Below, piece by piece: positions 1 to 44,597 of a DNA stretch of 44,597 nucleotides. A program made the translations under genes and the position numbers. The DNA is from an uncultured Eubacteriales bacterium (lineage in GTDB: Bacteria > Bacillota > Clostridia > Christensenellales > Aristaeellaceae): positions 1-44,597 of the forward strand of contig CADBVG010000021.1 of assembly GCA_902798105.1 (NCBI GenBank), read 5' to 3'. Positions within the stretch are counted from its first letter, which is position 1; each line of letters opens with the position of its first letter. A model generated the notes under the pieces. That model did not search any database. It saw nothing but the letters and a program-made list of their open reading frames with translations, and was not told the origin of the DNA.

Positions 1-743
1 ATCGTTGATGACGAAGAAGTACTTGTCGTAGCCAGCATAGTTCGGAACCTTGGAATCAATGCGATAGAACACATGATCGCCAATGCCAGCCTTATTGGCA
101 TTAACAGGCTGAGGATCCATAATCTTCTTATGGACTTCGGGCTTGTCGTTCTTCACCTTCGCAGTAACATCGCCGACAACCGCCAGAACATTACGGGACA
201 GAGTCGCAGCGCCTTCGGCAGCGGTAGTGGTGTACTCGTCGGTAACCAGATAGTAACCGGTTTCTGGCCAGTGATGACATAGTTGTCACCAGTCTTGATG
301 CTGACGGTCCCAGTTTCGGTACCCTTGCGGGCATAGAACACGTCGGCTACCTTCTGCATGGTCGCAGTATCATCTGACTGCTTCGCAAGGGCTTTCGCCA
401 CGTCAGCAGCCTTGGACAGATCCAAGGTCACAGTTTGCGTACCCTCAGTGATGGAAGTCGGCAGACCAGCCGTCGCCAGATCGGTAGCAATGTCAGTGGT
501 ATTGACACCTGTCGCCCAGGCGATATCACCGAGCTTGCCATTCGTATCGACAGAGCCGTCGAAAATGCGATAGGCCTTGAAGGTGTGACCATCTTCAGCG
601 TCAGTCATGGTAATGCTGAAATTGCCTTCTCCTTTGTTAGCAGCGGTAGTCACTGTAGTATTGGTACTATCAGCCAGCGCCGCGACATTGACCAATACGA
701 GCAGCATTGCCAGAACCAGAGCAAGAATCTTACTTGATGCTCT
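1..743 (-). pseudogene. Isopeptide-forming major pilin (SpaA/FimA type), broken N-terminal part
   Basis: The minus-strand translation matches the start of Gram-positive major pilins that are secreted and sortase-assembled: a hydrophobic signal segment (LALVLAMLLVLVNVAALA), a first domain with FKAYRIFDG, then, in another frame, a stretch with VHKKI, IGDHVFYRI and YDKYFFVI typical of the fimbrial isopeptide D2 region. Two lesions are visible. A one-base loss near 262-264 (CAG AAA CCG, where CAG GAA ACC would restore TGYYLVTDEY) shifts the frame. The 5' end is also damaged: the frame runs up through RASSKI but meets a TAG at 759-761 with no start codon for a complete signal peptide; the first ATG (705-707) lies inside the signal core. 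The gene continues off the left edge. A sequencing error could explain the indel but not the lost start. It could be a silent cassette rather than a dead gene; that is inference. Confidence 0.75.
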
Positions 744-745
744 GT

Positions 746-1043
746 CTGGAAAAATACCCTAACAGTGAAGCGGTATATACCATAGATAGCCAACTTATGG
801 AGAATATCAATACCCCAATAGTGTAGTAATGCGGCGCTGGGCAATGCACGTTGTCACGAAAAAGTCATAAAGAATAATATCGACAAGGGCGTTGGTTTTT
901 CCTGCGCCCTTTTTACGTTTGCCATCGGGAGGATGGGAAACGTTATTGCGTTTTGGCTTGCGTGGGAAAACGTGCACTCCGATCGGATTATAGGCTGTCA
1001 ACAGGAAATTCAATAAACCAAGGGTAACTGTTCAATCGGTGGG
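746..1043. other. Intergenic stretch with no supported gene
   Basis: AT-richer than its surroundings. A 68-codon minus-strand frame at 807-1013 is open, but its translation matches no family I recognise and it lacks a clear ribosome site. The segment lies between the broken pilin 5' end and the 410-bp repeat element, so it may be the junction left by an older rearrangement. Confidence 0.4.
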
Positions 1044-1453
1044 AAATTCTGATTTGGCGGGGACTTCATCCCAGGGAATAGGGAACAGGGAACAGGAATA
1101 GCTGCTACCGCATCCAAAAGCCTTCCCCAGCGACCGAAGGGAGCGGTTCAGGGGAAGGTGGGCCGGCCGCAAGGCCGGGTCGGAAGAGGTCGTTTCTCGT
1201 ACGGTATCGATGGTTGACCTGTTTTCTCTCAGGGAAACGACCTCTTCCGTCTTTGACGAAACAATGCAAGCATTTTTCGTCAAATCCACCTTCCACGGGC
1301 CTGCCGGCCCCATCGACAGGGGTCTGCCGACCCGTTCTCGCTGAAAACTGTCCACCGGACAGTTTTCCGGGCGCTCGAACCACTGAAAACACGGCAGCTT
1401 CGCTGCCTGGGGAAGGCTTTTGGATGGCACGTCTCCCCGACAAATCAGAATTT
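1044..1453. repeat. 410-bp non-coding element of nested inverted repeats, MITE/REPIN-like
   Basis: The ends are inverted copies of the dispersed repeat (AAATTCTGATTTG at 1044-1056 and CGACAAATCAGAATTT at 1438-1453). Inside are further perfect inverted pairs: 18 bp at 1111-1128 with 1409-1426; 16 bp at 1181-1196 with 1234-1249; 10 bp at 1252-1261 with 1275-1284; a 10-bp hairpin at 1344-1366 (AAAACTGTCC, loop ACC); and GGCAGC-TTC-GCTGCC at 1393-1407. The internal text around 1115-1190 resembles common CCTTCCCC-type intergenic repeats of gut Clostridia, from memory. The open frames across it differ between strands and look like repeat translations, not genes. Confidence 0.75.
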
Positions 1454-1556
1454 ACCCAACTGAATAGATGCAACTAAGGAACGATTCAGTCCCGGATGTG
1501 GCGGCAGCTTCTATGGCGGCCCAGGGGCCGCCGCTACAGGCGGCGTACATTGTAGC

Positions 1557-1574
1557 GGCGGCGCATGCGCCGCC
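1557..1574. repeat. 18-bp perfect palindrome
   Basis: GGCGGCGCATGCGCCGCC equals its own reverse complement. A second GC hairpin (GGCGGCC-cagg-GGCCGCC) lies just upstream at about 1515-1532. They occupy the gap before the recombinases. Confidence 0.6.
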
Positions 1575-1603
1575 ATGACTGAACAGAAATAATAAAAAGA
1601 AAA

Positions 1604-1690
1604 AAGGCATCCAGCAAAATAAAGGGAAGAACAAGAAGGTAGGCTGGATGCCTTGCGGCGGGTCAGTAGAAGACGGCGGTATCTACTGAC
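1604..1690. repeat. Two inverted repeats upstream of the recombinase pair
   Basis: AAGGCATCCAGC (1604-1615) pairs with GCTGGATGCCTT (1643-1654) over a 27-nt loop. GTCAGTAGA (1662-1670) pairs with TCTACTGAC (1682-1690) over 11 nt. A TATAAT-like hexamer follows at 1699-1704 without a good -35. They may form a terminator, a leader structure or a recombinase binding site; the sequence does not decide which. Confidence 0.5.
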
Positions 1691-1911
1691 AGCTATATTA
1701 TAATATTAATTGAAGAGAATGTCAACGATAAAATGGGGCGATAACAGGGTACATCATTTCTAAAGTGGACGACATTGCCTTCCAGCGGAGGCCAGAGGCG
1801 CGAACGTGTGGCCCTGCCGCGGGCAGGGTCGGAGGGATTCCACAGTTGACACTGGGCTGTAACAATCGCAGCATGGGGAAGAGGCGCAAGCCGTACAGAA
1901 AGGAGAGTCCA

Positions 1912-3420
1912 ATGCCAAATACAGCGGATCAGCCATCCAATAGCCAAGGGGAGAACAGGGGACCCAGGGCCATCACGATCAAGGCAATTCCAAAGGAGAC
2001 GCCAAAGAAGCGCGTGGCGTGCTACTGTCGGGTCTCTACCCAGATGGAATCCCAGGAGGACAGCATCATTGCCCAGAAGACCCACTTCATTCGACTGGCA
2101 GGGGAGAATTCCGGCGTATCCCTTGTCGGTATCTACTACGAGGAAGGGATCAGCGGAACGGAATCATCCAATCGGCCGGAATTCCAGCGGATGATGTGGG
2201 ATTGCCGCGCTGGGAAGATCGACGAGATTTGGGTGAAGAGCATTTCGCGCTGGGCCCGCAATACAATCCAGCTGCTGAACAGCCTGCGGGAGCTCAAGAC
2301 CCTGGGCGTCAACGTCGTTTTCGAGAAGGAGCGGCTGGAAACGGCAGGCGGTAATGCCGAGTTGATGCTGGCCCTGATCGGCAGCTTTGCCGAGTTTGAA
2401 TCGAAATCGATCCGGTTGAATACCAAGATGGGATACAGGACCCGGATGCAGGCGGGAGTATTCTTCTACAACCGACCGCCATACGGATACGATGCCAACA
2501 GAAACGGTGAATTGGTGGTGAATGCTGAAGAAGCGCCCATCGTCAGGCGCATTTTCCAAATGTGCATGGACGGCATCGGGTCCGTCCGGATTGCCAACGC
2601 GCTGCAGGCCGAGGCCATTCCAACGAAGCGCGGGGCTGTATGGCAGCCGGGAACGATCCGGGCGATTCTTTCAAACATTACCTATACGGGAGACGTCCTC
2701 CTCCAGAAGACGATCAGGGCAGGGAATGGGCCGAGGAAAAAGAATGACGGATCTGAAGACCAATACCTCGTGACAAACCATCACGCTGCAATCATCGATC
2801 ACGCCATCTTTGACGCCGCGCAGGTTGCCTTGCGCAGCCGCGCCCGCGGCCGCGCGGCGGGAGACGGGAAAAGCGGCAACCGGTATGCGTTTTCCCGGAA
2901 ACTGATCTGCGCGCACTGTGGGCACCACCTTCATCGATTCCAGGGGAAGGCGGAAACCCAGTGGATCTGTACCGGGCACAGGGCCAGGGGGTGCCCTATG
3001 AAGCCTGTTTCTGAAATGGAGGTGAAGAACAGGTTCAGGGGAATTGTGGCGGATATCGACCGCCGATTGCCGATTCACAGCGAAGGAATGGATGATGACG
3101 GACCGGCCCTGCGGCTGCAGGCCAATCTATCCCAGCAGGACGCGCTGCGTTCGCTTCAAGCGGCGCTGTCCCCTTCCGAGTACGCACATCGCCTGAATGC
3201 CCTTGAACGGGAAGCGGACGCGCTTCGCGGGCAGATGGCCGGAATTGCCAACCACATTGCCGATAAACTGAAAAGGGCCTGCCGCCAGGTCCCGGCAAAC
3301 GCAAATTGGATTCAGGTGGAACCCATTTTCACGGAACAGGTGGAGAGCGTAACAATCTGGTTCGGCGGCAAGATGGCATTCAGGTTTAAGTGCGGCATTA
3401 CTATCGTTTCACAAAAATGA
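1912..3420 (+). CDS. Large serine recombinase 1
   Basis: A 502-residue large serine recombinase (resolvase/invertase superfamily) that cuts and rejoins DNA at att-type sites through a serine-DNA link. The N-terminal catalytic domain begins RVACYCRVST with nucleophile Ser42; ISGTESSNRPEF and SRWARN are family hallmarks. A recombinase domain follows (GYRTRMQAG to about residue 290), then a zinc ribbon starting at Cys333 (CAHCGHH, CTGHRARGC) and a helical C-terminus. The frame is open from 1765, but ATG 1912 has AAAGGAG a few bases upstream and starts near the usual distance before the catalytic domain. It is followed after 23 nt by a second recombinase with the same ribosome-site layout, so they are likely co-transcribed. 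Tandem pairs of this size recall ccrA/ccrB and clostridial integrative elements. No matching att sites or cargo are visible. Confidence 0.93.
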   Translation: MPNTADQPSNSQGENRGPRAITIKAIPKETPKKRVACYCRVSTQMESQEDSIIAQKTHFIRLAGENSGVSLVGIYYEEGISGTESSNRPEFQRMMWDCRAGKIDEIWVKSISRWARNTIQLLNSLRELKTLGVNVVFEKERLETAGGNAELMLALIGSFAEFESKSIRLNTKMGYRTRMQAGVFFYNRPPYGYDANRNGELVVNAEEAPIVRRIFQMCMDGIGSVRIANALQAEAIPTKRGAVWQPGTIRAILSNITYTGDVLLQKTIRAGNGPRKKNDGSEDQYLVTNHHAAIIDHAIFDAAQVALRSRARGRAAGDGKSGNRYAFSRKLICAHCGHHLHRFQGKAETQWICTGHRARGCPMKPVSEMEVKNRFRGIVADIDRRLPIHSEGMDDDGPALRLQANLSQQDALRSLQAALSPSEYAHRLNALEREADALRGQMAGIANHIADKLKRACRQVPANANWIQVEPIFTEQVESVTIWFGGKMAFRFKCGITIVSQK

Positions 3421-3443
3421 GCACACGCGAAAGGAGAATCACA

Positions 3444-4985
3444 ATGCCCGTTCAGGTTATCAAGAGACAGGCCATAGCACCTAAGGCGGTGGAGAGGGAA
3501 ATACAGCGAACCTGCTGCTATATCAGGGTTTCAACGAACCATGAGGAGCAGGAGGACAGCTTCGAGGCGCAGCGGAACCATTATGAAACGCTGATTCATG
3601 CGAATCCTTCCATGTCCTACGCAGGCACATATGCCGATGAGGGCGTCAGCGGTACGGGGACAGAGCACCGCGAGGGCTTCAAGCAAATGCTGGCGGACGC
3701 GGAAAAGCACATGTTTGATCAGATCCTGACGAAGTCCATAAGCCGCTTTGGACGGAATACCGTCGATACGCTCCAGGCGGTGAGGCGGCTGAAGGATCTG
3801 GGCATCGGGGTTCGCTTCGAGAAGGAAGGCGTGTGGACGCTGGATGGCACGGGCGAGCTGCTGCTGGTCATACTCAGTTCTTTGGCGCAGCAGGAGTCCC
3901 AATCCATCTCCGAGAACGTGAAGATGGGCATACGGTATCGCTTCCAGGAGGGGAAGCACTTTGTGAATTGCAGCCGCTTCCTGGGCTACGACAAGGTGGA
4001 CGGGCGGCTGGTCATCAATCCCGAAGAGGCGGCCACGGTCCGCCGCATCTATGCGCTCTTCCTCAACGGCTACAGCGTGGATATGATCGCCAGCCAGCTG
4101 ACGCGCGAGGGCATCCCCACCGGGGCAGGCAAGACCACGTGGTATCCCACGACCGTCCGCTATATCCTGTCGAACGAGAAATACGCCGGGGATTTGAGGC
4201 TGCAAAAAACTGTAGTTCCCAACTTTTTGACGCATCGCAGCAAGCGCAACACGGGGGAGGCGGATCAATACTACGTGGAGAACAGCCACGATCCGATCGT
4301 TCCCAGGGATGTCTTTGACATGGCGCAGGCCGAGGCGTCCAGAAGATCGGCATTTCGCTTTTCGGAGGACGGCAGGATCACGGGGATAAAGTACGGAAGC
4401 CGAAAGGCGCTTTCCGGTCGCTGCAGATGTGGGTGCGGGGCGCTCCTGTACCGGGAGCGAAGCAATACGGGAAGGTGGGTATGCAAGCAGTGCGGCCTGT
4501 CCATCGGCGAAGCAGAGCTGCAATCGGCCGTGATGGATTCCTTCCGGAAGCTCCGGCTGGAAAAGGAGCATTTGAGAAGCCTGCTCGCTGCTGCAGAGCA
4601 AGTATTGGCAGAAACGGAGCCAACCGCCCCGGCTGCAATACAAAAGAAGGGGGAGGATATGGGAGAACGGGCCAAGGCGCTCTTCCGGCGATTTCATATC
4701 ATGGCTGCGCTGGATTGGGTCGAAAACGTCGGGAAGGAGAACACGGCTGACACCTGCCGCACCCTTGAACGGTTTATTGAGATGACGCGGCCGGCGGCGT
4801 TGACCAAATGGGACGACGACACGATTCTGAAATTCGTTGAAGGCGTTGCGCTGGTCGATGGGAAGGTTGCGGTCAGGTTTAAGGCAGGGGTTACCGTGAT
4901 GGTGGAGGTTGCGGAGGACAGGTCCCAGGCGAAGCTCTGTGGCGCGTTTCGACATACCGCCGGGATTGCGCAAAAATTGTCATGA
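3444..4985 (+). CDS. Large serine recombinase 2
   Basis: A 513-residue relative of the upstream gene with the same domain order: catalytic domain with CYIRVST and nucleophile Ser30, VSGTGTEHREGF and SRFGRN motifs, recombinase domain, then a zinc ribbon beginning CRCGC at Cys327 and closing with CKQC. A helical region (about 355-420) follows. An ATG at 3390 overlaps the first recombinase, but ATG 3444 has AAAGGAG directly upstream and is preferred. The two recombinases are clearly diverged, so they are not a recent duplication and may recognise different half-sites, as proposed for paired recombinases. Its TGA overlaps an ATG (ATGA at 4982-4985) that opens a short frame, hinting at a lost third gene. 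Confidence 0.93.
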   Translation: MPVQVIKRQAIAPKAVEREIQRTCCYIRVSTNHEEQEDSFEAQRNHYETLIHANPSMSYAGTYADEGVSGTGTEHREGFKQMLADAEKHMFDQILTKSISRFGRNTVDTLQAVRRLKDLGIGVRFEKEGVWTLDGTGELLLVILSSLAQQESQSISENVKMGIRYRFQEGKHFVNCSRFLGYDKVDGRLVINPEEAATVRRIYALFLNGYSVDMIASQLTREGIPTGAGKTTWYPTTVRYILSNEKYAGDLRLQKTVVPNFLTHRSKRNTGEADQYYVENSHDPIVPRDVFDMAQAEASRRSAFRFSEDGRITGIKYGSRKALSGRCRCGCGALLYRERSNTGRWVCKQCGLSIGEAELQSAVMDSFRKLRLEKEHLRSLLAAAEQVLAETEPTAPAAIQKKGEDMGERAKALFRRFHIMAALDWVENVGKENTADTCRTLERFIEMTRPAALTKWDDDTILKFVEGVALVDGKVAVRFKAGVTVMVEVAEDRSQAKLCGAFRHTAGIAQKLS

Positions 4986-5043
4986 GCGCGAATTTGGGCA
5001 ACGATATGAATGCGACGCCGTTTTTCCCTGCGCTGTCCAAACC
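4982..5043 (+). other. Possible truncated third ORF coupled to the recombinase pair
   Basis: An ATG sits in an ATGA overlap with the stop of recombinase 2, the arrangement used for coupled translation. The first 20 or so codons (MSANLGNDMNATPFFPALS) look protein-like. The frame then runs antisense through the TetR-like gene and is not credible beyond 5043. It may be the remnant of a third recombination gene cut by a deletion, or chance. Confidence 0.3.
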
Positions 5044-5760
5044 TCACAAGCTGATTCTTACAGCATTTTCAATGGTTTCCATGGAAGGCCGCGCGGGCAG
5101 CCGGTCGCAGATTTCCAGGGCGATGCGCAGGCCCTCCGGCGCGCGGGCGCGAATGGCCTTCTCCGAAACAAAGTCCTTCAGCGCCTCGCGGCACACCAGA
5201 TAGGCGACGTCCGCGCTGGAAATGTCGTGGAAGTACCCCTCCTGCTGCTTCAGGATCAGCGTCCTGCCCAGCATGTAGGGCAGGTACTGGGAACGCAGCG
5301 TCACCGTTTCCGGGTCGGCATCGTTCCGGTAATGGCGGATCAGGTTCTCGGCCAGGTTGTTGGGCACCCGGGACAGATAGTTGAAAATGAAATCGTATTT
5401 CAGGGATTCTATGAAGAACTGGCGATAACCGCCCGTCTCCATCATGAAGCGGTGGTAGGTGCAGACCGTCGCCATCGTGAACAGTATCGGGTCGTCGTCG
5501 AAGTCGATGGTCGCGTGTACCGGCGGCATGGTGTGCTTGAGCATGACGAGGGTCACATAGGCCCCCAGCTTTTCCTTGTTGCCGAAGCAATTGTTCAGCG
5601 AACCGGTGGCCACGCCGGCGGCCTTGGTGATATCGGTGATGTTTGCGTTTTCATAACCATTTACACTGAAAACCATGATAGCCGCATCAATGATTTTCGC
5701 CATGGTCTGCTGCCTCCGCAGAAGCTTTTTAGTAGGCCTTGCAGGTGCGCTTTTGTCCAT
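5044..5760 (-). CDS. TetR/AcrR-family transcriptional regulator
   Basis: A 238-residue one-component repressor. Residues about 15-65 form the TetR-type DNA-binding domain (KIIDAAIMVFSVNGY, ITDITKAAGVATGSLNNCFGNKEKL); the usual YxYFxxK turn reads NNCFGNK. The remaining all-helical part would bind an unknown ligand and dimerise. ATG 5758-5760 is preferred over the upstream ATG at 5832 because GAGGGG precedes it. It is divergent from the giant surface protein gene, and a 16-bp palindrome lies between them just downstream of that gene's likely promoter, so control of the surface protein is the simplest inference. Self-regulation is also possible. The ligand cannot be predicted. Confidence 0.88.
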   Translation of the reverse strand: MDKSAPARPTKKLLRRQQTMAKIIDAAIMVFSVNGYENANITDITKAAGVATGSLNNCFGNKEKLGAYVTLVMLKHTMPPVHATIDFDDDPILFTMATVCTYHRFMMETGGYRQFFIESLKYDFIFNYLSRVPNNLAENLIRHYRNDADPETVTLRSQYLPYMLGRTLILKQQEGYFHDISSADVAYLVCREALKDFVSEKAIRARAPEGLRIALEICDRLPARPSMETIENAVRISL

Positions 5761-5821
5761 TATTAACCCCTCAAAAAACAACGAATGATAAGAAGTAGGC
5801 AACAGCTTAGAGATATCGGGA

Positions 5822-5850
5822 TTGTTTCGCACAGTACGATGTGCTATAAT
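5822..5850 (+). promoter_or_regulatory. Probable promoter of the giant surface protein gene
   Basis: TTGTTT (5822-5827), 17-nt spacer, TATAAT (5845-5850). It implies a leader of about 180 nt before the ATG at 6038. Only one -35 position departs strongly from consensus. Confidence 0.55.
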
Positions 5851-5863
5851 GTAGATGGAGCAT

Positions 5864-5879
5864 CTTGAAAATTTTCAAG
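5864..5879. promoter_or_regulatory. Candidate TetR-type operator, 16-bp palindrome
   Basis: CTTGAAAATTTTCAAG is a perfect palindrome in the divergent gap, starting about 14 bp after the -10 box of the surface-protein promoter. Binding there would block transcription. TetR-like regulators usually bind palindromes of this size close to their own gene; the assignment is inferred from position. Confidence 0.5.
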
Positions 5880-6037
5880 GCGAAAGTACCTTCGCTACGC
5901 CTGATATTAATGTAAATCCTGTGAAAAGTCAACATATAATAGTCGAATTTTCTGTTAGATATCTATAATCAGTCCAACCGCCCACAAATGACAGCAACCA
6001 ATCAACGACCGACATAAACAGGAAGAGGGTTTAACGT

Positions 6038-9000
6038 ATGAATAACAATACCCTGAAATCGGTTGTCAATAAAGCCAGGCAAAGGCGGTATATCAAGCGT
6101 GGCCTCGCGCTGCTGTGCGTTTTTGTGCTTCTGTTTACAATGAATACGCTGAAGCGCAACGCCAACACGCTGGAGCGTGTGCCGATGTGCGGTTACGCCG
6201 AAGAGCACGTTCACATGCCGGAATGCTATGACGGGGACGCGCTGGTTTGTGGCAGGGCGGAGCACATCCACACCGATGCCTGCTACCAGGAAGTGCCCGG
6301 CGACGGCGACGAGATGAACGTCCAACTGGCGGACACGCCCGTGGAGGATTTGGATTCCGAGAACCTGGACGGCCTTCTTTCACTTAGCGAAGACGATTTC
6401 GCTCTGGTGACGGACGATGTGGCCCCCGCGCAACCCGTCTCCAACGCGACGGAAGCGCAGCCGAAGGCATTTATACTGGGCGAGGGCACGATGGTCAGCC
6501 GGATCATCGACGCCGTGGGCCTGGATGTTAGCCTTGCCGCGATCATCAACGTCGCCGTCGTGGATGACGCGACGATGCAGGCCGATGCGGTCGGGATTGA
6601 AAAGGACGGCGACGATTACAGGATTTTTGCCACGCGGGACTTCGATCGGGCGCAGCTGGCGCTGGTGGTCGAGGGGGATATCCTGCTGGTGGACCTGCTG
6701 GACGGCGTGGCGGTGCGGGAAACGTCTGACGCGCCCGCTGAGATCGCTGAGGAAACCGCGCCCGCCGCGCCTGTCGCGGAGGAGATCATGCCGGTGATCG
6801 AGGACAGCCCCGTCGAGGACAGCCCCGCCGGGGAAGCGATCGAAGAGCGGATCGATCTCCCCGAGCCGGCGCAGGAAGCGCAGGAAGCGACTCCCGCTGC
6901 CGAAGCGGACGAGACCGGGGATATTACCCTGACAGAGGACGCGCAGCTTGTTGAGGGTGAAATCATCGAGACCGGGGAACAGCCCGCCGAGGACGAGGCT
7001 ACCGAGACTGAAGAAGAGCCCGCCGAGGACGAGGCTGTCGAAACCGGGGAACAGTCCGCCGATGAGGAGGCTGCCGAGACCGAAGGAGAGCCCGCGGAGG
7101 ACGAGGCTGCTGAAACTGAGGAAGAGCCCGCCGAGGACGAGGCTTCCGAGAATGAGGAACAACTTGTAGAGGACGAGGTCACCGAGACCGGGGAACAGTC
7201 CGCCGAGGACGAGGCTTCCGAGAATGAGGAACAACTTGTAGAGGACGAGGTCACCGAGACCGGGGAACAGCCCGCGGAGGACGAGGCTTCCGAGACAGAG
7301 GAACAGCCTGTTGAGGGCGAAGTGTCCGAAACCGAGGAGCAAACTGCCGAGGAAGACACGCCCGAGACTGAAGAGCAACCCATCGAGGAAGAGGCTACCG
7401 AAACCGGGGAACAGCCCGTAGAGGATGAGGCTTCCGAGACCGAAGAACAGTCTGACGAAGCGAAAGCGTCTACGGAGGAAGTCGCTGATGAAGGACAGGC
7501 CATCTATACCGCGACCGTCGACCTGGCGGAGGTCACCGACTATCCGCTGTCCCTGAACGCTTTGCTGGCCGGGTTTGCGCCGGAAAATGAAGCGCAGGCC
7601 GAAGAAACCCCCGAGCCTGCGGGTGAGGACGGGACCGAAGCCAAGCCGAACGAAGCGCCCGCCGGGGCGTCGGCCCTGAGCATCGAATACGATCATGATC
7701 TGCTGGATATCGAGGCGGCTGGAGACGATTATCTCATCACGCCCGTCGCCAGCTTTGCATCCACCGCGATTGTCGTCGACAACGGCAGCCGCTGCGAGCT
7801 GACGCTGGTGAACTGCACCCTGCCGGAGGCCGAAGACGCGGTCGAAGCCGAGTCTGAGGCGCGGGTCGGGTATCCCGCCCAGAATTTCGAGGGCCACACC
7901 CGGTACGTGAAGGTGGTCGTGGCGGCGCCCGAAGGTGCGTTCCCCGAGGGCACGACCATGGCCGTCGCGGATGTGGAGGACGAAAAGACCCTGACCGACA
8001 TCGAGGATACTGTGTCCGAGGAATTCGTCGAGGTCAAGCGCGTTCACGCTGTGGACATCACGTTCAGAGACGCCGAAGGCAATGAAATCGAGCCCCTCAT
8101 GCCGATCTCCGTGGTGATGACCGTGGACGAGATCGGGCAGCGGCAGGAAGCTGTGGTGGTCCACGTGGACGACGCCGGCGCGGCCGAGGTCGTCGACAGC
8201 CAGAGCGAAGCCCCTGCGGGCGAGACCGAAGTCAAGGTCGAAATGCCCGCGACGGAGGCTCCCGAGGCAGCCCAGCCGGAGGACAGTGAGGCGGCGAGCG
8301 TGGGCTTTGATGCCGACAGCTTCTCCGTGTACGCCGTGGTCATCACCGAAACCATCGACACGAAGTACATCGACGCCGAGGGTGCGACCTGGAACATCTC
8401 CGTGGGCTACGGCCCGGAGGCCGGGATTCCCGCGGGCGCGACGCTGGCGGTGCAGGAGGTCGAGGGCGACTACCTGGAGCAGACCACCGAGCTGCTGCGC
8501 GGCAAGGAGACCATCACCCTGGCCCGGTTCTTCGACATCACCATACTGGACGCCGAGGGCAACGCGGTTCAGCCCGCCCAGCCGGTGGAGGTCAAAGCCA
8601 TCCTGGCCGAGCAGAGCGAGGACGCCGTGAAGGCGGTCCACTTCGCCGAGGACGGCCCCGAGATCATTGAGGCCAGCCAGGAGGAAGATGCCGTCAGTTT
8701 CGACGCCGCCAGCTTCTCGGTGTACGGCATCGTGTACACCGTGGATTTCCACTACACCGCCAACGGCCGAATCTTCGGCTATGGCATCCCTGGCGGCGAC
8801 TGCGCGTCCCTGCGCGCGCTGCTGCCCGCGCTGAACGTCGCCTCCGACGATCCCGAGACCGAGGCAGACGAGCTGGAGGCCTTCATGGCCGGGATTGCCG
8901 ACGTGAAGTTTACTGACTCCGAACTGGTGCGGGTGTGCCCCGTGACCGCGGAGACTACCGTGGGCGCGCTGCGAGCCGAACTGGGCCTGGAATCCCAGTA

Positions 9001-12000
9001 TTCCGCGGCCCTGACGGAAGCGGACCGCGCCGAAATCGACGCCCGCGTCCTCACCGCGCCCGACTGGGCCCTGTTCAGCCTGCTTCCCTTCACCTCCGAT
9101 GAAGCGCTGACCGTCACCATGGAAAATGGGGACAGCTTCATCATCGTCGTCACCGACGCCCAGATCGCCACCCGCGTGCTGGCCTCCGACGGCAATACAT
9201 ACAAAATCACCCTCACCTTCGGCCCCGAGGCTGAAATTCCGCTGGACGCGGAGCTGAAGGCCGTCGAGATTGAACAGGGCACCACAGAATGGTTCGATTA
9301 CCTTACCCGCGTCAACAATGTGGTAGACGACCTGGTGATGTCGGATATCGCCAATCATTTCTTCGACATCGAAATCCTCTCCAACGGTGAAAAGATTGAG
9401 CCCAAGGCCGCTGTCAGCGTCAATATCGCGCTGGAGGACGCGCTTGAGGATGAGATCGAGCTGAAGGTCGTCCACTTCGTTGAGGACGGCCCGGTTGTGA
9501 TGGAAGCACAGGTGAGCGCTGAATCGGATGAAGCGATCAACATTCAGTTTGAGACGGATGCCTTCTCGGTGTACGGCGTGATTACTGCGGACGGTACTCC
9601 TTCCGGCACGAGTGACTTGGATGGAAAGGCATTCACGATCCAGAAAGGCGATAATTACCTTTCTTCTGGTATTTTCAAGGATGCCACCCATAAATTCAAG
9701 AAGATCAGCAGCGCAACGGATGCTACGATATGGGTCTTTGAGGCGACCGGTCAGGAAAACGTGTATAACATTTTCACCATGGTGCATGGCGAAAAGAAAT
9801 ACATGGGTCTGACCCAAACTAATGATGGAAGCAATGCTGCTCATGCTACGCTGAGCAACACGGCGCAGGGCTTCAGGGTTGACAAGGTCAGCGATGGATA
9901 CAGACTGTCCGCCGAGAGCAACGGAACCCGGTATTTTATCAATGAGTTCAGCGGTTCCGGAGGAAACGGCTTTGCGGGATGGAGTACAGAAAACGACGTG
10001 AACAACACCCTCGCTCTGAACTTCGTCACTCCCCAGGGCGCCACGGGCGGAAGGGACCAGAAGTATGTCCTGATTGCCAAGTACGAGGGTGAATACTATG
10101 TCATCCTCAATGACGGCACACTGGCCAAGACAGCTGACCCGGTGGGCACAGTGATGAAGATCGACGATCCCATGGTGTGGATGTACACCGGCGACAACCT
10201 GTACCACAAGGCCAAGGAGACCGGCTTTGACGGCAACCAGCTGGCTTCCGATTACTACTACCGTTATCTGGACCCGACGGTTGCCGATGCCCTCACGGAA
10301 GAGGACATCGAGACCACCGTGGGACATCCGGGCGCCTATGCCACAGAGTATTTCATTGACTCAAGGCAATATATGTACGACATTCAGGTTGTTTACGAAA
10401 ACCATACGATCAGAAGCAAGAGCGACGGCAGCAGCTACATCGGCGTAGCGCCGACCCAGGACGGCGGCCTGAAGATCGTCGGCCAACAGGGCGTGGAGAA
10501 CGCCGGCGAGATCTACCTGGTCAAGATGATCAACGAAAGCGATATGTCGTACAGCCTGACGGACGGTGAGCTTCACCATGCCGTCAACCACATCGATATT
10601 TCCGTGGTTGGTCGTGCGGCGTTCAGCATTCCGCTGGCCTACGGCACCTATTATTACAAGGATCAGAATGGCACAGTCCAGAAGATAGTGGTCACCCGGC
10701 AGAACCCGGTATCGGTGGACATTGAACAGGAGGTGGGCATCGATCGGGAGGACGTGAAGCGCGCCAACATCACCGCCTATAAGCTGGACGAGACGGGTAA
10801 TCCCGTTCCGTTGGACGACGTGTTCCACGTATTCGGTTATTCGGGCAACGCGGAAACCGACGCCAGCACGAACCAGACCCGTATCGAGGGCATATTCAAG
10901 GTGGCGGACTTGCCGGCGATGGATCCCAACCATGACAATCACGAACAATGGGGTTTTGAATACGATGTCTGGAACGAGCAAGGGTGGCATAAGGAATGCG
11001 ATTATAATCGCCCGTCCAATAAAGTGCTCGAAGAACGGCTGAAGAACATCATTTATTATACGGTCACCACGACGAAAACGGTCGACTTCGACCTGGCCTA
11101 CAACAACTTCAAGCTGTACGACAGCTATGAGAACGCCCAAAACGGGGGAACCGAGGGCATTGCGAAGGGCAGCGCCACGGTGAAGTTCTCCAATACCTTC
11201 GACTACTACGACCCCCGCAACGAGTGCCCGCCCATCCTCTATTGGGGCAAGCGGGACTACTGGAAAAAGGGCGGCATCATCTACGCAGAGGATGAAAAGT
11301 CCGGTTCCGGCATGGACTTTGCGCTGGGCACCATCGAGAAGGACCAGTTGGGCTTGCTGGCCATCGAGATCACCAAATACGTGATTGATGAAGCCGGCAA
11401 TCCCATCACCCCGCTTCAGAACGTGGACAACCTTTTCCACGTCTACCGCAGTGCCACGGCCAATCCGGCGGATGTGACCAATCTGAATGTGGACAGCTAC
11501 AAGGGTACGGATTACGATGTCAACGGGAATTACCGCCCGGTTCATGACAAGACCGTGACCGTGGGTGACGGCGGCGTCGGCACCGTCTACGATTACGACG
11601 TGGACGCGGGCATGATCTACATCGAGGAGGACAGGAGCGAAAAGAACCTGCCCCGCACGTTGGTGGATGTGGACGGCAAGGAATGGAAGTACAAGGAGAC
11701 CCACCTTGAAACCGAATACGTGTGGCGCGACAACGGCATCGAGTACCGGCGGCACTTCAGCAAGACTTATTCTGATGGTGTAAATGAAGCTTACAACAGC
11801 ATTCCCGAGGTGTTGGGCGATTACAAGGATGTCAACGGTATTGACCGCCACAACGGCTTCCTGGAATTCTTTGTCTACAACGTCTACAAGATCGAGCCGG
11901 TGGATATTCCGGTAAAGAAGGAATGGAAGCATCAGAACGGCTCCGACGCCGTTGCGCCGGACGACGCCAGCATCACGGTGACCCTGGGTCGCTATAAGAT

Positions 12001-15000
12001 GGTGGACGACCCGGAAAACCACGTCAGCGGCAGGCTGGAGATCAACCACAGTGTGAACGGTAGGGAGTCCGACGGCAGCTATTATGCCGGTTATACCATC
12101 AAGCAGGGGAATCGGGTCATTCGCTCTGGCTCCTATGACCCCTCGAATTCCGTTCTGACCATGGATGATGTGCCCGCGGGCGATTATACCCTGGTTCTCT
12201 CGGAGAGCATGAAGGGCTATTCAGCCAGCACCACGATGGACGGCGAGGCGAGGACGAGCATGCCGATCAGCATTGTGGCGAATCAGACGACCCATGTTCC
12301 CATCAATACGACGCTGACGCACGTAGAACCGCAGTCGATGGTCACCCTCACGGTGACCAACAGGGAGGAGTACAACGAGGAATTAAACCATAACAAGACC
12401 TATACCTTCCCGGCGGGAAAGACGGTGGTCATTACCATCAGCCGACCGTCCAGGGTTTACAACGGCAGCGGATTTTGGGCGAAATACAGTGTTAATAATG
12501 GAAATGAGCAGGATTTCCCCTGGCCCACGGAGGGCGACGACCATAGCTATACCTATGTGGACCAGCATTGGGAATATACGCTGCCGACGACCGCGAACCC
12601 CAATACAACGATTGCGTTCCGGCACAACTGGAACCAGAGGGACTTCTTCATCAAGGCCGTGACGCTGAAGGGGGAATCCGGCGATGCGGGTTCCGGAACC
12701 AACGCCGGGCAAAACGCTGTCAGCAATTCCGGGAACCGGGCCATGATGTCGTCCCCACGCCATGCTTCGGCCAATTCGCTTCAGTCGGTGGCCAGCATGG
12801 GCAATGCGCCGTCTTCAAATGTGCCCGGTATGAAATATGTGGACGACGAAACATTCCTGACCCCGGATGATGAGCCCTACCGCGTGACGCTTTCCAACGG
12901 GGTTTGGGAGGATGTCTTTACTGGCCTGCCGGGTGCGGACGAACACGGCTACAAGTACCTTTACTACATCAAGGCCGTGGACGAGAAGAATGTTCCCGAG
13001 GGTACGCAGGTTGTGATTGCGACGGTGGACGGCAAGACGCAGACGTCCAACGGCGAAACCACGCTGAAGGTCACCAACACCATCCCCAATGAAAAGCCTA
13101 AGGTCACGCTCAGGAAGGTAGACGAGAACGGCCAGCCCCTGCAGGGCGCCAAGTTCCAGTGGAGCTTGAACAGTGGAACCCCCACCTCTGTGACCATCGA
13201 TTCTCCTGACGCGACGTATCTGTTGGACGGCCCGGATGGGAAGGGCCTGGAGGACGGAACGTATACCATTAGCGAGATAAAAGCGCCGGATGGCTACCAG
13301 ACGATCAGTGGCAATTTCGCCTTTGAGGTTCGCGATAAGGCGATTATGGTAACAGGCAATTTGCCGCAAGAAGTGACCTTCGATGGTGAAACCTATACCT
13401 TCAACATCAAGAACAAGCCGGTTGAAAACGGTAAGCTGACAATCGTCAAGCGCTGGCAGGACTTCTATGGCAACAATATGGACTATACGGGAGATCCGAT
13501 CAAGCTGAAGCTGGTCCAGCTTGCGCGCACGCCGAAACCGCAGCACATCATTAGGGTACGGTTCTACTATAAGGGCGACGGCAAAGGCGGGAACAATAAA
13601 CCTTCAGACTATGAGAATAAGTGGACTGAGGTTGCAACAAAGGCCGGTAGAGGCTGGGGAAGCGCGAGCCTGACATGGAAGTGGGCAGGTACCACTCAGT
13701 GCGGTCTCGGTAGCATCACTTATTCTGGTATGGAAGGGATAAGAGTTGAGTGTATTTCTGAATCGGATAAGCAGTATCGGTTAAATATTCCCAATACAGC
13801 GGATGATGTGACGATTACTATAAAGGTTGACAATGGCAACTGGAATCCGTTTGACAATCAACCGCAGATAGATGAATATATACAGTTTAGTAACAGCTAT
13901 GATATGGACGAAGGCTATTCGCCTACGGGAGGGACCAAAGAGATAACGCTGGGTGAAAACGGCGTTTGGACGATGGAGCTTGCATTTGACGATGAAGGCA
14001 AATTTTTGACCGATGATCGTACAACCTTGTCGAAATCCATTGATAGCAGGCCCTGCGTATACGCCATCGTGGAGGAGGAACTGCCTGCCGGCTTTACGGT
14101 TTCCTACTCAGACAGCAACGAGCCGGGCATGGGGGCTGGCGACAATGGTGTGTTGACGGCCTACAACCGCAAGCGGACGGCTGACGTCAAGCTGATCAAG
14201 GTCGATAAGACCAACCGCGAGATCAAGCTGAAAGACGCGGAGTTTACGCTCTATCCTTTGGACGCTTCCCAACCGGGCGCTGTCCGGGCGAATGAAACAG
14301 GCATTGTTCAGACCACGGACAGTGAAGGCGTGGCGAATTTCAACAACCTCACTGTGGGCTACTATGAGATTCGGGAGACGGAGGTTCCGATCGGTTATAC
14401 CGTCAAGGAAGAAAACGCGGCCTTCTATATCAAAGTGACGACAGAGGGCGTTTTCACTGTACAGAAGGATGACCAGAAATACCCGACGAGCTGGAAGATT
14501 CGCCCTAATGACAGCATGGTTACTACCAACGAAGCGGGCGTGATCATCGTCGGCAATGAACCCAAGACCTATCCGGTCTATATCAAAAAGGTGGATTCAA
14601 CCAACCCCAGCAGAACGCTGGCGGGCGCTGAGTTTGACCTGTATGGGCCGTATAACTCGCAGCGCAATCTGGACAACGACGACAGAAGCAATGGGCGCAA
14701 ACAGAAGAAGGTCAATGAAGCATCCATAGTTGTCGGCGACAATGGCATTGGCGCGCTGGGTGAGTTGGTATCTGATTATTACTATCTCTATGAGACGAAA
14801 GCGCCAGACGGTTTTAACACGCTGGTGGAGCCTGTGCTGATAACTGTCAATGCCAGCCATGAGACGGCGCAAGGTGGAGCTGTCACCTACAACCAAAGTG
14901 GAAACACGAGTTCCAGCAGCGGAACCGGCGTGGCTTACGATGCGGAGAACAAGACCTACACCCTGACAATCACCAACAATCCCGGCGTCTCTCTTCCCAA

Positions 15001-15100
15001 CACCGGCGGAAGCGGTACGACCCCGTATTATGTCTTCGGTTCCCTGCTGGCGCTGGTCGCGGTGGCGATGCTGGTCGCCAGGCGGCGCGGACGCGCCTGA
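6038..15100 (+). CDS. Giant LPNTG-anchored surface protein with CnaB/SpaA-like modules
   Basis: A 3020-residue secreted protein covalently anchored to the wall. In order: a positively charged N-terminus and hydrophobic export segment (about 20-36); two Cys/His motifs, CGYAEEHVHMPECY and CGRAEHIHTDACY (about 50-85); an acidic 12-residue tandem repeat (313-468); three related domains ending in F-x-A/T-x-(S/A)-FSVY (about 610-765, 775-900, 1048-1182); a possible beta-trefoil-like segment (about 1197-1330); several Cna-B/SpaA-like domains, clear at KVTLRKVDENGQ (2354), KLTIVKRW (2465), VKLIKVDKTN (2717) and VYIKKVDSTNP (2847), with E-x-x-x-P-x-G-Y strand motifs; and LPNTG at 2986-2990, then a hydrophobic stretch and RRRGRA. 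The ribosome site GGAAGAGG precedes ATG 6038. A role in adhesion or matrix binding is inferred. No sortase gene is in the window. The acidic repeat is likely length-variable. Confidence 0.95.
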   Translation: MNNNTLKSVVNKARQRRYIKRGLALLCVFVLLFTMNTLKRNANTLERVPMCGYAEEHVHMPECYDGDALVCGRAEHIHTDACYQEVPGDGDEMNVQLADTPVEDLDSENLDGLLSLSEDDFALVTDDVAPAQPVSNATEAQPKAFILGEGTMVSRIIDAVGLDVSLAAIINVAVVDDATMQADAVGIEKDGDDYRIFATRDFDRAQLALVVEGDILLVDLLDGVAVRETSDAPAEIAEETAPAAPVAEEIMPVIEDSPVEDSPAGEAIEERIDLPEPAQEAQEATPAAEADETGDITLTEDAQLVEGEIIETGEQPAEDEATETEEEPAEDEAVETGEQSADEEAAETEGEPAEDEAAETEEEPAEDEASENEEQLVEDEVTETGEQSAEDEASENEEQLVEDEVTETGEQPAEDEASETEEQPVEGEVSETEEQTAEEDTPETEEQPIEEEATETGEQPVEDEASETEEQSDEAKASTEEVADEGQAIYTATVDLAEVTDYPLSLNALLAGFAPENEAQAEETPEPAGEDGTEAKPNEAPAGASALSIEYDHDLLDIEAAGDDYLITPVASFASTAIVVDNGSRCELTLVNCTLPEAEDAVEAESEARVGYPAQNFEGHTRYVKVVVAAPEGAFPEGTTMAVADVEDEKTLTDIEDTVSEEFVEVKRVHAVDITFRDAEGNEIEPLMPISVVMTVDEIGQRQEAVVVHVDDAGAAEVVDSQSEAPAGETEVKVEMPATEAPEAAQPEDSEAASVGFDADSFSVYAVVITETIDTKYIDAEGATWNISVGYGPEAGIPAGATLAVQEVEGDYLEQTTELLRGKETITLARFFDITILDAEGNAVQPAQPVEVKAILAEQSEDAVKAVHFAEDGPEIIEASQEEDAVSFDAASFSVYGIVYTVDFHYTANGRIFGYGIPGGDCASLRALLPALNVASDDPETEADELEAFMAGIADVKFTDSELVRVCPVTAETTVGALRAELGLESQYSAALTEADRAEIDARVLTAPDWALFSLLPFTSDEALTVTMENGDSFIIVVTDAQIATRVLASDGNTYKITLTFGPEAEIPLDAELKAVEIEQGTTEWFDYLTRVNNVVDDLVMSDIANHFFDIEILSNGEKIEPKAAVSVNIALEDALEDEIELKVVHFVEDGPVVMEAQVSAESDEAINIQFETDAFSVYGVITADGTPSGTSDLDGKAFTIQKGDNYLSSGIFKDATHKFKKISSATDATIWVFEATGQENVYNIFTMVHGEKKYMGLTQTNDGSNAAHATLSNTAQGFRVDKVSDGYRLSAESNGTRYFINEFSGSGGNGFAGWSTENDVNNTLALNFVTPQGATGGRDQKYVLIAKYEGEYYVILNDGTLAKTADPVGTVMKIDDPMVWMYTGDNLYHKAKETGFDGNQLASDYYYRYLDPTVADALTEEDIETTVGHPGAYATEYFIDSRQYMYDIQVVYENHTIRSKSDGSSYIGVAPTQDGGLKIVGQQGVENAGEIYLVKMINESDMSYSLTDGELHHAVNHIDISVVGRAAFSIPLAYGTYYYKDQNGTVQKIVVTRQNPVSVDIEQEVGIDREDVKRANITAYKLDETGNPVPLDDVFHVFGYSGNAETDASTNQTRIEGIFKVADLPAMDPNHDNHEQWGFEYDVWNEQGWHKECDYNRPSNKVLEERLKNIIYYTVTTTKTVDFDLAYNNFKLYDSYENAQNGGTEGIAKGSATVKFSNTFDYYDPRNECPPILYWGKRDYWKKGGIIYAEDEKSGSGMDFALGTIEKDQLGLLAIEITKYVIDEAGNPITPLQNVDNLFHVYRSATANPADVTNLNVDSYKGTDYDVNGNYRPVHDKTVTVGDGGVGTVYDYDVDAGMIYIEEDRSEKNLPRTLVDVDGKEWKYKETHLETEYVWRDNGIEYRRHFSKTYSDGVNEAYNSIPEVLGDYKDVNGIDRHNGFLEFFVYNVYKIEPVDIPVKKEWKHQNGSDAVAPDDASITVTLGRYKMVDDPENHVSGRLEINHSVNGRESDGSYYAGYTIKQGNRVIRSGSYDPSNSVLTMDDVPAGDYTLVLSESMKGYSASTTMDGEARTSMPISIVANQTTHVPINTTLTHVEPQSMVTLTVTNREEYNEELNHNKTYTFPAGKTVVITISRPSRVYNGSGFWAKYSVNNGNEQDFPWPTEGDDHSYTYVDQHWEYTLPTTANPNTTIAFRHNWNQRDFFIKAVTLKGESGDAGSGTNAGQNAVSNSGNRAMMSSPRHASANSLQSVASMGNAPSSNVPGMKYVDDETFLTPDDEPYRVTLSNGVWEDVFTGLPGADEHGYKYLYYIKAVDEKNVPEGTQVVIATVDGKTQTSNGETTLKVTNTIPNEKPKVTLRKVDENGQPLQGAKFQWSLNSGTPTSVTIDSPDATYLLDGPDGKGLEDGTYTISEIKAPDGYQTISGNFAFEVRDKAIMVTGNLPQEVTFDGETYTFNIKNKPVENGKLTIVKRWQDFYGNNMDYTGDPIKLKLVQLARTPKPQHIIRVRFYYKGDGKGGNNKPSDYENKWTEVATKAGRGWGSASLTWKWAGTTQCGLGSITYSGMEGIRVECISESDKQYRLNIPNTADDVTITIKVDNGNWNPFDNQPQIDEYIQFSNSYDMDEGYSPTGGTKEITLGENGVWTMELAFDDEGKFLTDDRTTLSKSIDSRPCVYAIVEEELPAGFTVSYSDSNEPGMGAGDNGVLTAYNRKRTADVKLIKVDKTNREIKLKDAEFTLYPLDASQPGAVRANETGIVQTTDSEGVANFNNLTVGYYEIRETEVPIGYTVKEENAAFYIKVTTEGVFTVQKDDQKYPTSWKIRPNDSMVTTNEAGVIIVGNEPKTYPVYIKKVDSTNPSRTLAGAEFDLYGPYNSQRNLDNDDRSNGRKQKKVNEASIVVGDNGIGALGELVSDYYYLYETKAPDGFNTLVEPVLITVNASHETAQGGAVTYNQSGNTSSSSGTGVAYDAENKTYTLTITNNPGVSLPNTGGSGTTPYYVFGSLLALVAVAMLVARRRGRA
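6974..7441 (+). repeat. 36-bp tandem repeat, 13 units, inside the surface protein gene
   Basis: Thirteen 12-residue units of the type (G/E)EQPAEDEASET follow each other, plus a degraded fourteenth. Two consecutive units are duplicated almost base for base: the stretch from 7142 recurs 72 bp later from 7214. That points to recent slippage or unequal crossing over, with length multiples of 36 bp keeping the frame. Confidence 0.9.
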
Positions 15101-15129
15101 GCGGCGGGACCGCCTGGGGGAGCATCAGA

Positions 15130-15151
15130 GGTCCCGGCAAACGCCGGGACC
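15130..15151 (+). terminator. GC hairpin after the surface protein gene
   Basis: GGTCCCGGC-aaac-GCCGGGACC, a 9-bp stem 30 nt after the stop codon. A TTTTT run lies only about 12 nt further on, so it may be a weak terminator or a stabilising 3' structure. Confidence 0.45.
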
Positions 15152-15207
15152 GGCATCAATGTTTTTATGCGGCGCGGCACCGCGCCGAGATGAAGGGATT
15201 GAGCAGT

Positions 15208-15396
15208 ATGAGGACTTCCAACTTTGCCCGAAAGCCCGCGGGAGAAAAGGAGACGGTGGACCGCTGCCTCGACAGGGTCATGGAGACAATCGTGCAGGAG
15301 CTTGAAAAAGGCTCCCCGGACGATCTGAGGAAGCTGATCCAAAGGCGGAAGAGAAAGCTCCGCAAGAGCCAAAAGGGTATGCCCCGAAATATATAA
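15208..15396 (+). CDS. Small basic protein of unknown function
   Basis: A 62-residue frame with a charged, probably helical C-terminal two thirds (RCLDRVMETIVQELEKG, LIQRRKRKLRKSQKG). I do not recognise it. ATG 15208 has AAGGG about 10 nt upstream; an in-frame ATG at 15190 lacks a ribosome site. It follows the giant surface gene and ends just before a strong bidirectional hairpin, which supports a real transcript. A high Lys/Arg content could suit nucleic-acid or envelope binding, but nothing decides it. Confidence 0.5.
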   Translation: MRTSNFARKPAGEKETVDRCLDRVMETIVQELEKGSPDDLRKLIQRRKRKLRKSQKGMPRNI

Positions 15397-15402
15397 GCCG
15401 AA

Positions 15403-15478
15403 AAATCCTTCGCTTCTTTCAGGATGGCACCGAATCCCGGTCCTGTCATCCTGAGAGAAGCGAAGGATTTCGTTTTTT
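15403..15478. terminator. Bidirectional hairpin built from a REP-like repeat
   Basis: AAATCCTTCGCTTCT (15403-15417) pairs perfectly with AGAAGCGAAGGATTT (15456-15470), followed by a run of T at 15473-15478. It lies between converging genes. The text GTCATCCTGAGAGAAGCGAAGGATTT resembles a repeat seen in intergenic regions of many bacteria, from memory. Confidence 0.7.
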
Positions 15479-15486
15479 GTAGCAGT

Positions 15487-16986
15487 TTACAGATTGTACA
15501 GCATTCCGTATTTTCCCTTCAGGTAGTCCACATAGCGGTGGGGGTCGAAGGGGCCGCCGCAGGCGCTTTCCACCAGCTCGGCGGGGGTCAGCAGCTGGCC
15601 GTGGCGGTGGATCGTCTCGCCCAGCCACGCGGTGATGGGCTTCAGGCTGCCGCCGCGCACCGCGCCCCAGACGTCCACATCCTTCTCCATGCGCTCCAGC
15701 ATCTGCACGCCGTAGGCGCTGCCCAGGGCGTAGCTGGGGAAGTAGCCAATGGCGCCGAAGGACCAGTGGCTGTCCTGCAGGCAGCCCCGCCGGTCGTCGG
15801 GCACCTCGACGCCCAGGTATTCCCGGTACATGCGGTTCCACTCGCCGGGAATGTCGGCGGTGTCCAGGTCGCCCCCGATCATGGCCTTCTCCAGCTCGTA
15901 GCGGATCATTACATGGATGGAGTAGGTCAGCTCGTCCGCCTCGGTGCGGATCAGCGAGGGTTGGGAGAGGTTCGCGGCGCGGTACAGCGTTTCGGCGTCC
16001 ACGCTGGCCATCTGCTCGGGGAACAGCGCCTTCAATTCAGGTAGTATGACCTCGCAGAAGGGGCGGCTGCGGCCGATCAGGTTCTCATAGAAGCGGCTCT
16101 GGCTCTCGTGGATGCTCATGCTGCTGCCGCCGGAGAGCAGCGTGCCCTGGTATTCCTCCGCAACGCCCAACTCGTAAAGCGCATGGCCGCCTTCGTGCAC
16201 CACGCTGTACAGGTTGGACAGCACGTTCTCCTCGTGATAGTGGGTAGCGATGCGCACGTCGTGCCGGTTGAAGCCCTCGGTGAAGGGGTGCTCCGTCTCG
16301 CCCACGGCGCAGTCGTCCCGGCTGACGCCCATGATTTCCAGCACCCGGTCGGTGAACCGCCTTTGAAGGTGGATGGGGTAGCGCCGGTTCAGGAAGGCGG
16401 TATCCGGGCGGGGCCGCTTCGCCACCTCCAGGATCACCGGGGTCAGCTCCCGGCGCAGCAGGGCGAAGAAGGGGTCCAGCGTCGCGTGGGTCAGGCCCTC
16501 CTCGTAGCTGTCCAGCAGCACGTCGTAGGCGGGCTTCGAGGCGTCCTTGCGCTGGGCCAGTCGGCGGTTGTAGGCGATGATCCTGTCCAGATACGGCGCG
16601 TAGGCGGCGTAGTCGCTGGCCAGCTTGGCGTCGTGCCACACCTGCATGGCCTCGGCCAGCAGCTGCTGATAGGCCATGTACTCGTTCGCCGGGATCAGGG
16701 TCAGCTCGTCCCGGTTCTTTTTCAGGATCTCCGCCCGTCGGCGGTCTACATGGGACAGGTTCTCCCTGTCGGCGAGCAGCGTGTCGATGATCTCGCCGGT
16801 GCTTTCGGCGGTGACCTTCTCGTGGACGATGCCGCTGAGAAAGGCCATGGTCTCGCCCCGGGCCGGAGCGGAGTTGCGGGGCGCGACGGTCTCGCCGTCG
16901 TAATTCAGGCAGCCCAGGGCGTGGCCGTAGGCGCGCAGCGTGGCTTCCAGTTCCTTGAGCGCATTCAGGGCTTCATTGACGGTCAT
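15487..16986 (-). CDS. Zinc carboxypeptidase, M32 family (Taq type)
   Basis: A 499-residue cytosolic metallocarboxypeptidase that trims C-terminal residues from peptides. The HExxH zinc motif is HEGGH at 264-268 (VVHEGGHALYE), and the third ligand region HESQSRFYEN starts at 293; both match the M32 signature. Length is that of the family, about 500 residues, and there is no signal peptide. It is the last gene of a minus-strand run, 18 nt after the AlgJ-like gene, and ends at the bidirectional hairpin. Together with peptidase T two genes upstream it suggests peptide recycling. Confidence 0.95.
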   Translation of the reverse strand: MTVNEALNALKELEATLRAYGHALGCLNYDGETVAPRNSAPARGETMAFLSGIVHEKVTAESTGEIIDTLLADRENLSHVDRRRAEILKKNRDELTLIPANEYMAYQQLLAEAMQVWHDAKLASDYAAYAPYLDRIIAYNRRLAQRKDASKPAYDVLLDSYEEGLTHATLDPFFALLRRELTPVILEVAKRPRPDTAFLNRRYPIHLQRRFTDRVLEIMGVSRDDCAVGETEHPFTEGFNRHDVRIATHYHEENVLSNLYSVVHEGGHALYELGVAEEYQGTLLSGGSSMSIHESQSRFYENLIGRSRPFCEVILPELKALFPEQMASVDAETLYRAANLSQPSLIRTEADELTYSIHVMIRYELEKAMIGGDLDTADIPGEWNRMYREYLGVEVPDDRRGCLQDSHWSFGAIGYFPSYALGSAYGVQMLERMEKDVDVWGAVRGGSLKPITAWLGETIHRHGQLLTPAELVESACGGPFDPHRYVDYLKGKYGMLYNL

Positions 16987-17004
16987 GTGGGTTCCTCCAG
17001 TATG

Positions 17005-18240
17005 TTATTCAAAGGCGTATTCGTCGTCCCGCAGCATTTGCAGGCTGTAGGACATCACCACGGCGTCGGGCTTGTACTTCTCCACCCAGGCCTCCAGCGG
17101 TTCCACGTCCTGACGCAGGTCCACGCTGATCACGTGCCGCGCCAGCAGCGACAGGTAGCGGCCGATGGGGGAACTGTAGGAGTCCTTCAGCAGCAGTATG
17201 GTGAAGTCCGGGGCGGCCTCGTTGGTCATGATGTCGTAGCTCTCCACCAGGCCGTAGACCATGTACCCCGATTTGTTCCAGGTCTTGCCGGGATCGGGCT
17301 CCAGCTTGTCGAAGCGGGTCATGGCCGCGCGCCAGTCGCCCTCCTGGTTCACGATGGTCTTCTTGCGGCGGCTCTGACGGACGATGTGGGTTTCGCCCCT
17401 GGGCCAGTATTCCACGATGTCGTCGGGGTCGACGATGGCGGGGCCGACCCGCTGGCCGTACTTGCCCATGAACAGCTTCTCGTGGACCTCCCGCTCCAGG
17501 TTGTCCATGTCCAACAGCGACGTATCCAGCCCCGCGCCGGTCATCTCGTTCAGCCTGTCGGCGATGGCCTGGGCCATGGTGACGGCGGCCAGCGTGGACC
17601 AGTGCTGGTCGGTGACCATCAGCAGGTCGTTCATGTCGCGGCCACAGTAGGGCAGCACGTCGCGGCTATCCAGCACGGTGATGCCCTCACCGCGCAGCGT
17701 AGCCAGAGCCTCGTCCGCCATCCGGGCGGAGTGGTCCAGCACCTCGTAGCCCGCGGGCAGCAGGCTCTGGTCGTACAGGGTGGGGTGCTCGTAGGTGAAC
17801 AGGAAGGGCAGCCCCGCCAGCGTGGTGCGACGCAGCTCGGCGATCTCCAGGGCGTTCTCCGTCAGCGGCTTGTAGTTAGACAGGTCGTACAGGTGGCCGT
17901 CGGTGAGGGTGATCATGTTCTGGCTGCCGGTGTTGATGACCTTCTTGCCCAGCGCGTACTGGAAGGCCGAGTTGATGTAGCCCATCTCGTCCTTGTGCCA
18001 CATGATCTCGGAGATCGTTGAGGTGAAGCCGTTGATGCGGGCAGAGAGCCGGTCCAGGCGGTTGGGGTGCTTGGGCAGGGTCTTCTTCAGGTCAGAGGTC
18101 ATCTGCACCGAGTGGGCCAGCTCGTGGGTGTTGCCGGTCACCATCGAGAAAAAGGCGACGAATATGAAGCCTAGGAAGGCCACCGTCAGCACCGCCGCGG
18201 TGATCCGGCTGACTTTCTTTGAAGGGGTGTTGTTCATCAT
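17005..18240 (-). CDS. DHHW-family / AlgJ-AlgX-like cell-surface protein
   Basis: A 411-residue protein with one N-terminal membrane anchor (about 13-35) and an extracytoplasmic domain. The motif TDQHWS (Asp211, His213) and a distal KDSYSSP (Asp353, Ser354) fit the SGNH-like catalytic set of AlgX/AlgJ and DHHW proteins, which take part in O-acetylation of exopolysaccharides or wall polymers. Such proteins usually sit beside an MBOAT acyl-transferase; none is in this window. ATG ATG opens the gene; the second (18237) has better spacing to AGAGG. It is 15 nt after pepT. An esterase or transferase role on a surface glycan is inferred. Confidence 0.75.
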   Translation of the reverse strand: MMNNTPSKKVSRITAAVLTVAFLGFIFVAFFSMVTGNTHELAHSVQMTSDLKKTLPKHPNRLDRLSARINGFTSTISEIMWHKDEMGYINSAFQYALGKKVINTGSQNMITLTDGHLYDLSNYKPLTENALEIAELRRTTLAGLPFLFTYEHPTLYDQSLLPAGYEVLDHSARMADEALATLRGEGITVLDSRDVLPYCGRDMNDLLMVTDQHWSTLAAVTMAQAIADRLNEMTGAGLDTSLLDMDNLEREVHEKLFMGKYGQRVGPAIVDPDDIVEYWPRGETHIVRQSRRKKTIVNQEGDWRAAMTRFDKLEPDPGKTWNKSGYMVYGLVESYDIMTNEAAPDFTILLLKDSYSSPIGRYLSLLARHVISVDLRQDVEPLEAWVEKYKPDAVVMSYSLQMLRDDEYAFE

Positions 18241-18255
18241 ATAACCTCTGATCCT

Positions 18256-19458
18256 CTATTCCGTAACCAACCGCACCAGCATGTCAGTCATCTTGTCCAT
18301 GTCCTCTACCGCGATGCACTCGAACCGACCGTGGAAGTTCATGCCGCCAGTGCCGATATTTGGGCACGGCAGGCCCTTGAAGGTCAGTGTGGCGCCGTCG
18401 GTGCCACCGCGGATGGGGGAGATCAGCGGTTCCACGCCCACGGCTCGATAGGCGTCCAGGGCCCGCTGCACGATGTCCATGCGGCCCTCTATGATCTGGC
18501 GCATGTTGAAGTAGGAATCCCGTATGGCGACCTCCACCGTGCCGGGGCCGTACTTGCCGTTCAGGTAATCGGCGATGGCGGCGAAGCGGGCCTTGCGGGA
18601 TTCGAACTTCGCCCTGTCGTGGTCGCGGATGATGTACTGTAGCGTGGCCAGGTCCTCCTGGCCCTTCATGTCGACCAGGTGATAGAAGCCCTCCCGACCT
18701 TCAGTGTGCTCCGGGCGCTCCTGGGGCGGCAGCATCGAGGCAAACTCCATGGCCACCACCGAGGCGTTGACCATGATGTTCTTGGCGCTGCCGGGGTGGA
18801 CGCTGCGGCCGTGGACCGTGACCATGCCCGCGGCGGCGTTGAAGTTTTCATAGTTGATGTCGCCTACCACGCCGCCGTCCACGGTATAGGCGAAGTCCGC
18901 GCCGAAGCCCTGCACGTCGAACAGGTTCGCGCCCCGACCGATTTCCTCGTCGGGAGTGAAGCCGATGCAGATTTTGCCGTGCTTCAGCGTTGGATCGGAG
19001 AGCAAGCGCTCGCAGGCGGTCATGATCTCAGACACGCCGGCCTTGTCGTCCGCGCCCAGGGAGGTGTTGCCGTCGGTGACGATCAGGCGCTTGCCCCTGG
19101 CACCGGCCACCTCGGGGAAGACCGCCGGGTCCAGCACCAGGCCGTTTTTCAGCGTCACCGGACCGCCGTCGTAGTTTTCGATGATTGAGGCGTTCATCGG
19201 GGCACTGGGTACGCAATCCACCACGTCCATATGGGAGATCAGCCCGATGGCGGGCAGGCCTTCCGTGTTCGCGGGGATGCTGCCGTAGACGTAGCCGTGT
19301 TCGTCGATGCGGGCGTCGGCAATGCCCATGGCTCTCATCTCATCTGCCAGCGCCCGCCCCAGGACCAGCTGCTTTTCGGTGCTGGGGCAGGTGTGGCTGT
19401 TCGCGTCAGAGGCGGTGTCGTATTGGATGTAGTTCAAAAAACGTTCGTATGCGCGCAT
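18256..19458 (-). CDS. pepT: Peptidase T (tripeptide aminopeptidase)
   Basis: A 400-residue M20-family dizinc aminopeptidase that removes the N-terminal residue of tripeptides in the cytosol. Visible metal and catalytic motifs: SHMDVVD (His76, Asp78), GADDKAG (Asp137, Asp138), TPDEEIGRGA (Glu171, Glu172), TVDGG, and the C-terminal PIRGGTDGATLTFKG with TGGMNFHGRFE. Length matches PepT, about 405-410. It lies 104 nt after glucokinase with a 14-bp hairpin between them, and is followed closely by the AlgJ-like gene. Confidence 0.96.
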   Translation of the reverse strand: MRAYERFLNYIQYDTASDANSHTCPSTEKQLVLGRALADEMRAMGIADARIDEHGYVYGSIPANTEGLPAIGLISHMDVVDCVPSAPMNASIIENYDGGPVTLKNGLVLDPAVFPEVAGARGKRLIVTDGNTSLGADDKAGVSEIMTACERLLSDPTLKHGKICIGFTPDEEIGRGANLFDVQGFGADFAYTVDGGVVGDINYENFNAAAGMVTVHGRSVHPGSAKNIMVNASVVAMEFASMLPPQERPEHTEGREGFYHLVDMKGQEDLATLQYIIRDHDRAKFESRKARFAAIADYLNGKYGPGTVEVAIRDSYFNMRQIIEGRMDIVQRALDAYRAVGVEPLISPIRGGTDGATLTFKGLPCPNIGTGGMNFHGRFECIAVEDMDKMTDMLVRLVTE

Positions 19459-19490
19459 GTTTTTCTCCAGATTTCAGTTATTGATGAACG

Positions 19491-19529
19491 CGCATTTTCC
19501 GCGCTTGAATCAGTGGCGCGGAAAATGCG
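19491..19529 (-). promoter_or_regulatory. Intercistronic hairpin between glucokinase and pepT genes
   Basis: CGCATTTTCCGCGC (19491-19504) pairs perfectly with GCGCGGAAAATGCG (19516-19529), loop 11 nt. No U-run follows in the minus direction, so an mRNA-processing or stability element is more likely than a full terminator. Confidence 0.5.
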
Positions 19530-19562
19530 GGCAGGGAACGCGGCAGCAATCAACAGTCGGTT

Positions 19563-20507
19563 TTACCGGCCCAGCATTGCCGCGCCGATGATGCCGGCGT
19601 CGTTGGTTAGCTTCGCCAGCTCTACCCGGGCGTAGGGCATGGTCTTGAAGAATACGTACTTCGGCAGCAGCGAACGCACGGCGTTGAGCAGGAAATCGCC
19701 GCAGTGGGAGACGCCACCGCCCAGCACGATGACCTCGGGGTCGTAGACGTTGATCAGGTTCGTCAGGCCTACCACCAGGTGGTAGATGTAGTTTTCAAAG
19801 ATCTTCGTGCAGTCCTCATCGCCCTCCATGGCCAGGTCGATCACGTCCTTGGCGGTGATGGTGCGGATATCGCCGTCCACGGCCTTCATCAGCGGGCAGT
19901 TGGGCTTCTCGGCGCACAGCACCCGCCCGGCGCGGATCAGCGCGGTGGCGCTGGCGTAGCGCTCCCAGCAGCCCCGCTTGCCGCAGGTGCAGGGCAGGCC
20001 GCCCGCCACGGTGACCATGTGGCCGATCTCCGAGGCCACGCCGTGGGCGCCGGAGAACACCTTGCCGTTCATGATGACGCCGCCGCCCACGCCGGTGCCC
20101 AAGGTGACGAATACGCTGTCCTTTGTGCCGGCGGAGACGCCCTTCACCGATTCGGCCAGGCCCGCCACGGTGGCGTCGTTGTCCACGTACACGGGCAGGT
20201 CGGTGTACTGCTTCATCTCCTCAATGATGGGCACGTCGTGCCAGGCCAGGTTGGTGCAGAAGGGCACGATGCCGGTGCGTTGGTCCATGATGCCCGGTAT
20301 GCCGATGCCGATGGCCTTGACCTCGTCCATGCTGTGGCCGCTCTTTTCTACGGTGGAAAGGCCCAGCTGGGCGATATCGCGGATCACCGCGCCATAGCCG
20401 CGCTCCACGCCGGTGGGGCAGCTGTGCTTGAAGAGTATGTTGCCTTCCTCGTCCACAAGCCCTGCCTTGATGGACATGCCGCCGACGTCAATGCCGATGT
20501 AAAGCAT
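19563..20507 (-). CDS. glcK: ROK-family glucokinase
   Basis: A 314-residue sugar kinase that phosphorylates glucose to glucose 6-phosphate with ATP. The N-terminal phosphate motif is GIDVGGMSIKAGLVD; the active-site region holds VDNDATVAGLAE; LGTGVGGGVI binds nucleotide; and the ROK zinc motif is CTCGKRGCWE (Cys173, Cys175, Cys180) after EIGHMV. Length and motifs fit bacterial GlcK. It starts 31 nt after hprK with AGGTAATCACT before the ATG, so the two are probably one transcript, tying sugar phosphorylation to carbon-catabolite signalling. Confidence 0.94.
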   Translation of the reverse strand: MLYIGIDVGGMSIKAGLVDEEGNILFKHSCPTGVERGYGAVIRDIAQLGLSTVEKSGHSMDEVKAIGIGIPGIMDQRTGIVPFCTNLAWHDVPIIEEMKQYTDLPVYVDNDATVAGLAESVKGVSAGTKDSVFVTLGTGVGGGVIMNGKVFSGAHGVASEIGHMVTVAGGLPCTCGKRGCWERYASATALIRAGRVLCAEKPNCPLMKAVDGDIRTITAKDVIDLAMEGDEDCTKIFENYIYHLVVGLTNLINVYDPEVIVLGGGVSHCGDFLLNAVRSLLPKYVFFKTMPYARVELAKLTNDAGIIGAAMLGR

Positions 20508-20538
20508 AGTGATTACCTCCGTTTTATATAATCGGGTT

Positions 20539-21462
20539 TTACTCCTCCAGATTGTTCTGGAAACGCGCCATGTGGCGGCGGGTCAGCTCGTTGGCGGCGT
20601 TGTAACCCATCTGCTTCAGGCGCAGGTTGCGGGCGGCCACCTCCAGCACCACGGCCAGGTTGCGGCCTGGATGGATGGGCAGCAGCAAGCTGGGCACCTT
20701 CACGCCCAGTATGTCAATGTAGTTGTCCGTCAGGCCCAGGCGGTCATACTCCTTGTCCGACTGCCACAGCTCCAGGTGAATGACCATGTCGATGTGCTTG
20801 CTGCGCATGATCGCGCCCGCGCCGTACATGGTGGACACGTCAATGATGCCCACGCCGCGGATCTCCATGAAGTGGCGAACCAATTCCGGCGCCTCGCCGA
20901 TCAGGCGGTTGTCTTCCACGCGGCGGATGTCCACCACGTCGTCGGCCACCAGCTGGTGGCCGCGCTTGACCAGCTCCAGCGCCGCCTCGCTCTTGCCCAC
21001 GCCGCTGTTGCCGGTGATCAGCAGGCCCGCGCCGAACACGTTCACCAGCACGCCGTGGCGGGTCTCCCGGGGGGCCAGCCGGTCGCGCAGGTAGGCAATC
21101 AGGTCCAGCTCGAACTGGGTGGTCTCCTTGTTGGTGGAATAGATGGGGATCTTCCGGGCCATGCCCATCACCAGCATCTCGTCAAAGCAGGGGTAGCCGC
21201 GGCAGATGATGATGCAGGGCAGGGGATAGTTGAAGTACTTTTGCAACCGCTCACGGCGGGTCAGCTCGTCCAGCTGGGACAGGTAGGTCATCTCCACCTT
21301 GCCCAGCAGTTGGGGCCGCTCGTAGGGGAAGAAGTCCCAGTAGTTGGCAAATTGCATGCCCGGGCGGTTGGTGTTGCTGACCTCGATGTTCAGCGTCTTG
21401 GCATCGGTGGCCATCACGCGGGTCAGGCCAAGGGATTTGACAAAATCAGCTTCGGAAACCAT
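20539..21462 (-). CDS. hprK: HPr kinase/phosphorylase
   Basis: A 307-residue bifunctional enzyme that phosphorylates HPr on its regulatory serine and removes that phosphate, the sensor of carbon catabolite control in Gram-positives. Walker A is GNSGVGKS at 151-158; the family signature EIRGVGIIDVSTMYGAGA follows, with the ADDVVDIRR segment. The N-terminal substrate domain (about 1-130) is intact. AGGAGG lies 7 nt before ATG 21462. It leads a minus-strand run with glcK and pepT and has a good promoter at 21616-21644. Usual partners such as lgt or uvrB are not next to it. Confidence 0.96.
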   Translation of the reverse strand: MVSEADFVKSLGLTRVMATDAKTLNIEVSNTNRPGMQFANYWDFFPYERPQLLGKVEMTYLSQLDELTRRERLQKYFNYPLPCIIICRGYPCFDEMLVMGMARKIPIYSTNKETTQFELDLIAYLRDRLAPRETRHGVLVNVFGAGLLITGNSGVGKSEAALELVKRGHQLVADDVVDIRRVEDNRLIGEAPELVRHFMEIRGVGIIDVSTMYGAGAIMRSKHIDMVIHLELWQSDKEYDRLGLTDNYIDILGVKVPSLLLPIHPGRNLAVVLEVAARNLRLKQMGYNAANELTRRHMARFQNNLEE

Positions 21463-21615
21463 GGCGATTCCTCCTGGGTTGATATCGTTATTCTTTCATA
21501 CTGCCGGTACTGTATTGTTCGATCGCCACCGCCGCGCCGCCTTCGCTGTCGGGCGGGGCAATAGCGATTGATCGTATCATGGGCGTTTCTTGCCTCTCAT
21601 AAATATCCACTATCT

Positions 21616-21644
21616 ATTGTAATACATTTTGGGTTCAGTTGCAA
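21616..21644 (-). promoter_or_regulatory. Promoter of the hprK-glcK run
   Basis: On the minus strand, TTGCAA (21644-21639), 17-nt spacer, TACAAT (21621-21616). It abuts the hairpin element that starts at 21649. The leader to hprK would be about 145 nt. Confidence 0.7.
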
Positions 21645-21648
21645 CGGG

Positions 21649-21854
21649 AAATTCAGATTTGTCGCTGGGGCGACAAATCTGAATTGAGTGATTAGTGGCT
21701 AGTGGCTAGTGACTAGTGGTGGTACAAATCCCTACGGGATTTGTTTGATTCAAGGGAAACGGCAGAAGTTCCAACGCCTTCATTCACTAGCCACTGATCA
21801 CTAGCCACTAGCCACTCAAATTCTGATTTGTCGCTCCCCGACAAATCAGAATTT
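21649..21854. repeat. 206-bp double-hairpin element of the AAATTCTGATTTGTCG family
   Basis: Hairpin 1: AATTCAGATTTGTCGC (21650-21665), loop TGGG, GCGACAAATCTGAATT (21670-21685). Hairpin 2: AAATTCTGATTTGTCG (21818-21833), loop CTCCC, CGACAAATCAGAATTT (21839-21854). Between them are inverted arms of tandem AGTGGCT units (about 21686-21720 and 21782-21816) and an inner hairpin CAAATCCC-tac-GGGATTTG (21725-21743). Hairpin 1 carries a T-to-A change in one arm matched by A-to-T in the other. Confidence 0.85.
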
Positions 21855-21881
21855 GCCATCCTCCCGGAAAAGTGATACAAT
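21853..21881 (+). promoter_or_regulatory. Promoter of the pseudouridine synthase gene
   Basis: TTGCCA (21853-21858), 17-nt spacer, TACAAT (21876-21881). The first two T of the -35 box are the last bases of the repeat arm. Confidence 0.65.
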
Positions 21882-21908
21882 CTTGTTGGAATGAAAGGGT
21901 GAAAATCT

Positions 21909-22634
21909 ATGATCGACCGGGTGCATGCGGGGAAATTTGTCATCGACGTGTTGTACGAGGACAATCACCTGCTTGCGGTGGTGAAGCCGCCGAACCTGCC
22001 CGTTCAGGCGGACAGCTCGGGGGACGACGACCTGCTGAGCATAATGAAGCGCTACATTGGCAATAAATATCAAAAGCCGGGGAATGTCTACCTGGGCCTG
22101 GTGCACCGGCTGGACCGGCCTGTGGGCGGGGTGATGGTGCTGGCCCGCACGTCCAAGGCGGCGGCGCGACTGTCGGCGGCCTTCGCGTCCCATGAGCAGG
22201 ATAAGCGCTACCTGGCGGTATTGCAGGGAGATATGTCCGGGGCATTGACCCTCGAGGACTACCTGCTCAAGGATGGACACACCGGCATGGTCCGGGTAGT
22301 CAGCCCTGATACGCCCGGGGCCAAGCTGGCCAGGCTGCGCACGCGGCCGGTGGCCGCCCGGGAGGGGCTGACCCTTGCCGAGGTCACGCTGTACACCGGA
22401 CGGGCCCACCAGATCCGGGTGCAGCACGCCCACGCTGGCTTCCCGCTCTGGGGTGACGCCCGCTATGGCGGGGGAAGGCCGGGCCAGCAGATCGCGCTGT
22501 GGGCGGCGTCGCTGGCGCTGGAGCATCCCACACGCCGCGAACCCATGCGCTTTTCGGCAACGCCCCCCGAAGCCGGGGCGTGGCGACCATTCAGCGGGGA
22601 AATCGAAACCTGGTTTGAGGAGCTTGAAGGATGA
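21909..22634 (+). CDS. RluA-family pseudouridine synthase
   Basis: A 241-residue enzyme that isomerises specific uridines to pseudouridine in rRNA or tRNA. The catalytic motif HRLDRPVGG carries Asp69; YLAVLQG, TGRAHQIRVQHAHAG and GDARYGG are conserved RluA segments. There is no N-terminal S4 domain, so it belongs to the short RluA class rather than RluD/RluC. AAGGGTGA precedes ATG 21909. The next gene overlaps by ATGA. The exact RNA target cannot be read from sequence. Confidence 0.92.
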   Translation: MIDRVHAGKFVIDVLYEDNHLLAVVKPPNLPVQADSSGDDDLLSIMKRYIGNKYQKPGNVYLGLVHRLDRPVGGVMVLARTSKAAARLSAAFASHEQDKRYLAVLQGDMSGALTLEDYLLKDGHTGMVRVVSPDTPGAKLARLRTRPVAAREGLTLAEVTLYTGRAHQIRVQHAHAGFPLWGDARYGGGRPGQQIALWAASLALEHPTRREPMRFSATPPEAGAWRPFSGEIETWFEELEG

Positions 22635-22993
22635 AGAAGAAACACGGCGGAAGCTGGACGGTCATTTTCCTGGCCTGCACGCTGTCGGTGCCTGCGGTGG
22701 CAGCGCTGATGGGCTATTACGGCACTACAATCACCTTTGAGCAGGTCAAGCCCGCCCTGGTGACGGGGGCCCTGCTGGGGCTGGCCCACATTGTGCTGCG
22801 TCCGGCGCTGCGGATGGTATTTGCGCCGCTGGGTTGCCTGACCTTCGGGCTGTTCGGCATGGTCATCGACGTGGGTCTGCTGTATGGCTGCGGCTACATG
22901 GTCAGGGGATTCGAGGTGCCGGGGCTGCTGTACGCGGTGCTGACGGCCATGCTGATCAACACGGTGTGCGCTGCCGTGGCGGGACGAAGGTAG
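22631..22993 (+). CDS. YvlD-like / phage-holin-4-type membrane protein
   Basis: A 120-residue integral membrane protein with about four hydrophobic segments (11-28, 41-58, 64-90, 95-117). HIVLRPALRMVFAPLGCLTFGLFGMVIDVGLL matches the pattern of the YvlD/holin-4 family in positions, with the conserved RP and LTFGLF. The start codon overlaps the stop of the pseudouridine synthase gene (ATGA), so translation is probably coupled. Family members are found in envelope-stress operons; a lytic phage role is unlikely because no phage genes surround it. Confidence 0.8.
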   Translation: MKKKHGGSWTVIFLACTLSVPAVAALMGYYGTTITFEQVKPALVTGALLGLAHIVLRPALRMVFAPLGCLTFGLFGMVIDVGLLYGCGYMVRGFEVPGLLYAVLTAMLINTVCAAVAGRR

Positions 22994-23067
22994 GGATGGC
23001 ATCAGATTTTATGTTAGCTTAATCTAATTTGTTCATACTCAGTCAATATTGCGCGCTTATAATTCAT

Positions 23068-23095
23068 TTGACATCCGATAAAAGCGGTGTATAAT
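23068..23095 (+). promoter_or_regulatory. Strong promoter of the YqhQ-like gene
   Basis: TTGACA (23068-23073), 16-nt spacer, TATAAT (23090-23095): both boxes are perfect consensus. A small hairpin (AATGGG-tttg-CCCATT, 23112-23127) lies in the short leader. Confidence 0.85.
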
Positions 23096-23145
23096 AGTAT
23101 AGAAATTGATACAATGGGTTTGCCCATTCGGAAAGGAACATACCA

Positions 23146-24075
23146 ATGGCGACAAAGAAGACGAGCATCGGCGGCCAGGCGCTGATCGAGGGCATTATGA
23201 TGCGTGGCCCGAAGGTTACGGCCATGGCGGTCCGCAATGTCAATACAAAGCAAATCACCCTGGAGGAATACCCCACCAAGGGGCAGGACCGGGCGAAGCT
23301 GTTCAAGCTGCCCTTCATCCGGGGCATATTCAACATGATCGATTCGCTGTCCTTTGGCTACAAGTGCCTGATGCGCTCGGCGGAGCTGTCGGGCATCGAG
23401 GAAGAGGAGGGCGAGAAGAAGAAGGAGCCCTCCACCTGGGATAAGATCTTCGAAAAATTGATGATGCCCATCGCGACGGTGCTGGCCATCGCGCTGGCGC
23501 TGGGGCTGTTCGTGTGGCTGCCGGAACAGCTGTGGAAGTGGATCACCGCCGCCGCGCCGGGGGTGGCCGCGAATTACTACCTGCGCGCGTGCTTCGCAGG
23601 CGTCATGCGCATCGTGCTGTTCGTGGGCTACGTGTGGGCGACCTCGCTGATGAAGGACATCCGCCGCACCTACATGTACCACGGCGCCGAGCATAAGACC
23701 ATCTTTTGCTACGAGAAAGGCCTGCCCCTGACGGTGGAGAACGTGCGGCCCCAGACCCGATTCCATCCCCGCTGCGGCACCTCGTTCATGGTGCTGATGC
23801 TGATCGTGGGCATCATCGTGTCCATGTTCATCCGCATCGACAACGTGCTGCTGCGCACGGCGGTCAAGCTGCTCACCTTCCCCATCGTGGTGGGCGTGGG
23901 CTATGAGCTGATCAAGCTGGCGGGCCGTGCGGACAACCTGTTTACCCGCATCATCTCCGCCCCGGGCAAGTGGCTGCAGCACATCACCACCCGCGAGCCC
24001 GACGACGACATGATCGAATGCGCCATCGCCGCCATGGAGAAGGTTATCCCGGGCGACGGCAGCGATACGTGGTGA
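23146..24075 (+). CDS. yqhQ: DUF1385 / YqhQ-family membrane protein
   Basis: A 309-residue membrane protein. The N-terminal signature GGQALIEGIMMRGP and the central YHGAEHKTIFCYEKG and TRFHPRCGTSF motifs are diagnostic of YqhQ. Hydrophobic segments lie at about 105-125, 150-172 and 212-260. The conserved His and Cys residues suggest metal or catalytic function, but the family role is unresolved. AAAGGAA precedes the ATG, and a full-consensus promoter drives it. It appears to be a single-gene transcript ending at a GC hairpin. Confidence 0.92.
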   Translation: MATKKTSIGGQALIEGIMMRGPKVTAMAVRNVNTKQITLEEYPTKGQDRAKLFKLPFIRGIFNMIDSLSFGYKCLMRSAELSGIEEEEGEKKKEPSTWDKIFEKLMMPIATVLAIALALGLFVWLPEQLWKWITAAAPGVAANYYLRACFAGVMRIVLFVGYVWATSLMKDIRRTYMYHGAEHKTIFCYEKGLPLTVENVRPQTRFHPRCGTSFMVLMLIVGIIVSMFIRIDNVLLRTAVKLLTFPIVVGVGYELIKLAGRADNLFTRIISAPGKWLQHITTREPDDDMIECAIAAMEKVIPGDGSDTW

Positions 24076-24289
24076 ATATGGCGGGGGAACTGCTTCCCCC
24101 GCCATTACCTCCAGGGCCGGTAGGCCCATGGACGGCGCGAGCAAGGCGGCCAACCATCGGTTTGCCGGTTTCGCCTGAAAGGCGAAACCGTCGGCGTTGG
24201 CAATCGTAGATTGTCCAACGCGGCACCGTTAGCGAGGCGGAAGGGTCAGTCCGATAAATCAGAATATACTCAACCAACCGAGGTATATC
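24076..24289. other. Intergenic hairpins and a lone repeat half-site
   Basis: GGCGGGGGAA-ctgc-TTCCCCCGCC (24080-24103), directly after yqhQ, is a probable terminator or 3' stabiliser without a U-run. GGTTTCGCCT-gaa-AGGCGAAACC (24167-24189) follows. CGATAAATCAGAAT (24252-24265) is a single arm of the dispersed hairpin family, with no matching left arm nearby. No gene is supported here and no good promoter for the next gene was found. Confidence 0.6.
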
Positions 24290-26323
24290 ATGCTTAAATT
24301 TCTGAAGCGCCCCTCGGGAGCGCGGGAAATCAAAACTGAAGCCGGCAGCGTGAGATCCAGGGTGATCTTCCTGCCGGTGCTTGCTTTGGCGTTGACGCTG
24401 GTGCTGGAGCTGTGCAACCGGGGGCTATCGGTCGCCCGGCTGTTCCAGTTCATCACCCAGCGCCCCGGCTATTTCCTGTACAACGTGCTGATCGTGCTGA
24501 CCACGCTGGTGTTCTCCGAGCTGTTCCACCGGCGGCGGGCGGTGCTGGCCACCACGGCCATACTGTGGATCGTGCTGGGCATTGTGCAGTACATCGTCAT
24601 CAAGGACCGCACCCAGCCCTTCTGCTCGGTGGATATCCTGATGATCAAGGATGCCTTCTCGCTGATCACCATCTATTACACCTGGCCCCAGATTATACTG
24701 ATGTTTGCCACCGGCTTCGGGGCGATACTGCTGGTAATCGCCCTGTTCAGCCGTATGAAACGCCGCACCCACTACAACCTGCCGATGTCGCTGGCGGTCT
24801 TCGTGGGCTTTGTGTTGCTGACGGCCATGGTGGCGGCGCTGGGCCTGCGGTCGGGCGCCTTCCCGCGTCACTTCGACAGCCTGGTGGACGCCTACAACGA
24901 CTACGGCTTCGCCACCTGCTTTGTGTTCACCTTCGGCCAGCAGGGTATTTCCCGCCCGCAGGCCTATTCCTCTGACACCGTGACCGGCATATTGGACGAG
25001 ATCGCCGAGGAGGACACCACCGAGCTGGTGTATCCCGTTTTTGACGAGGACGACAACCTGGCCCACCCGAACATCGTGTTCGTGCAGCTGGAATCCTTCT
25101 TCGACGTGGGCACCATCAAGGGCGGCAGGTATTCCGCCGATCCCACGCCCTGGTTCAACCGCCTGTGCGACCGCTTCCCCAGCGGGCTGCTATACGTGCC
25201 CACCATCGGCGGCGGCACGGCCAACACCGAGTTTGAGGTGATCTCAGGCCTTGACTTGGATTTCTTCGGGGCGGGGGAATACCCATACAATACGATCCTG
25301 CAAAACACCACCTGCGAGACGATGTGCTACAACCTGAAGGACTACGGCTACGCCGCTACGGCCATGCACAACAACCGGGCCACCTTCTACAGCCGCAACG
25401 CCGTCTATCCAAACCTGGGCTTTGACCGGTTTGTGTCGCTGGAGTATATGAAGGACGTGAAGTACACCCCGGTGGGCTGGGCAAAGGACGCATGCCTGAC
25501 CGAGGAGATCCTGACGGCGCTGGATACCACCGAGGCCCGCGACCTGGTGTTCTGCATTGCGGTGGAGACTCACGGCAAGTACGCGGAGACCTATGAGCCC
25601 AAGCCCGGGGACATCGAGGTGCAGGCCCTGCCGGAGCAGATCCCGCTGGCGCCCTTCCAGAACTTTGTCAACGCCCTGCCGGGCACGGACCGCTTCCTGC
25701 GGGAACTGACGCTGGCATTGCTGCGCTTCGACGAGCCTACCATCGTGGTGGCCTACGGCGATCACCTGCCCGCCCTGGAGCTGGAGAACGACATGCTCAC
25801 CACCGGTAGCGTCTATGCCAGCCGCTATGTGATTTGGAACAACTTCGGCGGTAAGTTCGATGCTCCGGACCTGGAGGCATACCGCCTGAACGCCAACCTG
25901 CTCAAGCAGCTGGGATTCTCCGGCGGCGTGGTGACGAAGCTGCACCAGTCCGCCGACCCCGGCGACACCGGGGAGGAGTACCTTTCCAAGCTGGAGCTGC
26001 TGGAGTACGACATGCTCTACGGCGACCGCCAGGCCTTTGAGGGCGAATTCCCCTATCAGCGCACCGACATGCGCATGGGCAGCCGGACCATCGCCATCAA
26101 CGATGCCATTCGGGAGTACCATCGGCTGCTGGTGACCGGCGAAAACTTCACAGAATTCAGCAAAATTATCGCCGGCGACCAGGCTCTGGATACTGTATTC
26201 GTCGATTCCGGGCACATTGTCGCCCCGGTCGAGGACAACGTTGAGTTTGATTCGTTCTGCGTGGCCCAGGCGGACCGCGACGGCGTGGAGCTCAGCAGGA
26301 CGGGGGAGTATGGTAAATTCTGA
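24290..26323 (+). CDS. LTA-synthase-like sulfatase membrane protein
   Basis: A 677-residue polytopic enzyme of the LtaS superfamily, which moves phosphoglycerol groups onto envelope polymers outside the membrane. Five hydrophobic segments fill about 25-190. The extracellular sulfatase-fold domain starts near 265 with HPNIVFVQLESFFD; GGGTANTEFEVI holds the nucleophile Thr310; METHGKY-like VETHGKYAE and VAYGDHLPAL carry further metal ligands. A C-terminal tail of about 140 residues follows the core. GAGGT precedes the ATG. The last codons are GGT AAA TTC TGA: the final two sense codons and the stop lie inside a hairpin repeat, so the native C-terminus may have been altered. Exact substrate (LTA or another glycan) is unknown. 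Confidence 0.88.
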   Translation: MLKFLKRPSGAREIKTEAGSVRSRVIFLPVLALALTLVLELCNRGLSVARLFQFITQRPGYFLYNVLIVLTTLVFSELFHRRRAVLATTAILWIVLGIVQYIVIKDRTQPFCSVDILMIKDAFSLITIYYTWPQIILMFATGFGAILLVIALFSRMKRRTHYNLPMSLAVFVGFVLLTAMVAALGLRSGAFPRHFDSLVDAYNDYGFATCFVFTFGQQGISRPQAYSSDTVTGILDEIAEEDTTELVYPVFDEDDNLAHPNIVFVQLESFFDVGTIKGGRYSADPTPWFNRLCDRFPSGLLYVPTIGGGTANTEFEVISGLDLDFFGAGEYPYNTILQNTTCETMCYNLKDYGYAATAMHNNRATFYSRNAVYPNLGFDRFVSLEYMKDVKYTPVGWAKDACLTEEILTALDTTEARDLVFCIAVETHGKYAETYEPKPGDIEVQALPEQIPLAPFQNFVNALPGTDRFLRELTLALLRFDEPTIVVAYGDHLPALELENDMLTTGSVYASRYVIWNNFGGKFDAPDLEAYRLNANLLKQLGFSGGVVTKLHQSADPGDTGEEYLSKLELLEYDMLYGDRQAFEGEFPYQRTDMRMGSRTIAINDAIREYHRLLVTGENFTEFSKIIAGDQALDTVFVDSGHIVAPVEDNVEFDSFCVAQADRDGVELSRTGEYGKF

Positions 26324-26351
26324 TTTGTCGCAGGGCGACAAATCAGAATTT
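26315..26351. repeat. Dispersed hairpin repeat overlapping the gene end
   Basis: A 17-bp perfect stem AAATTCTGATTTGTCGC (26315-26331), loop AGG, right arm 26335-26351. It contains the TGA stop (26321-26323) of the LTA-synthase-like gene. Confidence 0.9.
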
Positions 26352-26369
26352 GCCCCTCCACCCCCAACA

Positions 26370-26393
26370 AAAAACGCCCTTCCGGGCGTTTTT
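26370..26393. terminator. Bidirectional intrinsic terminator
   Basis: AAAAACGCCC-ttcc-GGGCGTTTTT between converging genes; A and T tracts on both sides make it work in both directions. Confidence 0.92.
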
Positions 26394-26406
26394 CTGGTGG
26401 ATGCCA

Positions 26407-26814
26407 TCAACAATCATAGAACCTGAATCCTTCCACTTCCGCGATGGGCTTGTCGCTCCTGGGCTGGGAGGCGGCAGGAGTCTGGTAGTACAGGGCGTCA
26501 GCGCCCAGCGTGCGGCGACCGGACAGCACCTCATGGGCCGCAGCCAGGCTGTCGGCGTCGTAGCGGTTGCCGATGGGGAACTGGTGCTGCTCGTTCAGTA
26601 CACCGTCCAGGGTGTCGTCAAACCAGACGCTTTCCATGCGGTTCATGGCCACCGTGCCGATGGCCAGCTTCGCGTCGTAGGAGGCGTCCCGCGCCAGGGC
26701 ATAGATCGCCCGTGCCAGCAGGACCGTGTTCCGGTCCTCGGTAAAGCTGACGCCGGGAACCAGCGCGCACGCCAACAGCGCCGTCACGGCGATGATCGCA
26801 ATCCACTTTCGCAT
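26407..26814 (-). CDS. SleB-like cell wall hydrolase, catalytic Glu apparently missing
   Basis: A 135-residue exported protein: signal peptide 1-24 (MRKWIAIIAVTALLACAL, VPGVS), then a short Hydrolase_2 (SleB/CwlJ) domain: LLARAIYALARD, KLAIGTVAMNRM, LDGVLNEQHQF, AAHEVLSGRR, ALYYQ. In the family the first motif normally reads with EARGE, whose first Glu is taken as catalytic; here the aligned positions are Leu40 and Ala44, so lytic-transglycosylase activity is doubtful. ATG 26814 has AGAGG upstream; a longer frame from 26868 is less likely. It has its own promoter and terminator. It could be a regulator, a wall-binding relic, or use another residue. Confidence 0.8.
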   Translation of the reverse strand: MRKWIAIIAVTALLACALVPGVSFTEDRNTVLLARAIYALARDASYDAKLAIGTVAMNRMESVWFDDTLDGVLNEQHQFPIGNRYDADSLAAAHEVLSGRRTLGADALYYQTPAASQPRSDKPIAEVEGFRFYDC

Positions 26815-26890
26815 TGATCTGCCTCTTGTTCGTTGCCCTATCGGGCCTTTTGTAGGCCAAACAGGCATAAATATTTCGTGTTCAGCAGAG

Positions 26891-26919
26891 ATTATATATC
26901 AGTTTGTAATACATTTCAA
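26891..26919 (-). promoter_or_regulatory. Promoter of the SleB-like gene
   Basis: On the minus strand, TTGAAA (26919-26914), 17-nt spacer, TATAAT (26896-26891). Leader about 70 nt. Confidence 0.75.
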
Positions 26920-26986
26920 TAGATGTGTAATAAATGTGAAACAAATGCCCAGATTGCCAATTTTGGTCACATTTTACCCCCGTGGC

Positions 26987-27015
26987 TTGATTGCTGCACA
27001 ATAATATGATAGAAT
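26987..27015 (+). promoter_or_regulatory. Promoter of scpB
   Basis: TTGATT (26987-26992), 17-nt spacer, TAGAAT (27010-27015), 35 nt before the ATG. Confidence 0.6.
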
Positions 27016-27050
27016 AATTCGACACGACAATTGGGAAGGATTGCTGCGGC

Positions 27051-27581
27051 ATGGAGAATCTTACGGCGATCATCGAGGCGATACTGTTTGTTTCGGGCGA
27101 CCCCGTGCGGGTTGACGCGTTGGCCCACGCCATGAACCTGACGGTATCGGAGCTGAACGGGGCGCTGGCCGAGCTGGGGGACCACCTGGCCCTGGAGAAC
27201 CGGGGCATACAGTTGAACCGCAGCGGCGAGACAGTGTTTTTGTCCATCTGCCCCAAGTACGCCCGGCAGGTAGAGGATTTCTTGCAGCCGCTGCAAAAGC
27301 AGCCCCTCTCCCAGGCAGTACTGGAGACGCTGTCCATTATCGCCTATCGCCAGCCCGTCACCAAGGGCGACATTGAGGCCGTGCGTGGCGTGAAGTGCGA
27401 CTATTCGGTGCAGAGCCTGCTGAACAAGGGCTTCATCGAGGAGCAGGGCCGTCGGGAGACCCTGGGACGCCCGATCTTGTATGGCACCACCGACAAGTTC
27501 CTGCAACATTTCGGCATGGAGACCTTGGCAGACCTGCCCGAGGTCCAGGCCCTGGCCCCGGAGGGGGAAATTGGGATATAG
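27051..27581 (+). CDS. scpB: Segregation and condensation protein B
   Basis: A 176-residue subunit of the SMC-ScpAB condensin, which folds and separates the chromosome. Two winged-helix domains are visible: MENLTAIIEAILFVSGDPV at the start and the highly conserved LSQAVLETLSIIAYRQPVTKGDIEAVRGV with LGRPILYGTTDKFLQHFG in the second. Length is typical. scpA, often adjacent, is not here; scpB stands alone with its own promoter. AAGGATTGC lies before the ATG. Confidence 0.95.
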   Translation: MENLTAIIEAILFVSGDPVRVDALAHAMNLTVSELNGALAELGDHLALENRGIQLNRSGETVFLSICPKYARQVEDFLQPLQKQPLSQAVLETLSIIAYRQPVTKGDIEAVRGVKCDYSVQSLLNKGFIEEQGRRETLGRPILYGTTDKFLQHFGMETLADLPEVQALAPEGEIGI

Positions 27582-27659
27582 TGCATAATTATAACCATTT
27601 GTTCCTGATCAGGTCATAATTTCATCAAGAGTTTTTAGCTGTTGGGACACTGTTGCCGC

Positions 27660-27688
27660 TTGCGGCTGTCCGGCGCAGAGATTATAAT
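27660..27688 (+). promoter_or_regulatory. Promoter of the peptidoglycan-binding membrane protein gene
   Basis: TTGCGG (27660-27665), 17-nt spacer, TATAAT (27683-27688); AGGAGGT follows at 27714-27720. Confidence 0.65.
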
Positions 27689-27730
27689 GATAGTAAATAT
27701 CACTGTCACCATCAGGAGGTATTGGCGGAT

Positions 27731-29719
27731 ATGAAGCAAGAAGATTATTCCCCGAAGCAAACCGCGGCCATGAAGGCCCGCGTGCGGCGCATGCGTACCC
27801 AGTATCGCAGGCGACTGACCGCCGCGATCATCATATTTTTCATACTCGGAACTGTGGCGGGCGTGTTTGCCCACCGCTGGTATGTGGGCAGGACGCTGGA
27901 CGTAGCCGCTACGCTCCAGGTGAATACGCCTGAGCCCACCGACGCCCAGGTGACCCTCGCGCCGCAGGCAACGCCTGAGGCCTGGGCCATGTCCGACGAT
28001 GGCCAGCCTTCCGATGAGGACGACGACATCTTCCCCGATGCGGGGGAGGACCAGGCGGACACCGGCGCCGAGCAGGACGCCTTCCCCGAGGTCGATTCCC
28101 GTGAACTGACCGAGGATGCCGACGCGCCCGACGAAGGGCAGGACGCGGGCGAAGGCGACAGGTTGATCGCTCCGGGCGACCGGCTGGAGCCCCAGGCGAA
28201 TGAAGCCGGGGATAGCGCCGAGGCACAGCAGCCCGAGGCGGGCGAGGAGGACGCCGAACCCGAGGCCACGCCGCAGGCCGGCGACGAGCAGGCGGCGCAG
28301 GACACCGAGGAAGCGGACGCTGTCAGCGCGGAAACCGAAGAGGCCGCGGCAGTGCCGGAAACCACGGAAGCCGCGGAGACGGAGGCCCCGGAGCAGGGCG
28401 GCGAAGCGCCTGCGCCGGAGACCCGGGACCTGGGCTATGGGCCCCAGGTGGTGGCGATCGTGCCCTATGGCGAGAGCTTCACTTATACTACCGAGATCGA
28501 CGCTGACGGCAACGCCCGTGTGGAGGCCTCCAGCGAGCCCTATGAAACCGTCTGCTTCACCCAAACCATGAAGAAATACATGCGCCCCACGGACTATGCC
28601 GAGAAGTACGCCTCCCAATACAAGATGCAGGGCGACGAGGCGGGCGCGAGCTTTGAACTGACCCTGATCGACTACATCGGCAACACCACAATCATTCCCC
28701 AGAACGTGGTGGATGTCAGCCTGCGCAGCGAATCGGGCGAAACCGTGGAGCACGGCTACCAGCTGATGGACGCCGAGATCGACGGCAAGTACGGCATTTC
28801 CATCGCCCCCAACACCCCCACCACCTTCTACAAGCGCTTTGCCTATCCCACCGAAGGCGAAGACATGAAGTACCTGGTGATCACCACCTACAAGAACGGC
28901 CAGACCCAGATGATACTGTTCGAGCTGGAGAGCGACAAGCCCGATCCCGAGCCCGAGATCATCTACCCGGTGTTGCAGCGCGGCCTTGTCAGCGACGACG
29001 TGCTGAACCTGCAAAACCGGCTGGCGGAACTGGGCTATCTCAGCGCCACCCCCGACGGCACCTTCGGCCAGAAGACCGAGGACGCCATCAAGGCGGCCCA
29101 GGCGGCCTTCGGCATGGAGCAGAACGGCATTGCCGACAACGCCTTCCAGCAGAAGCTATACGAGGGCGCCGCGCCCAATGTGGGTGAAGCGACGGAGTAT
29201 GTGACCCTCAGCGAGGGCAGCAAGGGCGACGCCGTGGTGCGGCTGCAGAAGCGCCTGGCGGAGCTGGGTTACTACACCGGCAAGGCGGACGGCGGCTATG
29301 GCCCGAAGATGGTGGCCGCCGTGAAGAAGGCCCAGGTGGATTTCGGCATGGAACAGACCGGCGTCGCTACCAGTGAATTCCAGCGGCGGGCCTTTGCCGA
29401 TGTCACTGACACAGGCACCGCGGAAGCCGCCAACGGCACCGGCTATATCGTGCTGCAAAAGGGCAGCAAGGGCGACGCCGTGGTGAAGCTGCAGCTGACC
29501 CTGCGCGAACAGGGCTACTACAGCGGCAAGGCGGACGGCGGCTACGGCCCGATGATGGTGGAAGCCGTGAAGAAGGCCCAGGCGGCCTTCGGCATGGAGG
29601 AGACCGGAATCGCGGACGTCGCCTTCCAGCAGCGCCTGTACGGCACCGTCACCGCGCCTACCGAAGCGCCGGAGGAGGCGCAGGACGGGACCGCGGCCGA
29701 GGGGAACACTGTGGGATAG
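27731..29719 (+). CDS. Membrane-anchored protein with three peptidoglycan-binding repeats
   Basis: A 662-residue single-pass protein. A basic cytosolic N-terminus (MKARVRRMRTQYRRRL) leads to one membrane segment (about 35-52), then a long acidic Ala/Glu/Asp-rich spacer (about 60-235), an unassigned folded region (about 235-410), and three C-terminal PG_binding_1 modules (about 415-480, 493-560, 575-640). Modules 2 and 3 share GSKGDAVV, GKADGGYGP and VKKAQ, and are alike at DNA level, so they arose by recent duplication. Such modules bind wall peptidoglycan; no catalytic domain is seen, so it may tether the membrane to the wall. ATG 27731 is chosen because AGGAGGT sits 10 nt upstream. Confidence 0.88.
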   Translation: MKQEDYSPKQTAAMKARVRRMRTQYRRRLTAAIIIFFILGTVAGVFAHRWYVGRTLDVAATLQVNTPEPTDAQVTLAPQATPEAWAMSDDGQPSDEDDDIFPDAGEDQADTGAEQDAFPEVDSRELTEDADAPDEGQDAGEGDRLIAPGDRLEPQANEAGDSAEAQQPEAGEEDAEPEATPQAGDEQAAQDTEEADAVSAETEEAAAVPETTEAAETEAPEQGGEAPAPETRDLGYGPQVVAIVPYGESFTYTTEIDADGNARVEASSEPYETVCFTQTMKKYMRPTDYAEKYASQYKMQGDEAGASFELTLIDYIGNTTIIPQNVVDVSLRSESGETVEHGYQLMDAEIDGKYGISIAPNTPTTFYKRFAYPTEGEDMKYLVITTYKNGQTQMILFELESDKPDPEPEIIYPVLQRGLVSDDVLNLQNRLAELGYLSATPDGTFGQKTEDAIKAAQAAFGMEQNGIADNAFQQKLYEGAAPNVGEATEYVTLSEGSKGDAVVRLQKRLAELGYYTGKADGGYGPKMVAAVKKAQVDFGMEQTGVATSEFQRRAFADVTDTGTAEAANGTGYIVLQKGSKGDAVVKLQLTLREQGYYSGKADGGYGPMMVEAVKKAQAAFGMEETGIADVAFQQRLYGTVTAPTEAPEEAQDGTAAEGNTVG

Positions 29720-29751
29720 ATTACAACCCAATTTGAAAGGGAGTATATAAC

Positions 29752-31491
29752 ATGAAGAAACTGATGCTGGGCAACCAGGCGGTGGCCCGCGGGCTGTACG
29801 AGGCGGGATGCCGGTTCGTGTCGTCCTATCCGGGCACGCCGTCCACCGAGATCACCGAGCAGGCGGCCCTGTACGATGAGATCTACGCCGAGTGGGCCCC
29901 CAACGAGAAGGTGGCGGCGGAGTCCGCCGTGGGCGCGAGCCTGGCCGGGGCGCGCAGCTTCTGCGCCATGAAGCACGTGGGCTTCAACGTGGCCGCCGAC
30001 CCGCTGTTTACCGCCTCATACACCGGTGTGAATGGTGGCCTGGTGGTGTGCGTGGCCGACGATCCGGGTATGCATTCCAGCCAAAACGAGCAGGACAGCC
30101 GCCACTACGCCATCGCGTCGAAGCTGCCCATGGTGGAGCCCTCGGATTCCCGGGAGTGCCGGGACTTCGTGAAGGCGGCCTATGATATCTCTGAAAAGTT
30201 CGACACCCCCGCGGTGCTGCGCACCTGCACCCGCGTGGCCCACAGCCAGTGCCTGGTGGAGCTGCACGATCGGGACGAGCACGCCCTGAAGCCCTACGAA
30301 CGCAACCCCCAGAAGTACGTGGCGGCTCCGGCCAACGCCGTGAAGCGCCACGTGGAGGTCGAAAAGCGCATGGAGGCCCTGCGGGCCTTCGCCGAGACCA
30401 CCGACCTGAACCGGGTGGAGATGGGGGACACCGCCATTGGCTTTGTCACCTCCGGCACCTGTTACCTGTACGTGAAGGAAGCCTTCCCCGAGGCCAGCGT
30501 GCTGAAGCTGGGCCTGGTGAACCCGCTGCCCGTCAAGCTGCTCAGTGATTTCGCCGCGAAGGTGGAGCGCCTGATTGTGGAGGAGGAGCTGGACGGCGTG
30601 ATCGAGGGCCACATGCGCGCGCACGGCATCCGCGTGGACGGCGGCAAGGACCTGTTCGGCTACCTGGGCGAGTTGTCCCAGAACAGGATCCGCAAGGCCC
30701 TGGGCGCGGCGCTGCCCACGTTCAAGGGCTATGACGAAACCGTGCCCGGCCGCCCGCCGGTGATGTGCCCCGGCTGTCCCCATCGCGGGCTGTTCACGGT
30801 GCTTTCCAAGCTGAAGCTGACTGTGCTGGGCGACATCGGCTGCTACACCCTGGGCAGCGGCGCGCCGTTGAACGCGGTGGATTCGGTGCTGTGCATGGGC
30901 GCCTCCATCGGCATGGCCCACGGCTACACGAAGATGCTGGGCGATGAAGCGGCGCAACACACCGTGGCCGTCATTGGCGACAGCACCTTCATGCACTCCG
31001 GCATCACCGGCGTGGTGAACCTGGCCTACAACAAGTCCATCGCCACAGTGCTGGTACTGGACAATTCCATCACCGGCATGACCGGCCACCAGCAGAACCC
31101 CACCACGGGCCTGACGCTGCAAAACGAACCGACCTATCCTATCAAGATCGAGGACGTCTGTCGCGCCGCCGGCATCCAGCGGGTGCGGGTGGTGGACCCC
31201 CAGGACATGGCCGCTACCGAGGAAGCGATCAAAGAGGAAATCGCTGCGGACGCCGCCAGCGTCATCATCGTGCGCAGGCCCTGTCAGCTCTTGAAGTATG
31301 TAAAAGCCAAACCGGCGCTGTCCATCGACCCCGAAAAGTGCAAGGGCTGCCGCAGCTGCATGAAGATCGGCTGTCCGGCGATTCGGTTTGTGGACAAGAA
31401 GGCCAGCATCGACCCCACCCTGTGCGTGGGTTGCGGCCTGTGCGAGCAGATGTGCAAGTTTGGAGCCTTTGAAGGAGGTGCCGCGAAATGA
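29752..31491 (+). CDS. iorA: Indolepyruvate:ferredoxin oxidoreductase, alpha subunit
   Basis: A 579-residue thiamine-diphosphate enzyme subunit that oxidatively decarboxylates aryl pyruvates from aromatic amino acids to acyl-CoA, reducing ferredoxin. N-terminal pyrimidine-binding region: GNQAVARGLYEAG, SYPGTPSTEI, EKVAAESAVGASLAGAR. TPP-binding region: CPGCPHRGLF, GDIGCYTLG, GDSTFMHSGI. A C-terminal ferredoxin domain (about 525-575) has two 4Fe-4S motifs, CKGCRSCMKIGCP and CVGCGLCEQMCK. Length is typical. It overlaps iorB by ATGA. Confidence 0.96.
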   Translation: MKKLMLGNQAVARGLYEAGCRFVSSYPGTPSTEITEQAALYDEIYAEWAPNEKVAAESAVGASLAGARSFCAMKHVGFNVAADPLFTASYTGVNGGLVVCVADDPGMHSSQNEQDSRHYAIASKLPMVEPSDSRECRDFVKAAYDISEKFDTPAVLRTCTRVAHSQCLVELHDRDEHALKPYERNPQKYVAAPANAVKRHVEVEKRMEALRAFAETTDLNRVEMGDTAIGFVTSGTCYLYVKEAFPEASVLKLGLVNPLPVKLLSDFAAKVERLIVEEELDGVIEGHMRAHGIRVDGGKDLFGYLGELSQNRIRKALGAALPTFKGYDETVPGRPPVMCPGCPHRGLFTVLSKLKLTVLGDIGCYTLGSGAPLNAVDSVLCMGASIGMAHGYTKMLGDEAAQHTVAVIGDSTFMHSGITGVVNLAYNKSIATVLVLDNSITGMTGHQQNPTTGLTLQNEPTYPIKIEDVCRAAGIQRVRVVDPQDMAATEEAIKEEIAADAASVIIVRRPCQLLKYVKAKPALSIDPEKCKGCRSCMKIGCPAIRFVDKKASIDPTLCVGCGLCEQMCKFGAFEGGAAK

Positions 31492-32054
31492 CTACTTCCA
31501 TCATGATCGTCGGCGTGGGCGGCCAGGGCACGCTGCTGGCCTCGAAGCTGTTGGGCAACGTGCTGATCGCCCAGGGCTGCGACGTGAAGCTGTCCGAGGT
31601 GCACGGCATGTCCCAGCGGGGCGGCAGCGTGGTGACCTACGTGAAGTACGGCGATGTGGTGTATTCGCCCATCGTGGACCAGGGCGAGGCGGACTACATC
31701 CTGTCCTTTGAGATCCTGGAGTCCGCCCGGTGGATTTCCTACCTGAAGCAGGGCGGCCATCTGATTACCAACACCCAGAAGACCTGGCCCATGCCGGTGA
31801 TCACCGGCGCGATGGCATATCCCGAGGGTATTGTGGAAAAGCTGTCCGCGATGGCCGACGTACAGGCCGTGGACGCGCTGAAGCTGGCCGAGCAGGCCGG
31901 CAGCCCCAAGGCCGTGAACGTGGTGCTGATCGGCGTGCTGTCCAAGCGCATGGACATCCCCGAGGAAGCCTGGCTCAAGGCCATCGAGGAGACCGTACCC
32001 CCGAAGTTCCTGGAGCTGAACAAAAAGGCGTTCCGGCTGGGCAGGGAAGCGTAA
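31488..32054 (+). CDS. iorB: Indolepyruvate:ferredoxin oxidoreductase, beta subunit
   Basis: A 188-residue gamma-type partner of IorA. VGVGGQGTLLASKLLGN and SEVHGMSQRGGSVVTYVKYG are the family signatures. GAAGGAGGT lies before the start, inside the end of iorA, and the ATGA overlap couples translation. The operon ends 8 nt later at a strong terminator. The pair supports anaerobic aromatic amino acid fermentation. Confidence 0.96.
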   Translation: MTTSIMIVGVGGQGTLLASKLLGNVLIAQGCDVKLSEVHGMSQRGGSVVTYVKYGDVVYSPIVDQGEADYILSFEILESARWISYLKQGGHLITNTQKTWPMPVITGAMAYPEGIVEKLSAMADVQAVDALKLAEQAGSPKAVNVVLIGVLSKRMDIPEEAWLKAIEETVPPKFLELNKKAFRLGREA

Positions 32055-32061
32055 TATTATT

Positions 32062-32092
32062 GAGATGCTCAATTTAAGAGCATCTCTTTTTT
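32062..32092 (+). terminator. Terminator of iorAB
   Basis: GAGATGCTC (32062-32070), 7-nt loop, GAGCATCTC (32078-32086), then TTTTTT. The U-tract runs into the target duplication of the MITE. Confidence 0.92.
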
Positions 32093-32101
32093 ATTTATAT
32101 G

Positions 32102-32296
32102 CACGGTAAACGCATGAGTTAACAGAGTGTTACAGAGAGATGACAGAGGTGATATATTCGAAATTTACGTGTATTTACTACTGCTATTCAGGTTGCAGAG
32201 TTTTTGAAGAAATACGCTGAAATGTCCGTTTCCCCCTTGAGATATGTCATTTTTCTTACGATCTATTTCAACATTGTAACTCATGCGTTTGCCGTG
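32102..32296. mobile_element. 195-bp MITE with 20-bp inverted ends and 10-bp target duplication
   Basis: Left end CACGGTAAACGCATGAGTTA (32102-32121) and right end, read inward on the other strand, CACGGCAAACGCATGAGTTA (32296-32277): 19 of 20 match. The flanks are a perfect direct repeat TATTTATATG (32092-32101 and 32297-32306). The interior has no ORF. It is a non-autonomous transposon copy; its transposase is not in the window. A 10-bp duplication would suit IS4-like or ISAs1-like enzymes, but that is only a guess. Confidence 0.9.
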
Positions 32297-32315
32297 TATT
32301 TATATGCATGATGTG

Positions 32316-32344
32316 TTGACAATGACAATTCAATCGCATATGAT
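32316..32344 (+). promoter_or_regulatory. Promoter of the toxin-antitoxin pair
   Basis: TTGACA (32316-32321), 17-nt spacer, TATGAT (32339-32344), immediately right of the MITE. CAATC-gcatat-GATTG (32331-32346) overlaps the -10 and could be the antitoxin operator. Confidence 0.7.
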
Positions 32345-32365
32345 TGTAGTGGCAGGAGTGGTGTT

Positions 32366-32652
32366 ATGGCCAAGACCGCGACGCTGAACATACGCACGGA
32401 CCCCGTCGTGAAATCCCAGGCGGAGCAGATTTATCAGAGCTTCGGCATCACGCTGACGGATGCGGTAAACATTTTTTGCGCAAGTCCGTCATGGAGGGTG
32501 GCTTGCCCTTTGACATGCGCCAGCCCAATGCTGCCACGATGGCGGCCATGCGCGAGACGGAGGACATCCTGTCGGGTCGGGTTCGGGCCAGGTGCTATGC
32601 TTCGGCCGGGGAATTGTTCGATGAACTGGACGCGGAGGAAGGCGACCAATGA
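32366..32652 (+). pseudogene. RelB/DinJ-type antitoxin, frameshifted
   Basis: MAKTATLNIRTDPVVKSQAE and SFGITLTDAVNIF are the ribbon-helix-helix start of DinJ/RelB antitoxins. At the T6 run 32472-32477 the frame is lost; one extra T would continue as LRKSVMEGGLPFDM and run about 50 more residues to a TGA at 32650-32652 that overlaps the toxin ATG (ATGA). Without correction the frame reads nonsense for 80 codons. AGGAG precedes the ATG. A real deletion, a slippage-dependent frameshift or a sequencing error are all possible. Confidence 0.8.
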
Positions 32653-32925
32653 TAACCCTGGAGACGACCACGCAGTTTCGCAGGGATTACAGGCGGGTGA
32701 AAAAGCGCGGCTATAATATGAAATTGCTTGGCGATGTCATCGACGCCTTGCTGTCAGGTGCCCCCTTGAACCGCGCTACAGGGATCATCCGCTGACGGGG
32801 AGCATGAGGGATACCACGAATGCCACATCCAGCCTGACTGGCTGCTGATGTATCGGATAGAAAAGGACCGGCTGGTACTTGTTGCGAACCGAACGGGAAC
32901 GCATTCAGACCTGTTTGATGAATAG
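32649..32925 (+). pseudogene. YafQ/RelE-type toxin, two frameshifts
   Basis: Three frame pieces together give a complete YafQ-like mRNA interferase: TTTQFRRDYRRVKKRGYNM, then RYRDHPLTGSM, then YHECHIQPDWLLMYRI and LVLVANRTGTHSDLF to the TAG at 32923-32925. The breaks are near the C5 run at 32761-32765 and near GGG at 32808-32810. The first frame alone stops at 32793-32795. Loss of the toxin along with the antitoxin fits harmless decay of the module. Confidence 0.8.
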
Positions 32926-32965
32926 AAAAAGACACCTCGGGACCATTGCCACTGAGGTGTCTTTT
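32926..32965. terminator. Bidirectional terminator between the toxin relic and the SDR gene
   Basis: AAAAGACACCTC (32927-32938) pairs with GAGGTGTCTTTT (32954-32965), loop 15 nt, with A and T tracts at the base. Confidence 0.88.
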
Positions 32966-32976
32966 ATACCCTTCGA

Positions 32977-33720
32977 TCAGATGTCCACGCCGCCGTCCAC
33001 GCGGATCAGCTGGCCGTCGATGAAGGAGGAATCCTTCGTCGCCAGGAACAGCGCCACGGTGGCGATTTCGCTGCCCTGGGCCACGCGGTGCAGCGGGGAG
33101 CGGTCCTTCATGAAGCCCATGGCCGCCTCGCCGCCCGCCTCGTCCAGCATGGCGGTGAGGATCGCGCCGGGCTGTATGCCGTTGACGTGAATCTCCGGCC
33201 CCAGTTCCAGCGCCATGGACTTGGTCAGGCCGTTCATGGCGTGCTTGCTGGTGCAGTAGGCCACCGGGCCCCAGTGGGCCGCGCAGCCCGCCACGGAGGA
33301 GGTGTTGATGATGTGCCCCTCACCCTTGGCCTTCATGACCGGGGCGCACAGCTTGGTCAGCAGGAACGCCGAGGTGACGTTCACCGTCATCACCCGCTGG
33401 AACTCCTCCAGCGAGCAGTCCAGTATCGGCTTCAGGCTCAGCATACCGGCGTTGTTGAACAGCACGTCCACGGTGCCGTAGGCCGCCATGGTGGCGTCGA
33501 AAATCTTCTGGGGCGCCTCCAGGTCGCTGGTGTCGGCGATCACGTACATTGCTTCGCCGCCCTCGGCTTTGATCTTGTCCACCACGGCCTTGGCCCGCGC
33601 CTCGTTGCGCCCGGTCACGACTACCTTCGCGCCCTCCTTTGCGAACAGGTACGCGGTGTCCCGGCCCATGCCCGAGGTGGAGCCGGTGATGATTGCCACT
33701 TTTCCATCGAGTTTGCCCAT
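32977..33720 (-). CDS. Short-chain dehydrogenase/reductase (classical SDR)
   Basis: A 247-residue NAD(P)-dependent oxidoreductase. The Rossmann motif is TGSTSGMGRD (about 13-22); NNAG lies near 90; the catalytic set is SSV near 142 with Tyr155 and Lys159 (YCTSK). The C-terminus LIRVDGG is typical. Gly-Arg-Asn after the second strand (VVVTGRNEA) favours NADP, inferred. The substrate cannot be told. AGGAGGG precedes the ATG. Single gene with its own promoter and terminator. Confidence 0.92.
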   Translation of the reverse strand: MGKLDGKVAIITGSTSGMGRDTAYLFAKEGAKVVVTGRNEARAKAVVDKIKAEGGEAMYVIADTSDLEAPQKIFDATMAAYGTVDVLFNNAGMLSLKPILDCSLEEFQRVMTVNVTSAFLLTKLCAPVMKAKGEGHIINTSSVAGCAAHWGPVAYCTSKHAMNGLTKSMALELGPEIHVNGIQPGAILTAMLDEAGGEAAMGFMKDRSPLHRVAQGSEIATVALFLATKDSSFIDGQLIRVDGGVDI

Positions 33721-33752
33721 TAATAAACCCTCCTTGTATGATTTACATGGAT

Positions 33753-33781
33753 ATTATGCAGCACTAATCATAGAATGTCAA
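33753..33781 (-). promoter_or_regulatory. Promoter of the SDR gene
   Basis: On the minus strand, TTGACA (33781-33776), 17-nt spacer, CATAAT (33758-33753). Confidence 0.8.
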
Positions 33782-33810
33782 TACCCTTTCGATTCTATAC
33801 GTATTTGGGA

Positions 33811-33853
33811 AAACTTCTGATTTGTCGAGCCCTGCCCGACAAATCAGAATTTT
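33811..33853. repeat. Dispersed hairpin repeat between SDR and ABC operon
   Basis: Left arm with TTCTGATTTGTCG (33815-33827), loop AGCCCTGCC, right arm CGACAAATCAGAATTTT (33837-33853); one mismatch near the base. It lies in a divergent promoter region, so it is not placed as a terminator for either gene. Confidence 0.85.
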
Positions 33854-33897
33854 ATCATACAATTATCACGCCCCGACAGGTGAACAATTCCTGCGCA

Positions 33898-33906
33898 TGT
33901 TATAAT
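33898..33906 (+). promoter_or_regulatory. Extended -10 promoter of the ABC operon
   Basis: TGTTATAAT (TGn plus TATAAT) without a good -35 box. Transcription would start near 33913, after the ATG at 33909, which supports the GTG start at 33972. Confidence 0.55.
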
Positions 33907-33971
33907 GAATGTGCGGTTTTTCCGTGTCATTTATTTTGCGCTTATTTGAATACAAATGGGGGGAGTGCCGG

Positions 33972-35504
33972 GTGAAGGACGGGAACGCCATTGAGCTTCG
34001 GAACATATCCAAACGGTTCGGCAAGGTTGTCGCCAACGACCACATCAACCTCTCCGTGCGCAGCGGGGAGATATTGGCCATACTGGGCGAGAATGGGAGC
34101 GGCAAGACCACGCTGATGAACATGATCGCGGGAATCTACTACCCGGACGAGGGCCAGATATTCGTTCACGGGGAGGAGGTGTCCATTCGCTCGCCCAAGG
34201 ACGCCTTTCCGCTGGGCATCGGCATGATTCACCAGCACTTCAAGCTGGTGGACGTGCTGACCGCGGCGGAGAACATCGTGCTGGGACTGTCGGGCCCCAC
34301 GCGGCTGGACATCACCGCCGTGGCCACGCGCATCAGCAAGCTGGCGGCGAAGTACGGCTTTGAAATCGACCCCTTCAAGAAGATCTACGAGATGTCGGTG
34401 TCTGAAAAGCAGACGGTGGAGATCATGAAAATGCTCTACCGGGGCGCCAACATACTGATACTGGACGAGCCCACCGCCGTGCTGACGCCCCAGGAGACCC
34501 AGGCGCTCTTCGCGGTGCTGCGCAATATGCGCGACGCCGGCAACGCCATCATCATTATCACCCACAAGCTCAATGAGGTGCTGGAGCTTTCGGACCGGGT
34601 GGCCGTGCTGCACAAGGGCAAGTACGTGGGCACCGTGGAGACGGCGGAGGCGTCCGTGGCATCGCTGACCGAGATGATGGTGGGCAAGAAGGTGACGCTG
34701 AACATCGACCGGCCCGACCCGGTGGACCCCCAGAAGCGCCTGGTGATGCGGGACGTCACCTGCGTGGACCCGGAGGGCGTCATCACCCTGAACCACGCCT
34801 CCTTTACCGCCTATAGCGGCGAGATCCTGGGCATCGCAGGCGTGGCGGGCAGCGGCCAGCGGGAGCTGCTGGAGTCCATCGCGGGGCTGACCCCCAAGGA
34901 GTCCGGCGAGATCGACTACTACCCGCCGAACCAGCCCATGCAGGAGATATCCAAGCTCAGCGCCGTGGAGATCAGCCGCCTGGGCATCAAGCTGTCCTTC
35001 GTGCCCGAGGACCGGCTGGGCATGGGCCTGGTGGGTCCCATGGACATGATCGACAACATGATGATCCGCAGCTACAGGAAGGGCGGCTTCTTCTGGGCCG
35101 ACAGGCGCAGCCCGAAGACCCTGGCCGAGCACATCATCAGCGAGCTGCAGGTCGTGACCCCGGGCGTGAGCACCCCGGTGGGCAAGCTGTCCGGCGGCAA
35201 CGTGCAGAAGGTGCTGGTGGGGCGCGAGATCGCCTCCGCGCCCATCGTGCTGATGGTGGCCTATCCGGTGCGCGGGCTGGACATCAACTCCTCCTACACC
35301 ATCTACCGGCTGCTGAACGAGCAGAAAAAGCAGGGCGTGGCCGTGCTGTGCGTGGGCGAGGACCTTGACGTGCTGCTGGCGCTGTGCGACCGGATACTGG
35401 TGCTCTGTGACGGCAAGGTGACGGGCGTCGTGGACGCGCGCACCGCCACCAAGGAGCAGATTGGCATGATGATGACCCATTCCGGGAAGGGGGGCGAGCG
35501 CTGA
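33972..35504 (+). CDS. Nucleoside-type ABC transporter, double ATPase (NupO/YufO-like)
   Basis: A 510-residue protein with two fused ATPase domains that powers import of nucleosides or related solutes. Domain 1: Walker A GENGSGKTT (39-47), Walker B ILILDEPTAVLTPQE, and a degenerate signature MSVSEKQ. Domain 2: degenerate Walker A GVAGSGQRE, intact signature LSGGNVQK, and Walker-B position VLMVAYPVRGLD, the usual asymmetry of BMP-type sugar/nucleoside transporters. GTG 33972 has GGGGGAG upstream and lies downstream of the promoter. Its stop overlaps the next ATG by one base (TGATG). Confidence 0.88.
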   Translation: MKDGNAIELRNISKRFGKVVANDHINLSVRSGEILAILGENGSGKTTLMNMIAGIYYPDEGQIFVHGEEVSIRSPKDAFPLGIGMIHQHFKLVDVLTAAENIVLGLSGPTRLDITAVATRISKLAAKYGFEIDPFKKIYEMSVSEKQTVEIMKMLYRGANILILDEPTAVLTPQETQALFAVLRNMRDAGNAIIIITHKLNEVLELSDRVAVLHKGKYVGTVETAEASVASLTEMMVGKKVTLNIDRPDPVDPQKRLVMRDVTCVDPEGVITLNHASFTAYSGEILGIAGVAGSGQRELLESIAGLTPKESGEIDYYPPNQPMQEISKLSAVEISRLGIKLSFVPEDRLGMGLVGPMDMIDNMMIRSYRKGGFFWADRRSPKTLAEHIISELQVVTPGVSTPVGKLSGGNVQKVLVGREIASAPIVLMVAYPVRGLDINSSYTIYRLLNEQKKQGVAVLCVGEDLDVLLALCDRILVLCDGKVTGVVDARTATKEQIGMMMTHSGKGGER

Positions 35505-36610
35505 TGTCGAACAACAACCATGGCGTGCGCGAACCGCTGTTTCACATATCCAAGCGCCAAGAGAGCAGCCTGTTTCTGAGGATTGGGGTGCGGCTGGCGG
35601 CGATCGCGCTGGCGCTGGTGGCCTGCGGCGTGGTGATCGTGGCGCTGACCGGGCTGAACCCGATGGAGGTCTACGCAGGTATTATCGACGGCGCGGTGGG
35701 CTCCAGCCGTCGGCTGTGGGTGACCATCCGCGATACGCTGGCGCTGCTGCTGGTGGCCGTGGCCATCACCCCGGCATTCAAGATGCGCTTCTGGAACGTG
35801 GGCGGCGAGGGCCAGGTGCTGATCGGAGCCACGGCCACCGCCGCGGTGATGATCAACCTGGGTGACAGGGTGCCCGCGCCGGTGCTGTTTGCGCTGATGA
35901 TCGGCGCGTCGCTGTTGGCGGGCATGATCTGGGGCGTGATCCCGGCGCTGTTCAAGGCCGGCTGGAACACCAACGAGACGCTGTTTACGCTGATGATGAA
36001 CTACGTGGCCACCCAGATCGTGTCCTTCTGCATCGTGTTCTGGGAAAATCCCGCGGGCTCCAACAGCGTGGGCATCATCAATTCCGCCAGCAAGGCCGGC
36101 TGGCTTCCGCCGCTGTTCGGCCTGACCTACGGCTGGAACCTGGTGATCGTGGTGGCCATCACGGCGTTCATCTACGTCTACCTGCGCTATTCCAAGCAGG
36201 GCTATGAGATCGCCTACGTGGGGCAGAGCGTGAACACCGCCCGCTACGCCGGCATCAACGTGAAGACTGTCATCATCCGTACGATGGCCATCTCTGGCGC
36301 GCTGTGCGGGCTGGCCGGGTTCATACTGGTCAGCGGCGCGGGCCACACGATTTCCACCACACTGGCCGGGGGACGCGGCTTCACCGCCATCGTGGTGGCG
36401 TGGCTGAGCAAGCTGAACACGTTTACGATGATGCTCGTGTCCTTCCTGCTGACCTTCATGGCCAAGGGCGCGATACAGATCGCCAGCCAGTTCAGCCTGA
36501 ACGAAAACGCCAGCGAGATCATCACCGGCATCATACTGTTCTTCGTGCTGGGCTGCGAGTTCTTTATCAACTACAAGGTGGAGTTCCGCCACCGCCACAG
36601 GGAGGGCTGA
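35504..36610 (+). CDS. Nucleoside-type ABC transporter permease 1 (NupP/YufP-like)
   Basis: A 368-residue inner-membrane permease of the BPD_transp_2 family with about nine hydrophobic segments. FKMRFWNVGGEGQVLIGA is the conserved motif of this group, and YAGINVKTVIIRTMAISGALCGLAG contains the EAA-like coupling loop for the ATPase. It pairs with the shorter permease 3 nt downstream. Transport of nucleosides is inferred from family resemblance; there is no binding protein to narrow it. Confidence 0.9.
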   Translation: MSNNNHGVREPLFHISKRQESSLFLRIGVRLAAIALALVACGVVIVALTGLNPMEVYAGIIDGAVGSSRRLWVTIRDTLALLLVAVAITPAFKMRFWNVGGEGQVLIGATATAAVMINLGDRVPAPVLFALMIGASLLAGMIWGVIPALFKAGWNTNETLFTLMMNYVATQIVSFCIVFWENPAGSNSVGIINSASKAGWLPPLFGLTYGWNLVIVVAITAFIYVYLRYSKQGYEIAYVGQSVNTARYAGINVKTVIIRTMAISGALCGLAGFILVSGAGHTISTTLAGGRGFTAIVVAWLSKLNTFTMMLVSFLLTFMAKGAIQIASQFSLNENASEIITGIILFFVLGCEFFINYKVEFRHRHREG

Positions 36611-36613
36611 GCC

Positions 36614-37594
36614 ATGGCAGCAATTATCACATTCCTGCAAAACGCCATTCGCCAGGGCATCTGCATACTCTTCGGGGCCAACGGCGAAATACTGACCGAA
36701 AAGTCCGGAAACCTGAACCTGGGCGTGCCCGGCATGATGTACATGGGCGGTATCGCCGGCCTGGCCGCGGCCTTCATGTACGAGCGCTCGACGCAGGCCC
36801 CCAACCCCGCGGTGGGCTTCCTGCTGGCGCTGCTGGCGGCGCTGCTGGCGGGCGGCCTGGGCGGGCTGATCTACAGCGTACTGACCATCTCTCTGCGGGC
36901 CAACCAGAACGTGTCCGGCCTGGCGCTGACCACCTTTGGCGTGGGCCTGGGCAACTTCTTCGGCGGTTCGCTTTCCAAGCTGGCGGGCGGCGTGGGCCAG
37001 ATTTCCACCGCGGTCACGGCCAGCGCCTTCAGAACGGAGCTGCCCGTGCTGCCGAAGATTCCGGTGGTGGGAGAGGTGCTGTTCAGCTACGGCCTGTTGA
37101 CCTACATCGCCATCGCGGTGTCCATCGTGCTGTCCTGGTACCTGAACCGCACCCGCCAGGGCCTGTGCCTGCGGGCGGTGGGCGAAAACCCCGCCACCGC
37201 CGACGCAGCGGGCATCAACGTGTCGCTGTACAAATACCTGGCCACCGTCATCGGCGGGGCCATCTGTGGGCTGGGCGGGCTGTACTTCGTGATGGAGTAC
37301 TCCGGCGGCACCTGGACCAACAACGGCTTCGGTGACCGCGGCTGGCTGGCCGTGGCGCTGGTCATCTTCGCCCGCTGGCGTCCGCTGAACGCCATATGGG
37401 GGTCGCTGCTGTTCGGCGCGCTGTACATATTGTACCTGTACATCCCCGGCCTGGGCCGCAGCACCCAGGAGATCTTCAAGATGCTGCCCTACGTGGTCAC
37501 GATCATCGTGCTGATTTTGACCAGCCTGCGCAAGAAGAAGGAAGACCAGCCCCCAGAGAGCCTGGGGCTGCACTATTTCCGCGAAGACCGGTAA
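36614..37594 (+). CDS. Nucleoside-type ABC transporter permease 2 (NupQ/YufQ-like)
   Basis: A 326-residue permease of the same family. FGANGEILTEKSGNLNLGVPGMMYMGG is the hallmark N-terminal segment of the second permease; TRQGLCLRAVGENPATADAAGINV holds the ATPase-coupling loop. About eight to nine membrane segments. Last gene of the operon; two hairpins follow, the second with a U-tract. Confidence 0.9.
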   Translation: MAAIITFLQNAIRQGICILFGANGEILTEKSGNLNLGVPGMMYMGGIAGLAAAFMYERSTQAPNPAVGFLLALLAALLAGGLGGLIYSVLTISLRANQNVSGLALTTFGVGLGNFFGGSLSKLAGGVGQISTAVTASAFRTELPVLPKIPVVGEVLFSYGLLTYIAIAVSIVLSWYLNRTRQGLCLRAVGENPATADAAGINVSLYKYLATVIGGAICGLGGLYFVMEYSGGTWTNNGFGDRGWLAVALVIFARWRPLNAIWGSLLFGALYILYLYIPGLGRSTQEIFKMLPYVVTIIVLILTSLRKKKEDQPPESLGLHYFREDR

Positions 37595-37629
37595 ACCGTT
37601 GGTGGAGCCGACAGGGTCGGACCCACCAT

Positions 37630-37684
37630 AACTGCACGGCAAGTTTGATACAATGTGTGTCAGGGTTGCGGTGCAGTTTTTTTG
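37630..37684 (+). terminator. Terminator of the ABC operon
   Basis: CTGCAC with inner GCAA (about 37632-37642) pairs with TTGC and GTGCAG (37666-37676), then TTTTTTT. A second hairpin without U-run (TGGTGG...CCACCA, 37600-37628) precedes it. Confidence 0.65.
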
Positions 37685-37724
37685 TTCAAAAGCCCACCGT
37701 AAGAACAGTATCTTGTGCCCTGGC

Positions 37725-37829
37725 TATTGCTTATCCAATTTATCCAGGTAATCGTCAAGTCGCGACATGAGCCAATAGCCAAACAGCAGCGCCACTCCGA
37801 AAGCAAGTGCCAACAGGAAATCAGTCATG
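37725..37829 (-). pseudogene. KdpF-sized membrane peptide gene, one-base indel
   Basis: Downstream of trkA on the same strand, GGGAGGT leads to ATG 37829-37827. The frame begins MTDFLLALAF; reading past a TTTT run (37799-37802) with one T removed it continues GVALLFGYWLMSRLDDYLDK and ends at a TAG about 34 residues in. That would be a single-span peptide with a charged tail. As written, the frame instead ends after 24 codons. Position beside potassium genes recalls KdpF-like helper peptides; this is inference. Confidence 0.45.
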
Positions 37830-37849
37830 TTTGGGACCTCCCGTTTGCG

Positions 37850-38497
37850 TCAGAACCGCAGGAACTTCTGCACGTCCTTTTCACCGCCCAGCAGGATGAC
37901 GCGCTCGTCGCGGCTGAATTCGTGGGCGGGACCGGGCATGGGCGCAACCTGGCCGTCCTTGCGGATGGCGAGTATGTTCAGGCGATATTTCTGCCGCACA
38001 GCCAGGTCGACCACCGTGTGCCCGATCCAGCTGTCGGGGATCTCGGTCTCATAGATGGCGTATTCCGGCGAGAGACGGATGTAGTCAAAGATGTGGTTGC
38101 CGCTGTAGCGTACAGCTGCCCAGTTCGCCATCTGCTTTTCGGGATAGATCACCTCGTCCGCGCCGCAGGCGAGCAGGAACTGGGCATGGGCGTCACGGGC
38201 CACACGGGTCAGCACGAAGGGTGCGCCGCGCTTCTTCAAGAGTGACGTGATCTCCAGCGACGCCTGCAGGTCGTGGCCCATGGTGACGACGCACAGGTCG
38301 AATTCCTCCACACCCAGCGCGTCGATCAGCGCCGGGTCGGCGGCGTCGCCGATTTCGGCATTGGTAACGTAGACCATGGCATCCTGCACCCGGCGCTCGT
38401 CCTTGTCGATGGCGAGTACCTGGTGGTTCAGGTCGTGCAGCTTCTGGGCCATGTGGCGTCCAAACCGGCCCAGGCCGATCAGCAGTATGTTCTTCAT
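37850..38497 (-). CDS. trkA: TrkA/KtrA-type potassium channel RCK subunit
   Basis: A 215-residue cytosolic gating subunit for Trk/Ktr potassium uptake. The RCK_N Rossmann domain starts KNILLIGLGRFGRHMAQ and carries the acidic ligand-binding end IDKDERRV; the RCK_C domain covers about 135-215 (VVDLAVRQKYRLNILAI, DERVILLGGEKD). ATG 38497 has AGGAGGGG upstream. It is divergent from the kdpD-kdpE-trkH operon that encodes the membrane partner. Confidence 0.94.
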   Translation of the reverse strand: MKNILLIGLGRFGRHMAQKLHDLNHQVLAIDKDERRVQDAMVYVTNAEIGDAADPALIDALGVEEFDLCVVTMGHDLQASLEITSLLKKRGAPFVLTRVARDAHAQFLLACGADEVIYPEKQMANWAAVRYSGNHIFDYIRLSPEYAIYETEIPDSWIGHTVVDLAVRQKYRLNILAIRKDGQVAPMPGPAHEFSRDERVILLGGEKDVQKFLRF

Positions 38498-38573
38498 GGT
38501 GCCCCTCCTGCGGTTTGTATGGGGCATATTGTACCATCCGTGTCATGAACGTGCCATTAAGGCTTCATTTACA

Positions 38574-38621
38574 GCATTAAGACGGCATAAAGCGCTTGTC
38601 GTCTTTATGCCGTCTTAATGC
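38574..38621. promoter_or_regulatory. 19-bp perfect inverted repeat in the trkA-kdpD gap
   Basis: GCATTAAGACGGCATAAAG (38574-38592), loop of 10 nt, exact complement at 38603-38621. It lies about 40 bp upstream of the kdpD -10 box, in a position suited to a KdpE operator for both genes. No U-run follows, so it is not an obvious terminator. Confidence 0.55.
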
Positions 38622-38659
38622 GTTGCCGGATTATTTTATCTTCCCTTTTATGGGATATG

Positions 38660-38668
38660 TGGTATAAT
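38660..38668 (+). promoter_or_regulatory. Extended -10 promoter of kdpD-kdpE-trkH
   Basis: TGGTATAAT (TGn plus TATAAT); the -35 region is poor, which suits an activated promoter. Confidence 0.55.
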
Positions 38669-38700
38669 ACACGGAATAACGGCAAGAAGGGGTGAAGCGC

Positions 38701-40650
38701 GTGTCGGAACACGAGCGGATATTGGTGTGCGTCTCCGCCTCGCCCACCAACGCGGATGTGATTCGACGGGCGGCAGCGCTCTCTGACGCGATGGGCGCGG
38801 AACTGATTGCCCTCTACGTGGAGGACACGGAGCTTTACGACGATGCCCGCGTCCAGGCGGTGCATGATCACCTGTCCCTCGCGGAGCGCCACGGTGCGTT
38901 GCTGACTACGATCTACGGCGACGATCCTGCCACTGCCATCGCCGAATATGCCCGGGTCAGCGGCATCACCAAGATCGTGTTGGGCAAGAGCCCGGAACTC
39001 AAGCGCCTGTTTGCGCCGAAGGAGACGCTGATGTCGCGCCTCAACGAGCTGGCCCCTAATGTCGAGATCATCATTGTGCCGAATCAGCTGACCACCGACG
39101 GGGAGCCGCTTCGACTGCGCCGCTTTTTCCGAAAGGGACGCTTCTCCATCGTAGACCTGGCCAAGGCGGCGTTGATCCTGGCAATTTGTACCGGCGTGGG
39201 CTTCCTGTTCACGGCCATAGGTCTGGCCATCACCAACGTGGTGCTGATCTATATCCTCGGCGTGCTGGCGGTGGCCTTTATCACCACAGGCTCGACCTAC
39301 AGCCTGCTATCCTCGTTTTTCTCAGTGCTGGTGTTCAACTTCTTCTTCACCGAGCCCTACTATTCATTGCGTTCCAGTCCGGATTATTTTGCCACCTTCG
39401 CGGTGATGTTCACGGCGGCGCTGTTGTCCAGCTCGCTGACCAGCCGTATCAAGGCCCAATCCATCCAGACAGCGAATAAGGCTTACCAAACGGAGGTGCT
39501 GTTGTCCACGAGCCAGCTGTTGCAAAAGGCGGATGACAGGCGGACGATCCTGGAGGTCGTGCAGCAGCAGCTCTGCCGCTTGCTGGAGCACAGCGTGCTG
39601 TGCTATGACTCGGACCTTGACGCGCCGACATTCTGTGCTATAGAGCAGGACGGTGGTTTCGCGGGGATCGACCTGGATGCCGAGCGCCGTGCTGTGCTCT
39701 GGGCGCGTCAGAACGCCAAGCACGCTGGTCGCACGACCCGCGTGTTCCCGGAAGTGAAGTGCCTGTACATGGCCGTGCGCAGCGAGCGGACGGTGTGGGC
39801 CGTCATTGGCATACGGGCGGACAACAGTCCGCCCATCGACGAGTTTCGCAAGAACCTGATGATCTCCATACTGGACGAGTGCGCCCTGGCGGTGGAAAAG
39901 GATCACATGACCCGTGAGAAGCAGCGCATGGAGGAGAGTGCACGGCAGGAGGCACTTCGGGCCAACCTGCTGCGTTCCATCTCCCACGATTTGCGCACGC
40001 CCCTGACCAGCATTTCCGGCAATGCGGCCATCCTGATGGAGAACCAGGGCCAGCTGAGCGAGGAGAGCCTCAAGCGGCTTTACACGTCGATTTATGACGA
40101 CGCCATCTGGCTGAACGGCCTGGTGGAGAACCTGCTGACCATTACCCGCACTGAAAATGGAACCATGAAGCTGAACCTGCAGACGGAACTGGTGGCGGAT
40201 ACCGTGGAGGAAGCCCTGCGGCACATCGATCGGAATACCGCTCGCAGGCAAATCGTGACGGATCTGCCGGAGGAAATGCTGCTGGCGCGGATGGACGCGG
40301 GGCTGATCGTGCAGGTGCTGGTGAACCTTCTGAACAACGCGGTGAAGTACACGCCGGAGGGGACGAGGATCGTCGTCGGCGTTCGACGAGAGGGAGACAA
40401 GGCGCTGATCCGGGTGGAGGACGACGGACAGGGCGTGCCGCCCGGCGACGAGGACCGGGTGTTCGACATGTTTTATACCGGCGTGAAGCGATCCCCGGAC
40501 AGCCGCCGGGGCATCGGGCTGGGGCTGGCGCTGTGCAAGAGCATTGTGCAGGCCCACGGGGGCGAGATCGGCGTGGAAAATGTCCAGCCCCACGGCGCTA
40601 AATTCTGGTTTACCCTTCCAATCGTGGAGGTCGAAGGCTATGAACAATAA
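38701..40650 (+). CDS. kdpD: KdpD-like sensor histidine kinase lacking the KdpD N-terminal domain
   Basis: A 649-residue membrane kinase that senses potassium or turgor stress. It opens with a Usp-like domain (RILVCVSASPTNADV to IIIVPN, about 6-125), then four DUF4118-type membrane segments (about 148-245), a GAF-like region, a HisKA domain with phospho-acceptor His429 (SISHDLRTPLTSI) and an ATPase domain (NNAVKYT, DDGQGVP, GIGLGLAL). Full-length KdpD has about 250 more N-terminal residues with a Walker site; these are absent. GTG 38701 fits the AAGGGG ribosome site better than GTG 38692. It overlaps kdpE by 11 nt. Confidence 0.9.
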   Translation: MSEHERILVCVSASPTNADVIRRAAALSDAMGAELIALYVEDTELYDDARVQAVHDHLSLAERHGALLTTIYGDDPATAIAEYARVSGITKIVLGKSPELKRLFAPKETLMSRLNELAPNVEIIIVPNQLTTDGEPLRLRRFFRKGRFSIVDLAKAALILAICTGVGFLFTAIGLAITNVVLIYILGVLAVAFITTGSTYSLLSSFFSVLVFNFFFTEPYYSLRSSPDYFATFAVMFTAALLSSSLTSRIKAQSIQTANKAYQTEVLLSTSQLLQKADDRRTILEVVQQQLCRLLEHSVLCYDSDLDAPTFCAIEQDGGFAGIDLDAERRAVLWARQNAKHAGRTTRVFPEVKCLYMAVRSERTVWAVIGIRADNSPPIDEFRKNLMISILDECALAVEKDHMTREKQRMEESARQEALRANLLRSISHDLRTPLTSISGNAAILMENQGQLSEESLKRLYTSIYDDAIWLNGLVENLLTITRTENGTMKLNLQTELVADTVEEALRHIDRNTARRQIVTDLPEEMLLARMDAGLIVQVLVNLLNNAVKYTPEGTRIVVGVRREGDKALIRVEDDGQGVPPGDEDRVFDMFYTGVKRSPDSRRGIGLGLALCKSIVQAHGGEIGVENVQPHGAKFWFTLPIVEVEGYEQ

Positions 40651-41359
40651 ACCGTTGATTCTGGTGGTGGAGGACGACGCGGCGGTGCGCAGCCTGATGG
40701 CGGTGACGCTGGACACCCAGGGCTACCGCTACCACCTGGCCCGGAACGGCGCCGAGGCGCTGATAGAGGCTTCGACCCAGCAGCCCGCCGTGATGCTGCT
40801 GGACCTTGGCCTTCCCGACATGGAGGGCGTGGACATCATCCGGAAGGTGCGCGGTTGGACAGGCATGCCCATCATCGTCATCTCCGCCCGCAGCGAGGAT
40901 GCCGACAAGGTGGAGGCATTGGACGCGGGCGCGGACGACTACCTGACCAAGCCCTTCTCTGTGGACGAGTTGCTGGCCCGGCTGCGAGTGGCGCTGCGTC
41001 GGCTGAATGCGGAGACATCTGCTGGCGGCGAGAGCGCCGTGTATGAAAACGGCGGTCTTCGCGTCGACTATGCCGCGGGCTGTGCGTATATCGCGGATCG
41101 GGAGATTCACCTGACGCCCATCGAATACCGTCTGCTGTGCCTGCTGGCGCGCAACACTGGCAAGGTGCTGACCCATAATTACATCCTGAAGGAGATCTGG
41201 GGCAGTTATACCGCCTCGGACGTGGGTTCTCTGCGGGTGTTCATGGCGACGCTGCGCAAAAAACTGCAAACGGGAGGCAAACAGCCCTACATCCAGACCC
41301 ACATCGGCATCGGCTACCGCATGTTGAAGCAGGATGTCCGGCCGGAGGACACACCGTGA
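40640..41359 (+). CDS. kdpE: KdpE-like response regulator
   Basis: A 239-residue OmpR/KdpE-family regulator. The receiver domain has the acidic pair EDD (11-13), phospho-acceptor Asp55 (LLDLGLPD), and ADDYLTKPF with the conserved Lys. The winged-helix DNA-binding domain covers about 140-230 (LTPIEYRLLCLLARN, VLTHNYILKEIWG, THIGIGYRM). GGAGG precedes the start inside kdpD. Overlaps with kdpD (11 nt) and trkH (4 nt, GTGA) mean all three are made together. Confidence 0.94.
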   Translation: MNNKPLILVVEDDAAVRSLMAVTLDTQGYRYHLARNGAEALIEASTQQPAVMLLDLGLPDMEGVDIIRKVRGWTGMPIIVISARSEDADKVEALDAGADDYLTKPFSVDELLARLRVALRRLNAETSAGGESAVYENGGLRVDYAAGCAYIADREIHLTPIEYRLLCLLARNTGKVLTHNYILKEIWGSYTASDVGSLRVFMATLRKKLQTGGKQPYIQTHIGIGYRMLKQDVRPEDTP

Positions 41360-42693
41360 ATATGCCGCATAAGCCGGAAGGGCTGAAGCGCGAGCCCCGG
41401 GCGGAGGAATGGCTGGTGTTCGGCTTTCTGGGTATCATCCTGTTGGGGACGCTGCTGCTGGCACTGCCCCTTTCGACCAAGGATGGTCACAGCATCGGCC
41501 TGTTTGACAGCCTGTTTACGGCGACCTCCGCCGTGTGCGTGACGGGCCTTGTGGCGGTGGACACCGGCACGACCTTCTCCATGTTCGGACAGGCTGTGCT
41601 GCTCGTGCTGATCCAGGTCGGCGGCCTGGGCTTCATGGTGTTCGCCACCAGGGTCATGATGATGCTGGGACGGCGAATCTCCATCAAGAACAGGCTGTTG
41701 ATCCGGGAATCCATGAACGGCGCGTCCCTGTCCAACCTCGGCGGCCTGGCGCGGCGCTACCTGCTGCTGGCGCTGGGCATCGAAGCGGCGGGGGCGGCGC
41801 TGCTGGCCACCCGGTTTATTCCGATGTACGGCATTCGACGCGGATTGTGGTTCGCCGTATTCCACGCGGTCAGCGCCTTTTGCAATGCGGGCTTTGACCT
41901 GTTCGGGGACTTCTCCAGCCTGACCGGCTTTGCCGCCGACCCGTTGGTGCTGCTCACTGTGGCGTTGCTGATCGTCCTGGGCGGGCTGGGCTTTTCCGTC
42001 ATACTGGAGGTGCTGCGCAATCAACAGGGCTTGAAGAACCTGTCGCTGCACACACGCATCGTGCTCACCTTCACGCTGGCGCTGCTGCTTATGGGCACGG
42101 TCTTCTATGCGCTTGTGGAGCATGGCAGGCTGGATGTGCTCGACGCCTTCTTCCAGTCCGTCACCATGCGCACGGCGGGCTTCAATTCCGTCGATCTTGC
42201 GTCCTTCACAGACGGCTCCAAGCTCTTCAGCAGCCTGCTGATGATGATCGGCGCGTCCCCGGCTTCCACGGGCGGCGGCATGAAAACCACCACCGTGGCG
42301 GTGGTGACGCTTCTGATCGTCAGTGTTGTGAAGGGTGATAACGAGGTCAACGCCGCCCGCCGCCGGATCTCCGCCGATACCTTACGAAGGGCACTGGCGG
42401 TGGTGGCGCTGTTTCTGGCGATGCTGCTGCTTGGAACGCTTTCCCTCTCGATCATTGAGAACGGGCGTTTTTCCCTGGCCGACATACTTTTTGAGTGCTC
42501 CAGCGCCATGGGCACTGTGGGCGTCTCCGCCATCGGCACGCCAAACCTGCATCCTGTCAGCCGTGCCGTGCTGCTGCCGATGATGTTCCTGGGGCGCGTC
42601 GGCCCGCTGACGCTGGCTGTGGCCATCGCCCGCAGGCAAAGCCGGGCCAGGGCTGTCGCCAAGTATCCGGAAGAAAGAATAATGATTGGGTAG
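41356..42693 (+). CDS. trkH: TrkH/KtrB-type potassium channel subunit
   Basis: A 445-residue membrane protein forming the potassium pore. The four filter loops are visible: TSAVCVTGL, SAFCNAGFD, MRTAGFNSV and SSAMGTVGVSAIGT. Length matches KtrB (about 440-450) more than TrkH (about 480). GTG 41356 has GGAGGA 7 nt upstream and overlaps the kdpE stop. Its regulatory partner is the divergent trkA. Confidence 0.94.
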   Translation: MNMPHKPEGLKREPRAEEWLVFGFLGIILLGTLLLALPLSTKDGHSIGLFDSLFTATSAVCVTGLVAVDTGTTFSMFGQAVLLVLIQVGGLGFMVFATRVMMMLGRRISIKNRLLIRESMNGASLSNLGGLARRYLLLALGIEAAGAALLATRFIPMYGIRRGLWFAVFHAVSAFCNAGFDLFGDFSSLTGFAADPLVLLTVALLIVLGGLGFSVILEVLRNQQGLKNLSLHTRIVLTFTLALLLMGTVFYALVEHGRLDVLDAFFQSVTMRTAGFNSVDLASFTDGSKLFSSLLMMIGASPASTGGGMKTTTVAVVTLLIVSVVKGDNEVNAARRRISADTLRRALAVVALFLAMLLLGTLSLSIIENGRFSLADILFECSSAMGTVGVSAIGTPNLHPVSRAVLLPMMFLGRVGPLTLAVAIARRQSRARAVAKYPEERIMIG

Positions 42694-42874
42694 AAAGCGG
42701 ATTATAGATTCTGATTGTTCCTGTTCACATTGGGACGCTCCAAGGTCCAGTGTGGTATTGTACGATGTCCGGCATTGCACGCATTTTTTCCAAAATTTTT
42801 CCCTGGGTCTTCCCATCCTCTGTAAAATAGTGTATAATATCTTTACATCCTAATAGAATAACGGAGGTAACACC
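42694..42874. promoter_or_regulatory. Rubredoxin upstream region
   Basis: No gene. TATAAT (42833-42838) with a weak -35 TTCCCA (42810-42815, 17-nt spacer) is the probable rubredoxin promoter; GGAGGT lies at 42862-42867. No clear trkH terminator was found. Confidence 0.45.
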
Positions 42875-43033
42875 ATGGCAAAGTATGTTTGCGACGCTTG
42901 CGGCTGGGAATACGACGAGGAGCTGGGCAGCCCCGAGAACGGCATTGCCCCCGGCACCGCGTTTGCCGACCTACCTGATGACTTCGAGTGCCCCCTGTGC
43001 GGCGTGGGCAAGGACATGTTCTCCGAGGCATAA
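42875..43033 (+). CDS. Rubredoxin
   Basis: A 52-residue one-iron electron carrier. The four Cys ligands are in CDACG (Cys6, Cys9) and CPLCG (Cys39, Cys42), with the standard [11 protein letters not shown] start and [16 protein letters not shown] between. Rubredoxins in anaerobes pass electrons in oxygen and peroxide detoxification. It has its own promoter and a following hairpin. Confidence 0.97.
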
Positions 43034-43054
43034 TCGAAATCATCGACTGACGCA

Positions 43055-43085
43055 ATGTAGGGGCGCCGATTCGGCGCCCCTACAT
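43055..43085. repeat. 14-bp perfect GC hairpin, REP-like
   Basis: TGTAGGGGCGCCG-att-CGGCGCCCCTACA, flanked by a pairing A and T. It lies 22 nt after the rubredoxin stop. A GTAGGGGCG-type palindrome is common between genes in gut Clostridia, from memory. There is no U-run. Confidence 0.7.
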
Positions 43086-43119
43086 CGATATAACCCCCGA
43101 CCCTTCAAGGAGGATTCCC

Positions 43120-44502
43120 ATGAATCATGAATTTGACGTTGCGGTGCTCGGCGGCGGGCCGGGCGGCTACGAATGCGCCATACGCTGCGCCCAACTGGGG
43201 CTGAAGACGGCCCTGGTGGAGGCCCGGGAGTTGGGCGGTACCTGTCTGAACCGGGGCTGCATTCCCACCAAGGCGCTGCTGCACGGCGCGGAGATTTACG
43301 ATTATGCCAAGAACGGCGGCGACTATGGCCTGATCACCGACGGGCTGACCCTGAACTACCCCCGTCTGGCGGCCTACAAGGACGAGAAGGTGAAGAAGCT
43401 GGTCGCGGGCATCGAGACGCTGGAGAAGGCCCACGGCGTCGAGGTCATTCGCGGCTTCGGTCGGCTGACCGGCCCCAACGCCATGGATGTGGCGGGCCGC
43501 GGCATCACCTACGACAAGCTGATCCTGGCTATGGGCAGCGCCCCGTCGAAGCCCCCGGTGCCTGGCATGGAGACGGCCCACACCAGCGACGATGTGCTGT
43601 CGGCCACCAACCTGCCCAGCGCGGCCATCATCATCGGCGGCGGCGTGATCGGCATCGAGTTTGCCACGCTGTTCGCGTCCCTGCGCAAGAAGGTGACCAT
43701 CATCGAGATGATGCCGGACATCCTGCCGGGCTGCATCCCGGAGATCACCGGCAAGCTGAAGGCCCTGCTGAAGAAGAAGGGTGTGGAGTTCATACTGGGG
43801 GCGAAGGTGGTTGAGGTGGTGAAGGGCCGCGCCGTGCGCTTCGAGAAGGACGGCGTGACCGACGAGCGCCAGTCCGCCACGGTGATCGTCTGCGCGGGCC
43901 GCAAGCCGATGACCCGGGATTGCGGGCTGGAGGCCATCGGCCTGGAGACGGACCGCCGGGGATTTATAGAGGTGGACGATCACCTGCGCACCGCCTTGAA
44001 GGACGTCTACGCCATCGGCGATATCACCGGCAAGATCCAGCTGGCCCACGTGGCCTCTGCCCAGGGCATGGTGGCCGCGGCGAACTGTGCCGGTCAGGAC
44101 AGGACCATGCGCTATGACCGGGTGCCGTCCTGCATCTACACCTCGCCGGAGATCGCCTGGGTAGGCATGACCGAGGAGAGCGCGAAGGCCGCGGGCCACG
44201 AGGTGGTCATCGGCAGCTTCAATGTGGCCGCAAACGGCCGCAGCATGGTGATGAACGAGCCCACCGGCCTGATCCGGCTGATCTCCGACAAGGCCGACGG
44301 CAAGGTGCTGGGCTGCCAGATGATGGCGCCCCGGGCCACGGACATGATCGCCGAGCTCGCCGCCGTGCTGGAGATGGGCGGCACCGTCGAGCAGCTGGCG
44401 AACGTCATCCATCCCCACCCCACGGTTTCCGAGATCATCAAGGAGGCCGCCCACGACGCCGAAGGCCTGTGCGTAAACGCCATGCCGAGGGGGAAATCCT
44501 GA
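43120..44502 (+). CDS. lpdA: Dihydrolipoamide dehydrogenase
   Basis: A 460-residue FAD disulfide oxidoreductase that reoxidises dihydrolipoamide with NAD in 2-oxoacid dehydrogenase or glycine cleavage complexes. FAD motif VAVLGGGPGGYECA; redox pair GGTCLNRGC (Cys42, Cys47); NAD motif IIIGGGVIGIEFA; second FAD motif YAIGDITG; catalytic base region HPHPTVSE. No lipoyl domain is fused. AAGGAGG precedes the ATG. Partner complex genes are not in the window. The last codons AAA TCC TGA lie inside a hairpin repeat. Confidence 0.95.
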   Translation: MNHEFDVAVLGGGPGGYECAIRCAQLGLKTALVEARELGGTCLNRGCIPTKALLHGAEIYDYAKNGGDYGLITDGLTLNYPRLAAYKDEKVKKLVAGIETLEKAHGVEVIRGFGRLTGPNAMDVAGRGITYDKLILAMGSAPSKPPVPGMETAHTSDDVLSATNLPSAAIIIGGGVIGIEFATLFASLRKKVTIIEMMPDILPGCIPEITGKLKALLKKKGVEFILGAKVVEVVKGRAVRFEKDGVTDERQSATVIVCAGRKPMTRDCGLEAIGLETDRRGFIEVDDHLRTALKDVYAIGDITGKIQLAHVASAQGMVAAANCAGQDRTMRYDRVPSCIYTSPEIAWVGMTEESAKAAGHEVVIGSFNVAANGRSMVMNEPTGLIRLISDKADGKVLGCQMMAPRATDMIAELAAVLEMGGTVEQLANVIHPHPTVSEIIKEAAHDAEGLCVNAMPRGKS

Positions 44503-44597
44503 TTTATCGAGCAGGGCTCGATAAATCAGAATTGAGGGATTAGGTTTTAGGGGTTAGGTTTTAGGTGGTGGTGCAAATCCCTGCGGGATTTGTTCCA
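44494..44597. repeat. Dispersed hairpin element, running off the right edge
   Basis: Stem AATCCTGATTTATCGAGC (44495-44512), loop AGG, GCTCGATAAATCAGAATT (44516-44533), one mismatch. It then shows tandem TTAGGTTTTAGG-type units and CAAATCCC-tgc-GGGATTTG, the same order as in the 21649-21854 element. A G-to-A change in TTTGTCG is matched by C-to-T in the other arm. Confidence 0.85.

Follow-up and report, generated by a model that had tools for sequence, protein, structure and literature searches.

A layered palindromic repeat family, REP/BIME-like with a MITE-like outer shell in a minority of copies, in uncultured ruminant Clostridia

A 44,597-nucleotide stretch from an uncultured Eubacteriales bacterium (hereafter the window; contig C21 of draft genome G000) carries copies of a layered repeat family, which is REP/BIME-like in form and position, bears a MITE-like outer shell in a minority of copies, and has neither the REP tag nor a RAYT. 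We judge the chances to be about even that the family is a non-autonomous palindromic repeat made of nested shells and moving in at least two guises. Supporting this reading are the copy number with its control, duplications at the outer ends, composites with A and B ends, the contrast in paired stem changes, filled and empty sites, and a chimaeric element at L188:5365 of genome G006.

Results

Copies in the window

Five short hairpins, a half-site and a 410-bp form, all with the same ends, lie in the window; every copy that an earlier note had listed from the letters alone, including the half-site at 24252 and the 410-bp form at 1044-1453, was located. RNA folding of the five hairpins gave -19.3 to -22.5 kcal/mol (z -7.0 to -10.4). 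The core AAATTCTGATTTGTCG matched 13 times in the window at up to three mismatches, compared with 0.22 expected.

The 410-bp element, a long form with 16-bp arms and a 378-bp interior of other palindromic modules (1044-1453), is the inner part of a 448-bp unit at 1024-1471. On its left lies the outer end GTAACTGTTCAATC plus 6 bases (1024-1043, forward strand), and on its right 4 bases plus a decayed outer-end copy with 4 mismatches (1454-1471, reverse strand). The unit is bracketed on the forward strand by 8-bp direct repeats, AACCAAGG at 1016-1023 and AACTAAGG at 1472-1479, which match in 7 of 8 bases and are read as a target duplication. Two neighbouring large serine recombinase genes with Resolvase and Recombinase domains (1765-4985) adjoin this unit. 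An open reading frame of 3020 aa at 6038-15100 contains twelve repeat steps of 36 bp (6859-7494).

The composite at 21649 begins with a type A hairpin with the 6-nt loop CTGGGG (21649-21686), continues with a palindromic spacer of AGTGGCTA-type arrays and a ACAAATCCC/GGGATTTGT core (21687-21817), and ends with a type A hairpin with the 5-nt loop CTCCC (21818-21854). Its left hairpin carries a paired T-to-A change. The half-site is a right arm only, on the reverse strand at 24252-24267. A lone type A hairpin with loop CAGGG (26315-26351) supplies, through its AAATTCTGA, the stop codon of a sulfatase gene at 24290-26323. The lone hairpin at 33812-33852 has the 9-nt loop AGCCCTGCC and one uncompensated mismatch (AACTTC opposite GAATTT). 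Finally, a type B hairpin with loop AGCAGGGCT and one uncompensated inner mismatch, AAATCC opposite GAATTG (44494-44534), provides the stop codon of the gene at 43120-44502 and is followed by the start of a composite spacer, an GGGATTAGGTTTTAGG array that runs off the contig end (44535-44597).

The earlier note had seen paired, stem-preserving changes in two of these copies. The changes are real; the T-to-A in the first copy lies at stem position 7 (21655), not at 21650, and the G-to-A/C-to-T pair at 44494, although compensated, is a subfamily mark (both arms have A in 73 of 226 short hairpins) and no independent event. The claim that the stems are kept overlooked the uncompensated mismatches at 33812 and 44494. 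Nor do loops and tips vary freely, since type A loops are mostly CNNNG and type B loops mostly AGCnnn(n)GCT.

Family size and distribution

Far from being limited to these few copies, the family reaches 686 half-sites in the 3.24-Mb draft Clostridia genome G000 (at most one mismatch; reversed control, 0), and it is expanded in three congeners, G006 (595), G014 (550) and G012 (266). In G000 the core has 269 and 252 matches on the two strands at up to one mismatch (reversed pattern, 0), or 350 and 336 with either base allowed at position 13. Half-sites are few in G005 (20) and G019 (14), and each of the remaining 22 of the 28 genomes of the genus has at most 5, ten of them none; the exact hairpin is present in 4 of the 28. 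In a draw of 150 genomes from the family, no genome outside the genus had more than 3 half-sites. The named GTDB carriers are the ruminant Clostridia MAGs RGIG5665, RUG11052, RUG12424, RGIG2671, RGIG2774, RUG11941 and RGIG5014. The exact hairpin had no match in viral contigs, the composite none in plasmid sequences and the window none in Rfam at gathering score.

The sample comprised 1.21 Mb from G000, 0.63 Mb from G006 and 0.40 Mb from G014, plus small pieces from other genomes; because the stretches were partly picked for known matches, densities in them are not unbiased. Allowing each arm up to three mismatches on its own gave 271 left-right pairs in 235 elements. These comprise 155 short hairpins that stand singly, 36 composites, in which two pairs lie less than 300 bp apart, 40 long forms and 4 intermediate ones. 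Spacer-like sequence on one side of 41 of the 155 singles suggests that these are probably composites with a missed partner. The hairpins measure 37-41 bp; like tagged REPs they are palindromic, present in high copy number and extragenic.

Forms of the inner shell

The inner AAATTCTGATTTRTCG shell takes three forms: lone hairpins, composites with A and B ends, and long forms. The arms contain TTTGTCG in type A hairpins, whose loop is mostly 5-6 nt long, and TTTATCG in type B hairpins, whose loop is mostly 9-10 nt long. In a composite, an A hairpin and a B hairpin enclose a palindromic spacer made up of short arrays (AGTGGCT, AGGTTTT, AATGAGG and others). Both arm types are found in 35 of the 36 composites, the one at 21649 being the sole A-A case, and A plus B in 29 of the 30 strict ones (binomial p 6e-8 against even odds). 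Within oriented composites, three kinds of type A loop are seen in both orientations. Neither the A nor the B side of the 32 oriented composites carries a GTAG/CGTC tag.

Long forms enclose 93-494 bp of other palindromic modules. Strict A/B ends were rejected for them, with 12 A-B, 15 B-B, 4 A-A and 10 unclear cases (n=41). The flank consensus at element borders is GRY at both ends, and AACTGTTCAGTCG is found no more than 60 bp from an arm at 6 of 9 places, compared with 2 of 9 for its complement. No abutting repeats clearly above shuffles were detected at the AAATTC borders (1-10 bp in 69 elements; 2-7 bp in 201). A TA duplication there was rejected by analysis of borders and flanks, as were larger palindromic flanks as a general rule.

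Shared sites in different species

The orthologous place could be aligned in another genome for 32 of the 223 elements with both flanks. We counted by hand 13 shared sites that are occupied by at least one arm in two or more of G000, G006 and G014; 26315 and L109:11612 entered from separate comparisons, and rows E181, E192 and E209 were not counted because their alignments were poor or paralogous. At none of the 13 sites do two species have the same loop or interior.

At site 21649, G000 has the composite, G006 a lone hairpin and G014 a 251-bp interior, all from one left border, with extra sequence on the right in G014; a G012 contig holds only the left end of a long form. At site 24252, one arm and other sequence in G000 correspond to a lone hairpin in G006 and a composite in G014, and in further genomes to a diverged lone hairpin (L144 of G005) and an empty site (G018). 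Site L109:11612 has a long form in G000 and a lone hairpin in RGIG5665, and two sites have a lone A in one species and a lone B in the other (L219 versus L183). At L188:5365, G006 has a chimaeric element that joins a B half to an A half, and the G014 site has a composite. Site 33812 has a 5-nt-loop hairpin in G014; in G006 the slot of the window hairpin holds a group II intron (RF02001, 153.8 bits; L192:9100-9860). At the site of 26315, G014 has gained a small open reading frame next to a decayed arm of the hairpin (L187:10990-11480). G014 has no element at site 44494. At seven more sites one genome has no element when up to 5 mismatches are allowed, in some cases with an unaligned flank.

Both borders agree to about one base at three sites, L107:9278, L109:11612 and L188:5365, which favours one old insertion followed by change inside; at the other sites, separate insertions may account for the differences. 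Such turnover inside fixed borders is unusual. The three fillings behind one left border at 21649 and the intron in the slot of 33812 bear on a different reading, in which the palindromes serve as standing docking sites, one shell inside another, and their contents are swapped in place at fixed positions. The outer ends would hold AAATTC hairpins, long forms or other modules, the arms would close on a 3-nt tip or enclose a composite or a long interior, and an enzyme or breakage at the hairpin tip would let cassettes enter and leave at the centre. We regard this as a real but doubtful alternative to the nested, mobile shells.

An outer shell with target duplications

The 30-bp flanks of the elements showed raised direct similarity (4.98 versus 4.70, sd 0.075), which led to the outer ends and their 8-bp repeats. 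Of 234 elements, 13 have the inverted repeat GTAWCTGTTCAGTC on both sides and 23 have it on one (at most 4 mismatches), compared with 0 and 1 for the reversed word. The outer ends usually lie 4 and 6 bases outside the arms, and the bases between are RGRT. Beyond them, 9 of the 13 copies have 8-bp direct repeats that agree at 6 or more of the 8 positions, 5 of them perfectly; shuffling gave a mean of 0.8 and a maximum of 5 in 2000 rounds. The 8-bp repeat at the outer border is a target duplication, and since the 1044-1453 copy is among those duplicated, the window unit is 1024-1471. The outer unit thus has both terminal inverted repeats and a target duplication, which the inner shell and composites taken alone do not have at their AAATTC borders, and it has moved like a MITE in a minority of copies.

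Could one ordinary MITE family explain everything? An 8-bp-duplicating outer transposon would then have spread all copies, the inner shell would be no more than a section of its long inverted repeat, and copies without outer ends would be old ones with decayed or deleted borders. The duplications fit this, as do the independence of the two ends of long forms and the likeness of the GRY border consensus at all elements to the RGRT between outer end and arm. However, composites, the hairpins of which look least decayed, have no outer end in 34 of 36 cases (on one side in 2, on both in 0). Elements without either outer end show no excess of duplications, with direct repeats in 2 of 165 (0.9 expected) and, in the fixed-offset test, 5 versus 1.45, within the shuffled range. 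Moreover, at L167:8130 of G014 the outer ends and a perfect 8-bp duplication enclose a different interior. We consider a MITE family alone an improbable account, though not a negligible one.

The outer palindrome GTAACTRTTCAGTC also occurs without AAATTC arms, in contigs C51, C62, C74, C131 and C147 of G019, at L134:4719 and at L167:8130-8219 of G014. In G019 these arm-free copies are often self-closed, with the outer ends just 3 bases apart; elsewhere they surround other modules.

Paired changes in the stems

Among 226 short hairpins, 60 cells have both arms off consensus yet pairing; shuffling the right arms gave 8.2 on average and never more than 18 in 2000 rounds. The 41 long pairs have 2 such cells versus 2.0 expected. 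In short hairpins the arms differ by 0.78 within a copy versus 1.63 between copies; in long forms the values are 1.71 and 1.74. Because the arms of long forms are independent, entry of long modules at the tip of a matched hairpin is not favoured.

At stem positions 4-16 there are 41 paired cells, of 14 kinds of change, with 2.9 expected by shuffling, and 42 one-arm cells. In raw numbers mismatches are thus about as frequent as compensated pairs, the balance that the earlier note had named as telling against a kept structure, yet shuffling yields only about 3 paired cells. Its proposal that the structure itself is kept stands in that the excess is strong; it has to be narrowed to short loops, and one variant, T5A, makes up 23 of the 41 inner cells. 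Without T5A, 18 cells remain versus 0.4 expected.

The balance differs between settings. At positions 3-16, paired and one-arm cells stand at 36:15 in 112 spacer-associated hairpins and at 15:42 in 114 true solos (Fisher p 7e-6); minus T5A and A3C the contrast is weak, 8:12 versus 10:37. T5A is present in all four arms of 4 of the 4 G014 composites that carry it, a degree of sharing between the two hairpins of one composite (4) that was reached by 20 of 2000 within-genome shuffles. Arms are accordingly matched in composites, decayed in lone hairpins and independent in long forms. As in REPINs and BIMEs, the family has fixed-order pairs with a spacer, and pairs better conserved than singles, a pattern that is weak without the two variants T5A and A3C. 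We read these patterns as suggesting that matched-arm variants go on spreading and lone copies decay.

Template switching, which would also give paired changes at short loops only, remains the main rival for arm matching. On this account the paired changes are purely mutational, one arm being copied onto the other with no selection, and the family spreads by another route. The confinement of the excess to short loops is as it predicts, as are the type A loops in both orientations and the slightly raised extension of stems into composite flanks (30 versus 20.1; 46 of 1000 shuffles reach this). Arm homogenisation and loop inversion are described in PMC8794818 and PMC8604942. Equally short-looped lone hairpins nevertheless show the opposite balance, and solo flanks have no stem extension (76 versus 73.6). 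By hand count, transversions make up 45 of 51 paired cells and transitions 39 of 57 one-arm cells, which is not what mutation followed by copying predicts, although T5A by descent drives much of the transversion excess. As the full explanation of the paired changes, templating is rather unlikely.

Position at gene ends

With a simple purpose-written gene finder (1820 genes, 83% coding), none of 213 elements in the three main genomes lies inside a called gene; 114 are in tandem, 40 in convergent and 29 in divergent settings, and 30 at contig ends. No gene start lies less than 11 bp from any of the 213. The stop codon falls within or across the element end for 81 of 194 neighbouring gene 3' ends, and 100 of the 194 end no more than 15 nt from the element; none has its stop exactly abutting it. 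The 81 stops comprise 30 TGA of AAATTCTGA, 35 made of flank plus the first two bases, 13 with the first base and 3 others. The window genes ending at 26323 and 44502 stop inside hairpins in this manner. For the gene ending at 24075, the same stop codon is found in 20 distinct sequences among the matches listed, the window included, and the AA of this TAA belongs to the element in G006. Other repeat families (short arrays and other palindromes) directly follow the stop codon bordering the G006 hairpin in L150, L146 and L193, indicating that the slot takes several kinds of insertion.

Upkeep of the hairpins by the host for a gene-end function (mRNA stability, slowing of ribosomes at the stop or ending of transcription) would suit these positions, and a passage of PMC12306157, citing its reference 17, states that E. 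coli REPs within 15 nt of a stop codon lower translation, but it is very improbable given that presence, form and loop differ between close species at the same site, that 10 of the 28 genus genomes have no half-site and that no long T run follows the stem. GTAG REPs also supply stop codons, according to a passage of PMC3733652, so a position at gene ends fits tolerated insertion.

Search for the mobilising enzyme

The earlier note had proposed a hairpin-recognising mobilising enzyme, with a RAYT-like Y1 transposase carrying the same flanks as the candidate. Hairpin arms flank Y1_Tnp on both sides at 0 of 9 loci in 6 genomes, drafts in which an unassembled copy is possible, and 7 of the 9 loci carry other inverted repeats. 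The two Y1_Tnp genes of G000 are each flanked by inverted repeats of their own. The single arm near a Y1_Tnp gene (L031:2371) lies 170 bp beyond the gene's own repeat and starts a separate long form. Sixteen of the 28 genomes have Y1 genes: the four hairpin-rich ones have 2-3 each, and 12 of the 24 others have some; no relation was seen between Y1 and hairpin numbers (G017 has 9 Y1 genes and 0 half-sites, G000 2 and 686). A Y1 enzyme is therefore not supported. RAYT-like Y1 genes with their own GGGGACGGTTC / GGGGACAGGTTCC inverted repeats are found at L031 1380-2240, at L032 1108-2010 and in L267-L271; they make up a second REP system in the genus.

Y1 enzymes are not known to leave a target duplication; the 8-bp duplication at the outer border thus points to a DDE-type mover for the minority of copies that have it. 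The outer start GTAA and the 8-bp duplication resemble those of IS66-type elements, but no IS66 gene with these ends was seen. IS66 genes number none in G000 and G005, one full-length in G014, one in G012, two fragments in G019 and one weak match in G006. No outer end lies within 15 kb of the IS66 genes of G014, G012 and G019 among the matches listed. IS66 is not supported as mobiliser, given its absence from G000 and the lack of nearby outer ends where listed.

In 2.25 Mb from three genomes we found no convincing transposase-bearing copy with these ends. In G006, 59 of 72 unpaired halves lie no more than 600 bp from a locus end; such repeats interrupt the contigs, and the drafts may therefore lack an autonomous copy. 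Three arm pairs lie 6.4-6.6 kb apart at 2-3 mismatches. The frame at L250:16818-17882, between weak arms 6.4 kb apart, looks to us like an IS30-type transposase; the weakness of the arms makes chance pairing likely.

Discussion

In the nested-shell reading, the outer unit would have been moved by a DDE-type transposase. Composites would be moved by a further enzyme in a REPIN/BIME-like manner, with matched-arm variants such as T5A in G014 spreading. Since 34 of the 36 composites have neither outer end nor target duplication, we infer rather than observe that they move by themselves. Lone hairpins may be remnants, left when composites and long forms lose their middle by recombination or slippage between the arms; such collapse does not account for site 21649, which holds a composite in one species and a long form in another. 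Templating in place, with one arm copied from the other, probably contributes to the matching as well.

The likeness to REP/REPIN elements proposed in the earlier note holds for the short, intergenic palindromes, their hundreds of copies, their pairing around a spacer and the greater decay of singles; the tag and the RAYT are missing. Like the REPs, BIMEs and REPINs of E. coli and Pseudomonas, the family consists of hundreds of short intergenic palindromes near gene 3' ends with spacer-paired units. The order A-spacer-B resembles the Y and Z units of BIMEs. Paired units are better kept than single ones, as in a passage of PMC3116915, and the element supplies stop codons, as GTAG REPs do in the passage of PMC3733652. 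Unlike REPs and REPINs, the hairpins are symmetric, no GTAG/CGTC tag is present, no RAYT carries the repeats, and there are same-ended long forms and, in a minority, an outer shell with 8-bp duplications.

Like bacterial MITEs such as Correia/NEMIS and RUP, as described in PMC2229807, the family is non-autonomous, with inverted-repeat ends and variable interiors, and its outer unit duplicates 8 bp. Unlike MITEs, the inner shell and composites have no border duplication, interiors are exchanged at several levels, and no related transposase was found.

By description, the family may also be likened to the small dispersed hairpin repeats of cyanobacteria and to the neisserial dRS3 mosaics, with which it shares very small, precise and hairpin-shaped dispersed units and a mosaic arrangement.

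Our results add a large REP-like family in uncultured ruminant Clostridia, the core of which is absent from the literature searched. Being a family without a RAYT, it bears on how such palindromes spread without the usual enzyme. The nested palindromic shells, one of them with target duplications, join REP-like and MITE-like repeats in one system, and the contrast between the arms of composites, lone hairpins and long forms provides a natural test of selection for a folded substrate versus mutational arm templating.
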